A stretch of 64,000 nucleotides of DNA, taken from positions 45,948,218-46,012,217 of the forward strand of contig CM055909.1 of assembly GCA_029582155.1 (NCBI GenBank), in the 5' to 3' direction. This document shows, piece after piece, positions 1 to 64,000 of this stretch (its first letter is position 1; each line of letters starts with the position of its first letter). Source of the DNA: Panopea generosa (taxonomy: Eukaryota; Mollusca; Bivalvia; Adapedonta; Hiatellidae). A program made the position numbers and the translations under genes. The notes under the pieces are model-generated. The model was given only the letters and a program-made list of their open reading frames with translations. It was not told the DNA's origin and ran no database searches.

Positions 1-90
1 ATAACGAACGTGACAAAAAAAATGACAAAATGAGCATCATGACACCCATTCTAAGAATTCCTACCCCCTCTGCAGAGAAAGATATCTCTT
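1..90 (-). repeat. Interspersed repeat fragment, partner at 28930-29015
   Basis: The reverse complement of the first 90 bases matches 28930-29015. Both contain CTCTGCAGAGGGG followed by AATGGGTGTCATG and an AT-rich tail. The two pieces are therefore copies of one dispersed family. The copy is cut by the window edge, so its full length and class cannot be seen. Confidence 0.55.
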
Positions 91-204
91 GGAACTTTCT
101 CTGAATTTTAATTTATTCAAATTTAATAGTAAATCACATCAGATATTTTGACAGCAACAAAGACACAAATCTGGAAGCACAACGCCACCAGTTGCTTTTT
201 TTCA

Positions 205-620
205 ACTTGAAACAGAGTAATCTCCCTTGTCCTCTTGCGAGACACAGTGAAGACACATGTGAGTTTAATTGGTGTGAGACAAGGTAGTTATGTGATGGGA
301 ACTTATTATAAAACTTAAAACAAAATTTATCTAATGTAAAAGGGGCCAGAATTGTGTTTAAAATCTTAAAATGAGTTATCTCCCTTGCCCCATTGAGTGC
401 ACTTTGAGGTTGTAAAGTTTCATTGATTGATGTATGTCAAGCATAAAGTGTGATAGGACTTTCTCATCTAAAATGGCAACAATTCTGTTTAAAATATTTA
501 AAGAGAGTTATCTCCCTTATCCCATTTCGTGTCCTTTGTTGTTGTTATGAGGTCGTTATAAAACTTAAAAACAAATTTTCTTATACAAAAGGGTCCATAT
601 TGTCTAAAAATTTCCCTTAG
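205..620. repeat. Degenerate tandem repeat, three units of about 130-160 bp
   Basis: The phrase GTTATCTCCCTT (or GTAATCTCCCTT) recurs near 217, 374 and 507. Each is followed by a drifting copy of sequence with ATAAAACTTAAAA and an AAAAGGGGCC-like phrase. The reverse complement, AAGGGAGATAAC, resembles phrases common in molluscan interspersed repeats. No coding capacity is visible. Confidence 0.5.
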
Positions 621-1678
621 AGGGTCCTTGGGTGTCCTTTATGGTAATGAAGATATTAACTGAGATGATTCTGAGCTTACTAAAACATTAAGACGGTTAA
701 CCTTAAGGCGAGAACCAAGGACTTGTATAGAAGGATAGTACACTTGCATCTCCTGACAAAATAGCACTTGGAGGATTAATTATTTGGAAAATTAATAATT
801 CATAAATTTCAGGCAACCATTTTTTTGTAAATAAAATGTACATAAAATGTAAGTTTTAAGTAATCTTAGATTAGATATTAAGTTTGAAGTTTTCCTCATA
901 ATTTGTTGTTATCTTAGCTGAAGTATACAAATTTTGAAATCAGAAGTACTTCAACAAACATAAACACAAATTTCTGGGAATGATATTGTTTTAAAGAAAA
1001 TTTCATTCTACAATGTAAGAATTTGCATTCCTGAAATGAATGAAAGTTAAGATAACTGAAAATAAGATATTGCGAGATTTTGCGTGAATATGCGAGCGTT
1101 CAAAAAAAATATCAATCATTTGCCTTTCCTTCTCTATATAATTCCTTGTCGAGAACAATAGCTAAAATCAAACTAAAACATGTAAAATAATGGCAGTAAG
1201 CAAACTTTGTTTGTAAAAAATTAACTAAAAACACAAAATGTATATAAATTATATCCTGCCTCTATGGTGACAAAGTCACATTGAGAAAATCCTTTCTACT
1301 AAATCAAGAGAAAAACATCTACACCTATAAATTCACCTACCCTCCAATTTTGAATCTATAAAAAAGTGTCTGGTAATCTAGTCTCAATTAAAAATATTAA
1401 CAAAGTGAGGCTGGGATGCGTTTAACTGACCTTCCCATGTAAAACGTTTCATTAACGCAAAGTATTACTGTCCAAAAATTGTCTGAAATCAATTTAAGTT
1501 TTTATAAAACTAGCAAAGTCATGCTCACTAGTTTTGAAAAAATGAGTAAACATTTTTTAAAAAAAAAATACAAATTGTTACTTTCCTGGAATTTTTTTCT
1601 ATCATTCCAATAAACATAGATAAAAATAAAACTGTGTTATAATTCAACCAAACACAACTACGATTATGCTAAATGTGA
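621..1678. other. AT-rich intergenic DNA, nothing recognised
   Basis: Long A and T runs, no open frame of interest and no clear repeat structure. Confidence 0.5.
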
Positions 1679-1776
1679 TATGCCCTTTCAAAATAGTAAA
1701 AATTAGAAATGTGCCGTTTCAAAACAGATAAAACTAGAAATGTGCCCTTTCAAAACAAATAAAACTAGAAATGTGC
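1679..1776. repeat. Short tandem repeat, three units of about 31 bp
   Basis: The unit reads TGTGCCCTTTCAAAACAAAT followed by AAAACTAGAAA. It is repeated about three times with a few substitutions and small indels, the first copy being the most diverged. Confidence 0.65.
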
Positions 1777-1894
1777 CTGTCGACACATGCCCTCGCTATT
1801 GAGCAGAAACAATTATTTAAGTAAAAATGGGCCATAAGTGAAACAAGTAACAAGTTCTTACCCCTGAGACAAATCAGTACTAAACATAAAACAT

Positions 1895-2012
1895 AGATAA
1901 AGTACCTTGCTCAAGAACACCCCACATAGCCGTGGCATTGGATTGAGCCCACTACCCCCTCATCTTGGATCCAAGGCTCTACCATTGAGCCATGCACTTT
2001 ACTCCAATGAGG
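1895..2012 (-). mobile_element. tRNA-derived SINE fragment (minus strand)
   Basis: Read on the minus strand, TGGCTCAATGGTAGAGC resembles a polymerase III A-box region and GGGCTCAATCC a B-box, at tRNA-like spacing. The segment ends with CTTGAGCAAGGTAC. It is too degenerate to be called a working tRNA gene and is read as a SINE head. Confidence 0.45.
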
Positions 2013-2257
2013 AGTAAGTTTATTAACAATAGTAAAGTGACCTCGGTTTATTTGCTGAATTCCTGTATCAGAATTTTTAACATTAGTTCCATTATCAGTT
2101 TGAAGGCGTTTCTAATCAACTTGGAACATTTTTCATCTGATCAATAAAACAGCAAAACCATACAATGTCAGGTTCAAGAGTGTGAACGTTTTCCGTGGAA
2201 TGATTTATTGCTAAAATATCTGTGACTGAATATTCTAGCTTTATATAATTCAAGATA

Positions 2258-2465
2258 ATCATTTCATTTATTGTTAATTTTGAGTTAAACACCAATTTCA
2301 ACATATAGCAGAATAAATATGGCATATCGAGATTTTCTGATGGTGGAAAACTGCAGAAAGAATTTTGGTAGAACCACAGCAATAAACTTTCTCGCAATAA
2401 TTGTTTTTACCAAACTGGGCCCTGACCTCCAACCTCACCAGTGAGAGATTAATGAGAGAGCATCT
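2258..2465 (-). mobile_element. Degenerate copy of the Leu-type SINE (minus strand)
   Basis: The layout matches the better copies at 3005-3180 and 11034-11275. A stretch like TTTCAACATATAGCAG is followed by GGCATATCGAGATTTTCTG, then AACCACAGCAATAA, then CCTCACCAGTGAGAG. On the minus strand this is a tRNA-like head followed by the shared SINE body. Confidence 0.4.
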
Positions 2466-2469
2466 TCAA

Positions 2470-2965
2470 CTATTCAGCCACAGAAGACACAGGGAGTTTA
2501 CCTTACAAGAATGTTTATTCTTCAAATGTATAGAAGGATAAAAGAATAAAAGAAGAAGTGAAAGCAAAAATAAAATGAAAATCTAAAACCACATGATCTC
2601 TAAAATATTGAGATTGAGAGATGATAGTATCTTATTTACCAAGCACAGCATAAATCTAGCTATTTTCAATTCTCTCAATATAATAATTGTTTGAGTCTCT
2701 TTTCAATCATTTCATGCTACTTATGCTAGAAACAAAATGCAAATTTCATATCAGTTGCTAGAGCCATTTAAACTTACTGTCTGACATTTCTGTTGGGCTT
2801 GGCTTCAGAATAATTAAAATAAAAATATGTTAAACTCTATCAGTATTACCATTTTCTTAAATGAGAACTATGATTAATGAAAAAGTCTGAAATTTAAATC
2901 TAAATTTGTTAATAAACTTCGGAACCGAAGGTCCCAGTATCTTGAAAAAAGTTTTGTTGTTTTCA
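2470..2965. other. AT-rich DNA without visible genes
   Basis: No recognisable coding or structural feature was found. Confidence 0.4.
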
Positions 2966-3180
2966 ACGGTATTTAACACCATTTTCAACACATATATGGT
3001 GGAATGAACTATCCTTCAACCGTTCTTCCGCAAGTAATTGGTAAATTTGTTTGGATCAAGTGGGATTCGAACCTGCAACCTCAACAGTGAGAGGCCAGTG
3101 ATCTTAAGATGGCGCCTTAATACCACTTGGTCATAGGTGGCCTTCTTCAACTCGACTGTATGATTAAAAATTTTGAGTCT
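2966..3180 (-). mobile_element. tRNA(Leu/Ser)-type SINE (minus strand)
   Basis: On the minus strand the head reads ATGACCAAGTGG (A-box-like), GGCGCCATCTTAAGATCACT (anticodon arm region) and GCAGGTTCGAATCCC (B-box). The CTCTCACTGTTGAGG stretch before the B-box fits the long variable arm of a Leu or Ser tRNA. A body with TTACTTGCGGAAGAACGG and a tail with GTTGAAAATGGTGTTAAA follow. The same architecture recurs at least eight more times in this window, so this is a dispersed SINE family and not a functional tRNA gene. Confidence 0.65.
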
Positions 3181-3434
3181 GAATGAGGTTAAACACATAA
3201 CAGGTTGTACATTGCAGCCAGATTTATTAGTGGAGAACGATATTGGACTTTTGTACGTAAATATGAGAAGAATGATCGTCCTTCAGCAAATAACTAGATT
3301 TTTTTTTTAATGAACTGGGCAGTGTTTAGGTAAAGCCTGATGTTTGAGCTTACGGAATCCAAATATATTTTGGCAAAGTAAGTTCAGCTCAGCGTTTATA
3401 TGAAGCGTACGTTTCCTGCGTAGAAACAAAGTAC

Positions 3435-3545
3435 CAAGCATTTTTTTTTTTGAAAGGTCATCATGATCAAGTCGAGCTGGGGATCGAAACCGCAAACTCT
3501 AGAGTGAGTGACCAACACTCTATTCACTGCACTATTGCCCCGTTT
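3435..3545 (-). mobile_element. tRNA-like SINE head (minus strand), second type
   Basis: Minus-strand reading gives GGGGCAATAGTGCAGTGAAT (A-box region) and GCGGTTTCGATCCCC (B-box). A related head occurs on the plus strand near 44065-44140 (GGGCATTAGTGCAGTGAATG). It is probably a SINE relic. Confidence 0.45.
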
Positions 3546-3549
3546 CAAT

Positions 3550-4274
3550 GTTTGAGCTTGTGATTGTACTCAATTTTTTTCCAAGATACTTAGGGCCAGA
3601 GTTAAATAAATTTGGAATGTGAAGAGAAAAATCATCTATTTATAAAACCATCTATATCTAATAAAAGCAAAAAGTAAAAATTCTACACGACTTTGCAAAT
3701 AAAACATACACAATTTCTTTTAACATATAAGCTTCGTACTTCTGCTGTCAATTAATTAAAACAAATTAACAAATTAATATACATCCATTAAATATAAAGA
3801 TAAGACAAGTCACCCTGTTTTTGATACAAAAACGACTAAATGGATAGAGTGAGACACATGCAACAAAACGAGATACAATCTTTGCACAACTATGTTGGCC
3901 GATTAATGCCATGCCATCATTATGCTGAGATGAGGAATTACTGATGGATGACACATTGAAAGCGAAAGGATGACAAATTTAAGTGTAGTTCTGTCGCAAT
4001 AAAATATTGTTTCGCCTTATATTTGTTGTTTGCCCTGAACAACAACTCATTTGTTTTCCTTTCCCCTTGCCTGAACATGGCACAAATAAGCCACCATACA
4101 TAACACAGCATAACAGATAAACAAAACCCTCGCGTATATAACAGTGAGTACATAAGTACCTAGAATTATGCCTCACTTCTAAAACAGTGTACAACAAATT
4201 CCTATCAGTTTGTCTATTTCCTATGGAACAATTACAGGGAATGTGTAAGGATAAAACGCTTAAAATGTCTGAAA
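3550..4274. other. AT-rich DNA, no supported gene
   Basis: Several short open frames occur by chance. None shows domain motifs or credible exon borders. Confidence 0.4.
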
Positions 4275-4275
4275 A

Positions 4276-5578
4276 AACAAGAGGGCCAAGATGGCCCTAT
4301 ATCGCTCAACTGACTGACCTTGATTCACCCAACATAAGTAGATTATATAATATATGTACGCTCAAAATTCCAGAAAGATGAGATGGGCAAGTAGTTAGAA
4401 TTTTTATTTGTTTTGACGATGTAACAGATGCGTAGAAGAGTTGAAACTTGGTAAAGGTTCACCCATGGTTCATGTCAGTGAAACTACATCAAAATCAGGT
4501 CAGTAGATTCTGACAAGAATGCTTTTGAAGTTTTTACTGTAGATGCTAAGTCTTCAAACTAAGATAAAAATCCAGTTCCAGCACAAAACTAACCTGTTAT
4601 GTTTGAGAACGGTTTCTAAAGCATCAGACTAAACTATTGTGCATGAAACAATCCTCAGTTCCAGCACAATCAATATTCCTATGAGTTTCAAACACAAGCC
4701 TTCCCAAAGTATATCACTTGAAAGAATCTTTGTTGCAGTGCACTCTCCCCCAAAAACAATTAAGCTCCTCCAAGATTTCAATTACACTTTGACACTGAAA
4801 ATCTCAAGTAGACTGTTTGCTGTTATAAAACTAGCTAAAAATATGGTATTGCTTTATTATGAAGCAGTAAACCATTCCTGTCTGAACTGTGTGTGTGTGT
4901 AGTACTAAGGTTTTTAGTCCCTCCGCCAGGTTATCCCGGGGGCTTGTCCTGTCAGAACCATAGAAACTCTGACTTTTATATTCAGAAAAAAACACCTACT
5001 TTAAAATGGTTAATGATATTTGAATAATATTCAATTATAATTGTATCATTCATCTTTTTATGATGAATCATCTTTTAAAACATATATCTAGTATAATATT
5101 GTATAATAATAGCAAAAAAAAAAAAAGTTTATTTAAAGAGTTTATTACCTCTTCTTAAAATAATTTCTATATACAGACAAAACAGGGGAAGTAATTTGAA
5201 AAAAAAAAACTAACTCACCCCCTAGCTGCCATGTTTTTAGACGAATCAAGATGGCTTGAACAAACTTGGTAGAGAGTCACCCAAGGAAGATTTCTGTGAA
5301 ATTATTTTAAAATCGAGCTAGTAGTTTCTGACAAGACAAGAAGATTTTTTAAGTTTTTACTAATTAAACTTGCCCCGCCCCCTGGCGGCCATGTTTTTTT
5401 GATGAATCAAGCTTGGTAGAGGGTCACCCAAGGAACATTTCTGTGAAGTTATATCAAAATTGGCCCAGTGGTTTCAGAGCAGAAGTTGTTAGAAGCTAAA
5501 AGTTAACGACGGACGGCGGATGGCGGACACCAGGCGATCACAAAAGCTCACCTGTGAGCCTTCGGCTCAGGTGAGCTA
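4276..5578 (+). mobile_element. Hairpin-ended composite molluscan repeat, copy 1
   Basis: It begins with AACAAGAGGGCCAAGATGGC, a short hairpin (GGGCCAAGATGGCCC), followed by TATCGCTCA. It ends with a stronger hairpin, AGCTCACCTGTGAGCC facing GGCTCAGGTGAGCT. Near the 3' end, two units of about 150 bp carry GCCATGTTTTT, AATCAAG and GAGGGTCACCCAAGG. A stretch at about 4557-5170 is homologous to both arms of the palindrome at 46677-49262, so it looks like a second element nested in the first. Copy 2 (24523-25523) has the same nesting point. The transposition class is unknown. Confidence 0.65.
4557..5170 (+). mobile_element. Nested family-X segment inside the composite repeat
   Basis: It shares CAGTTCCAGCACAA, GTTTGAGAACGGTTTC, TGTGCATGAAACAATCCTCA, AGTCCCTCCGCCAGGTTATC and TTATATTCAG phrases with 48780-49262 and, inverted, with 46677-47200. 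An 87-codon open frame within it is matched by a diverged open frame in the inverted copy. Because the similarity covers non-coding parts as well, it is treated as repeat sequence and not as a gene. Confidence 0.6.
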
Positions 5579-6899
5579 CTAAAATAACTAAAAATGGATA
5601 AAAAGCATTGCATTATCATAAATAAATATAAACTTAACAGTTTAGTATGTCAAATCCACCAAAACTTGAAAAAATTGATATGTAAATTGGAGTGGTAAAC
5701 ATGATTATTTTTTTACTATGTATAATGAAACCAAAATGAAATTGAGTGTCTCATTTTATACAACTCAGAATATTTTGCCATTTCAAGCGGAAAATCTATT
5801 TTAGTCTAACTTAGATGTGTAGTAATCCAAGTTAGGAAAGTCCTTTTTAATATATAAATTTGGCTTGTTTAAATAAATACCTTTTTGGCAATACTGGGTC
5901 AGTGAGTAAATTTTAGGCATGGAATATTGGAAAAAATATTTTAAGCCAATTTAAATTTTTTGAAAAGTACTGATCAATATAAAGAAATTATTCTCTTCAA
6001 AAGGAGCATAAAACTTCTAGGTTACAATTTAAAGAAAATATGTGTAACAATAGTTTGTTTTAATAAATTCAATCCTTGAAATGATTCTATTTTTAAATCC
6101 AAATTAGTAAAATAAGATCAATGCAAAGTATGTTAAATGTTTTTAAAATCATAATAAATATAGAATAATATCAATTGAATTCATTAACCAAATCATTTCA
6201 ATGTTCAGCAATGAAATTTAATATTCATCGGGCAAGCAAGCTAATTTCAGTATAGGTAAGAAATTATATGAGATAGGAATACTCCATGTAACTTGTAACC
6301 GGCTTGATGTTGATATATTTTTTTCCTGGAAATTTTTCAATGGCTCGGTAAATAGGTCAACATCTACTGATAATCATGACATCTATGTAAATTGGTATGT
6401 ACCATTTCTTTTTTTCCTATCAGTAAAATAAACTTATTCTATTCATAGAGAAATCTCAAACATTTATCAAAAAGCATGGAATAAACTCTACGAGTGACAT
6501 GAATTCTTATCAAATAAATTCTTTAAATTATTATAATAAAATATTTACTCCAACAAAACAAAGAGCATCCTTAGGCTTTTCCATTTAATGTTCTAAAAAA
6601 TTTACCTTTTTTTTAAATGAACTTCATGTTTTACTACTCCATTAACATGAAAATAGTGTAAAGAAACAACATTTAAGCATTATCCATAGTTCTCTCATCA
6701 CTATATTAAATGGGAGATGAACTCAACAGCTTTTGTAATACTGTCACTTCAGAAATCATAATTTTATATATATACACACAATTTTAGTTAAAAAATACTT
6801 TTCAAAAATATCTAATCTTGATAAGAAATTTAGATAATACATATTGTTTTTATTAAAACTGTATAAACATATTTAATACCATGAAAAATATCATTTTGT
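5579..6899. other. AT-rich intergenic DNA
   Basis: Only scattered A/T runs were found. There is no repeat family or coding segment that can be supported. Confidence 0.45.
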
Positions 6900-7165
6900 A
6901 GTACACTAAGTGACAGTATATGTTGTACACAAACTGACGGTATATGTTGTACATATGTTGTACATAAACTGACAGTATATGTTGTACACATACTGATGGT
7001 ATATGTTGTACATAAACAGACAGTATATGTTGTACACAAACTGATGGTATATGTTGTACACAAACTGATGGTATATGTTGTACACAAACTGACAGTATAA
7101 TTATGTTTACACAAACTGACAGTATAAGTTGTACACAAAGTGATAGCATATGTTGTACACAAAGT
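6900..7165. repeat. 24-bp minisatellite, about 11 units
   Basis: The unit is ACAAACTGACAGTATATGTT plus GTAC, with some CATA and CTGATGG variants. Because 24 is a multiple of three, minus-strand frames stay open and encode repeats of eight residues (TTYTVSLC). This is a repeat artefact, not a gene. Confidence 0.85.
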
Positions 7166-7407
7166 AGTTTTTTATCTAGACCTGAATCATTCCCCTGTGT
7201 TGGCTGTTCCCACAAATGCTGATTTCAGAAGTGAAAAATATAACAAAATCAGTGTATTATTGCTGTCTGCAGATTCTATGATAAAAAGAAAGAATGTAAA
7301 AAAACAACAGCAATTTTTTTTATAAATTAATAATATAAGTACCCGGATAGTGAATTTTGACATTTTCACTTTGTAAAAGAATTTATAATTCTAAAATAAA
7401 GTTCTTA

Positions 7408-7555
7408 TTCTGTGAATATTCACATTTTAAAATCCATTTGACCACCATTTTTCTATGAATATTCATTTCAAAATCAATTAGGACCACTGTAATTCGATGA
7501 ATATTCATTTTACAACCAATTGTACCGCCTTTATTCTTAATATAAATATTCAATT
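7408..7555. repeat. Degenerate tandem repeat of about 44 bp, 3-4 units
   Basis: GAATATTCATTT or a close variant recurs about every 44 bp, each time followed by AAATC or ACCAAT-like sequence and a GGACCAC or GTACCGC phrase. The last unit is the most diverged. Confidence 0.5.
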
Positions 7556-7624
7556 GGTTTCAAGTTTTGTGTAAGATATTTTTGTAAATCAGCAAGTTGA
7601 GGAAACAGCAAGCTGACTATTTGT

Positions 7625-7776
7625 TACAGTTGACCTTTCATACATCATACAACAAATAATGCATTTAGATTTGACCTTTCATATAACAAATAATGCAGTT
7701 ATATTTGACCTTTCATACATCATACAACAAATAATGCATTTAGATTTGACCTTTCATACATCATACAACAAAAAAT
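7625..7776. repeat. 41-bp minisatellite, four units
   Basis: The unit is TTTGACCTTTCATACATCAT followed by ACAACAAATAATGCATTTAGA. One of the four units lacks the internal TACATCATACA part. Confidence 0.8.
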
Positions 7777-8631
7777 GCAGCAATAAAATAAATCTTTCTA
7801 TTTTATACAAAATGTATCGACTTCTAATCCTTGGATTGAAACAGTATTCAAAATAAATATATTAACTATATCAAGTTGAGCCAATTTATACAGTAACCTT
7901 GATGTGAGTATACCTAAGGTCACTACAAGGTCACCTAAACAAATCAATCTGAGTTCAAGTCATTCATTTCTGACCAACTTTAAACAAATTTAACCTCCAC
8001 CTCTTCTTCTGAATATGATTAATATCAAAACTAGTTTTTTACAATGCAATGAAATTTAAGACTTTTTAAAGTGAAATTTGATCAAACTTGATGTGTGGCT
8101 GTCTAAATGTTACTATTCTGTTTTTTTTCTATCTGACACAAAATTATATAAATTTTTCATGTGTTTAAGGTTTGGATAGAAAATTCTGTCCTGAGAAATA
8201 ACTGTTTTGCTTCCTGTAAAGATATACCAAGGGACTAAAATTTTTGTCTGAACCACAGACACAGTTCTTTTTCTTAAATTTGAATACCAAACACACTGAA
8301 TAATTATTCTGATTTAATTAGTCATTTTTTTTTTTTTTTTTTACAAAATTACTTTTATAATTTCATGTCCGGAAGGTGGGAATGAAGGTACATGGAGATA
8401 GACAATATGATGAAATTTCCGTATCCAAAAAAAACAAAAACACTTGGAAATAAGAAGTTTCTTACAATTAGTGGTCCCCCCCACCTGTGACTATTGTATA
8501 CAACCCACACAACTTAATGTACAACCCACGTCAAAGAGATCATTATTTACTATATTACACAAAATTCATTTTAAAACAAATGATTTCATAAATTAGTTAT
8601 ACTAAAACTATTCATACTGTTGGTCAACATT
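7777..8631. other. AT-rich DNA without visible genes
   Basis: It contains an 18-T run near 8325 but no open frame or repeat that can be supported. Confidence 0.4.
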
Positions 8632-8869
8632 CCTGGCAGCCAGCTGGACTTTCACTAAACATCTCAAACTGAATAATCTCAAATTATTCAAATGATTACT
8701 TAATCTCATTACACGTTAGATGATCACACATAACAGAATCATTAACAAATCTTTACTCATTGGTAAAGGAATAACATGCCAAATGATTGATGTAAATGTA
8801 GCGCTACACAAAATTGAGTTGAGGAAAATTCTCTAGTTGAGATGTTAAGTGAAACCTGGACCTGGCCTG
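8632..8869. mobile_element. MITE-like inverted repeat of about 240 bp
   Basis: The left end (CCTGGCAGCCAGCTGGACTT, then TCACTAAACATCTCAAACT) is matched by the reverse complement of the right end (CAGGCCAGGTCCAGGTTTCA, then CTTAACATCTCAACT). The arms of about 38 bp enclose about 160 bp of AT-rich DNA with no coding capacity. A non-autonomous DNA transposon is the simplest reading. No convincing target-site duplication is visible. Confidence 0.55.
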
Positions 8870-9156
8870 TTAAATGAGTTTATATTCAACATACTAAGTA
8901 TCGTAACTTTCTTTATATTTCTTCTTGCCTCTATCATGACTCTTCATTGATATTTCGTCTCACTGCCTTTATGAGTTCATGGATTGTCAAGATCAGCAAC
9001 ACAACACCATTTCCCTGAATTCCAAGACACTTGTATTCCACTTTGGCGAATTGCACAGAGATAACTTTCTAAGTTTCTAGGTCACTTAAATGTAGGAACT
9101 GTAGCACACAACACACAAACTGGAACATTTAACGTCCACGCTAATGACACTACAAT

Positions 9157-9388
9157 CACTTAATGTATATGGAGCCTTCACATGTCCATCATGTAATGTT
9201 TACCTCTAGAGTTAGCACTTAATGTATATGGAGCCTTCACATGTCCATCATGTAATGTTTACCTCTAGAGTTAGCACTTAATGTATATGGAGCCTTCACA
9301 TGTCCTTCATGTAATGTTTAACTCTAGAGTAAGCACTTAATGTATATGGAGCCTTCACATGTCCTTCATGTAATGTATACAGAGCCTG
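9157..9388. repeat. 59-bp minisatellite, four units
   Basis: CACTTAATGTATATGGAGCC starts at 9157, 9216, 9275 and 9334, an exact 59-bp step. The units are nearly identical, with CCATCATG changing to CCTTCATG in the last two, so the array is young. Confidence 0.9.
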
Positions 9389-9903
9389 CAAATAACTTAT
9401 ACAAAGCCCTTACATATATGCAGTCACCAGGTAATGTATATGGCTCGCGACATTTACACGCAGGTAAGTCTGCTTTTTTCATAAAGGTAACAATTTAACG
9501 ATGGATTAACAACAATGACGTAATTGTATATCTGTATCAAATTCTTGTATAAATTATAACAATTTAACAACATCGCCCCATGAGGTCAGCAATTCATTGT
9601 GCACTTCCATTCGGCTATAAATTGGCATCACATGATATCATACGTTTATCATATGACTTTTTTTTAAATGAGACACATGACACTGTGTAATCACCATGAC
9701 TCATGAACAGCAAGTTAAATGAGCAGTGCTAATAGTGACATGTGACATCTGCATGTCATGACATTGTCTGCGCCCCAGGTATGTGTATCCACTTCACAAA
9801 CCTATATATCAGTGCTGGCGTTACCATGATGGCATGCACGTATAGCAGCATTTATTTTACAGTTTGTTTTATCAGGTGTCCTGAATGTAGATGTCCTGAA
9901 CTA
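9389..9903. other. Unannotated flank of the nuclear-receptor exon relic
   Basis: The sequence is AT-rich. It would hold the 3' untranslated part or the next intron of a minus-strand gene if the neighbouring relic belongs to one. No exon with helix-12 motifs of a nuclear receptor is visible here. Confidence 0.3.
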
Positions 9904-10113
9904 CTACACAGCATCAACGCCTTCTTCCATCTGCATCATTGTTAGCATTTTCAAATGCTTGATACTTATGCTGCGTAAATCACTGAGTCTGACCAGTAAT
10001 TTGGCAAGACAGGTGCCACTGTGTAGACGTTTCTTCTTTTCATACTCCATGAGGGCATACGTAAATTTTCTGTATCTGCTCCACCTGGTCCTTATTGCCC
10101 AGTCCGTGGTGCT
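9904..10113 (-). pseudogene. Nuclear receptor ligand-binding domain exon, frameshifted
   Basis: After a good minus-strand splice acceptor (TATTCAG), the reading HHGLGNKDQVEQIQKIY resembles the helix 8-9 region of nuclear receptor ligand-binding domains (family pattern GL..., then VE.IQ..Y). About 55 bases into the exon the match moves to another frame: YALMEYEKKKRLHSG, then LAKLLVRLSDLRSI, then KHLKMLTMMQMEEG, ending at TAG. This second part resembles helices 10-11 (the KLL..L.DLRSI core seen in RXR-like and NR1 receptors). A single-base-scale frameshift therefore breaks the exon, and no helix 12 (AF-2) follows. It may be a pseudoexon, or an intact exon with an assembly error. No other receptor exon was recognised. 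The subfamily cannot be assigned. Confidence 0.5.
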
Positions 10114-10429
10114 CTGAATAATAAATAGTTTAAATTGATTAAAACTCTTACATGCATTAACATTACAAAGGTTTAAGAAAAAATATGCAAAATTCTATCC
10201 AGTAATCAATTTGTCACGTCTTGTGACAACTGACCTGACCCTGTCAATCAAACATGTCTGTAATCCAATCATTGATTGACATCTTTTACAGGACCGCCCT
10301 TTTCCTTAGACAAGTAAACACTACATTGTATTTACTTGGACATCAAGGTCATGTGCCCAGATCAACAGAAATAGGGCTCTCTCAGTTTGTATGCCAAGTA
10401 TGCTCAGAACTCTAGCAATTGCTCTCAAG

Positions 10430-10560
10430 TCTGTTTCCTTGGTAGAACCAGAACTGAATGTTGTTTTCGAGACTGGCCATTGGGGTTATGTCTCTAGGAT
10501 CAAACCCTTGACCTCTGGCGATAGCAGCTAACACTTGCTCAATCCACTCTACTAATGTTT
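10430..10560 (-). mobile_element. tRNA-derived SINE fragment (minus strand)
   Basis: On the minus strand, GTGGATTGAGCAAGTG is followed by CAAGGGTTTGATCC, a B-box-like element. It is degenerate, and the head is assigned only by B-box position. Confidence 0.35.
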
Positions 10561-10690
10561 TTCTTTAATCTGGATAGTACGCCTTCATTATAGGTCAAGA
10601 TGGGAGATCATCCAAGCTCATACTTGGATAACTAAAACAATCACTATAGGATTATTGAAGCTGAGATGACTTTGGCAGAAATGTTGGATG

Positions 10691-10925
10691 TTGGTAAATT
10701 ATTATGAATTTTACTTCCGAAGGGAAGAAAATATAATATGAATGTCTATATTAAAACTCTTTTATCAAATTTTCGGCTTATGCCTTTAACGTTTTAAAAA
10801 CTAAGTCATCATCTATCTTGTAAGGTAATTTCATTAGTTTTTAAAACGTTATTGCTATTTTCTGATGAAGACGTAAGCCATAAATTTGAAAAAAGAAGTT
10901 TAATATAGACATTGGTAAATTATTA
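10691..10925. mobile_element. Inverted repeat (10741-10913) bounded by 14-bp direct repeats
   Basis: AATGTCTATATTAAA at 10741 is matched by the inverted TTTAATATAGACATT ending at 10913. The inner arms (TCAAATTTTCGGCTTATG and CGTAAGCCATAAATTTGA) and the centre (AACGTTTTAAAAACTAA) also pair. TTGGTAAATTATTA occurs at 10691-10704 and again at 10912-10925, as a direct repeat around the inverted repeat. This could be a target duplication or chance in AT-rich DNA. Confidence 0.5.
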
Positions 10926-11033
10926 GTTTATATTTTAAAAGTATTTGTTTCCTATCCAAAATATACCCTATTATTATAAGTAGCCATGGGTTTTATTGTT
11001 TGGGATTGTGTTGTAATTTTATTTTTTACTGCT

Positions 11034-11275
11034 GAATGGGGGTTGAACGCCATTTTCAACCCATTTCATGTAATATAATTAAGGCATATCAAGATTTACT
11101 GGTGGAGGAAGACCTCAGAATGAATCAGAGTAGAACCACAATCCTGCTGCAAGTTAACTGGCTTACTTTCAGACACAAAGCTTTTGGAGCGAGCTGGACT
11201 GGAACCTAAGACTTTAGCGGTGAGAGGTAAGTGATCTTGAGATGGCGCCTTAGAGCACTCGGCCACGGAGGACCC
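11034..11275 (-). mobile_element. Leu-type SINE, well-preserved copy (minus strand)
   Basis: On the minus strand the head reads CCGTGGCCGAGTGCTCTAAG (tRNA-Leu/Ser A-box region), GGCGCCATCTCAAGATCACT and, where the B-box should be, TTAGGTTCCAGTCC. The body has AACTTGCAGCAGGATTGTGG, GAGGTCTTCCTCCACC and a tail ending in GGGTTGAAAATGGCGTTCAA. Its layout is the reference for the other copies. Confidence 0.65.
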
Positions 11276-11515
11276 TTTGTAATTTAATGAAATATCTTGT
11301 ATGAAATTGATTGGAATGGCTTTATATTGGTAAGTTGTTGTGTTATGTCTTGTCTTATTGCATTGCATCTAGAACTCTGCATATATTTATTGTAGAGCAA
11401 AGAAATCAGATTTCAAACTGTGGTAAAGTCATAAAAACACGATTTATATAATGTCATGAGACATAGCGTAGGGCAAAACACCTCCTGGACATAACACTTA
11501 ACCCTCATTTTTGTA

Positions 11516-11676
11516 TAGGAGGACAAAACACCTCCCACAAATTTTACAAGGTGGACAAAACACCTCACACAGATTTTACAAGGAGAACAAAACACCTCCC
11601 ACGAAGTTTAAAAGGTGGACAAAACACCTCATGTAAAATCTGCGGGAGGTGATTTGTCCTCTTTGTAAAATCTGCG
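11516..11676. repeat. 32-bp minisatellite with an inverted last unit
   Basis: The unit GGACAAAACACCTCCCACAA plus ATTTTACAAGGT is repeated about four times. At 11635-11659 the same unit appears in reverse orientation (AATCTGCGGGAGGTGATTTG), so direct and inverted units face each other. Unit length varies by one or two bases. Confidence 0.75.
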
Positions 11677-11800
11677 TCTGCAATATGCAAGTCCAAGGGT
11701 GCTAAACTCTGCAATGCTGGTGCCGTCATTGAAATAAATGACATTTAATTATACATACTGTAAATAATGGATTTATGAAGGGATGTGATATGACTTGACT

Positions 11801-14800
11801 TCGAGGGCTTGGTGCAAAACTTACGTAACTAGGTTTTTGCAAATTGTTCAGGAGGAGGAAAAAACTGGTTTTTATTTTCTTCTTTAGACATTTTTGCTAA
11901 CATTTTTCAAAATTCAAATGAAAACTGCATTACTTTCAATATTAACAAGTGTTATCAATTAAAGCTTTAATTAATATAACTTGATTTATTTGTAAAAGTT
12001 TGAGTTACAATAGTGTTGCGTTGAACATTCAATAAAACTGAATTTATGTTTGGTGCAAAACTATTGTTAACTCAAGTTACAATAGTTTTGCACCAAGTTT
12101 TATGAGATAAATAATCAATTTCTAAGTTTAAAAATATTGTAACTAAATATATATTGTTTAAAATTATGTTGTTATCAATCTAAAACTAATTTTAATTCTA
12201 TTAAAGGTTAACACAAACATATAAGAAGTATTTGAAATAAAGAAAAACATATACAAAAGTATATTAAGCTGTATTATTTATGTTTTAGCCTATAAATACA
12301 ATAATTTTATAGTTCTTAAGTTAGCAATCAATCAACTTATGTCATTGACTGACTCCAATTCAAACTGCACCTTCAAAATCCATCATACCAAATTAATTAA
12401 ACACCTTTTAGTCTTCATACATGTATGTACCAACTCCACCACCATGGTACTGTACCCTTTAAACCCACCAAACTAACATCATTATACCCACTGCACCCTA
12501 TACAACAACCATACCAACATCATCAACTCTACACTCTACATCTAGTATACTAGCACCATTTTCAACTACATCCTCAACATCCTGCCAAACCAAATTCATA
12601 AGACACAGATCCTTTACATTCATTACATGTACCTACTCCATCACCATACCAACTCAACTATCCACAGTGACTTTACTTTTAACATCCACCATACTAATCC
12701 CGCTACCCATTGCATCCACTACATCCATCATACTGACCTAATTAACTACTGAACCATTACACCCACCAATCCAGTACCATTATCCACTGTAACATCTACA
12801 TTCACTATAATTATGAACTCCAATGCTCCCTCTACATTACTCCATTATTTAGGTACTGTATTCTCTCTACCAACCATCATTTATAATACCAACCAGAACC
12901 CCATTTCTTACTGTACCCTCTACACCCACCATTCAGACTCAACTACATACTGTACCTTCTACATCAACAATACCAACAGCACTATCCACTGAGCTCTAAA
13001 CATCCACCATACCAACTTCATTACTCACAATCCACATTATATCAACATCACTACCCACTTTTACCCACTGTGTTCACCATACCAACATCAATATTTCATA
13101 GACACTACATCCACCATACCATTTCAACTCTTCACTGTTCCTTCTACATCCTCGATAATTCTTTACTAATTTCACTACTCACTACCCCCTTAATATCAAC
13201 ATCACTACCCGTTGCAACCATAACATTCATTATACCAACACTACTACTCAATGTCCACTCTGCATCCACCATACCAATATAACTACTCACTGTACTTACT
13301 ACATCCACTATACCATATCAACCATCATAATCACTCATTGTTCCCTTTACACCTATAATGTCCAACTATACTACCAGATGTACCCTTTACAACCTCCATA
13401 CCAATTACACTACAAGCTTTAATATCAAGTCCCACCATACCAACTACACTACCAGCTGTACCCGTTATACTCCCATTACGAACTGCACTACCAGCTGTAC
13501 CCTCCATACTCACAATACCAACTACACTGCAAGCTGTACCCTTTATACTTACATTACAAACTTCACTACCAGATGTACCCTCCACACCCAGAATACAAAC
13601 TACACTACCAGCTATACCCTCCATACTCATAATACCAACAACACAACCAGCTGTACCCTTTATACTCACATTACCACCTACACTACCAGCTGTACCCTCC
13701 ATACCCATAATACAAACTACACTACTAGCTTTATCCTCCATACTCACAATACCACCTACACTACCAGCTGTACTCTCCATATTCATAATACCAACTACAC
13801 TACAAGCTGTACCCTTTATACTCACATTACCACCTACACTACCAGCTATACCTTCCATACTCACAATACCAACTACACTACCAGCCGTACCGTCTTCACT
13901 CATCATACCAACTATGCTACCAGTCTATCTTCTATACTCACCATACTAACTGTACTGCCAGCTGTACCCTATACACCCACCATACCAACTATACTACCAG
14001 CTGTACTGTTTATGCCGAAGATATCATCGACACAACCAGATGTACCCTCTTCAGCCACAATACCAACTACACTACCAGCTGTACCCTCAACACCCACCAA
14101 AACAACTATACTACCAGCTGTACTGTTTATGCCCACCATATCATCTACACAACCAGATGTACCCTCTTCACCCACAATATCAAGTACATTACCAGTTGTT
14201 CCATCTACACCCACTATAAAAACTATGCTATCAGCCATACCCTTTACACCCACCATATCAACTATGCTACCAGCTAATCACACTACACCCACAATACCAA
14301 CAACATTACCAGCTGTACCCTCTACACCTACAATATCAACTACGCTTCCAGTCGTATACTCTACACCCACTATACCATCTATGCTACGAGCCATACCTTC
14401 TACACCCACCATACCAAATACACTACCAGCTGTACCTGCTTCATCCACAATAGCAACTACACTACCAGCTGTACCTGCTTTATCCACAACACCAACTACA
14501 CTACCAGCTGTACATGCTTCATTCACAATACCAACTGCACTAGCAGCTCTACCATCTACACTCACAACACCAACAACAACACTACCAGCTGTACCCTCTA
14601 CACCCACCATACCAACTATACTACATACTGTAACATCTACACACCCACAATAAAAACTATGCTATCAGCCATACCCTCTACACCCACCATATCAACTATG
14701 CTACCAGCTAATCACTCTACATCCACAATACCAAACTACACTACCAGCTGTACCCGCTTCATTCACAATACCAACTGCACCATCTACACTCACAACACCA

Positions 14801-16473
14801 ACAATGCTACAGCTGTACCCTTTACACCCACAATACTAACTATACCACCTACTGTAACCTCTACACCCACTATACCAACAACACTACCAGCTGTACCCTT
14901 TACACCCACCATATCGACTACACTACCAGCTGTACTGTCTACACCCATGATACCATTGATCATTCTACACTACCAGCTGTACTTTCAATACCCACCATAC
15001 CAACTACTGTATGTTACAGTTGTACCATACACACCCAACATACCAACTATGCCACCACATGTATCCTCTACATCCACCATACCCACTACACTAACAGATG
15101 TATCCTTTACACCCATACTACCAACTATAGTACCAGATGTACATCTACCATACCCACTACACTACCAAATGTACCCTTTACACCCACACAACCAACTACA
15201 GTACCAGATGTACATCCACCATACCAACTACACTACCGGATGTACCCTTTACACCCACACTACCAACTATAGTACCAGATGTACCCTCTACACCCATTAT
15301 ACCCCCTATACTACCAGCTGTACCTTCTTCACCCACTATACCAACTACAGTACCAGCTGTACCCTCTACACCCACCATACCAAATACAACAACCTGATTT
15401 ACCCTCCTGATCCATCTTACCAACTACACTACCAGCAGCTGTACCCTCTACACCCACCATACCAACTACACTACCAGCAGCTGCTGTACCCTCTCACTTT
15501 ACCATCTCAACTATCCACTGTACCCTCTGTATCCACCATACCCCATACAAACTCCACTACCCACATTGTGCTAATTTATTCATTTGGTATAATTAAAAGT
15601 TAACCCTGAGAAACCAAGGTTTATTGATATCTAAAATATATTGTTTTGGTTCTTAAACAGCCATTTTAAAATAATTAGATAATGTTGACTTCTAGTACTG
15701 ATATATTAAAAAGATAATACTGAGTGTACCAGGTAATTAGAATAATTTCTCATTCTGGAAGTATTCAAAAGGGATATATTGGTTAAGTATAGTTATAATT
15801 GTTATAAGTTAAAAGTGTGTTGAGTAATATTGTTAGATTGGATGGCCTTTTTATTTAAAAAAATGCAAACCAAAAAATTCAATGCAAATTTTGATAATCA
15901 GATTTTTTAACAAAAGATCAAAAAAATGGTTCTTTTATAGCACAATAACTATATTAATCATCCATTTTATTGTCACTTATGTCGAAATCAACAAAACATT
16001 TAACATACTCATCTGACTAAAATTACTTTTTTATCAAAGCAAAATGTTTCAAAGATTTAGTAAAAAAAAACATAAAAAAAGTCTCTATACCTGTATTTCT
16101 TCAGAATCTTGAAAGATATTCCTAAACTATCATTTGAAACTTGTATTCAATATTCTTGGACTAGATAAAAGTGTGGTTATACATGATAACTGGGTTTAAT
16201 AAAATTTATATTCAAGTAACAATAGTTTTACACCGATATAAATAAAGGTTTCGAGATATTATTTGGTAACTCAAGTTACAATAGTTTTGCTCTAAAGAAT
16301 TAGTGTATTTGAGATAAAATATTTTCACCAATAGTGAATATCTTCAAAAAATTTTAAATATTAGGACCAAATTTTAACATAAGATGCACATTGTAAAACT
16401 AGAGTAATTTATACAAAAAAAAGATTTTTGGAGAAAAAAACGGAGTTACAATAGTTTTGCGCTGAGCCCTCGA
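11801..16473 (+). mobile_element. TIR element with 39-bp minisatellite core, left copy
   Basis: The left end TCGAGGGCTTGGTGCAAAAC and the right end GCGCTGAGCCCTCGA are imperfect terminal inverted repeats of about 30 bp, sharing GCAAAACTATTGTAACT (diverged at the left end). Inside lie subterminal copies of that motif, a large 39-bp array, and flanks matching the element at 16605-19989 in reverse orientation. No transposase frame is visible. It is read as a non-autonomous DNA element that carries a tandem array; the superfamily is unknown. Confidence 0.7.
12345..15588. repeat. 39-bp minisatellite array, about 3.2 kb
   Basis: The unit reads ACCAACTACACTACCAGCTG then TACCCTCTACACCCACCAT. Units left of about 13330 are strongly diverged; those from 13400 to 15500 are close to consensus. 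The plus strand gives open frames of 431 and 314 codons made of 13-residue Thr/Pro-rich units such as TLPAVPSTPTIPT. Since 39 is a multiple of three, all frames tend to stay open. The same array appears inverted at 17480-19076 inside a copy of the same element, so these frames are not treated as a mucin-like gene. Confidence 0.9.
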
Positions 16474-16604
16474 ATTAATTTATGGAAATACAAAATAATT
16501 CTTTGAAAACTTGAAACAGAAACCGTTTTGAACTAAACACAAGAACAAAACAAAATGAACTATACTTTAAGGATGTCAACAAGGACCAAATTATAAAGGA
16601 CATT
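16474..16604. other. Spacer between the two inverted TIR elements
   Basis: 131 bp of AT-rich sequence separate the right end of the left element from the end of the right element. The right element is bordered by ATTT on both outer sides (16602-16605 and 19989-19992 if its ends are CGAGGG and CCCTCG). This could be a 4-bp target duplication. The left element has ACTT and AATT at the same places. Confidence 0.45.
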
Positions 16605-17008
16605 TCGAGGGCTCAGCGCAACACTATTGTAACTCCGTTTTTTCCAAAAATCGTTTTCTTGCATAAATTACTGTAGTTTTACAATGTGCATCTTGTGTTA
16701 AAATTTGGTCCTGATATTTTAAATAACTTTGAAGATATTCACTTTTGGTGAAAATATTGTATCTCAAATACAGTAATTCTTTAGCGCAAAACTATTGTAA
16801 CTTGAGTTACAATAGTTTTGCACCAAATAATACCTTGGAGACCTTTATTTATATTGGTGCAAAACTATTGTAACTTGAATTTAAATTTTATTAAACCCAG
16901 TTATCTTGTATAACCACACTTTTATTTAGTCCAAGAATATTGCAATACATTAGTTTCAAATGATAGTTCAGAAAAATCTAGCAAGATTTTGAAGAAATAC
17001 AGGTATAG

Positions 17009-17043
<35 letters not shown>

Positions 17044-19989
17044 CATCTTTGAAAACATTTTAATTTGATAATAAAGTAATTTAGTCAGATGAGTATGTTA
17101 AATGTTTTATTGATTTGGACATTAGTGACAATGAAATCGATGATTAATAATTAATTGTGCTATAAAAGAGCCATAAAAATCTGATTATTAAAATTTGCAG
17201 TGAATTGTTTGGTTTGCATTTTTTTATAATAAAAAGGCCGTCCAATCGAACAATATTACTCAACATACTTTTAATGTATACCAATTATAACTTTACTTGA
17301 CCAATATATCCCTTTTGAAAACTTCCAAAATAAGATATTATTCTAATTACCTGGTACACTCAGTATTATTCTTTTTAATATATCAGTACTAGAAGTCAAC
17401 ACTGTATCTAATTATTTTAAAATGGCTGTTAAAGAACCAAAACAATATATTTTAGATATAAATAAACCTTGGTTTCTCAGAATTAATTTGATGTGTGTAG
17501 AGGGTACAGATGGTACTGTGGTTGGTATTGTGGGTGTAGAAGGTACAGCTGGTAGTATAGGGGGTATAATGGTTGTAGAGGGTATATCTGGTACTATAGT
17601 TGGTAGTGTGGTTGAATAAGGTATATCTGGTAGTGTAGTGAGTATGGTGGATGTACATCTGGTACTATAGTTGGTTGTGTGGGTGTAGAGGTACATCTGG
17701 TACTATAGTTGGTTGTGTTGGTGAAGAGGGTACCTCTTGTAGTGTAGTGGGTATGGTGGATGTACATCTGGTACTATAGTTGGTTGTGTGGGTGTAGAGG
17801 GTACATCTGGTAGTGTAGAGGGTATGTAGGATGTAGAAGGTACATCTGGTACAATAGTTGGTTGTGTGGGTGTAAATGGTACATCTGGTACTATAGTTGG
17901 TATTGTGGATGTAGAGGATACAGCTGGTAGTGTAGTGGGTATGGTGGGTGTAGAGGGTACAGCTGGTAATGTAGTTGGTATGGTGGGTGTTGAGGGTACA
18001 GCTGGTACTATAGTTGGTAGTGTGGGTGTAGAGGGTACATCTGGTACTATAGTTGGTAGTGTGGGTGTAGAGGGTACATCATGTAGTGTAGTGGGTATGG
18101 TAGATGTACATCTGGTACTATAGTTGGTTGTGTTGGTGTGGAGGGTACATCTGGTAGTGTAGAGGGTATGGTGGATGTAGAGGATACATCTGGTACTATA
18201 GTTGGCTGTGTGGGTGTAAAGGGTACATCTGGTACTGTAGTTGGTACTGTGGATGTAGATGATACAGCTGGTAGTGTAGTGGGTATAGTGGGTGTAGACA
18301 TTACAGCTGGTAGTGTAGTCGATATATAGGGTGTAGAGGGTACAGCTGGTAATGTAGTTGATATTGTTGGTGTAGAGGGTACAGCTGGTAGCATTGTTTG
18401 TGTTGTGAGTGTAGAAGGTACAGCTGGTAGTGCAGTTGGTATGGTGGGTGTAGAGGGTATGGCTCTTAGCATAGATGATATAGTGGGTGTGGATGGTACA
18501 ACTGGAAGCATAGTTGGTATAGTGGGTGTTGAGGGTACAACTTGAAGCATATTTGCTATGGTGGGTGTTGAGGGTACAGCTGGTAGTGTAGTTAGTATGG
18601 TGGGTTTTGAGGGTACAGCTGGTAGTGTAGTTGGTATGGTGGGTGAAGAGGGTATGGCTTGTAGCATAGATGATATAGTGGGTGTGGATGGTACAACTGG
18701 AAGCATAGTTGGTATGGTGGGTGTTGAGGGTACAACTTGAAGCATAGTTGGTATGGTGGGTGTTGAAGGTAGAGCTGGTAGTGTAGTTATTATGGTGGAT
18801 GTTGAGGGCAAGCTAGTAGTGTAGTTGGTATGGTGGGTGAAGAGAGTACAGCTGGTAGTGTAGATGGTATCGTAGTCGTAGACAGTACAGCTGGTAGTAT
18901 AGTTGATATGGTGGGTGTAGACGATAGGGAACAGCTGGTAGTGTAGTTGGTAATGTGAGTATAAAGGGAACAGCTGGTAGGGTAGATGGTAATGTGAGTA
19001 TGGAGGGTATAGTTGGTAGTGTAGTTGGTAATGTGAGTATAAAGGGTTCAGGTGGTAGTGTAGATGGTAATTTTTAACTGAATAAAACACAGGTTTATTT
19101 TTTGTCTATTTGTCTGTCTATAAATGAGGTTTTAACCAAAACAATCATGTAATATGCAATTTGATCTCAACTGCCTATTGCACCCTAGGTAAAAATTCAC
19201 CAATATTTTTTATAAGACTGAAAACAAGTTTTATTATCTTGTTTGATATTTACTGGTTATTAATATCAAAATGTCGCATCCTTAAACATGACAGTTAGTT
19301 ACTATTATGTTGTGGTCCAGATAGTATCTGCAAACTATATAAATTTACACAATTTAAATACTAATTTGGAAATATAATTTTATATATTTACTTATATTAA
19401 CATAATTTAATACTTTCATAACTGAAATATTATGCTTTATAATGTTAATGACATAGTTTAATTGTTTGTTAACATGAGAACTATCAAAATTATTGTATTT
19501 ATAGGCTAAAACATAAATAATACAACTTTATATACTTTTGTATATGTTTTTCTTTATTTCCAATACTTCCTATATGTTTGTGTTAAACTTTAATAGAATT
19601 AAAATTGATTTTGGATTAATAACAACATAATTTTAAACAGTTTTATAATGAGTTACAATATTTTTAAACTTAGAAATTAATTATTTATCTAGTAAAACTT
19701 GGTGCAAAACTATTGTAACTTGAGTTACAATAGTTTTGCACCAAATATAAATTCAGTTTTATTGAATTTTCAACGCAACACTATTGTAACTCAAACTTTT
19801 ACAAATAAATCAAGTAATACTAAAGCTTTAATTGATAACACTTGTTAATAATGTAAGTAATGCAGTTTTCATTTGAATTTTGAAAACTATTTGCAAAAAT
19901 ATCTAAAGACGAATATAAAAAACAGTTTTTTCCTTCTCCTGAACAATTTGCAAAAACCTAGTTACAATAGTTTTGCGCCAAGCCCTCGA
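16605..19989 (-). mobile_element. TIR element with 39-bp minisatellite core, right (inverted) copy
   Basis: The ends are TCGAGGGCTCAGCGCAACAC at 16605 and GCGCCAAGCCCTCGA at 19989. Its flanking parts match the left copy base for base over long stretches in reverse order: 17340-17480 pairs with 15600-15730, and 19500-19800 pairs with 12000-12310. It is 3.4 kb against 4.7 kb, and the difference lies mainly in the minisatellite length. No coding gene is seen. Confidence 0.7.
17480..19076. repeat. 39-bp minisatellite array, inverted copy, about 1.6 kb
   Basis: The unit is the reverse complement of the 12345-15588 array: GTGGGTGTAGAGGGTACAGC then TGGTAGTGTAGTTGGTATG. The longest minus-strand frame has 347 codons of the same Thr/Pro-rich 13-residue repeat. 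It is read as a repeat-driven open frame. Confidence 0.9.
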
Positions 19990-21403
19990 TTTGAAAGTGA
20001 AACAGTTTGGTCTGATGATATATTATGAAAGATAAATCCTTTACAAGCATAATTAATTATTGGCATCACTTTCTTCTTTCTGTAGTTTTAAATATCCTGA
20101 TACTTGTTGACATCCTGACTTTACACATAACCATGTACCTAATGTCTTTTCTTTTATGGAAACAGAAACAACACTGAGTAATGTAGGATATTACAAGAAT
20201 AAACTGTATTAACAAATGTTGTACAACAACAAAAGGGTCATAATGGCACTTAGTGACAAGGTCAATGTTTGGTTCAAATATGTCATTTCAAACAGAAGTT
20301 ACTGCCAAGAAACTATTTATCAATTTTTAGTAACAGCAATTCCCTTTTTAGAAACAGTGAACTTGAACAAGATCATACGCATTCCTCGTAAATATAGTTA
20401 GGATCAATCTGACTAAAGTACTCGACCTTCCAAAAGTAAGATCTGATGAAGACCTATTTAAGCTCTCTTTTACTCATAATAGGATTTCTAATATAGGTAT
20501 ATATTTCAGCCAATCAGAGATGTCGTTTCAACACAGACATTCGGCCTATCTTTCAAAATGGCGGACAGTATCTGTCAAATACAAAGTATTGTTTCCTGAA
20601 CGTGGATTCGAATTTACAATAAGCCATGTTTCAAAGGGGCCGCAAATTTATGTCAATCTCAAAAATAGCCAGGTCAACCAAAACTCCTGTCCAACATTAT
20701 GAGCTACAAGTATTACCTTTGTAGAATTTATGTTCGCGGTAGGGTAACAAACTTTGAAACGTCACCAAAATCATAAGCAAATGATCTGTCCACACCAAAA
20801 ATAAACACTTTTTCAGGTAAATATCCTTTTGTAACTTTTTAATATTACAGCTATTTACATTGTATAAAAACCAAAGCAATTTGACAACAGTTTATTATGT
20901 AAGTATTCTGGATTTATTTTGTCCATATATTATATACTTACTCAGGTACATCTTTCTCTACATCTACTTTCTTCAACCTTTTCATAGGAACAGTAAAACT
21001 GAAATAGAAAACCTACAGTTAAATGTCCACTTTAAAACAAAGAAAACAGTTTTGTAACTTAGGAACATGGTAAGAGTGAGGTTTGGCACCAATTAACCTG
21101 GTTTAAGCTCCCCAGTGGTGTTTTTGCTACTGACCGTTCTAAGGTGGTGCCCTGCTGTATTCCTTTTTTATGTATGCTAGTGTTTGTATGTTTCATATGT
21201 GTTCTTTCTTGTTTTGTGTCTATGTGTGCTTGTCCTTGTCTGTCGACGCCTTACTACTGTTTGTTAATTGGTGTCGCGGTACCGTTAAACCTTACTCACT
21301 CTTTTCTTGCGATGTAGTTTTAATGTTGTTGTGGGTAAGACCCAATGTACATATAAAACACCAGGAATGCAATGTTCCTCGTACCCCACTTACACAACAA
21401 TAC
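19990..21403. other. AT-rich DNA, a possible promoter-like start near 20510-20600 only
   Basis: CCAATCAGAG (20511) followed by AAAATGGCGGACAG (about 20556) looks like a CCAAT-box and a start-codon context. The frame closes after 13 codons and no donor site follows closely. At 21090-21340 lies a probable dispersed repeat (GGTTTAAGCTCCCCAGTGGT and TACCGTTAAACC). No gene can be supported. Confidence 0.3.
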
Positions 21404-21440
21404 CAGAGTTCTCCCCAGGTTATAAACGCATGTCAGTTGC
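21404..21440 (+). mobile_element. hAT-like transposon end A (left)
   Basis: CAGAGTTCTCCCCAGGTTAT followed by AAACGCATGTC matches, in reverse orientation, the end at 23905-23939 (CAGGGTTTCCCCTAGAGTCA on the minus strand, then TAACGCACGTC). The CAGRGTTYYCCC terminus resembles hAT-superfamily ends. Confidence 0.45.
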
Positions 21441-22365
21441 GACACACCTTCAAATCTGAAACTAATTTGCGACATCCCATAAAACCTATGACATGCCTTA
21501 ATAACAAATTCGACATGCCTTAATTACCAGCTGTTTTCAATAATCACAACACAGCCAGTGTGTGTTTTCACAGCTTAACGCCTGGCTCTGCGGCTTACTG
21601 TGTAGTGGGGTCGCTTATGACACGCGTAATTGACCCCAACTAACAATATTGGGGAATCGGGTCGCTCGGTGAAGCATGTTTGGATAATCTGCAGGGTTCC
21701 CCCCAGGATTTTTTGAAGGCATGTTGCTAAAATTGGAAGAGGTGGATACAGGAGGGGTGTCCCCTCGTGTGTTGATTTTTTTTCAAGTTTGACACTCACA
21801 AATGGTGCTTTTTTAAGTATGTGTTTCTATTTAGAATATTGCTGCAATAAAATGAATACAAAGAAGTTTAATTAAATTTTAATGGATGACTAGCAAGGAA
21901 TTATATAGAGAAGGAAAGGCAACTGATTGAGATTTTGTGAACACTAGGGTATTTAGACAAAATCTCACAATATCTCGTTTTCATTTATGGAATTGCTTAA
22001 AACAAATGATAAAAGTATTCTAGTCAGTTTTGCTCAGTATATTAAGAAATCTCTGAAATTAAGAAAAAGCATTTTAAACGTTTAATAGTTTATGTAAATA
22101 TATTGAATATCTTTTATCTATTTTTGGAAACATTCACTTAATCAATGAAAGAAAATCATTTAAATATTTAATAAATTTGTTCATCCTTTTATTTTTATGA
22201 ATTTATGACTTAAAAATGTTTCATGCATTATATCGATATGATAATAATAAAAAAAAGAATTTTCTTAAATGTAGATGAATATAGTGGCACAATTTATGTT
22301 TTAATTAACAATACATTTTACATGTTATTATGACGATGTATTTATGTACAAGTCTAAATAAAATA

Positions 22366-22384
22366 TCTGTTCTGTTCTGTTCTA
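22366..22384. repeat. CTGTT microsatellite after an AATAAAATAT stretch
   Basis: TCTGTTCTGTTCTGTTCT follows CTAAATAAAATA. Such short tandem tails are seen at 3' ends of some non-LTR retrotransposons. No reverse transcriptase sequence is visible upstream. Confidence 0.35.
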
Positions 22385-22675
22385 TAATAACTTCCATTCA
22401 AAATTCAAATTCAAAATTCTTGCATTGCAGAGATATTCTCATCAAAACAATACCAATCCCAGAAATTTGTGTTTAAAATTGCTGAAACACTTTTGTTACA
22501 AAATATCTATTTTGCAGCTAAAATAACAAGTTAATTATGATACATTTTCCTTTAAGCTTCGATATCTAGCAAAATAATTAATCCTTTATGTGCTATTTCA
22601 TCAACATTTAATCTGGAGGTGCAAGTTTCCTATCCTATTCTATACAAGTCCTTGATGACTAGTCATATTTAAAAG

Positions 22676-23425
22676 TTACAATTTATATGTTTTAATGTTT
22701 GATTCAATATAGAAGCAAATTGTAGTTTTCATTATAGTATTTGTGTATTTCCACATGAATACCAATTTTATAAAAGTAAACACATATAGATTATTCTTAA
22801 AAATTCTTTTTTTCTCCATCTCCAAAATATTCTGCATAAACGGGACCACAGTAAACAAATTTTGACCGTCACCACATTCGGGTATTTCCAATGATCGAAA
22901 ACGTATTAATCTATGTTAAAAGTGGGGATTTTATATATTGAAATAAGATGCTAAGAAACCGGGGGTATTCAACTCTCCATTAATGTGCATTTCAAACATA
23001 TGTTTATAACCTATATTAGAATATAATTGCCAAAACAATATAGTAAAGGAGTGTTTATAAACAGACATGTCATATTTCAAAGTTAATACAATTGAGGAAG
23101 TTGGCATTTTTAATGTTTGATTTTTGTAATTTTTATTAGGTGTCAGTATATTTCCAAATAAATATAAATTTTATAAAAGGAAACACTAATAGTTAAGTCT
23201 TAAACATCCCTAATAAACGGGACCGCTATAACCGATGCACCGATTTTTTAGGATCCAACTTTTGAAGGTGCTGACTTTTCGACCATGTTTCTCAAATTTG
23301 TTAACACCGGTAGGCAACATCCGGGTGTTTTTTCGTATTTTTTCTTTAATTAATGTACCAAATAAACCATTTTAAAAGGGGATTTTATTCTAACTTTGTT
23401 GAAATAAGATGCTGAGAAAACCATT
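22676..23425. repeat. Internal direct duplication, two units about 430 bp apart
   Basis: The phrases TTTTAATGTTTGAT, TATTTCCA, AATTTTATAAAAG, TAAACGGGACC and GAAATAAGATGCT occur in the same order at 22688-22960 and 23108-23415. The copies are diverged. They lie inside the hAT-like element. Confidence 0.6.
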
Positions 23426-24218
23426 GTTTTGCTTACTTGCATAAAGCCCTTACTATACACTGCGATCTATTTCTAGATGTCTTGATCTGAGAAATAGCCA
23501 CGACACACTTTATTAAGTGTTTCGTTCTGATTGATTGCATACAAACTACATACACTTGATGTGATTGGGAGGTTAATGAATCAATTGAAAGGTAATGCTG
23601 ACACCTTGGTCAGTAGTCAATTTAAAATCTTGTGAAAAACTCTCGGGTCAAGAAATTTCGCAGGACACCGCATTCTATTTTAAGGCAAAGTAACCTTCAA
23701 ATGACTCGTTCTGATTGGCTTACCTGTACTCAATCCAATTCACACTTGCAAGTGATTGACAAGTCTGTGAAATAGGTCAATTTTGTTTAATTACTGATGG
23801 AATTGTGTAATGGGATTATCTAACGGTAGTCGCAATGCTTGGGAAGGCATGTTGGGCCACTTAAGGGACGCGCTAATCAACCAAATCTTTTGAAGGGATG
23901 TTTCATGCGACGTGCGTTATGACTCTAGGGGAAACCCTGATCTGTTGTGATAATTTAATCAATTGACAATTGATCGGCAACTTTAAACGGACTGATATTT
24001 CCAGTCAAGAAAAGTTTGAGTAGATTAACAATAATAATCGCCAAACAAAATAATTTAATGATAATATAAGCGGCTTTGTTTACTATAGAACAATCGGCGA
24101 TAATTTAGTATAATTACACATATGTTTTGTAATTGAGCAATCCCAATTACCCTTAGCAAAAATATGGAATCTTATAATGAAAATGTTATTAGATATACTC
24201 ATTCACTTCGTTTCGACG

Positions 24219-24356
24219 ATGGCTACGCCAAAAAGGAAAGCAGAATATTCAATCACATCTTTCTTCACAAAACGTCCGAGAGCCGATAAAGGTAAATGGA
24301 CCAAAATCACCACCAAAGACACCCAAGTTCTCAGAGAAAGTCAGGCTTTGATATAA
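24219..24356 (+). CDS. Possible first exon of a hAT-type transposase (45-codon frame)
   Basis: The frame starts MATPKRKAEYSITSFF, followed by TKRPRADK. A basic patch, an ITSFF motif (resembling a PCNA-interacting box apart from its usual Gln) and a second basic patch (KRPR) are common at the N-terminus of hAT-family transposases and related zinc-finger proteins. Straight after ADK the sequence is AAAG then GTAAAT, a good splice donor, so the coding exon may end at 24291 and the rest to the stop at 24356 may be intron. It sits between hAT-like ends on the same strand, which supports the idea. No catalytic or BED-finger exon is visible, so the gene, if it was one, is deleted. The call is an inference. 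Confidence 0.35.
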   Translation: MATPKRKAEYSITSFFTKRPRADKGKWTKITTKDTQVLRESQALI

Positions 24357-24522
24357 AGTAGAAGTTTTCCTTTTTTAAATATTTTCTTGTTGATATTTAA
24401 TTTTTTTAGCTTTTCTATTTATAAGTATATTTTTAATATTTATATTTTGTTTCTTTTCAATATTTTCTGTACATAAGGAGAAAATTATATGCAATAAAAT
24501 GAAATAGAAGGTTATCAATTTA

Positions 24523-25523
24523 AACAAGAGGGCAAAGATAGCCCTATATCGCTCACCTGACTGACCTTGAGTCACCCAACATAAGTAGATTATATAATAC
24601 ATGTACACTCAAAATTCCAGAAAGACGAGATGGGCAAGTAGTTAGAATTTTGATTTGTTTTGAAGATGTAACAGATGCGTAGAAGAGTTCAAACTTGGTA
24701 GAGGTTCACCCATGGTAAATGTCAGTGAAATTACATCAAAATCAGGTCAGTAGATTCTGACAAGAATGCTTTTGAAGTTTTTACTATAGCTGCTAAGTCT
24801 TTGAACTAAGATAAAAATCCAGTTCCAGCACAAAACTAACCTGTTATGTTTGAGAAAGGTTTCAAACTAAAGCATCAGACTAAACTATTGTGCATTAAAC
24901 AAACCAAAGTTCAAACACAAAAAATATTCCTGTGAGTTTCAAACGTAAGCCTTCCCAAATTCTATCGCTTGAAAGAATCTTTGTCACAGTGCACCACGGC
25001 GTGGTCTAGTGGTAGAGCGTCCGCCTCGCATGCGAAAGGTCGTGGGTTCAATCCCCGGCCGGGTCATACCAAAGACTTTAAAAATGGTACTAGAAGCTTC
25101 CTCGCCTGACGCTCAGCATTAAGAGGAAAGTTCTAGGTGTGGTCAACCATGTGTCAGTATAATGTGACTGGGTGGGGTATCATACCATGTGTCTGCGACA
25201 TGATACTCCAGTGTGACAGCGCTTAGAATACTGTCTCAAGTAGACACCGTCGCGATATGACTGAAAAATTGTTGAAAGCGACGCTAAACACCATACAACA
25301 ACAACTGTAAACTAACCCCACCCACTGGCCGCCATGTTTTTTGACGAATCAAGATGGCTTGAAAAAACTTAGTAGAGGGTCACCCAAGGAACATTTCTGT
25401 GAAATTATATCAAAATTGGCCCAGTGGCTTCAGAGAAGTTGTTAAAAGCTAAAAGTTAACGACAGACAACAGACACCAGGTGATCACAAAAGCTCACCTG
25501 TGAGCCTTTGGCTCAGGTGAGAT
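24523..25523 (+). mobile_element. Hairpin-ended composite repeat, copy 2
   Basis: It begins AACAAGAGGGCAAAGATAGC and ends with the hairpin AGCTCACCTGTGAGCC facing GGCTCAGGTGAG. It follows copy 1 (4276-5578) closely for its first 470 bases, including the nested family-X part up to the CAGTGCAC point. There a SINE takes the place of about 460 bp of copy 1. It has one GCCATGTTTTTTGACG unit at its 3' side where copy 1 has two. Confidence 0.7.
24994..25305 (+). mobile_element. tRNA-derived SINE nested in copy 2
   Basis: The head has GTGGTCTAGTGGTAGAGCG (A-box), CCGCCTCGCATGCG (anticodon arm) and GTGGGTTCAATCCCCGGCC (B-box and T arm). The body has TAATGTGACTGGGTGGGGTA and GTCTGCGACATGATACTCC, and the tail is AGCGACGCTAAACACCATAC then AACAACAAC. 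The tail resembles SINEs known from molluscs. It is the most complete member here: about 75 bp of head and 235 bp of body and tail. Related pieces lie at 29351, 41405 and 42490. Confidence 0.8.
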
Positions 25524-25611
25524 AAAAACATTGATACACCCCCACCCGTCTAAAACATCATGCTTTCTCAAAATCCTCGGGAGAACCCTGGAAGTCAATA
25601 CCATAAAACAT

Positions 25612-26016
25612 TAACTAGACACGTCACAGCAATATGCAGAGCGTGCTCATTAAAGGCAACTGAAATTAACATAATGCCATAATAGTCCTATAAGCTCAAA
25701 ATGAGCACTTTGAAGATGCTAAATGGTTACCGCCTTGTCTGTTTTGACGCAATGCTTGAAAATAGATATAAACATGAAATATAAAATATCAAAAATGTTG
25801 AAATATATACATCTGCTATTAAAAAGCTGCATTGTCGTCAAAAGTATTTGGACTAACTGACATAGATGATCTTCCCAATAGCTCTACTTTACAAAAGTTA
25901 TTCAACATTTTCTGCATGATTGCATCAAATTACCTGCACCGCCGAAACAATTTGCTGACATCACAAAATCGCCTTTATTGAGCATGCTCTGCATTTAGCT
26001 GTGACGTGTCTAGTTA
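25612..26016. mobile_element. MITE, 405 bp, with 45-bp terminal inverted repeats
   Basis: TAACTAGACACGTCACAGCA at 25612 and the reverse complement of the right end, TAACTAGACACGTCACAGCT, match over about 45 bp with few differences. TA stands next to ACTAG on both sides, so a TA target duplication is plausible, as in Tc1/mariner-type MITEs. There is no coding capacity inside. Confidence 0.75.
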
Positions 26017-26431
26017 TATGTTGGATGGGCGGGGTATGAGGGACACTGCATTCCTGTTGAACATTGGGTCTTGGCCTATACAGCTTTTGATACAGCCTAT
26101 TTGTCAGCGGATGAAAACGAAAGTAGTAATTTGACCTTTAATTCGGGCGATTCTCGATAGCATTTTTTTTAAAACAAAATTTAAGGTCTTTTTTTCAATA
26201 TATTGTTTCCTTACATGAATTAAATCATAAGAATCAATTGGGTTAATTGATAAAATGAGTCTAATATGCAGTATAATCAACAAAAATATTATGCATCGCG
26301 AAAACTGGTGACAAAGTTCCTTAGTGTCCTTGTAAGCATCAACTACTTGCATATTAAAACATTTATAACAACAAACAATTTATGTTACAAAGCTTTCGTC
26401 TGAAAAAGAAAAGAGTTTTACTTAAACTTAC
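26017..26431. other. AT-rich DNA, no supported gene
   Basis: One minus-strand frame of 82 codons begins MQVVDAYKDTKEL. It shows no domain and no clear exon borders. Confidence 0.35.
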
Positions 26432-26503
26432 GTTTTCTTTCTTTTCCAAAGCATTTTCTTTCTTTTCCCAGGCACGAGTCTTTTCCTCCAAAAATAAACA
26501 TGT
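26432..26503 (-). CDS. Possible 72-nt coiled-coil exon
   Basis: Between an acceptor (CCCAATGCAG) and an excellent donor (AAAAC then GTAAGT) on the minus strand lies a 24-codon segment. It reads TCLF, then LEEKTRAWEKKENALEKKEN, a charged helix with heptad-like spacing. Length and phase (0-0) fit an internal exon. Against it, the plus strand here is a pyrimidine tract (TTTTCTTTCTTTTCCCAG), so any minus-strand reading will be Lys/Glu-rich by composition alone. No neighbouring exon was found. Confidence 0.2.
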
Positions 26504-26801
26504 CTGCATTGGGTGTTTGGATGCCCTCGGTTTTATTCGTTGAAAATAAATGTCCAAGAAATTGCCATATATGGAGACTTAAAATAGTGTTATATAGAAT
26601 TTTTAGCAAATAATCTTGGCTTTTAAGATGTCCAAAAAATTATCAAAGGCTATAAGCCCCTAGTATATTTTTCACCAATAAATCTGTCCTGGACCAACAT
26701 TTTAGCACTTAAACGCAGACGGACAAGAATTAGAACTTAGTCCTTACGCTTTTTGTATGAGTGACAATAAACCAGTCAAAACAATTAAATGTTATACACT
26801 G

Positions 26802-28778
26802 TATGATGCCTACTGTACTCGGTTTGTCTCAAGATCACTTATCTCTCACCACTGGGGCTATGATGCCTTCTGTGCCCGGTTCTCTGTGGTCCAAGGCATT
26901 GTCTCAAGATCACTTATCTTTCGCCACTGTGGCTATGATGCTTTCTGTGCCCGGTTCTCTGTGATCCAACGCATTGTCTCAAGATCACTTATCTCTCACC
27001 ACTGGGGCTATGATGCCTTCTGTGCCCGGTTCTCTGTGGTCCAAGGCATTGTCTCAAAATCACTTATCTCTCGCCACTTGGGCTATGATTCCTTCCGTGC
27101 CCGGTTCTCTGTGGTCCAAGGCATTGTCTCAAGATCACTTACCTCTCTCCACTGGGGCTATGATGCCTTCTGTGCTCGGTTCTCTGTGGTCCAAGGCATT
27201 GTCTCAAGATCACTTATCTCTCACCACTGGGGCTATGATGTCTTCTGTGCTCGGTTCTCGTTGGCCCAAGGCGTTGCCTCAAGATCACTTACCGTATCTC
27301 TCACCACTTTAGCTATGATGCTTTCTGTGCCCGGTTCTCTGTGATCCAAGGCATTGTCTAAAGATCACTTATCTCTCACCACTGGGGCTATCATGCCTTC
27401 TGTGTTTGGTTCTCTGTGGTCCAAGGCATTGTCTCAAGATCACTTACTGTATCTCTCACCACTTGGGCTATGATGCCTTCTGTGCTCGGTTCTCTGTGGT
27501 CCAAGGCATTGTCTCAAGATATCTTATCTCTCGCCACTGGGGCTATGATGCCTACTTTGCCCTGTTCTCTGTGGTCCAAGACATTGTCTCAAGATCACTT
27601 ATCTCTCACCACTGGGGCTATGATGCCTTCTGTGCCCGGTTCTCTGTGGTCCAAGGCATTGTCTCAAGATCACTTATCTCTCATCACTGGGGCTATGATG
27701 CCTTCTGTGCCCGGTTCTCTGTGGTCCAAGGCATTGTCTCAAGATCACTTATCTCTCACCACTGGGGCTATGATGCCTTCTGTGTACAGTTCTCTGTGGT
27801 CCAAGGCATTGTCTCAAGATCACTTATCTCTCACCACTGGGGTTATGCCTTCTGTGCCCGGTTCTCTGTGGTCCAAGGCATTGTCTCAAAATCACTTATC
27901 TCTCATAACTGGGGCTATGATGCCTTCTGTGTCCGGTTCTCTGTAGTCCAAGGCATTGTCTCAAAATCACTTATCTCTCATCACTGGGGCTATGATGCCT
28001 TCTGTGCCCGGTTCTCTGTGGTCCAAGGCATTGTCTCAAGATCAGTTATCTCTCACCACTGGTGCTATGATGCATTCTGTGTACAGTTCTCTGTGATCCA
28101 AGGCATTGTCTCAAGATCACTTATCTCTCGCCAATGGGACTATGATGCCTTGTTTGCTTGGTTCTCTGTCGTCCAAGGCATTGTCTAAAGATCACTTATC
28201 TCTCACCACTGGGGCTATGATGCCTTCTGTGTTTGGTTCTCTGTGGTCCAAGGCATTGTCTCAAGATCACTTACCGTATCTCTCACCACTTGGGCTATGA
28301 TGCCTTCTGTGCTCGGTTCTCTGTGGTCCAAGGCCTTGTCTCAAGATATTTTATCTCTCGCCACTGGGGCTATGTTGCCTACTTTGCCCTGTTCTCTGTG
28401 GTCCAAGGCATTGTCTCAAGATCACTTATCTCTCACCACTGGGGCTATGATGCCTTCTGTGTACAGTTCTCTGTGGTCCAAGGCATTGTCTCAAGATCAC
28501 TTATCTCTCACCACTGGTGCTATGATGCCTTCTGTGCCCGGTTCTCTGTGGTCCAAGGCATTGTCTCAAGATCACTTATCACTCACCACTGGGGCTATGA
28601 TGCCTTCTGTGTACAGTTCTCTGTGGTCCAAGGCATTGTCTCAAGATCATTTATCTCTCGCCAATGGGACTATGATGCCTTGTTTGCTCGGTTCTCTGTC
28701 GTCCAAGGCATTGTCTCAAGATCACTTATCTCTCACCACTGGGGCTATGATGCCTTCTGTGCTCGGTTCTCTGTGGTT
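26802..28778. repeat. 75-bp satellite-like array, about 26 units
   Basis: The unit is TCTCTGTGGTCCAAGGCATT, then GTCTCAAGATCACTTATCTC, then TCACCACTGGGGCTATGATG, then CCTTCTGTGCCCGGT. The plus strand encodes 25-residue units (FSVVQGIVSRSLISHHWGYD, then AFCAR) in frames of 195-260 codons, because 75 is a multiple of three. Variants with an inserted GTATCTC occur near 27290, 27448 and 28272. A stretch of about 240 bp at 27380-27620 recurs at 28190-28430, showing duplication inside the array. No start context, signal peptide or flanking exon supports a gene. Confidence 0.9.
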
Positions 28779-28929
28779 GGCTGTACCAGGTTTAAACTTC
28801 CAAGCGACAAATTTAGCTACTGACTGTTGACAGAAGTGACCCCTGTTGTCATTTATTCAGTATTTATGAAATGTATTCATTAGAAATATGATAAGTATTA
28901 ATTGTTTAAAACTTTAGCCTGTGTGATTC

Positions 28930-29015
28930 CGGCTTAGAATAGTATCACTGTCGATCTCTGCAGAGGGGTATGAATCCTCCGAATGGGTGTCATGTTCATT
29001 TAATTATTTTATGTC
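28930..29015 (+). repeat. Interspersed repeat fragment, partner at 1-90
   Basis: CTCTGCAGAGGGGTATGAAT and GAATGGGTGTCATG match the inverted copy at the start of the window. Confidence 0.55.
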
Positions 29016-29229
29016 ATGTTCACTATTGTGGTTAAATTATCAACCCCTGTGTGGTTCTAGGGAACCATGAGTGATGGCAAGAATAGGATCAATGTGGCTT
29101 ATGCATGTTGTAAGAATCGACAAATTGAGTAATACGACAGAATTTGCTGAAACTTTGCAGTTCTAGGTTTATTATGCACATTCATTTGTTGATGTATATT
29201 TTTTAATCTGTATGTTTATTTGTTGTTTT

Positions 29230-29320
29230 TGTACATGTAGTGTGAAGCTGGAATCTTTCACCCTGTTGGCGTCGGATAACCTACAATGTGTTGGTACGCC
29301 GTAAAACCCCTTTTCATTCT
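29230..29320 (+). repeat. Dispersed repeat fragment, partner at 33800-33890
   Basis: GTGAAGCTGGAATCTTTCAC, TGTGTTGGTACGCCGTAAAA and CCCC here parallel GTGAGCCTGAAATCTTC, ATGTGTTGGATTACCATAAA and CTCCC at 33807-33880. It is probably the 3' part of a SINE or similar element. Confidence 0.45.
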
Positions 29321-29350
29321 TGTTTAAAACCTCATTTCATTAGTCTTAGA

Positions 29351-29465
29351 CCACGGCGATGGTCTAGTGGTAGAGCGTCTATCCTGGCCAAATCGTAACA
29401 AAGATGTGAAAAACCAGCTTGGTGCTCAGCATTGAGACAATAGTTCTAGGTCTTGTCAAAACGTC
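29351..29465 (+). mobile_element. SINE fragment, same family as 24994-25305
   Basis: CCACGGCGATGGTCTAGTGG then TAGAGCGTC matches the head of the nested SINE. The anticodon and B-box parts are deleted and the body resumes at TCAGCATTGAGACAATAGTT CTAGG (bases split here by a space). Confidence 0.6.
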
Positions 29466-29836
29466 AACTCCGGATGTCAAAGGGTCAAGTCCTACTTGGT
29501 CCTTAACATTTTGTGAGAAAGTTTGCAAAAGAATGGCGATTCTACTAGGATTAATCCCTGGTGCTCATACAACAGTAAAACTGGAAATGCCATGTGCGTT
29601 GAACTCGTGATTTTGAGGAGCAGGAAAAATTGATTATTTAAAAACAAATTGATGATTATTATTCTAGTTGAGACACTAAAAATGGTGCTATGCAACTCCA
29701 TATATCAAACTGAATATAAGATTATCAACAAACTAAGGAATGCCTTTAAACCCAATAAATGTGACCTTAATTGATATTTGACTGCACTGGTATTCATTGT
29801 TTATACATGTATAAACTATATTTAGTTAATTTTCGC

Positions 29837-30098
29837 TGTATCCAGTTGGCTCAGTCGGTAGCGTATCTTGACTATCAATCCAGGAGTCTCAAGTTCGATC
29901 CCTCATTTGACCACATTTTCCGTGATACTTGATATAGAACATACATTGTCATTCATCTCTCACTGCTGGTTGAAGAGGGAAAGTTACCAGTTACTTGTGA
30001 AAATGGATGTACTCGAGTATCGGTCAACATTCCAGGATCCAAGGAAAGACTGGGGATGTTAACTGGTCGTCTATTAACTCTCGATAGCATAAAAAACT
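29837..30098 (+). mobile_element. Diverged copy of the SINE found in the large satellite
   Basis: TTGGCTCAGTCGGTAGCGTA, GACTATCAATCCAGGAG and AAGTTCGATCC match the head of the six SINE copies at 51265-62500. The body (CTCTCACTGCTGG, AGTTACTTGTG, CTCGAGTAT, GATAGCATAAAAA) is also shared. The divergence is far larger than among the satellite copies, so this is an older, independent insertion of the same family. Confidence 0.65.
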
Positions 30099-30559
30099 TC
30101 TGGCTCAATATCAACAAAACATTGTAACTCAAGTATGCAATCAACCTTGGATTTTAAACCTGCTTCGACAGAAGACCTATTAATAGTAGACTTTGTGGTA
30201 CTTGTATTATTATTAAGTTGTTCTTTAATGAATATCAACATAATAATGAATATTATCATCAAGACGCTCTAAAGACAGGCGTTTTAATCAAAAGAGCAGA
30301 CTAATCTCTACCAAACTAATATTGTAACTTGAAAATTGAATTCCAGCTTGAAAGCATAGTTAAGTTGGGATGTTTTGTGAAAACAGCTCGTTATGGCAAC
30401 ATGATGATTATCTCAACTGTGTTGCATTCAACACTTTATCAGTGTATTTAAATGTTGTGTTCCGTTTTACCTCCCAAAAAACCCAGTCCGGCACTCAATA
30501 TTTCAATGTTACATTTTTCCTTATCTGTACAATATAAACAAGGTCCCATATGTTGTTTT

Positions 30560-30755
30560 TTAAGATCCTCCATGACTGAATAATTTGATGTTTTCTCTCT
30601 TACCGCTCACCACTGATGTTGTGGGTTTAAGCCCAGTTTCATCAAAAATATTAATGACAGCTTTTCCAGTTACTCATAGAAGGACGTTGTTTCTATCCAT
30701 ATTCAGTTGAAGATTTTCTTCCGCCAATAAAACGGCTTCAGTATATAACCTGGGG
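30560..30755 (+). mobile_element. Leu-type SINE fragment (plus strand)
   Basis: CTCCATGACTGAATAAT, then CTCACCACTGATGTTGTGGG, TTTAAGCCC (B-box remnant), and the body CCAGTTACTCATAGAAGG and TCCGCCAATAAAACGG. It lacks the final GTTGAAAATGG segment. Confidence 0.5.
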
Positions 30756-30761
30756 TCGTAT

Positions 30762-30973
30762 TCACCAACCATTCTTAAGAATATTGAACTCAATTTTGAA
30801 AAACACATTTAGAGACCCATTTTTTTGTCAAATATTTCAAACATGTAGAGACATCTAATTTATGGTAAAATAAACTTACATTTATCCTACCTGTCATGGC
30901 AAACCAGATATCTAAGATTGAAATTTGGATTTTCAAACTCAAGTCTTAAGAATATTCTCAAGAATGGTTGGCA
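30762..30973. mobile_element. MITE-like element, about 210 bp
   Basis: CACCAACCATTCTTAAGAAT at the left pairs with ATTCTCAAGAATGGTTGGC at the right. The arms continue through ATTGAACTCAATTTTGAAA and TTTCAAACTCAAGTCTT. About 130 bp of AT-rich DNA lie between. No open frame. Confidence 0.55.
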
Positions 30974-31401
30974 TACATGCATGTTGAAAAAGGTATTACT
31001 TGTTAACCCCATTAAACAATACACAGTTTTATCCGGCATTGGTTATTATAAGGTAGTTCAAATAAATGGACATAAAATTGTAAAAATGAGAGTTTATGCA
31101 TATTTCATTTATATATTTAAAAACAAAAACAACAGCAAACACAAGTAATACAACAAATTCGAGCAAAATGTTTCGGCAATCAGCTTTTATAATACGAGTC
31201 CCACTCAACAAGTTTCATCAGAAAATGTATAGATCTATATCAGAGCAAGAGCAAAGATAAATATCACTTGATCACCGTTGTCGAGATGAAACACAGCACG
31301 GCACACTGCTTTGGTCAGTCATTTGAGAAATGTGCAATAACATACACCGCATCTTCTCCCTCCTTTATAACACATGTTAACGGCTTGAACCCAGCTTCCT
31401 T

Positions 31402-31581
31402 TCAACAGAGAGATAAAGTAATATGTACTGGGTACATGGCATACAGATATTCCTGTGTCCAGGTTGAGTGAATTTTATTTCTAAACGTGATGGTTCCATA
31501 TAATGTGCGATATGTGGGAATTCCAGTGGTGGCCACAGCGGATGAGTCCAGGTTGTAGTCAAAGGTATTACAGGCATTGGA
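31402..31581 (-). CDS. Exon-like open frame of an unknown protein
   Basis: A strong minus-strand acceptor (TATAATTTTCCACAG) is followed by a frame of 59 codons: SNACNTFDYNLDSSAVATTG, then IPTYRTLYGTITFRNKI, then HSTWTQEYLYAMYP, ending at a stop at 31404. A weak donor (CCCAG then TACAT, or CCAT then GTACCC) would end the exon near 31425. The residue mix (Thr, Tyr, Asn, one Cys pair possible) looks like an extracellular domain. The family is not recognised. It lies on the same strand as, and downstream of, the TSP1 relics, so it might be part of the same former gene. That is only an inference. Confidence 0.35.
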   Translation of the reverse strand, partial: SNACNTFDYNLDSSAVATTGIPTYRTLYGTITFRNKIHSTWTQEYLYAMYPVHITLSLC

Positions 31582-32195
31582 GCTGTGGAAAATTATAAAA
31601 CTATAAATATACATATGACTACTTTTGAACATTAATATGGAGATTCAATCGATACAATATTACGACACATCATAAAACTTCCGTGGAGTTCAGATCAGAC
31701 GGTAATGGGTTCAATCCCCACTACAACCATGATGCATGCATTAGTCAATCTCCTGCTGGTTACTTTGAGTGTGAATTATGTAAGTATATATATTAGTTTT
31801 AATTAATCAATCAAGTGCATATAATCTTCAAACTGTGCAATACAAAAATGTGATTGAATCTGCCTGGTAAATCAATAATGAAAAATCCCAGGTTGTTGGT
31901 TCGAGTTCGACGTTACTTAAGGATGACAGTTTTATTCAAATTCAGATTGGGTCTTCCTCCACCAATATAACACAACACCATATATATATAACCTGTAATG
32001 CATTGGAATGATGTTACGAAACAAATAACCTCAACTGACCATATGTCGTGTATGTGATGATGAACAGATTGGAAAACAGATACACATATGCTGCTATAGT
32101 TTTTGTTTGAATCCTTTTTACTTGTTACTCATGCAATTTGTATACCATGTATACAGTTTTAGTTAATTTTGTTGTTTTAATAATAATGTTTTAAC
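31582..32195. other. SINE-like scraps, no gene
   Basis: Plus-strand B-box-like GGGTTCAATCCCC (31707) and GTTGGTTCGAGTTCG (about 31895), followed by TCTTCCTCCACCAATATAAC, suggest two degraded SINE copies. Confidence 0.35.
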
Positions 32196-32350
32196 ACCAT
32201 TTCCAACAAAATACAGGTTATATAATGGCATATCCAGGTTAGTGGAGGAAGACTTCAGAATGAACCCAAGTCGTAACTGCCGTCTTTACGCAAGGTACTG
32301 GCAAACTTGAACCCACAACTAAGCAGTGAGAGTTAACTAGTCATGCAGGA
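32196..32350 (-). mobile_element. Leu-type SINE copy (minus strand)
   Basis: It has CACCATTTCCAACA, GGCATATCCAGGTTAGTGGA, GGAAGACTTCAGAATGAACC and AGCAGTGAGAGTTAACTAGT, in the order of the copy at 11034-11275. Confidence 0.55.
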
Positions 32351-33403
32351 TACAAGAAACATTATTTTGTGCCGGATGTACAAATACATAACACTAGCTG
32401 TAAAGCTATTTGCCACCATTAGCCAACACGTAAGAATGAAAGCTAGTAAAGCCATGGCTTATCCGCAAGTAACTGACAAACTTTATCACAAAGATTTTTA
32501 ACACCACGACCTCAGCGGTGACATATATTGTCCATTAAACTGTATACCGTGAATAAAGTTTAAACTATATCATTTGTATACTTTTACATACATATACACA
32601 TACTTATACATGGTATATAATCATTAACATAACTTTATTCAAACACAAGTCTCTCCCAAACAGTGATAAGACAGGATCGTGCAGATTTTGGCACGTGACA
32701 AAATCCTATGCGGCTCGTTTTAAACATCTATTCAAGGTTGCCCAAAGATATCCATCTACCGTCTATAAGATATTGTGAAATTTAAAGGTAGCTTAAGGTA
32801 TGTTTAAGTATAAACAATTTTTGCTTTTGTAGTGAAAATCGGTTGAGTAACAAATCTTGCAGCAAAAGTCCAATAGGTAAAACCAATGCAAAATGTTGCC
32901 AAATCAACAAACATTTTTATACTTGTGTATTTTGCAAATTAAACGTTATGAATTTATGGTATATGTGAAACATTGCGATTAATATTTTTTATATTATTTC
33001 TTAATATAGGCAATTAATACGTATAACCAGTGACTTGATTATACTTGTCGATAAGTCACTGGTATAACACCAAAGTTTTAGCTCTTTTATACATTTTATT
33101 CACCAATCCTTTGCATTGAAATTTTCCCAAAGACTTCAACTGAAACATAAAGTACATCAAAACGTTTTGACTCCATACATTGTAGTCATTACAATTCCAA
33201 ACTAGTGCATTGATCAGTTATAGTCTTTTAGTCATCAGCTTTAATATTTCTTTTTAACTTATTTAAAAAAATGTACTCAATTAAGATACTGGCAAATCTT
33301 TGGTGTGTATTCATGAATTTTTTATTGATTTTATTTTGATTACCTATAATTTAGTTTGTACATGGAGAGAGACTTTTTTTTAGTTGAACATTTAATCTAT
33401 CAC
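32351..33403. other. AT-rich DNA, no supported gene
   Basis: It contains another SINE scrap near 32455-32530. The rest shows no repeat or coding feature that I can support. Confidence 0.35.
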
Positions 33404-33582
33404 CTTGCAATCCAACTGGATACAGCTGCTAACCACAGATATTTGTTTCATGCATTAGTCCTTGGCAATCAGTTAACTTCATAGGAGTGGCGGTGGCATT
33501 GGCAAAGCATGACGCATATTATCGAACCCGAATACATGTTACGTTACACGCTGTGGAAGATGACCAGTAAACCGACCAATTA
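33404..33582 (-). pseudogene. Thrombospondin type-1 domain exon relic, copy 1
   Basis: It is bounded by an acceptor (CACAGTTTCAG) and a donor (TTGCAAG then GTGATA). The minus-strand frame gives WSSSTACNVTC, then RVR, stop, YASCF, then TDCQGLMHETNICG, stop, QLYPV. The W..W, C.VTC, R.R and DC.G......C pattern is that of TSP1 domains, which act in extracellular matrix and adhesion proteins. Two in-frame stops (TAA after RVR, TAG after ICG) and a one-base loss near the start show it is not functional. Length is 179 nt; a 180-nt phase 1-1 ancestor, usual for TSP1 exons, is inferred. Confidence 0.65.
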
Positions 33583-33799
33583 CTGAAACTGTGAAAACTT
33601 GATCACTCAAAAAATGGAATATTTCCTTTTGCAAAGCATACACATTGTATAAAACACTGCTAGGTAATGCATGTTTATCAGTAAAGTGTAATTATCTAAA
33701 TAAAGACAAATTTGTTGTACGTTGATGCAGTCACTCTTGACTATTAAGCAACCTATCATTGTGTGGACGTTTCCTTTCAAATGTTTTAATTTTGGTTTT

Positions 33800-33890
33800 G
33801 GTCCAGAAGAGTGAGCCTGAAATCTTCTTTCCTGTTTGCACCATCAAACCGCTATGTGTTGGATTACCATAAACTCCCAATCTATTCATT
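33800..33890 (+). repeat. Dispersed repeat fragment, partner at 29230-29320
   Basis: GTGAGCCTGAAATCTTC, then ATGTGTTGGATTACCATAAA. It lies between the two duplicated TSP1 exon relics. Confidence 0.4.
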
Positions 33891-33974
33891 TAACAATACC
33901 TCTTGGATGTTATAAACATTTTATTTTTAATTTGAAAATGTTTAAAATTTAATATTCATATATTAATTAATCAC

Positions 33975-34153
33975 CTTGCACTCTGACTGGATACGGCTGC
34001 TTACCACAGATATTTGTTTCATGCATTAGTCCTGGGCAGTCCATCAACTTCCAACGTGACCATCAGGTGAAGCATTGTATTATCGGACCCGACTACCAGC
34101 GCCACATGTTACGTTACACGCTGTCCAAGATGACCACTAGGTCCAACCAATAA
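33975..34153 (-). pseudogene. Thrombospondin type-1 domain exon relic, copy 2
   Basis: It has the same length (179 nt) and borders (acceptor AATTTCAG, donor TGCAAG then GTGATT) as copy 1. The frame reads GWT, stop, WSSWTACNVTCGAGSRVR, stop. The C-terminal part DCPGLMHETNICGKQPYPV is in another frame. The N-terminal motif is closer to TSP1 consensus than in copy 1. The shared stop after RVR suggests that the exon had already decayed before it was duplicated, about 570 bp apart. Entry and exit phase are 1, as in TSP1 genes. Confidence 0.65.
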
Positions 34154-34720
34154 CTGAAATTGTGATACTTATATCAATCAAGTTTTCAGATGTTTACAGA
34201 TTCTTAGGATTTTATTTAAGTTCACTTTTTTTGTTACTTACTGAACCCAATAAAATTATATACTTTGACACAATGTTTTATTTCCTATTCTTGAGAATCT
34301 TTCGAGTTCATATAGTCCGAAACTGAAATATTTATTTTTTGCTAAGCATACACATTGTATAAACATAACTAGGGAATTCAAGTGATTAGATTCTTGTTTA
34401 ACAACCTACATTGTTCGACTCGCTCGGCTTTTTCATAACATGAGAGGTTAATTATTATATTGCATCCAGTTTTATTGGTTTATTGGCGGATGAAGATCTC
34501 CTATTCAAATGAATCCGAATATACCCATCATCCTTCCACTACAGTCTGTGTTTGTTTATTCACGAATTGTTATAAACATATTATTGACCGATACAGGTAG
34601 GACATGTTTATGTACTCAATTATAAATTAGTTGCATAAAAAACAATAATTACCCACTTTATTGTGCAATAAGGACCATATACAAATATCGACCAGCTTTG
34701 AATAGATTATAGTAACTGGC
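34154..34720. other. AT-rich DNA with SINE scraps
   Basis: GGATGAAGATCTCCTATTCA near 34490 resembles the middle of the Leu-type SINE on the minus strand. No gene was found. Confidence 0.35.
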
Positions 34721-35015
34721 AAATTTTCTCGCATAACGTTTTATGGACAAATCTGGACCTGAACCCATGACCTCAAAGATGAGAGTTAACTGGTCATATA
34801 CAATACTCAGTGCCATGGCCATGTGTTGTGTGCTTCAGCAAGCTACTTTATTTGCATAGAGTCTACCAATAAAAGCATCTTAACTGTGGAGTCGTTCTTG
34901 GCCAAGTGGTCTGAAGATGCTGTCTTCTAATGACTACTTGCCTCTCACCACCTAGCTGTCCAAAAATGTGAGAATGTTTGCCAGTAACATAACGTGTTGA
35001 AAATGGTGAGAACCA
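34721..35015. mobile_element. Two facing Leu-type SINE pieces
   Basis: 34721-34830 carries a minus-strand piece (TGAACCCATGACCTCAAAGA, GAGAGTTAACTGGTC). 34893-35015 carries a plus-strand piece starting CTTGGCCAAGTGGTCTGAAG (A-box region) and ending ACGTGTTGAAAATGGTG. Both are degraded. Confidence 0.45.
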
Positions 35016-35454
35016 TGGTCTTGGTCCAAAACTTCAATCATTTCCATTCAAATACTCTCATTTGAAGACCCCATTAAAACCACAACAATACTGTACCTAA
35101 CAAGGAAGTTAAGAGATTGAATGACATTATATATCTTGTATTGAGATTACAAATGAATATATGGAAATGTGGGGTGGTAGTGCAGTATTGGTCCCTCATG
35201 TTGTTGGTTGCTAGTTCTATTCCAGACTTGATCCATTGGTCTCTATAAAACACTCAGCACTGGTTATACCTAGACAATTCACTCAAGAGTGCTTTATATA
35301 AACTGAGAGCCTATTCAGCAATTTCGCTAAAAATACGAATAACTAACCTCTTTACACACAAATGTCAGAATTTCCATTTAAGTCCAAGACTGTCTGCAGA
35401 TCATCTACTTCTCATCGCTGAGGTTCACAGTAGATTCATCAACATCTAAAATAT

Positions 35455-35640
35455 TAACATGATAAAATTTGCCATATGGAAGGAGCGGCCATCCACCGCC
35501 AATAAAGCGTATATACACAGCCGGTCATGTGGGATTCAGCACCATCTAAAATATTAACATGATCAAATTTGCAATACGGAAGGAGCGGCCATCCACCGCC
35601 AATAAAACATATATATGCAGCCGCTCATGTGTTGGAAATA
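35455..35640. repeat. Direct duplication, two units of about 85 bp
   Basis: AAATATTAACATGATAAAAT, GGAAGGAGCGGCCATCCACC, GCCAATAAAGC and GTCATGTG recur from about 35446 and 35548. The second half of each unit resembles the 3' body of the Leu-type SINE (CCACCGCCAATAAA). Confidence 0.65.
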
Positions 35641-35880
35641 GCAATATGTATTAAAAACGGTTTCCTTAAAAGAATTTTACTTATTATCAATAATTATAAT
35701 TGATTATTCTTGATTGGAATGAACATTTGTCCCATATTTTGAAACTTATACTATAAATGAAAACGTTCACACACAAGTGTAAAAAATGTAAAACGTTATG
35801 CTAAACGGATATAATAAAGTTATTGGAATGTTATTCTGTACATTTTTAAATATGCTTCTATGTAGATTACAAACTATTAC

Positions 35881-36035
35881 CAGGGCAAATCTTCTGGTTG
35901 CATGGCTGCGACTCATATGATAATCAGTTGTACTACCATTTCAGGGTACTGGATTTGAGCAGGTCATTACCATCACCGAACCCATCACCACATGGGACAA
36001 CGCAAGGCCTCCACTGGTCCTCATGTTGTCCACAT
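35881..36035 (-). pseudogene. Thrombospondin type-1 domain exon relic, copy 3
   Basis: The minus-strand frame gives EDQWRPCVVPCGDGFGDGN, then LLKSS, then KW, stop, YN, stop, LSYESQPCNQKICP, followed directly by a donor (CCCTG then GTAATA). W..C.VPCGDG at the start and E.QPCN...CP at the end are characteristic of TSP1 repeats. Exit phase is 1, as in the other relics. The Arg-rich central strand is lost and two in-frame stops are present. The true 5' border is unclear; a candidate acceptor is ACATGAG near 36022. Confidence 0.6.
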
Positions 36036-36284
36036 TTTGTATAGATTTGCATTTCCAGAAATAAAGAGGCATTAAGAGCATGTCTTTTACTTAATATGTA
36101 AACATTTGACAAATAATTAAGCTACGGTGTACTTAAACATGTACATAAAACTTAACACCATGTCATATGGAACACATTATGCGGTGGAAACAGTTAAACA
36201 CAGCTACAAAATAATATAAAATATAACATAAAATGTATATGATGCAATCTTGATGAAGTGGTCAAGTCAATCCAGAACAGTACA

Positions 36285-36395
36285 AGTGAGCTACTGCTAG
36301 TGGTGGGATAATGTAGTAGATGCTGTTACGGCCATTCATACTAGAATTTGTTGGTTCAATCCCTAGTTCGACTGATGACTTAGTACTGGTTTTAC
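36285..36395 (+). mobile_element. tRNA-like SINE head
   Basis: CTAGTGGTGGGATAATG (A-box-like) and TGTTGGTTCAATCCC (B-box) are at tRNA-like spacing, just left of the 4-kb inverted-repeat element. Confidence 0.35.
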
Positions 36396-36407
36396 CTAGG
36401 AATCAGA

Positions 36408-39400
36408 CGCGGTGTTGTATAGTATTTTGAACCCCGTTGTAATGTCCCCGGGGTCACTTTACCGCTATAGCAAAATGACCCCCCCCCCCCACCCCACAAC
36501 CTGATTTATCACCAATAAAGTTACTTTCATCTTAGTTTAAGGACTGATTATTGTTTATGGATACATCTCTTCACAAATAATTAAAAAAGAAAAGAATAAA
36601 TTAAACGAAAAAAACACTCACATGTGTAAAACAAGATCATGCTATTGTCTAGATATCTAGGTATGCTCTATAGCAGTTTTTATTGTTTGATTATACCTAT
36701 ATCCCTTACTTGGAAAATGAAATTATTTGATATTTATCCACATCATTATAATCATTAAAGAATAATTAGTGTGGTGGGAATGGGAAGGTGGGGTGGGGGG
36801 TCACTTTACTATGACCAATGTATAGTGATTAGTGACCCCCCACCCTCAACTTTTTATGTTTAGTTGATATTGCATAATGATTGTGTTATGTGACCATAAT
36901 TTGTTCTAGCATTTGTGATTCTAAAAGAGATTTGTCATTTTAGTCAGTTAAATTTAAAAAAAAAATAATGGGGGGAAGGGGGGTTCCATTGTAAAGAGAC
37001 CCCCACCCCTATCTTTTTATGTTATCACATTAAACATGTGTTTTTGTGATCATAATTTGTTTTAACATTCATGAATCTACAAGAAACTAAACACAAGTAA
37101 ATTGAAAAAAAAATGGGGGGGGTGGGAGGGGGGTCACTTTATCATGGCCATTGTAAAGTGACCCCCACTCCCCCATATTTTAATGTTTAGTGATGGCCAT
37201 GGTTAAGTGACCCCAACCCCATCCCCACATTTTTTTTTTAAATTTAACCGTTGTGATTAATTTCTTGTAGATTCACGGAAGGGGTCACTTTACAATGGCC
37301 ATGGTAAAATGACCCCCTCCCTCAATTTTTTTTATAAAAAAATTTACTGTTGTGATTAATTCTTGTAGATTCATGAATGCTAAAACAAATTATGTTAACA
37401 AAACACACGTTTAATGTGATATCACTAACCATTAACCATTAAAAGGTGGTGGTGTGTGTGTGTGGGGGGGAGGGGTCACTTTACAATGGCCATGGTAAAG
37501 TGACCCCATCCCCCTCCCCTAAATGTTTTCAAAAAAATTAACAGTTATGATTAATTACTTGTAGTGTCATAATGCTAAAATAAATAATGATCACATTACA
37601 CATGTTTAATGTGATAATCAATAAATATAAAAAGATAGGGGAATGGGAGGGGGGGGGGTACTTTACAATGGCCATGGTAAAGTGACCTCCCCCCTCCCTC
37701 GAATCATGAATGCTAAAACAAATTATGATCACATTACACATGTTTAATGTGATAATCAATAAATATAAAAAGATAGGGGAGTTGGGGGTGGAGTACTTTA
37801 CAATGGCCATGGTAAAGTGACCCCCCCCCCCCCCCTAAGATCATGAATGCTAAAACAATTTATGATCACATTACACATGTTTAATGTGATAATCAATAAA
37901 TATAAAAAGAAAGGGGAGTTGGGGGGATGGGGTACTTTACAATGGCCATGGTAAAGTTACCCCCCCCCCCCCCCTAGATTCATGAATGCTAAAACAATGC
38001 ACATAACACATGTTTAATGTGATAATCAATAACTATAAAAGAGATGGGGGTGGGATGTCACTTTACAATGGCCATGATAAAGTGCCCCCCCCCACACACA
38101 CCCCATATTTTTTTTTTTAAAAATCAAACTTTTGTGATTGATTTCTTGTAGATTCACGAATGCTTAAACAATTTATGTTCACAAAACACATGTTTAATGT
38201 GATAATCACTAAGCATAAAAAAGTGGTGGGGAAGGGGTCACTTTACAATGGCCATGGTAAAATGAACCCCCTCCCCCAATTTTTTTAAAACAATTTAACT
38301 GTTATGATGAGTTTCTTGTATATTCATTAATGCTAAAACAAATTATGTTCACAAAACACATGTTTAATGCGATAATCACTAACCATTAAAAGGAGGTGGG
38401 GGTCACTTTACAATGGCCATGGTAAAGTGACCCCATACCCCTCCCCACAATTTTTTTCAAAAAATTAACTGTTATGATGAATTTCTTGTAGAGTTATGAA
38501 TGCTTAAACAAATTATGATCACATAACACATGTTTAATGTGATAATCACTAAACATAAAAAGATGGAGGAGTGGGGGGTGTACTTTACAATGGCCATGAT
38601 AAAGTGACCCCCCCCCCCCCACACACACACATTCTTTTTTTAAATTTAACTATTGTGATTAATTTCTTGTAGATTCATGGGCGGGGTCACTTTACAATGG
38701 CCATGGTAAAGTGCCCCCCCCTCACCCAATTTTTTAAAAAGAAATTAACTGTTGTGATTAATTTCTTCTAGATTCATGAATGCTTAAACAACTTATGTTC
38801 ACAAAACACATGTTTAATGTGATAATCACTAACCATTAAAAGATGGTGGGGGTCACTTTATAATGGCCATGGTAAAGTGACCCCATCCCCCTCCCCCCAA
38901 AGTTTTAAAAATAATTCAACAGTTATGATGAATTTCTTGTAGTCATGAATGCATAAACAAATTATGATCACATTACACATGTTAAATGTGATAATCAATA
39001 AATATAAAAAGATGGGGGAGTGGGACGACACTTTACAATGGCCATGGTAAAGTGACCCTCCCCCCCCTTCATCCACCACTGCCCCAAAATTTGTTTTAAA
39101 TTTAACTGTTGTGATTAATTTCTTCTAGATTCATGAATGCAAAAACAAATTTTGTTCACAAAAAACATCTTTAATGTGATTATCACTAAACATAAAAAGG
39201 TGGTGGTGGGGGTCACTTTACTATGGCCATAATAAAGTGAACCACTCCCCACCACCCTCATTTTTTTTTAATTTAACTGTTGTGATTTATTTCTTGTAGA
39301 TTTATGAATGCTTAAACAAACTATGATCACATAACACATGTTAAATGTGATAAACAATAAATATAAAAAGATGGGGAGTGGGGAGGGGGGGGGTACTTTA

Positions 39401-40417
39401 CAATGGCCATGGTAAAGTGACCCCCCCTCCCCCAAGATTCATGAATGCTTAACAAATTATGATCACATAACACATGTTAAATGTGATAAACAATAAATTT
39501 AAAAAGATGGGGAGGGGGGTACTTTACAATGGCCATAGTAAAGTGACCCCCCTCCCCCCAGATTCATGAATGCTAAACAAATTATGATCACATAACACAT
39601 GTTAAATGTGATAATCAATAAATATAAAAAGATGGGGAGTGGGGAGGGGGGGTACTTTACAATGGCCATGGTAAAGTGACCCCCCCCCCCCCCCCCCCCG
39701 CCCCAGATTAATGAACGCTTAAACAAGTTATGATCACATAACATATGTTAAATGTGATAATCGCTAAACATAAAAAAGATGGGGATGGGGGTAACTTTAC
39801 AATGGCCATGATAAAGCGACCTCATCCCCCCCCCCCCCCCCCCCCCCCCAACAACAGCTTCCCCTCCCCCAAATTATTTTTTTTTAAAAATTAACTGACT
39901 GTAACGATGAATCTCTTAGATTCACAAATGCTCGAACAATTTATGGTCACATAACACAATTATAATGTGATAGCAACTAAACATGGAGAGATGAGGGAGG
40001 GTGGTCACCATACAATGGTCATAGTAAAGTGACCCCCTCACCTCCCACTCCCACCGCACTAATTATTTTTTAATGATTATAATGTGGATAAATATCAAAT
40101 AATTTCACTTTCCCAGTAAAGGGATATAGGTATAATAAAACAGAAATAACTGCTATAGAGCATACCTAAATATCTAGACAACAGAATGGTCTTGTTTTAC
40201 ACTTGTGAGTGTTTTCTTCGTGTAAATTTTTGTGTTTTTTTAGTAATTATATATCAAGAGATGTATCAATAAACAATAATTAGTCCTTAAACTTAGATGG
40301 AGTAACTTTATTGGTGATAAATCGGGGGGGGGGGGGGGGGAGGGGGTCATTTTGCTATAGCGGTAAAGTGACCCCGGGGACATTACAACGGGGTTCAAAA
40401 TACTATACAACACCGCG
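36408..40417. mobile_element. 4.0 kb TIR element built of G-tract/palindrome/C-tract units
   Basis: The terminal inverted repeats of about 415 bp (36408-36822 and 40003-40417) match from the outer end GGTGTTGTATAGTATTTTGA, through CCCCGTTGTAATG and CCCCGGGGTCACTTTACC, to TGGTATGCTCTATAGCAG-like and AATAATTAGTGTGGTG-like inner parts. The core is a tandem array of about 20 units. Each has a near-palindrome, GTCACTTTACAATGGCCATG then GTAAAGTGAC, with a G run before it and a C run after it, and a spacer with ATTCATGAATGCT and CATGTTTAATGTGAT. Spacing of the palindromes is about 105-190 bp. No transposase is visible. Inner frames rich in Gly or His/Ser are repeat artefacts. Confidence 0.7.
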
Positions 40418-40424
40418 GGGGGGG

Positions 40425-40530
40425 GGCCAGGGGCAATTTACTGTAGGGTGGTGGGGGGTCGTTTTACTATATAGTAATTTAACCCCGGGGTCATTTCACA
40501 GAGGTGTCAAAATACTATACAACACTGGGA
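40425..40530. repeat. Extra, diverged copy of the element's outer end
   Basis: GGTCGTTTTACTATATAG, then AACCCCGGGGTCATTT, then CAAAATACTATACAACACT repeat the last 90 bp of the right terminal repeat just beyond it. This could be the end of a second element or a tandem duplication of the terminus. Confidence 0.6.
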
Positions 40531-40564
40531 GCAGTTTGCTTGAAATTAGTTTACATAATACTAC

Positions 40565-40672
40565 CAGGGCAATTCTTCTAGTTGCTTAGCTGCTGCTCAT
40601 GATGTCTTCAAGACGCACAACCACACATAATGTTGCATAACTCTCATGGTTCCCATGTCCACTTGCCAATTT
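40565..40672 (-). pseudogene. Thrombospondin type-1 domain exon relic, copy 4 (shortened)
   Basis: The minus-strand frame reads KWTWEP, stop, ELCNIMCGCAS, stop, RHHEQQLSN, stop, KNCP, then a donor (CCCTG then GTAGTA). W.TWEPW (the last W is now TGA), C.IMCG and EQQ...KNCP follow the TSP1 pattern, with the middle deleted. Its 3' end is alignable with copy 3 at 35881, so the 4-kb element lies between two duplicated TSP1 exons. Confidence 0.5.
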
Positions 40673-40679
40673 TTTAAAC

Positions 40680-40820
40680 CTTAAACCTCAAAAACCTTAA
40701 CAAGTTACTTGCTTGAGGATGGTTTGCCTACTCAGATTGGTACCGACGTCTTGCCTATGCAAACAGGTTGCCATAAACATAACTTGTCATGTGCTGAAAA
40801 TGGTGTTAAATTATTCATTC
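40680..40820 (+). mobile_element. Leu-type SINE 3' part (plus strand)
   Basis: CAAGTTACTTGCTTGAGGAT, GGTTGCCATAAACATAACTT and TGTGCTGAAAATGGTGTTAA match the body and tail of the family. Confidence 0.55.
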
Positions 40821-41404
40821 TAATATATTTATCATTCTGGTGATATGCGCCATCCTAAATCGTTCTTTTTTCAATGTAAAAGAGAGGTAATTTACCAACG
40901 TCATAACTTTAAAGAGGGAATACATGTACACGTCTCACACCACTATTACATTTCCCATAGGGCTCCACTGTAACATTTATGTCCAAAACAGAGTGAAAAA
41001 TTAAATTCTGCAGCATGTGTCTGGGCTCAAATTTTTCACTCGTTCAAGATATGCAATTATAAAGAAAAAAAAGTATACCTTGACCAGGTTGTTTTTTTTT
41101 TAAATTCAATGCTTTTGTGAGACCTATCAATTTCCAGAGTAATAATATGTCAACTATTCATCCTAGATGCGGTTCGAACCAACAATTCTGAAATGACACA
41201 AAATTGTCCAGAAAGCTGGTATCAGCATCATATTTTCAGTCGTGATTTATAAATTACTGACCATTTAACTCATGCTAGCAAAAAACAAAACAATGCAGTA
41301 CAAAGCCCTGAAAAAAGAAGAAAAAGAGAACTAAAGTTATTTTTACCTCCTTCATATGTAAGTCCGGAGTACTCAAGGGAGATAATAATGGTGTGAGTCC
41401 TACA

Positions 41405-41615
41405 GTGATGCCATGTTATGCATTTTTTTACAGGTTTTACGTTGCATGTGGAAGGTTGTGGGTTCAACCCCTGGCAGGATCATACCAAAGACTTGAAAAA
41501 ATGGTACTAAATATACCTTGTTTAAAACTCTGTATTTAGAGGGTAGTTCTTAGTCTAATTGGCCTGGTATCAGTTTAATATGACTAGGTGCGGTATCATA
41601 CAATGTAACCAGAGT
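41405..41615 (+). mobile_element. SINE 5' part, family of 24994-25305
   Basis: GTTGCATGTGGAAGGTTGTG, GGTTCAACCCCTGG (B-box), ATCATACCAAAGACTTGAAA and ATATGACTAGGTGCGGTATC follow the order of the nested SINE. It stops near 41615, where a different repeat begins. The missing 3' part is found beyond that repeat at about 42525-42640. Confidence 0.6.
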
Positions 41616-41679
41616 AAATAAGGCGTCGATTGTTTAGTATTTGGATATGCGATCTGCTGTCCGTCTCGGGATATGCAAA

Positions 41680-42475
41680 CTAGAGCTACCACTGAAGGTG
41701 ATGAATACCCCCGAACACCGCCATGACAGAAAATGGTTTACCATTGTATGAAGTTTTATTAAATTATATCCAATAGTTTTAAAGTTATGCTCCAGACAAG
41801 GGAAATATATCAAAGGGCAATAACTCTGTAATTAGCAAGAATAGAGTTATGTTTCTTGTACACTGCACTTCCTCTTATTATATTCTACCATTGTATGAAG
41901 CTTGATGAAATTCCATCAGGTACTTTTCAAGTTATGCTCCGGACAAGGGAAATATATCAATATCAAAGGGCAATAACTCTGTAATTAGCAAGAATAGAGC
42001 TATGATTCCTGTACACTGCACTTCCTCTCATTATATTCTACCATTGTATGAAGTTTGATGAAATTCCATCCGGTACTTTAAAAGTAATGCTCTGGACAAG
42101 GGAAATATTTCAAAGGGCAATAACTCTGTAATTAGCAAGAATAGAGTTATGTTTCTTGTACACTGCACTTCCTCTCATTATATTCTACCATTGTATGAAG
42201 CTTGATGAAATTCCATCCGGTACTTTTCAAGTTATGCTCCGGACAAGGGAAATATATCAAAGGGCAATAACTCTGTAATTAGCAAGAATAGAGCTATGAT
42301 TCCTGTACACTGCACTTCCTCTCATTATATTCTACCATTGTATGAAGTTTGATGAAATTCCATCCAGTACTTTAAAAGTAATGCTCCGGACAAGGAAAAT
42401 TGCAACGGACAGACCGACCGACCACAGGGCGACTCCAATATACCCCCTCAAACTTCGTTTGTCTGGGGTATAATA
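41680..42475 (+). mobile_element. Hairpin-ended repeat with four tandem units of about 148 bp
   Basis: AAAGGGCAATAACTCTGTAA recurs at about 41813, 41965, 42113 and 42260, in units of 147-153 bp that also carry CATTGTATGAAG, GACAAGGGAAATAT and GTACACTGCACTTCCTCT. The 3' end is ACGGACAGACCGACCGACC, then ATACCCCCTCAAACTTCGTT and TGTCTGGGGTAT, a hairpin of the kind seen in bivalve repeats. It starts with AGAGCTACCACTGAAGGTGA. It separates two halves of a SINE. Confidence 0.75.
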
Positions 42476-42489
42476 AACAATCTTTAAAA

Positions 42490-42640
42490 GGGTCTTTAGG
42501 GACATGTAATATGTCACACCACATACCTCGGTCCTGTGGATGTGTCTGCGGCTTGATAATCCAGGGTGGAAGCGCTCAGAATACCGTCTCAAGTAGACGC
42601 CATCGCAATATAACTGAAAAAGTTTTGAAAGCAATGTAGA
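42490..42640 (+). mobile_element. SINE 3' part, family of 24994-25305
   Basis: ATGTGTCTGCGGCTTGATAA, GAAGCGCTCAGAATACCGTC, TCAAGTAGACGCCATCGC and GTTTTGAAAGCAATG parallel the nested SINE's 3' half. The terminal AAC repeats are missing. Confidence 0.6.
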
Positions 42641-42654
42641 TAATGATTACGATG

Positions 42655-43215
42655 GAAAAGCATGGAGCAGGTCGTCTAGAGGCAAAGATTGGTTCGTCAT
42701 GGCTTCGACTCTCCGCTATGGCTAATGCGATGCTTCTTTGAGCAATTATAAATTAATATGTTTAAAGTAAAATTTCGTTTCAACATCAAAAGAGGCTACG
42801 CTGAATGCCACACAGGAGTTGGGGATATCAGTTGGGGATATCAGTTGGTGATTTGAGTAAAACAGATATCTTTATATGCTCACAACTACCATCCTGACAT
42901 AGAGCTAGCTGTTATGCCAGCAATGATTACAAGTTTTCACTTACCACAAAGGAGCTGCGAGTTTAAATCTGCTTGAGGTCACCACTTTCTCGGTAGTTTC
43001 CCAGTAGGCATTGTATGAGGTTATGTCCAGATAGCTGAAACATGGTGTATTGTTGTTTATGGGTTACCAACCCTAGATTTGAATGATGATGGTACATGTT
43101 TATGGCACCTGTAGTGACATTGGTACAGCATTCGATTATCACATAAGAGTGCTAAACTTAGTACATGGCAACAGGATATGCGAGTTTGAATCCCTACTGA
43201 AATAATTGTTTGTTT
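42655..43215 (+). other. Scraps of tRNA-like SINE heads, no gene
   Basis: B-box-like pieces occur near 42700 (GGCTTCGACTC), 42957 (GCGAGTTTAAATC) and 43180 (GCGAGTTTGAATCCC). None is complete. Confidence 0.35.
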
Positions 43216-43489
43216 TTTCTTTGTAATTGCCGCGATCTGGTTACATAAATATGGATTACACATTTTAAATCATAATTGCCTTGTTGAAATTTGGGTAAAT
43301 GCAAGCTCCCTTTCACCATAGCATGAATGACAATATTCATATAGCTGACCAGTTGTAAAATACTTTAAACATACAAAAGGTCGGCAAAAAGTATTTAAGT
43401 GCAGCCTATTTTAAGAATGGGGATTTGTTTTTAAGCTTAACACTCCGATTGTAATATCGAAGTTTCGTCACAATTTGGTGTATTTAACA

Positions 43490-43880
43490 AACCAACCTGG
43501 ATGCCATGTATCAAATGTTAGGCGTTGAAAAGCAACATATTTATACTAAGGTCTACATTTACCAGTCAAAATGGATACCATATATCATGTGTTAGGTGTT
43601 GAAAAGCAACAAATTTATACTAAGGTCTACCTCTACCAGTCAAAATGGATGCCATATATCATATGTTAGGTGTTGAAAAATAACAGATTTATACCAAGGT
43701 TTACCTCAACCAGTCAAAATGGAAGCCATATATCATATGTTAGGTGTTGAAAAGCAACAGATTTATACCAAGGTCTACCTCTACCAGTCAAAATAGATGC
43801 CATATACAATATGTTAGGTGTTGAAAAGCAACAGATTTATACTAAAGTTTACCTCCACCAGTCATACCGAATGCCACCAA
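43490..43880 (+). repeat. 74-bp tandem array, five units, derived from a SINE tail
   Basis: The unit is TAGGTGTTGAAAAGCAACAG, then ATTTATACCAAGGTCTACCT, then CTACCAGTCAAAATGGATGC, then CATATATCATATGT. The parts CTACCAGTCAAAATGGATGC and TGTTGAAAA correspond to the 3' body of the Leu-type SINE (CCACCAATAAAACTGG-like, then TGTTGAAAATGGTG). The array looks like amplification of a SINE 3' end. Confidence 0.75.
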
Positions 43881-44064
43881 TCACTGATATTACACAGATA
43901 ATGTGCAAAAAAACATCATGTTATCCTGAGGTCCGTCTCCACCATAAAAACTGGATGCCATAATGTGTAACATATTCCGAGTTCTCTACAACCAGTAAAA
44001 CTGGAGCTCTCAGGTTTCTTTGCCATTGAGTTTAAATAAATTTGTAAATATATAACTAAAGCTG

Positions 44065-44410
44065 GGCATTAGTGCAGTGAATGGAATCAAAGCCGCTTAC
44101 GCAAGAGGTGGTGTGTTCGATCGCAGCTCGGCTTAGATGCCTCTAAAAAAATACAGTTCGATATATATAACCTAGTGTGTGTTAAACGGCGTCAAATGTC
44201 TCCATTAACTATCACTACTGAGGTCACGGGTTCAAACTCTGCTTATTCCAAAGATGTTTTGCCTGCAACTTGTGGAAAAATGGCTGTTCTACTAATTATG
44301 TAAGAATTATGTTGAGGATTTCATCCACCAATAAAACTTGTTGCATTTATAACCTGCTGATGTGTTGAAAATAATCAGATTCATTCTGTGTTCTTCAACC
44401 GACAAAAAAG
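44065..44410 (+). mobile_element. SINE relics: tRNA-like head and Leu-type SINE body
   Basis: 44065-44140 has GGGCATTAGTGCAGTGAATG and GGTGTGTTCGATCGC. 44200-44400 has ACTATCACTACTGAGGTCAC, GGGTTCAAACTC (B-box), and TTCATCCACCAATAAAACTT, then GTGTTGAAAATAA. Two different families stand side by side. Confidence 0.5.
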
Positions 44411-44511
44411 GAAGTCCATGTTACAAATTACTTAATGAAAATGTTTTAAAACACATCAGTGTCACCGAATTGATAACTTAATGAACATTTAATCATGTAC
44501 CAATATATTAC

Positions 44512-44589
44512 CTGATTTGGTATGTCGCCCAAGATTTATACAATCAGATATGATGGTCACATTAGTACATGTATAACAGTCAATGGCAT
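44512..44589 (-). CDS. Ly6/uPAR (three-finger) domain exon, apparently intact
   Basis: The 78-nt minus-strand exon has a good acceptor (TTTTTTACACAG) and donor (AATCAG then GTAATA). It is open in phase 1-1 and reads AIDCYTCTNVTIISDC, then INLGRHTKS. Ly6/uPAR family domains, which are usually secreted or GPI-anchored, begin with such a (L/I)xCYxC motif, with later cysteines in CT and DC contexts, and this first exon is often phase 1. The later exons with the CCxxDxCN end were not found. A broken copy lies at 44825-44890. It may be a working exon of a larger gene or a well-preserved relic. Confidence 0.45.
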
Positions 44590-44824
44590 CTGTGTAAAAA
44601 ATAAACAAGACATCAAATCTTTTTTGTGATTATATGAAAAACACCAGAACCATTTTAAGATCTTCCTCCACATATAAAATTGGTTACCATAGATTTATGT
44701 GACCTGTAATTTGTTGAACATTTTCACAAACATGTCTGTGAAACACAAATGATGATAAGTTGATTAACATTAAATATCTTTTTTGATTGTTATTAAATTA
44801 TAAACATGTACCAATTATAAACAT

Positions 44825-44895
44825 GTACTACTATATTACCTGGTTTGGTGAACACGCTGCTGTGATTCCTACAATCAGATAGGTTCAGTCAAGGG
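44825..44895 (-). pseudogene. Broken duplicate of the Ly6-like exon
   Basis: The minus-strand sequence aligns with the 44512-44589 exon and keeps the donor (AACCAG then GTAATA). It reads DALD, then a stop, and resumes as SDCRNHSSVFTKP. The YTCTNVTII part is deleted. It lies about 315 bp from the intact copy, with matching flanks, which shows a local segmental duplication. Confidence 0.5.
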
Positions 44896-45574
44896 CGTCC
44901 ATGTGAAAAACAAACAAGGCGTCATCAAATTATATTAAATACAACAATATTTGTGTTAGAAAATAATGGGCTTTCTTTCTTCTGATACAGTCTTATTTAA
45001 GAAATAGATTTCTAAAGTTCAATGATAGCAAACTCATTTTAAGAACGAAACCCTACGTTGACAAATGATAACTTCTCTTTCATTAAACATTGCTTAAAAT
45101 TATAAGTTTGTTTTGGTGTGTTTATTTGAATATTTATCGTCTTTTTAATGTCAACAAGGACGAACAGACACTCGGGTAGCCTATCCACTCTTTCCTGGGA
45201 ACCAGTACTTAAAAACACAATGAATAAATGAATGGTGTTTCACATCAAGGCCAGACATTTAAGTATTGTCATTTTGTGCAGGTTACGCTAATGATAGAAT
45301 GATAACTTTCCCACTTAAATCACCAGTGAGAGACAAGTAACGATATGATGCAATGGCGTATATCCATCATCATGGAGACTGTTTAATTAGTTCTCTAGAA
45401 AGTAAGATTACAGAGCTGGAGAACAATAGTGATAACAATTACAATTATTAAAAGGACGGCCCCAACCGACATATGTGGTTATTCAGGTGATGGTGATGAT
45501 ATATAGCATGTTTGATTAGAATCAGATGAAAACTGTAGTAGGAGTTGAGGCCACAAGTTACATATGTATATTCG

Positions 45575-45640
45575 GATAGACAGACAGATAGATGGATGGA
45601 TGGGCAGTCAGACAGACGAATGGACAGACAGACAGTTCAA
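45575..45640. repeat. GATA/GACA-type microsatellite
   Basis: GGATAGACAGACAGATAGAT, then GGATGGATGGGCAGTCAGAC and AGACGAATGGACAGACAGAC, form a short imperfect tetranucleotide tract. Confidence 0.7.
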
Positions 45641-45769
45641 ACACTATATGTCCTCCGGGTCTTCGAAACAAGAGGGCATAAAAATATATTGAGTTAGAAA
45701 GAAAGAGATTGAGAGACATATCTGTAACGATCGGAAAGAAAGATCTATAAAATGAAAGAGATACAGAGA

Positions 45770-46660
45770 ATTAGAGTGTGTGAGTGACAAAGGAAAAAGG
45801 TGAGTGTGAGGCGGAAAGAGTGAGTGTGAGAGGGAAAGAGTGAGTGTGAGAGGGAAAGAGTGAGTGTGAGAGGGAAAGTGTGAGTGTGAGAGAGGGGAAG
45901 AATTCGTGTGAGAGGGGGAAAGAGTGAATGTGAGAGGGGGAAAGAGTGAATGTGAGAGGGGGAAATAGATGAGAAGGAAAGAGGGTGTGAGAAAAGGAAA
46001 GTGTGAGAGTGAAAAGGCGAGTGTAGCAAGAAACGAGTGGGAAGGGGAGCGAGTGTGAGGGGAAAAGAATGAGTGTGAGAGAGGGAAAGAATGGGTGTGA
46101 GAGGGGGAGATGGGGATGTGAGAGAGGATGAAAATAGTGCGAGAGGAAAAAAATGAGAAAGAGGGAAATAGTAACCGAGAGGGAAATGGTAAGTGTGAGG
46201 GAAAAGTGAGTGTATGAGGGAAATAATTAGTGCAAGACAGAAAGAGTGAGTGTGTGAGAGCGAAATATAATTGTAATAGAAGAAATAGCGAGTGTGAGAG
46301 GGAACGAGTGAATATGAGAGGGAAAGAGTGAGTCTGGAGGGGGAAACACTGAGAGGGTGAAAGACAGAGTGACAGTGTGACAGAGGGAAAGAGTGAGTGG
46401 GAGAGGGAAAGAGCAAATTTGTGAGGGGGGAATGGAGAAAGAAAGAGTGTGAGATATGTAAATAGTGTGATAGGGGAAAGAGTGAGTGTGAGGGAGGGAA
46501 ACAGGGAGCATGAGAAGAAACGAGTGAGTGAGAGGGAAAAATAGAATGTGAAATGAGGAAATAGTGTGCGAGGGAAATGGAGAGTGCGAGGGGAAAAGTG
46601 ACGGGGAGATGGTAATTTAGTGAGTGTGAGAGAGAGAGGGGAAGTTTGAGAGGTGGAATG
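45770..46660. repeat. Purine-rich array of about 20-bp units (GA/GT strand bias)
   Basis: Units like GAGTGAGTGTGAGAGGGAAA repeat for about 0.9 kb. They are regular at 45810-45890 and degenerate afterwards. The plus strand is almost free of C, so the minus strand gives long Ser/His/Leu/Pro frames (up to 223 codons) with no meaning. The composition favours triplex or other unusual DNA structure. Confidence 0.85.
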
Positions 46661-46676
46661 ACTTAGTGCAAGATGG

Positions 46677-49262
46677 GGACACCATTTTTAAAATAGGTGT
46701 TTCCCTGAATATTAAAGTAAGAGCTTTTATGCTTCAGCAATGAACGGTTTACTGCTTCGTAAAAAAGCAATACCATATGTAGCTAGTTTCTTTCGACGTA
46801 AGTTGCAAGAAGACTGCTTGAGATTTTTAGCGTCAAAGCGTACTTAAAACCTCCGAGGAGCTTAATTGCATTGGGGGGAGACTGCATTTCGACAAGGATT
46901 CTTTCTAACGATAGTCTTTGGGAAGGCTTGTTTTTGAAACTCGTTGGCATATTTATTGTGCTAGAACTCCGGATTGTTCCATGCACAATAGTTTTAGTCT
47001 GATGCTTTTAGTTTGAAACCGTTCTCAAACGTAACAGGGTAGTTTTGTGCTGGAACTGGATTTTTTTTAACTTAGTTCGAAAACTTAGGTTTGGAACAGT
47101 TTCCAAACGTATGAGTGTATATTTATGCTGGAACTGAGCATTGTTGCAAGCAAAGAGTTTTGTTATTATATAGTTTGAAACCGTTCTCAAACAATAACTT
47201 TATTTTCTAGCTAAAACTTGGCTTTGTTTCATGCACTTTAGTTTAATTTGAAGTCTAAGGTTTGAAACAGTCTTCAAACATATAGGTGTACTCTTATGCT
47301 GGAACTGAACAGTGTTCCAGACATACAGTTTTGGTTTGAGTTTGAAACAAGTCTCAGATGTATGCTGTCCAGACACGTCGTCTGAACAGCTGGTCTCATT
47401 ATTAAAATACCGGTAGTGTTGAACAACAGTTAACTATACAGGGTTTGAAACATTATACTGTATATAGTTGATTGGTATGATCATTTGTCTGTATGATTTC
47501 TAAATATTAGAATCATTTTATTATCTTTATTTTGTTTGAAGTTTACAAATCATGAGGCAAGAAACGTGAGGAAAATTTGTATATTATATAGTTTGAACAA
47601 AATTGTTTAACATAGTTTAAAGCTAGGTTGTTTCAGTCGTCTTACAGAAGATCCCGTTTTTAGTTTCAAGATACTCGCCCAACATCTTGACACATTATAA
47701 ATTTAAAATGCAAAAATAAAATCACATTTTTACGCTCGATTCTAACAAAAATATTTTTTTATTCAAAATGCAAATAAAAAACTTATTTGTACTCCAGGAT
47801 TCAGAATCTTTATTTCTATGCGTATTTATTCAATTTCTAAATAAAGATCTAAACAGTCACGATTTTATTTGTATAGACTTGTCATACCTAATACCGCAAG
47901 TTTAAAATATTTTCAACCATGTAAAGAATTATGTCACTAACAAACAGTAATAAGGTTAGCAGTAGCAGTAGAAGTAGATTGTTAGTTTTAGTTTTCATTG
48001 TTATTGTTATTGTGTTATTGTGTTATTATGTTATTATGTTATTATGTTATTGTGTTAATGTTATTGCTATTAGCATTAACAGTAGCATTAGTATTAGCTT
48101 TACATTGATATTAAAGATTGATTGCCAGTTTTACGTGTACATATTGCTTATTACTGTTCATTATTGACACCATTCTTTACATGGTTGAAAATAGGGGATT
48201 GTGTCTTCAATGGATTAAGCTGTAAAAACAGCCTAACTTGAAACTATATTAAATAATTTTGTTCAAACTATATAATATATATAAATTTTCCTCAGGCTTC
48301 TTGCCTCATGATTCGTAAACGTCAAACAAAAAAAATATAATAAAATGATTCTAATATTTAGAAATCATACAGACAATCATATCAATCAACTATTTACAGT
48401 ATAATGTTTCAAACCCTGTAAAGTTGAACTAACTGTTGTTCAACACTATTTTCATAATGAGACCAGCTGTTCAGACAACGTGTCTTGACAGCATTTCTTT
48501 GCGACTTGTTTCAAACTCAAACCAAAACTGTATGTCTGGAACAATGCTCAGCTCAAGCATAAAAATACACCTATATGTTTGAAGACTTTTTTAAACATAC
48601 GTCTTCAAACTAACCTAAAGTGCATGAAACAAAGCCAAGCTTCAGCACGAAAATAAAGTTATTGTTTGAGAACGGTTTCAAACTAATAACTAACAAAACT
48701 GTATGCTTGGAACACTGCTCAGTTCCAGCATAAATATACACTTATATGTTTGGAGACTGTTCCAGACCTAAATATTCAAACTAAGATTAATGTCCAGTTC
48801 CAGCACAAAATTAAACTTATGTTTGAGAACGGTTTCAAACTAAAAGCATCAGACTAAACTAATGTGCATGAAACAATCCTCAGTTCCAGCACAACAGATA
48901 TTCCTATGAGTTTCAAACAAGCCTTCCCAAAGCCTATCACTAGAGAGAATCCTTGTCGAAGTGCAACCCAAAGCGATTAAGCTCTTCCAAGGTTTCAAAG
49001 TACACATTGACGCTGAAAATCTGAAGCAGACATATTGCAACTTGTGTCGAAAGGAATTAGACTAAATATGTTATTACTCTATTAGGAAGCAGTAAACCGT
49101 CCTTCTTTAAGTCGTATGTATGTAGTTCTATGGTTTTTAGTCCCTCCGCCAGGTTATCCTGGGGGCACATTAGACTTTGAACTAAGTCACGAAAAGACCT
49201 TCACTAAGTCATGAAAACATTGACTTTATATTCAGGAAAACACCTATTTAAAAATGGTGTCC
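46677..49262. mobile_element. 2.6 kb palindromic repeat (two inverted family-X arms)
   Basis: The left end GACACCATTTTTAAAATAGG, TGTTTCC and the right end CACCTATTTAAAAATGGTGT pair exactly inverted. The arms pair over about 46677-47640 and 48230-49262 (AAGCCTTCCCAAAG, CAGCTGTTCAGAC, TTGAACAACAGTTAACTA and others). A second inner pair, CAACCATGTAAAGAAT and ATTCTTTACATGGTTG, lies at 47915 and 48170. The left arm holds about 270 extra bp. The loop carries a TTATTG tract. Each arm is homologous to 4557-5170. Confidence 0.7.
47995..48070. repeat. TTATTG/TTATTA microsatellite in the palindrome loop
   Basis: CATTGTTATTGTTATTGTGT, then repeated TATTATGTTA, forms the short loop region between the palindrome arms. 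Confidence 0.75.
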
Positions 49263-49410
49263 AATTCATGATTAATGAATAATATATCAATCATTGATTA
49301 TAATTGTTTTATTCATCTTTTTATGATGAATTATCTTTTAAAACTTATATCTGGTATAATATTGTGTAATAATAGCGAAAAATAGAGTTTATAACCTCTT
49401 CTTATAATAC

Positions 49411-49756
49411 AGATTTGACATAATGTAATGAAGTATCTACATAATATAATAAACTTTCGACAAGACATAATAAGGTTTCGACATAACGTAATGAAGTATC
49501 TACATAATATAATAAACTTTCGGCAAGATATAATAAAGTTTCGACATAATGTAATGAAGTATCTACATAATATAATAAACTTTCGACAAGACATAATAAG
49601 GTTTCGACATAACGTAATGAAGTATCTACAGAATATAATAAATTTTGACAAGATATAATAAAGTTGACAAAATGTAATGAAGTATCTACATAATATAATA
49701 AACTTACGACAAGATATAATAAATTTTCGACATAATGTGATGAAGTATCTACACAA
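49411..49756. repeat. 63-bp minisatellite, about 5.5 units
   Basis: The unit is GACATAATGTAATGAAGTAT, then CTACATAATATAATAAACTT, then TCGACAAGACATAATAAGGTTTC. It encodes 21-residue repeats on the plus strand (MKYLHNIINF, then RQDIIRFRHNV) and Tyr/Leu/Cys-rich ones on the minus strand. 63 is a multiple of three, so the open frames are expected by structure. A degenerate continuation reaches about 49940. Confidence 0.85.
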
Positions 49757-50354
49757 TATAATGACGTATCTACATAATGTAATAAACAGTCTACATAATA
49801 TAACAAAGTATCTACAAAATGTATTATGAAGTATTGAAATAATGTAATAACGTATCTACATAATATAATAAACAAAGCACATAATATATTGATGAATGCA
49901 CATAATATATTGATGAATGCACATAATACATATAAAATGGACCACATAAGACAGCTATGGCATTCCATAAAACAGCTATGGCGTTCCATATTTCTGCCTA
50001 TTTCGACACTGTCTTCCTTCCCAATGCAATCCTAGCAAAACAAATGCAATAACTCAAGCATGCTGGCTAACACGATCCTCAAGCTTGTGAGCTCTTGAAC
50101 TATTTGATTATCCTTTTACATAAAATGTGTCCTCCATTGTCTAAGACGCTATTTCAAGATAATTAAATATTGTCTCACTGCTGAGGTCTCAGTGTTTATA
50201 TGTTACTCTTATATTGCGTAGGTTTTTCCTACGTCCATATTACTTACAAGATAAATGTACAGTATAACAGTACATACTGTAAGATAATATTTATTAATAA
50301 AATCTTGACCTGTCTTTAAGTGTGACAGGAGAGTTAAAGAGACATCTATAGGGA
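49757..50354. other. Degenerate repeat tail and a SINE scrap
   Basis: ATAATATATTGATGAATGCA occurs twice near 49890. 50130-50260 has CATTGTCTAAGACGCTATTT, CAAGATAATTAAA and CTCACTGCTGAGGTCTCAG, a Leu-type SINE head. No gene. Confidence 0.4.
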
Positions 50355-50932
50355 TCGAAAATAAATATCTATTATAAAAAGAGAGTGGCAGAGATACCTA
50401 GATAGTGAGAGAGATTGAAGAGAGTGACAGTTATCGAGCTTACGCATTTATAAATACTCACCTGTTATACATCACTCAGAATATGACGTCCCCGAAATCG
50501 CCACTGCGCCCTTCAGTTGTACATCACTCCGAAAAAAGTCCCATAAATTGCCATTGCGCCCGTCAGTTGTACATCTCTCCAGAAGATGTCCCGTGTCATG
50601 TTAGCAGCATCTGTAAAGGCGGGGCAGTTTTCATATCCCGTATCATGTTAGAGGCACAAGTACGGGCATGGCTGTGTTTGAATCCCGTATCATGTTAGAT
50701 GCAACAGTACTGACGTAGCTGTGTTCGAACCTAGTGTCATGTTAGCAACACATGTAAAGGCGGGGGGGGGTTCGAATCCCGTATCATGTTGGATGTCGCT
50801 GTGTTTGAATCCCGTATCATGTTAGATGCACCAGTACTGGCGTGGCTATGTTCGAATCCAGTGTCATGTTAGCAGCACCTGTAAAGGCGGGGCAGTGTTC
50901 AAATCCCGTATCATGTTAGATGCACCAGTACG

Positions 50933-51264
50933 GTGAAAATAAATATCTATTATAGATAAAGAGAGGATACCTAGATAGTGGGAGAGTTTGAAGAGAGCGA
51001 CAGTAAGTGAGCTTTGCATTTATTTATGCTCACCTGTTCAGACTCCATAAATCGCCATTGCGCCCATCAGTTCACTCAGAATGTGACATCCCCCAAAACG
51101 CCACTGCACCTGTCAGTTGTACATCACTCCGAAAGACGTCCCCCAGATTGCCATTGCGACTGTCAGTTGTACATCTCTCCAGAAGACGTACCCCAAATTG
51201 CCATTGCGCCCGGAAGTTATGCATTACATAAAAGCTATGTCATGTTAGCAGCACTTGTAAAGGC
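50933..51264 (+). repeat. Higher-order block with 50-bp repeats, reference copy
   Basis: It starts GTGAAAATAAATATCTATTA and TAGATAAAGAGAGGATACC, then carries GAGCTTTGCATTTATTTATG. Three to four 50-bp units follow (GCCATTGCGACTGTCAGTTG, TACATCTCTCCAGAAGACGT, CCCCCAAATT), and it ends at the SINE. Further copies begin near 54431, 55996, 57285 and 60506. A diverged one begins at about 50355, and a 5'-truncated one at about 62007. The 60506 copy lacks most 50-bp units. Confidence 0.85.
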
Positions 51265-51534
51265 GGGCCCAATTAGCTCAGTCGGTTACGCGTCTGACTA
51301 TCAATCCAGGGGTCGTGAGTTCGAATCCCCCGCCTGGCAACAGTCTCCACGATGATAATGTCTCATTATCATTTGTCTCTCACCACTAATTCAAGTGGGA
51401 AATTTATCAGTTACTTGCGGAGATGGGCTGTGCTCGAGTACTGGTTAATCCCACGAAACAGTGGTTAGGTTAACTGATAGTCTGTTAGCCCTCGATGGCA
51501 TAAAAATGATGCTAAATATTCAATCAATCAATCT
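51265..51534 (+). mobile_element. tRNA-derived SINE in satellite, copy 1
   Basis: The head has CCAATTAGCTCAGTCGGTTA (A-box, matching TRGCNNAGYNGG), GACTATCAATCCAGG and GTGAGTTCGAATCCCCCG (B-box). The body has AATGTCTCATTATCATTTGT, CAGTTACTTGCGGAGATGG and CTCGAGTACTGG. The tail is GATGCTAAATATTCAATCAA, then TCAATC. Acceptor and anticodon stems pair poorly, and a body follows, so it is a SINE and not a tRNA gene. A loop reading of the anticodon would be ATC. Confidence 0.8.
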
Positions 51535-54500
51535 AATCCAGTGTCATGTTAGCAGCACTTGTAAAGGCAGGGCAGTGTTCAGATCCCATATCATGTTAAA
51601 TGCACCAGTAAGGGGGTGGCTGTGTTCGAATCCCATGTCAAGTTAGCAACACCTGTAAAGGTGGGGCTGTATTCAAATCCCGTGTCATGATTACAGCACC
51701 TGTAAAGGTGGGGCTGTGTTCCAATCCCATATCATGTTAGATGCACCAGTACGTGCGTGGCTGTGTTCGAATCCAGTGTCATGTAAGCAGCATATGTAAA
51801 GACATGGCTGTGTTCGAATCCTGTGTCAAGTTAGCAGCACCTGTAAAGGCGGGGCTGTGTTCAAATCCCGTGTCATGATTACAGCACCTGTAAAGGCGGG
51901 GCTGTGTTCGAATACCGTATCATGCTAGATGCACCAGTACGTGCGTGGCTGTGTTCGAATCCAGTGTCATGTTAGCAGCACCTGTAAAGGCGGGGCTGTG
52001 TTCGAATCTCGTATCATGTTAGATGCACCTGTAAAGGCATGGCTGTGTTCGAATCCCGTGTCATGTTAGCAGCACCTGTAAAGGCATGGCAGTGTTCGAA
52101 TCCCGTATCATGTTAGATGCACCAGTACGGGCGTGGCTGTGTTCGAATCCAGTGTCATGTTAGCAGCACCTGTAAAGGCAGGGCGGTGTTCGAATCCCGC
52201 AGCAAGTTAGATGCACCACTACGGGCTTGGCTGTGTTTGAATCCCGTATCATGTTAGCAGCACCTGTAAAAGCGGGGCAGTGTTCGAATCCCGTAGCATG
52301 TTAGATGCACCAGTATGGGTGTGGCTGTGTTCGAATCCCATATCAAGTTAGCAACACCTGTAAAGGTGGGGCTGTGTTCAAATCCCGTGTCATGATTACA
52401 GCACCTGTAAAGGTGGGGCTGTGTTCGAATCCCGTATCATGTTAGATGCACCAGTACGTGTGTGGCTGTGTTCGAATCCGGTGTCATGTTAGCAGCACCT
52501 GTAAAGGCGGGGCTATGTTCAAATCCCGTGTCATGATTACAGCACCTGTAAAGGCGGGGCTGTGTTCGAATCCAGTACCATGTAAGATGCATCAGTACGT
52601 GCGTGGCTGTGTTCGAATCCAGTGTCATGTTAGCAGCACCTGTAAAGGCGGGGCTGTGTTCGAATCCCGTATCATGTTAGATGCACCTGTAATGGCATGG
52701 CTGTGTTCGAATCCCGTGTCATGTTAGCAGCACCTGTAAAGGCGGGGCTTTGTTCGAATCCCGTACCATGTTAGATGCATCAGTACGTGCGTGGCTGTGT
52801 TCGAATCCAGTATCATGTTAGCAGCACCTGTAAAGGCGGGGCTGTGTTCGAATCCCGTATCATGTTAGATGCACCTGTAAAGGCATGGCTGTGTTCGAAT
52901 CCCGTGTCATGTTAGCAGCACCTGTAAAGGCATGGCAGTGTTCGAATCCCGTATCATGTTAGATGCACCAGTACGGGCGTGGCTGTGTTCGAATCCCGTG
53001 TCATGTTAGCAGCACCTGTAAAGGCCGGGCGGTGTTCGAATCCCGCAGCATGTTAGATGCACCAGTACGGGCTTGGCTGTGTTGGAATCCCGTATCATGT
53101 TAGCAGCACCTGTAAAAGCGGGGCAGTGTTCGAATCCCATAGCATGTTAGATGCACCAGTAAGGGTGTGGCTCTGTTCGAATCCCGTGTCATGTTAGCAG
53201 CACCTGTAAAGGCAGGGCAGTGTTCGAATCCCGAAGCAAGTTATATGCACCAGTACGGGCGTGGCTGTGATCGAATCCCGTGTCATGTTAGCAGCACCTG
53301 TAAAGGGCTGGCATTGTTCGAATCCCGTATCATGTTAGATGCACCAGTACGGGCGTGGCTGTGTTCGAATCCCGTGTCATGTTAGCAGCACCTGTAAAGG
53401 CCGGGCGGTGTTCGAATCCAGCAGCAAGTTAGATGCACCAGTACGGGCTTGGCTGTGTTTGAATCCCGTATCATGTTAGCAGCACCTGTAAAAGCGGGGC
53501 AGTGTTCGAATCCCGTAGCATGTCAGATGCACCAGTATGGGTGTGGCTGTGTTCGAATCCCGTGTCATGTTAGCAGCACCTGTAAAGGCAGGGCAGTGTT
53601 CGAATCCCGAAGCATGTTATATGCACCAGTACGGGCGTGGCTGTGGTCGAATCCCTGTCATGTTAGCAGCACCTGTAAAGGCGTAGCAGTGTTTGAATCC
53701 CGCAGCATGTTAGATGCACCGATACGGGCGTTGCTATGTTCAAATCCGTGTCTTGTTAGCAGCACCTGAAAAGGCGGGGCAGTGTTTGAATCCTGCAGCA
53801 TTTTAGATGCACCAGTACGGGCATGGCTGTGTTCGAATCCCGTGTCATGTTAGCAGCACCTGTAAAGGCGTGGCAGTGTTCGAATCCCGCAGCATGTAAG
53901 ATGCACCAGTATGGGTGTGGCTGTGTTCGAATCCTGTGTCATGTTAGCAGCACCTGAAAAGGCGTGGCAGTGTTCGAATCCCGTACCATGTTAGATGCAC
54001 CAGTAGGGATGTAGCTGTGTTCGAATCCCGTGTCATGTTAGCAGCACCTTTAAAGGCGGGGGGGTGTTCAAATCCTGTATCATGTTAGATGCACAAGTAC
54101 GGGCATGGTTGTGTTCGAATCCCGTGTCATGTTAGCAGCACCTGTAAAGGCGTGGCAGTGTTCGAATCCCGTATCATGTTAGATGCACCAGTACGGACAT
54201 AGCTGTGTTCAAATCCCGTGTCATGTTAGCAGCACCTGTAAAGGTGGGGGGGTGTTCGAATCCCGTAACATGTTGGATGCACCAGAACGGGTGTGGCTGT
54301 GTTTGAATCCCGTATCATGTTAGATGCACCAGTACGGGCGTGGCTATGTTCGAATCCAGTGTCATGTTAGCAGCACCTGTAAAGGCGGGGCAGTGTTCGA
54401 ATCCCGTATCATGTTAGATGCACCAATACGGTGAAAATAAATATCTATTATAGATAAAGAGAGGATACCTAGATAGTGGGAGAGTTTGAAGAGAGCGACA

Positions 54501-54763
54501 GTAAGTGAGCTTTGCATTTATTTATGCTCACCTGTTCAGACTCCATAAATCGCCATTGCGCCCATCAGTTCACTCAGAATGTGACATCCCCCAAAACGCC
54601 ACTACACCTGTCAGTTGTTCATCACTCCGAAAGACATCCCCCAGATTACCATTGCGACTGTCAGTTGTACATCTCTCCGGAAGACTTCCCCCAAATTGCC
54701 ATTGCGCCCAGTAGTTGTGCATTACATAAAAGCTATGTCATGTTAGCAGCACTTGTAAAGGCG

Positions 54764-55033
54764 GGCCCAATTAGCTCAGTCGGTTACGCGTCTGACTATC
54801 AATCCAGGGGTCGTGAGTTCGAATCCCCCGCCCGGCAACAGTCTCCGTGATGATAATGTCTCATTATCATTCGTCTCTCACCACTGATTCAAGTGGAAAA
54901 GTTATCAGTTACTTGCGGAGATGGGGTGTGCTCGAGTACTGGTTAATCCCACGAAACAGTGGTTAGGTTAACTGATAGTCTGTTAGCCCTCGATGGCATA
55001 AAAATGATGGTAAATATTCAATCAATCAATCTA
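54764..55033 (+). mobile_element. tRNA-derived SINE in satellite, copy 2
   Basis: Near-identical to copy 1, with the B-box GAGTTCGAATCCCCCGCCC and intact A-box. It stands at the same position in its higher-order unit. Confidence 0.8.
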
Positions 55034-55487
55034 AACCCGTGTCATGTTAGCAGCACTTGTAAAGGCAGGGCAGTGTTCAGATCCCATATCATGTTAAATG
55101 CACCAGTAAGAGGGTGGCTGTGTTCGAATCCCATGTCAAGTTAGCAACACCTGTAAAGGTGGGGCTGTGTTCAAATCCCGTGTCATGATTACAGCACCTG
55201 TAAAGGTGGGGCTGTGTTCGAATCCCGTATCATGTAAGATGCACCAGTACGTGCGTGGCTGTGTTCAAATCCAGTGTCATGTAAGCAGCATATGTAAAGA
55301 CATGGCTGTGTTCGAATCCTGTGTCAAGTTAGCAGCACCTGTAAAGGCGGGGCTGTGTTCAAATCCCGTGTCATGATTACAGCACCTGTAAAGGCGGGGC
55401 TGTGTTCAAATCCCGTATCATGTTAGATGCACCAGTATGGATGTAGCTGTGTTCGAATCCCGTGTCATGTTAGCAGCATCTTTAAAG

Positions 55488-55537
55488 GCCGGGGGGGGGG
55501 GGGGGGGGGAGGGTGTGTGTGGGTGTGGGTGTGTGTG
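55488..55537. repeat. Poly-G plus GT-rich tract inside the satellite
   Basis: A run of about 20 G is followed by AGGGTGTGTGTGGGTGTGGG and TGTGTGTG, in a monomer with the AGCAGCATCTTTAAAGGC variant. A similar but shorter tract is at 61430-61470, in the equivalent monomer. Confidence 0.8.
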
Positions 55538-56327
55538 TTCAAATCCCATATCATGTTAGATGCATCAGTACGGACATAGCTGTGTTCGAATCCCGTGTTA
55601 TGTTAGCAGCACCTGTAAAGGTGGGGGGGTGTTCGAATCCCGTATCATGTTGGATGCACAATAACGGGTGTGGCTGTGTTTGAATCCAGTGTCATGTTAG
55701 CAGCATCTGTAAAGGCGTGGCAGTGTTCGAATCCCGTATCATGTTAGATGCACCAGTACGGATGTAGCTGTGTTCGAATCCCGTGTCATGTTAGCAGCAC
55801 CTTTAAAGGCAGGGGGGGGGTGTTCAAATCCCGTATCATGTTAGATGCACAAGTACGGGCATGGTTGTGTTCGAATCCCGTGTCATGTTAGCAGCACCTG
55901 TAAAGGCGTGGCAGTGTTCGAATCCCGTATCATGTTAGATGCAACAGTACGGACACAGCTGTCGAATCCCGTGTCATGTTAGATGCACCAGTACGGTGAA
56001 AATAAATATCTATTATAGATAAAGAGAGGATACCTAGATAGTGGGAGGGTTTGAAGACAGCGACAGTAAGTGAGCTTTGCATTTATTTATGCTCACCTGT
56101 TCAGACTCCATAAATCGCCATTGCGCCCATCAGTTCACTCAGAATGTGACATCCCCCAAAACGCCACTTCACCTGTCAGTTGTACATCACTCCGAAAGAA
56201 GTCCCCCAGATTGCCATTGCGACTGTCAGTTGTACATCTCTCCAGAAGATGTCCCCCAAATTGCCATTGCACCCGGTAGTTGTGCATTACATAAAAGCTA
56301 TGTCATGTTAGCAGCATTTCTAAAGGC

Positions 56328-56599
56328 GGGCCCAATTAGCTCAGTCGGTTACGGGTCTGACTATCAATCCAGGGGTCGTGAGTTCGAATCCCCCGCCCGG
56401 CAACAGTCTCCGTGATGATAATGTCTCATTATCATTCGTCTCTCACCACTGATTCAAGTGGGAAAGTTATCAGTTTTTTGCGGAGATGGGGGTGTGCTTG
56501 AGTACTGGTTAATCCCAGGAAACAGTGGTTAGGTTAACTGATAGTATGTTAGCCCTCGAAGGCATCAAAATGATGCTAAATATTCAATCAATCAATCTA
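56328..56599 (+). mobile_element. tRNA-derived SINE in satellite, copy 3
   Basis: It has the same structure, with GGTTACGGGTCTG in place of GGTTACGCGTCTG and CAGTTTTTTGCGG in the body. It is preceded by GCAGCATTTCTAAAGGCGGG, a variant shared with copies 4 and 6. Confidence 0.8.
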
Positions 56600-57617
56600 A
56601 TCCCGTGTCATGTTAGCAGCACCTGTAAAGGCAGGGCAGTGTTCAGATCCCACATCAGGTTCAATGCACCAGTAAGGGGGTGGCTGTGTTCGAATCCCAT
56701 GTCAAATTAACAACACCTGTAAAGGTGGGGTTGTGTTCAAATCCCGTGTCATGATTACAGCACCTGTAAAGGTGGGGCTGTGTTCGAATCCCGTATCATG
56801 TTAGATGCAACAGTACGTGCGTGGCTGTGTTCGAATCCAGTGTCATGATAGCAGCACCTGTAAAGGCGGGGCTGTGTTCAAATCCCGTGTCATGATTACA
56901 GCACCTGTAAAGGCGGGGCTGTGTTCGAATCCCGTACCATGTTAGATGCACCAGTACGTGCGTGGCTGTGTTCGAATCCAGTGTCATGATAGCAGCCCCT
57001 GTAAAGGCGGGGCTGTGTTCGAATCCCGTATCATGTTAGATGCACCTGTAAAGGCATTGCTGTGTTCGAATCCCGTGTCATGTTAGCAGCACCTGTAAAG
57101 GCATGGCAGTGTTCGAATCCCGTATCATGTTAGATGCACCAGTACGGGCTTGGCTGTGTTCGAATCCCGTATCATGTTAGCAGCACCTGTAAAGGCGTGG
57201 CAGTGTTCGAATCCCGTATCATGTTAGATGCACCAGTACGGACACAGCTGTCGAATCCCGTGTCATGTTAGATGCACCAGTACGGTGAAAATAAATATCT
57301 ATTATAGATAAAGAGAGGATACCTAGATAGTGGGAGGGTTTGAAGACAGCGACAGTAAGTGAGCTTTGCATTTATTTATGCTCACCTGTTCAGACTCCAT
57401 AAATCGCCATTGCGCCCATCAGTTCACTCAGAATGTGACATCCTCCAAAACGCCACTGCACCTGTCAGTTGTACATCACTCCGAAAGACGTCCCCCAGAT
57501 TGCCATTGCGACTGTCAGTTGTACATCTCTCCAGAAGACGTCCCCCAAATTGCCATTGCACCCGTTAGTTGTGCATTACATAAAAGCTATGTCATGTTAG
57601 CAGCATTTCTAAAGGCG

Positions 57618-57888
57618 GGCCCAATTAGCTCAGTCGGTTACGCATCTGACTATCAATCCAGGGGTCGTGAGTTCGAATCCCCCGCCTGGCAACAGTCTCC
57701 GTGATGATAATGTCTCATTATCATTCGTCTCTCACCACTGATTCAAGTGGGAAAGTTATCAGTTATTTGCGGAGATGGGGGTGTGCTTGAGTACTGGTTA
57801 ATCCCAGGAAACAGTGGTTAGGTTAACTGATAGTATGTTAGCCCTCGAAGGCATAAAAATGATGCTAAATATTCAATCAATCAATATA
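57618..57888 (+). mobile_element. tRNA-derived SINE in satellite, copy 4
   Basis: It shares CAGTTATTTGCGG and the GGGGGTGTGCTTGAG body variant with copies 3 and 6. A-box and B-box are intact. Confidence 0.8.
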
Positions 57889-60704
57889 ATCCCGTGTCAT
57901 GTTAGCAGCACCTGTAAAGGCAGGGCAGTGTTCAGATCCCATATCAGGTTCAATGCACCAGTAAGGGGGTGGCTGTGTTCGAATCCCATGTCAAGTTAGC
58001 AACACCTGTACAGGTGGGGTTGTGTTCAAATCCCGTGTCATGATTACAGCACCTGTAAAGGTGGGGCTGTGTTCGAATCCCGTATCATGTTAGATGCACC
58101 AGTACGTGCGTGGCTGTGTTCGAATCCAGTGTCATGATAGCAGCACCTGTAAAGGCGGGGCTGTGTTCAAATCCCGTGTCATGATTACAGCACCTGTAAA
58201 GGCGGGGCTGTGTTCGAATCCAGTGTCATGATAGCAGCCCCTGTAAAGGCGGGGCTGTGTTCGAATCCCGTATCATGTTAGATGCACCTGTAAAGGCATT
58301 GCTGTGTTCGAATCCAGTGTCATGTTAGCAGCACCTGTAAAGGCATGGCAGTGTTCGAATCCCGTATCATGTTAGATGCACCAGTACGGGCGTGGCTGTG
58401 TTCGAATCCCGTGTCATGTTAGCAGCACCTGTAAAGGCGGGGCATTGTTCGAATCCCGCAGCATGTTAGATGCACCAGTACGGGCTTGGCTGTGTTTGAA
58501 TCCCGTATCATGTTAGCAGCACCTGTAAAAGAGGGGCTGTGTTCGAATCCCGTAGCATGTTAGATGCACCAGTATGGGTGTGGCTGTGTTCGAATCCCGT
58601 GTCATGTTAGCAGCACCTGTAAAGGCAGGGCAGTGTTCGAATCCCGAAGCATGTTATATGCACCAGTACGGGCGTGGCTGTGGTCAAATCCCGTGTCATG
58701 TCAGCAGCATCTGTAAAGGTGTAGCAGTGTTCGAATTCCGCAGCATGTTAGATGCACCGATACGGGCGTCGCTATGTTCGAATCCCGTGTCATGTTAGCA
58801 GCACCTGAAAAGGCAGGGCAGTGTTTGAATCCTGCAGCATGTTAGATGCACCAGTACGGGCATGGCTGTGTTCGAATCCCGTGTCATGTAAGCAGCACCT
58901 GTAAAGGCGTGATAGTGTTCGAATCCCGCAGCATGTAAGATGCACCAGTATGGGCGTGGCTGTGTTCGAATCCTGTGTCATGTTAGCAACACCTGAAAAG
59001 GCATGGCAGTGTTCGAATCCCGTATCATGTTAGATGCACCAGTAGGGATGTAGCTGTGTTCGAATCCCGTGTCATGTTAGCAGCACCTTTAAAGGCGGGG
59101 GGGTGTTCAAATCCCATATCATGTTAGATGCACAAGTACAGGCATGGTTGTGTTCGAATCCCGTGTCATGTTAGCAGCACCTGTAAAGGCGTGATAGTGT
59201 TCGAGTCCCGCAGCATGTAAGATGCACCAGTACGGGCGTGGCTGTGTTCGAATCCCATGTCATGTTAGCAGCCCCTGTAAAGGCGGGGCTGTGTTCGAAT
59301 CCCGTATCATGTTAGATGCACCTGTAAAGGCATTGCTGTGTTCGAATCCCATGTCATGTTAGCAGCACCTGTAAAGGCATGGCAGTGCTCGAATCCCGTA
59401 TCATGTTAGATGCACCAGTACGGGCGTGGCTGTGTTCGAATCCCGTGTCATGTTAGCAGCACCTGTAAAGGCGGGGCATTGTTCGAATCCCGCAGCATGT
59501 TAGATGCACCAGTACGGGCTTGGCTGTGTTTGAATCCCGTATCATGTTAGCAGCACCTGTAAAAGCGGGGCAGTGTTCGAATCCCGTAGCATGTTAGATG
59601 CACCAGTATGGGTGTGGCTGTGTTCGAATCCCGTGTCATGTTAGCAGCACCTGTAAAGGCAGGGCAGTGTTCAAATCCCGAAGCATGTTATATGCACCAG
59701 TACGGGCGTGGCTGTGGTCAAATCCCGTGTCATGTCAGCAGCATCTGTAAAGGTGTAGCAGTGTTCGAATTCCGCAGCATGTTAGATGCACCGATACAGG
59801 CGTGGCTATGTTCGAATCCAGTGTCATGTTAGCAGCACCTGTAAAGGCATGGCAGTGTTTGAATCCCGCAGCATGTTAGATGCACCAGTACGGGCATGGC
59901 TGTGTTCGAAACCCGTTTCATGTTAGCAGCACCTGTAAAGGCGTGATAGTGTTCGAATCCCGCAGCATGTAAGATGCACCAGTATGGGCGTGGCTGTGTT
60001 CGAATCCTGTGTCATGTTAGCAGCACCTGAAAAGGCGGGGCTGTGTTCAAATCATGTATCATGTTAGATGCACCAGTACGGACATAGCCGTGTTCGAATC
60101 CCGTGTCATGTTAGCAGCACCTGTCAAGGTAAGGGGGTGTTCGAATCCCTTGTCATGTTAGCAGCACCTTTAAAGGCGGGGGGGGGTGTTCAAATCCTGT
60201 ATCATGTTAGATGCACAAGTACGGGCATGGTTGTGTTCGAATCCCGTGTCATGTTAGCAGCACCTGTAAAGGCGTGGTAGTGTTCGAATCCCGTATCATG
60301 TTAGATGCACCAGTACGGACATAGCTGTGTTCGAATCCCGTGTCATGTTAGCAGCACTTGTAAAGGTGGGGGGGTGTTCGAATCCCGTATCATGTTGGAT
60401 GCACCAGAACGAGCGTGGCTATGTTCGAATCCAGTGTCATGTTAGCAGCACCTGTAAAGGCGGGGCAGTGTTCGAATCCTGTATCATGTAAAATACACCA
60501 GTACGGTGAAAATAAATATCTATTATAGATAAAGAGAGGATACCTAGATAGTGGGAGAGTTTGAAGAGAGCGACAGTAAGTGAGCTTTGCATTTATTTAT
60601 GCTCACCTGTTCAGACTCCATAAATCGCCATTGCGCCCATCAGTTCACTCAGAATGTGACATCCCCCAAAACGCTATGTCATGTTAGCAGCACTTGTAAA
60701 GGCG

Positions 60705-60973
60705 GGCCCAATTAGCTCAGTCGGTTACGCGTCTGACTATCAATCCAGGGGTCGTGAGTTCGAATCCCCCGCCCGGCAACAGTCTCCGTGATGATAATGT
60801 CTCATTATCATTCGTCTCTCACCACTGATTCAAGTGGAAAAGTTATCAGTTACTTGCGGAGATGGGGTGTGCTCGAGTACTGGTTAATCCCACGAAACAG
60901 TGGTTAGGTTAACTGATAGTCTGTTAGCCCTCGATGGCATAAAAATGATGCTAAATATTCAATCAATCAATCT
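60705..60973 (+). mobile_element. tRNA-derived SINE in satellite, copy 5
   Basis: It is almost the same as copy 2, including the shared AGTGGAAAAGTTATC and GTGTGCTCGAGTACTGG variants. This fits duplication of the larger unit. Confidence 0.8.
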
Positions 60974-61429
60974 AAACCCGTGTCATGTTAGCAGCACCTG
61001 TAAAGGCAGGGCAGTGTTAAGATCCCATATCATGTTAAATGCACCAGTAAGAGGGTGGCTGTGTTCGAATCCCATGTCAAGTTAGCAACACCTGTAAAGG
61101 TGGGGCTGTGTTCAAATCCCGTGTCATGATTACAGCACCTGTAAAGGTGGGGCTGTGTTCGAATCCCGTATCATGTTAGATGCACCAGTACGTGCGTGGC
61201 TGTGTTCAAATCCAGTGTCATGTAAGCAGCATATGTAAAGACATGGCTGTGTTCGAATCCTGTGTCAAGTTAGCAGCACCTGTAAAGGCGGGGCTGTGTT
61301 CAAATCCCGTGTCATGATTACAGCACCTGTAAAGGCGGGGCTGTGTTCGAATCCCGTATCATGTTAGATGCACCAGTACGGATGTAGCTGTGTTCGAATC
61401 CCGTGTCATGTTAGCAGCATCTTTAAAGG

Positions 61430-61470
61430 CGGGGGGGGGGGGGTGTGTGTGTGTGTGTGTGTGTGTGTTC
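61430..61470. repeat. Poly-G plus GT microsatellite inside the satellite
   Basis: About 13 G followed by 13 GT dinucleotides, in the monomer homologous to that at 55488. The length difference shows ongoing slippage after the larger unit was duplicated. Confidence 0.8.
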
Positions 61471-62227
61471 CAATCCCATATCATGTTAGATGCACCAGTA
61501 CGGCCATAGCTGTGTTCGAATCCCGTGTTATGTTAGAAGCACCTGTAAAGGTGGGGGGGTGTTCGAATCCCGTATCATGTTGGATGCACAATAACGGGTG
61601 TGGCTGTGTTTGAATCCCGTATCATGTTAGATGCACCAGTACGGGCGTGGCTATGTTCGAATCCAGTGTCATGTTAGCAGCACCTGTAAAGGCGTGGCAG
61701 TGTTCGAATCCTGTATCATGTTAGATGCACCAGTACGGATGTAGCTGTGTTCGAATCCCGTGTCATGTTAGCAGCACCTTTAAAGGCAGGGGGGGGGTGT
61801 TCAAATCCCGTATCATGTTAGATGCACAAGTACGGGCATGGTTGTGTTCGAATCCCGTGTCATGTTAGCAGCACCTTTAAAGGCAGGGGGGGGGGTGTTC
61901 AAATCCCGTATCATGTTAGATGCACAAGTACGGGCATGGTTGTGTTCGAATCCCGTATCATGTTAGATGCACCAGTACTGACACAGCTGTCGAATCCCGT
62001 GTCATGTCCATAAATCGCCATTGCGCCCATCAGTTAACTCAGAATGTGAAATCCCCCAAAACGCCACTGCACCTGTCAGTTGTACATCACTCCGAAAGAT
62101 GTCCCCCAGATTGCCATTGCGACTGTCAGTTGTACATCTCTCCGGAAGACATCCCCCAAATTGCCATTGCACCCGGTAGTTGTGCATTACATAAAAGCTA
62201 TGTCATGTTAGCAGCATTTCTAAAGGC

Positions 62228-62500
62228 GGGCCCAATTAGCTCAGTCGGTTACGCGTCTGACTATCAATCCAGGGGTCGTGAGTTCAAATCCCCCGCCTGG
62301 CAACAGTCTCCGTGATGATAATGTCTCATTATCATTCGTTTCTCACCACTGATTCAAGTGGGAAAGTTATCAGTTATTTGTGGAGATGGGGGTGTGCTTG
62401 AGTACTGGTTAATCCCAGGAAACAGTGGTTAGGTTAACTGATAGTATGTTAGCCCTCGAAGGCATAAAAATGATGCTAAATATTCAATCAATCAATTTAA
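62228..62500 (+). mobile_element. tRNA-derived SINE in satellite, copy 6
   Basis: The B-box is changed to GAGTTCAAATCCC, which loses the conserved CG step. Otherwise it is like copies 3 and 4. Confidence 0.8.
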
Positions 62501-64000
62501 TCCCGTGTCATGTTAGCAGCACCTGTAAAGGCAGGGCAGTGTTCAGATCCCATATCAGGTTAAATGCACCAGTAAGGGGGTGGCTGTGTTCGAATCCCAT
62601 GTCAAGTTAGCAACACCTGTAAAGGTGGGGCTGTGTTCAAATCCCGTGTCATGATTACAGCACCTGTAAAGGTGGGGCTGTGTTCGAATCCCGTATCATG
62701 TTAGATGCACCAGTACGTGCGTGGCTGTGTTCGAATCCAGTGTCATGATAGCAGCACCTGTAAAGGCGGGGCTGTGTTCAAATCCCGTGTCATGATTACA
62801 GCACCTGTAAAGGCGGGGCTGTGTTCGAATCCCGTACCATGTTAGATGCACCAGTACGTGCGTGGCTGTGTTCGAATCCAGTGTCATGATAGCAGCCCCT
62901 GTAAAGGCGGGGCTGTGTTCAAATCCTGTATCATGTTAGATGCACCTGTAAAGGCATTGCTGTGTTCGAATCCCGTGTCATGTAAGCAGCACCTGTAAAG
63001 GCATGGCAGTGTTCGAATCCCGTATCATGTTAGATGCACCAGTACTGGCGTGGCTGTGTTCGAATCCCGTATCATGTTAGCAGCACCTGTAAAAGCGGGG
63101 CAGTGTTCGAATCCCGTAGCATGTTAGATGCACCAGTATGGGTGTGGCTGTGTTCGAATCCCGTGTCATGTTAGCAGCACCTGTAAAGGCAGGGCAGTGT
63201 TCGAATCTCGAAGCATGTTATATGCACCAGTACGGGCGTGGCTGTGGTCAATTCCCGTGTCATGTTAGCAGCATCTGTAAAGGCGTAGCAGTGTTCGAAT
63301 TCTGCAGCATGTTAGATGCACCGATACGGGCGTGGCTATGTTCGAATCCCGTGTCATGTTAGCAGCACCTGAAAAGGCAGGGCAGTGTTTGAATCCCGCA
63401 GCATGTTAGATGCACCAGTACGGGCATGGCTGTGTTCGAATCCCGTGTCATGTTAGCAGGACCTGTAAAGGCGTGATACTGTTCGAATCCCGCAGCATGT
63501 AAGATGCACCAGTATGGGCGTGGCTGTGTTCGAATCCTGTGTCATGTTAGCAGCACCTGAAAAGGCGTGGCAGTGTTAGAATCCCGTATCATGTCAGATG
63601 CACCGATACGGGCGTGGCTATGTTTGAATCCCGTGTCATGTTAGCAGCACCTGAAAAGGCGGGGCAGTGTTTGAATCCCGTAGCATGTTAGATGGAGCAT
63701 GTACGGGCATGGCTGTGTTCGAATCCTGTGTCATGTTAGCAGCACCTGTAAAGGCGTGGCAGTGTTCGAATCCCGCAGCATGTAAGATGCACCAGTATGG
63801 GCGTGGCTGTGTTCGAATCCCGTATCATGTTAGCAGCACCTTTAAAGGCGGTGGGGGTGTTCAAATCCCGAATCATTTTAGATGCACAAGTACGGGCATG
63901 GTTGTGTTCGAATCCCGTGTCATGTTAGATGCACAAGTATGGCCATAGCTGTGTTCGAATCCCGTGTCATGTTAGCAGCACCTTTAAAGGCGGTGGGGGT

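What the first reader, a model, noticed from the sequence alone, without database searches (positions are those of the whole stretch)
50590..64000. Satellite in which most 47-bp monomers carry a polymerase III B-box-like site
GTTCGAATCC matches the TFIIIC-binding B-box of tRNA genes (GGTTCGANNCC), and it recurs about every 47 bp over 13 kb, roughly 200 times, without matching A-boxes. Dense TFIIIC sites without polymerase III (ETC-like sites) are known to act in chromatin organisation in yeast and animals. A satellite made of them would be an unusual chromatin feature. It might also be derived from the T-arm of the SINE embedded in the same array.
Basis: partly seen in the sequence, partly recalled or inferred. 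Interest (0 to 1): 0.8.

Follow-up and report, generated by a model that had tools for sequence, protein, structure and literature searches.

The report
Ordinary satellite carrying tRNA-promoter-like motif
A 47-base repeat, copied hundreds of times at several sites in this genome, does carry half of the promoter that tRNA genes use; most of the evidence fits an inherited relic in an ordinary satellite, though the motif changes more slowly than its surroundings over long times, which deserves a binding test.

Summary
GTTCGAATCC occurs 137 times on the + strand of 50,589-64,000 (0.05 expected per window), in 132 of 205 near-complete 47-bp monomers; 161 of 205 fit GTTCRANYCC. Monomers have no A-box above chance.

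The array is a compound satellite. It continues about 23 kb past the window. Related arrays lie elsewhere on contig C16 and on C14, beside a duplicated segment; two segment copies showed no 47-bp units on the array strand in the 2.1 kb read, a third only six. The embedded SINE was inserted into an existing monomer and is not the motif's source: three of five array groups lack it.

Evidence on function is mixed. Across five array groups (1,780 monomers) the box is the most uniform 11-bp stretch, and in an older short block it differs about half as often as flanking DNA. But in recent duplicates the box mutates at the SINE's rate, and the base thought essential for TFIIIC (C56) decays as often as its tolerated neighbour (152 versus 171). 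Most likely a tRNA-like relic in an ordinary satellite. Weak long-term constraint, by TFIIIC or another factor, is not excluded. Short satellites that include box B are already known in snakes.

The parts
50589..64000 (+). Compound satellite: 47-bp monomers (A/B types, 94-bp period), interrupted by linker and SINE blocks; continues past the window to about 46.035 Mb of G000:C16
52621..52714 (+). Example stretch of two monomers (B then A type), each ending in GTTCGAATCC
51238..51267 (+). Partial monomer (positions 3-32) left of SINE copy 1; the monomer resumes at position 43 after the SINE, 10 bp missing, no target-site duplication seen
51268..51534 (+). SINE copy 1, tRNA-like head with A-box TAGCTCAGTCGG and B-box GTTCGAATCC, (AATC)n tail
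54766..55035 (+). SINE copy 2, A and B boxes intact
56331..56598 (+). SINE copy 3, A and B boxes intact; TTTT within 143 bp
57620..57887 (+). SINE copy 4, A and B boxes intact; next TTTT about 6.3 kb downstream
60707..60976 (+). SINE copy 5, A and B boxes intact
62231..62498 (+). SINE copy 6, A-box intact, B-box GTTCAAATCC
50934..51237 (+). Linker block with about 2.5 copies of a 50-bp repeat; further copies at 54432-54735, 55997-56300, 57286-57589, and shortened at 60507-60676 and 62008-62200
50357..50592 (+). Diverged linker copy (75% identity) at the left edge of the array

Best explanation
This is an ordinary, recently amplified compound satellite. A 47-bp unit that happens to contain, or inherited from a tRNA-like sequence, a T-arm/B-box-like 10-mer was multiplied by unequal exchange (inferred) beside or inside a segment that is itself duplicated along contig C16 (shown: beside copies of the segment the array is long, very short or not seen). 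In one lineage of arrays a genomic SINE was inserted into a monomer and, with a linker, was multiplied along with it (shown by copies and junctions). Because monomers lack an A-box, they should not by themselves be Pol III promoters (inferred); the SINE heads are the only complete A+B promoters found in the window array. The B-box-like sites may be able to bind TFIIIC weakly, but the sequence record shows no removal of mutated boxes on recent timescales, so dense TFIIIC occupancy is not needed to explain the array.
For: Recent colinear duplicates (16 pairs, of which one gave no scored sites): box non-CpG differences 16/1826, SINE 19/1944 (odds ratio 0.90, p 0.87), linker 33/2308, rest of monomer 174/6877. 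A window-only count on 5 of the 19 pairs points the same way: 7/749, 15/977, 17/772, 123/2823. C56 and R57 decay equally: 152 TG versus 171 CA of 1,780 monomers; 11 C-to-T versus 12 G-to-A in recent pairs, 17 versus 15 counting all changes. Box CpG differences (24/301) are not lower than SINE (11/192) or linker (7/144) CpGs. No A-box in monomers above chance; five units fold no better than shuffles and neighbouring monomers show at most a trace of pairing beyond shuffled partners. Beside segment copies at C16 61.48 and 62.88 Mb no monomer was found on the array strand in the 2.1 kb read, and at 59.77 Mb six units, four near-complete. The SINE is a dispersed family with 11-13 bp target duplications in 7 of 8 outside copies; the monomer tracts at C14, C16 29.04 and C16 35.85 Mb contain no SINE or linker.
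Against: The box is the most uniform 11-bp window raw and across five array groups (mean between-group difference 0.060 versus 0.235 at non-CpG sites, site-shuffle p 0.0001; B-type only 0.064 versus 0.213, p 0.0005). Box CpGs differ less than other CpGs of the monomer (24/301 versus 81/693). In the window, variant types per non-CpG site are similar (15 at 9 box sites, 52 at 30 others) but few box variants have spread to three or more copies (3 versus 35). In the older second block the box differs less than flanks (18/176 versus 540/3005, p 0.008), with the free position N59 the variable one (10/22).
Confidence: 0.6

Rival explanations
1. The box is a working TFIIIC site. Individual boxes are redundant, so single losses are tolerated, but arrays or units with intact boxes persist or spread better, as an ETC-like chromatin element.
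For: Lowest cross-array divergence of any 11-bp window; few box variants have spread in the window. In the older second block C56 is kept in 32 of 32 scored units (13 of 45 too incomplete to score) and N59 varies most. B-box clusters act in boundaries in S. pombe (PMC4502379, passages).
Against: C56 decays as fast as R57 in the main arrays; recent boxes mutate at the SINE rate; 111 of 592 monomers of the 35.85-Mb array have lost C56; two segment copies show no array in the stretch read. The first position of the 11-mer B-box is T instead of G.
Confidence: 0.15
2. The box is kept by something other than TFIIIC, for example a recombination or exchange motif that favours units containing it, as proposed for conserved motifs in nematode satellites.
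For: Same conservation data; the left ends of the arrays at C16 29.04 and 40.96 Mb begin at the box (two of five left ends printed). Precedent: PMC3694981 (abstract and section list).
Against: Alignment starts favour conserved stretches, so the end positions are biased; no direct test made.
Confidence: 0.15
3. The monomer is a degraded tRNA-like or older SINE head (D-arm remnant TGTTAGCAGCACC plus T-arm), expanded as in snake sSat3 satellites. This concerns origin and is compatible with the best explanation.
For: The second block ends in a unit with an A-box 21 nt before a B-box, exact at two of four loci and with one mismatch at a third. For four of five monomer versions the best alignment lies on the tRNA D-arm. 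The only permissive Rfam hit on 1 kb of array is tRNA-like mascRNA (E 5.4, not significant).
Against: Not significant: mean-score p 0.065 to 0.5, best-score p 0.05 to 0.5, against 18 E. coli tRNAs, with weak power (one of two positive controls failed). No tRNA by ARAGORN in the window and 12 loci (it misses the SINE heads too) or by Rfam in the window and 851 bp of L013.
Confidence: 0.45
4. The box derives from the T-arm of the SINE embedded in the array.
For: Exact shared GTTCGAATCCC; local alignment with the box held fixed p 0.08 for type A, 0.36 for type B.
Against: The SINE sits inside a monomer; three of five array groups have boxes but no SINE; no similarity outside the box (p 0.35 and 0.37).
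Confidence: 0.05

Closest known systems
Squam3-derived satellites (sSat3) of snakes (PMC10702118; passages, and one section)
   Same: Short tandem unit (67 nt) covering the 3' portion of a SINE head with promoter box B (so, I infer, without box A); alternating subvariants; loci with up to hundreds of units
   Different: There the unit is a known piece of a SINE, at thousands of loci in most snakes; here no progenitor SINE was found and the unit is 47 bp
PcH-sat of the limpet Patella (PMC11121367; abstract, and results section)
   Same: Satellite linked to a tRNA-type SINE
   Different: 179-bp unit with a 118-bp stretch of Nin-SINE, about 10% of the P. caerulea genome; not a box-B unit as far as the text I saw says
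S. pombe IR boundary elements with five B-boxes (PMC4502379; passages)
   Same: Clustered B-boxes
   Different: Five boxes at mapped boundaries with B-box-dependent function; here hundreds of boxes and no function shown
C. elegans extra-TFIIIC sites on CeRep3 (PMC6950938; passages)
   Same: TFIIIC sites without Pol III that lie on repeats
   Different: Interspersed putative tRNA pseudogenes with both box A and box B
CENP-B-box-like motif in nematode satellites (PMC3694981; abstract and section list)
   Same: Short motif conserved between otherwise different satellites
   Different: Different motif; proposed role in rearrangement

Membership tests
Satellite DNA with higher-order repeats | Long head-to-tail arrays, homogenised, with higher-order period | tested here: met
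   47-bp arrays in five array groups; the dimer period shows in the C16 40.96- and 46.0-Mb arrays only, not in the other three
Pol III type 2 promoter | A-box and B-box in the monomer | tested here: not met
   No exact A-box in window monomers; best consensus match is the commonest shuffle result
Pol III type 2 promoter | A-box and B-box in the embedded SINE | tested here: met
   A and B intact in 12 of 17 full copies of the extended array, 45 nt apart
ETC/COC-type TFIIIC sites | B-box consensus present without A-box | tested here: met
   161 of 205 window monomers fit GTTCRANYCC; the preceding base is T, not G
ETC/COC-type TFIIIC sites | TFIIIC bound without Pol III | not testable with these tools
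   No binding data
ETC/COC-type TFIIIC sites | Selective keeping of TFIIIC-critical bases | tested here: inconclusive
   Against. For:
SINE-derived box-B satellite (sSat type) | Unit is a contiguous piece of a SINE of the same genome | tested here: not met
   Not met for the embedded SINE; the search for another progenitor did not complete, so another SINE is not excluded
tRNA-derived repeat | Similarity to tRNA outside the T-arm | tested here: inconclusive
   Mean-score p 0.065-0.5 against 18 E. coli tRNAs, low power

The most novel reading that the evidence does not exclude
A satellite whose long-term turnover is steered by its Pol III B-box: single boxes are free to decay, yet units with a TFIIIC-competent box (C56 kept, N59 free) are the ones that persist across loci, making TFIIIC platforms without Pol III promoters concentrated on one chromosome, while co-amplified SINEs supply real promoters whose transcripts could read through kilobases of terminator-poor array.
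Probability: 0.13. Interest if true: 0.75.

Novelty: new member of a known kind. Interest (0 to 1): 0.36.

Why it matters
If the box only rides along, the case is a caution: a protein-binding motif visible in hundreds of monomers can look conserved because the rest of the monomer is stirred by exchange between subtypes, and a co-amplified SINE gives a neutral yardstick. If the slower long-term change of the box is real constraint, it would be a CENP-B-box-like case for TFIIIC, with SINE-free, SINE-bearing and nearly array-free copies of one segment as natural comparisons.

Tried and rejected
RNA structure: cmscan's only permissive hit on 1 kb of array is mascRNA-menRNA (E 5.4, 15.4 bits, gathering 42.5). 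Rejected as a functional fold: five units fold no better than shuffles (z -0.65 to 1.35), and the would-be acceptor stem pairs between neighbouring monomers as often as with shuffled partners in five of six sets; in the 29.04-Mb array it is slightly higher (0.777 against 0.771, sd 0.0025).

Window-only C56/R57 asymmetry (2 C-T versus 11 A-G, p 0.02) looked like B-box constraint. It is not reproduced in the five array groups (152 versus 171, p 0.32) or in the larger set of recent pairs (11 versus 12).

Parsimony on monomer trees: non-CpG box sites 1.8 or 2.2 steps against 4.0 elsewhere (p 0.016 on the tree built without the box), but with CpG sites included p 0.07 and the window at positions 6-16 has fewer steps. 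Private-variant counts between arrays were too few to use, and at the 2% threshold they ran against conservation of the box (4 at 9 box sites, 4 at 30 others).

Not in the counts: monomers near the SINEs of the 43.2-Mb array and of the right part of the 40.96-Mb array, seen only as SINE flanks (L033, L044, L046, L049, L050, L051; exact box in 12 of 25, 23 of 42, 26 of 53, 32 of 53, 18 of 42 and 32 of 52), and monomers with more than four gaps. The second blocks of three of the array regions were, by contrast, inside the stretches scanned and so add a few tens of units to the five-group counts.

Collections: exact monomer pattern absent from viral contigs and from genome contigs, which holds bacteria and archaea. 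Haemocyanin family search for the host group: no match and no control rang, so uninformative. Pfam on six ORFs: nothing above cut-off.

A literature search for 'satellite DNA', 'B box', 'TFIIIC' and 'tRNA-derived' together found 0 papers; related searches are. Open-access papers only.
Full report
OBSERVATION. GTTCGAATCC occurs 138 times in the window, 0.05 expected: 137 on the + strand of the array and one on the - strand at 3063-3072. Wraparound alignment cuts the array into 230 monomers, 205 of them near-complete. Of the 205, 132 carry the exact 10-mer, 161 fit GTTCRANYCC and 18 have lost the base that corresponds to C56 of tRNA. So 'roughly 200' is an overcount of exact sites, while the period (47 bp) and the missing A-boxes are right: exact A-boxes on the + strand occur only in six SINE heads, and the best monomer match is the commonest result of shuffling.

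ANATOMY. Monomers alternate between A and B types (94-bp period) in this array and the one at 40.96 Mb, but not in the other three arrays fetched. Six SINE copies and linker blocks with 50-bp repeats interrupt the window array. Each SINE sits where a monomer breaks off at position 32 and resumes near position 43: about 10 bp of monomer are missing and I see no target-site duplication. The SINE is a dispersed family (5,902 first-look candidates, 40 scored); 7 of 8 outside copies examined have 11-13 bp target duplications. In the extended array 12 of 17 full copies keep A and B boxes 45 nt apart. TTTT runs are rare on the + strand (four runs in the 13.4 kb), so a SINE transcript could run from 0.14 to 6.3 kb before one; this is potential only.

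GENOME CONTEXT. The window is G000:C16:45,948,218-46,012,217 in a 1.47-Gb assembly. The array runs on for about 23 kb, 608 monomers in all including partial ones. Further arrays lie at C14 50.79 Mb and C16 29.04, 35.85 and 40.96 Mb and C16 43.2 Mb. A box-independent core pattern has 1,667 matches with up to one mismatch and 0 in the reversed control; the 100 places listed are on C14 and C16, the rest are not listed. Arrays share flanks: a right-hand unit is found at eight C16 sites, the window's own included, and one C14 site, apart from a piece of about 190 bp that is spread over many contigs; 40 of 4,174 candidates were scored, so this is a lower bound. The longer colinear matches that I printed (only those above 78%) run from 78 to 93% identity; 900 bp on either side of the second block are 65 to 86% identical. 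Beside the unit at 61.48 and 62.88 Mb no 47-bp monomer was found on the array strand in the 2.1 kb read (a short inverted remnant is visible at 61.48 Mb); at 59.77 Mb there are six units, four near-complete. The array therefore looks like a local expansion that the segment can do without.

IS THE BOX CONSTRAINED? Raw: within types, non-CpG mismatches are 26/1817 in the box and 473/6308 elsewhere, and positions 37-47 are the best 11-bp window. In six array sets they rank first in five and eighth in the 35.85-Mb array (two of the six are parts of one array). Between five array groups (1,780 monomers) mean difference is 0.060 in the box and 0.235 elsewhere at non-CpG sites; site-shuffle p 0.0001, all sites 0.0003, but neighbouring sites are correlated (0.43) and the circular-shift test can only say rank 1 of 47. 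B-type monomers alone (1,363) give the same, p 0.0005. In the window the number of variant types per non-CpG site is similar in and outside the box (15 at 9 sites, 52 at 30), but only 3 against 35 have spread to three or more copies.

Against constraint: in recent colinear duplicates the box (16/1826) changes like the SINE (19/1944); it is the rest of the monomer (174/6877) that is fast, as expected if exchange between subtypes keeps importing old variants there (interpretation). The CpG in the box decays to TG in 152 and to CA in 171 of 1,780 monomers. B-boxes tolerate A at position 57 but, as I recall, not T at 56, so real TFIIIC constraint should make these unequal. Box CpGs do differ less than other CpGs of the monomer (24/301 against 81/693), but not less than those of SINE (11/192) or linker (7/144).

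For constraint: the right flank holds a second, short block of monomers at four loci. Of 45 units, 32 were complete enough to score; C56 is kept in all 32, 27 fit GTTCRANYCC, and the variable site is the one that B-boxes leave free. Aligned between loci, box sites other than the CpG and N59 differ in 7 to 11% of comparisons (C29-C35 8/88, C29-C46 10/96, C29-C14 6/88, C35-C46 10/88, C35-C14 9/80, C46-C14 10/88), flanks in 14 to 35%. For the two pairs C29-C35 and C46-C14, which share no locus, 18/176 against 540/3005, p 0.008; rest of block 159/704, faster than flanks (p 0.005); N59 10/22; the CpG 5/44, not different from flanks (p 0.32). The other two ways of pairing, summed by hand, give 19/176 against 751/2827 and 16/176 against 843/2858. 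Caveats: box columns were taken where at least one locus comes within three mismatches of the box, which favours low difference; numbers are small and tandem units exchange variants. I read this as a hint.

ORIGIN. The embedded SINE is not the source: it interrupts a monomer, is absent from three of five array groups, and shows no significant similarity outside the 11-mer. A tRNA-like origin is plausible but unproven: the second block ends in a unit with TAGCTCAGTGGG, exact at two loci, one mismatch at a third, absent at the fourth, 21 nt before a B-box. Monomer-to-tRNA alignments fall on the D-arm for four of five monomer versions, but mean-score p is 0.065 to 0.5 against 18 E. coli tRNAs and one of two positive controls fails. 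The search for a dispersed progenitor did not complete.

VERDICT. An ordinary compound satellite with a box-B-like relic is the best reading (0.6). Short satellites whose unit includes box B are known from snakes (PMC10702118), so the kind is not new; clustered B-boxes with boundary function are known from fission yeast (PMC4502379). What remains open is the slower long-term change of the box, which a TFIIIC binding assay or a related species would settle.

Noticed in passing
window 13670-19071: Two arrays of a 39-bp repeat in opposite orientation form a long inverted repeat (13954-16474 against 16604-19059, 77% identity) with a spacer of about 130 bp, fold-back-like.
   Followed up: partly
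window about 2990-3110, - strand: What reads as a second, different tRNA-type SINE head, with the only exact GTTCGAATCC outside the array.
   Followed up: partly
window about 36790-50590: Repeats and other sequence left of the array match the left flanks of other arrays: 36.8-40.3 kb (C16 29.04 Mb), 44.0-45.0 kb (C16 35.85 and 40.96 Mb), 45.8-46.7 and 50.0-50.6 kb (C14), so the shared segment is larger than the satellite (one search printed only the first 60 rows).
   Followed up: partly
L013:4129-4629, L022:8861-9302, L014:947-1373 (-), L023:8069-8572 (-): Short second block of diverged 47-bp units at four loci; it ends in a unit with A-box-like TAGCTCAGTGGG (exact at two loci) and is followed by GGTTCGAATCC (exact at two loci).
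   Followed up: partly
window 26824-28777: A 75-bp tandem array (about 26 copies, 88% matches) with long open frames in several overlapping reading frames.
   Followed up: no
C16 29.04- and 40.96-Mb array left ends (L012, L018): Both arrays start at the box (TGTTCGAATCCCGTATC) next to non-array sequence; could be an alignment effect or an exchange hot spot.
   Followed up: no
window array near 55490, 61430, 61790 and 61885: Poly-G and GT-run expansions inside monomers around positions 31-36.
   Followed up: no
L058 (C16 61.48 Mb): A short inverted remnant of the last monomer (CAGGTGCTGCAAATACGATAC) sits next to the right-hand unit.
   Followed up: no
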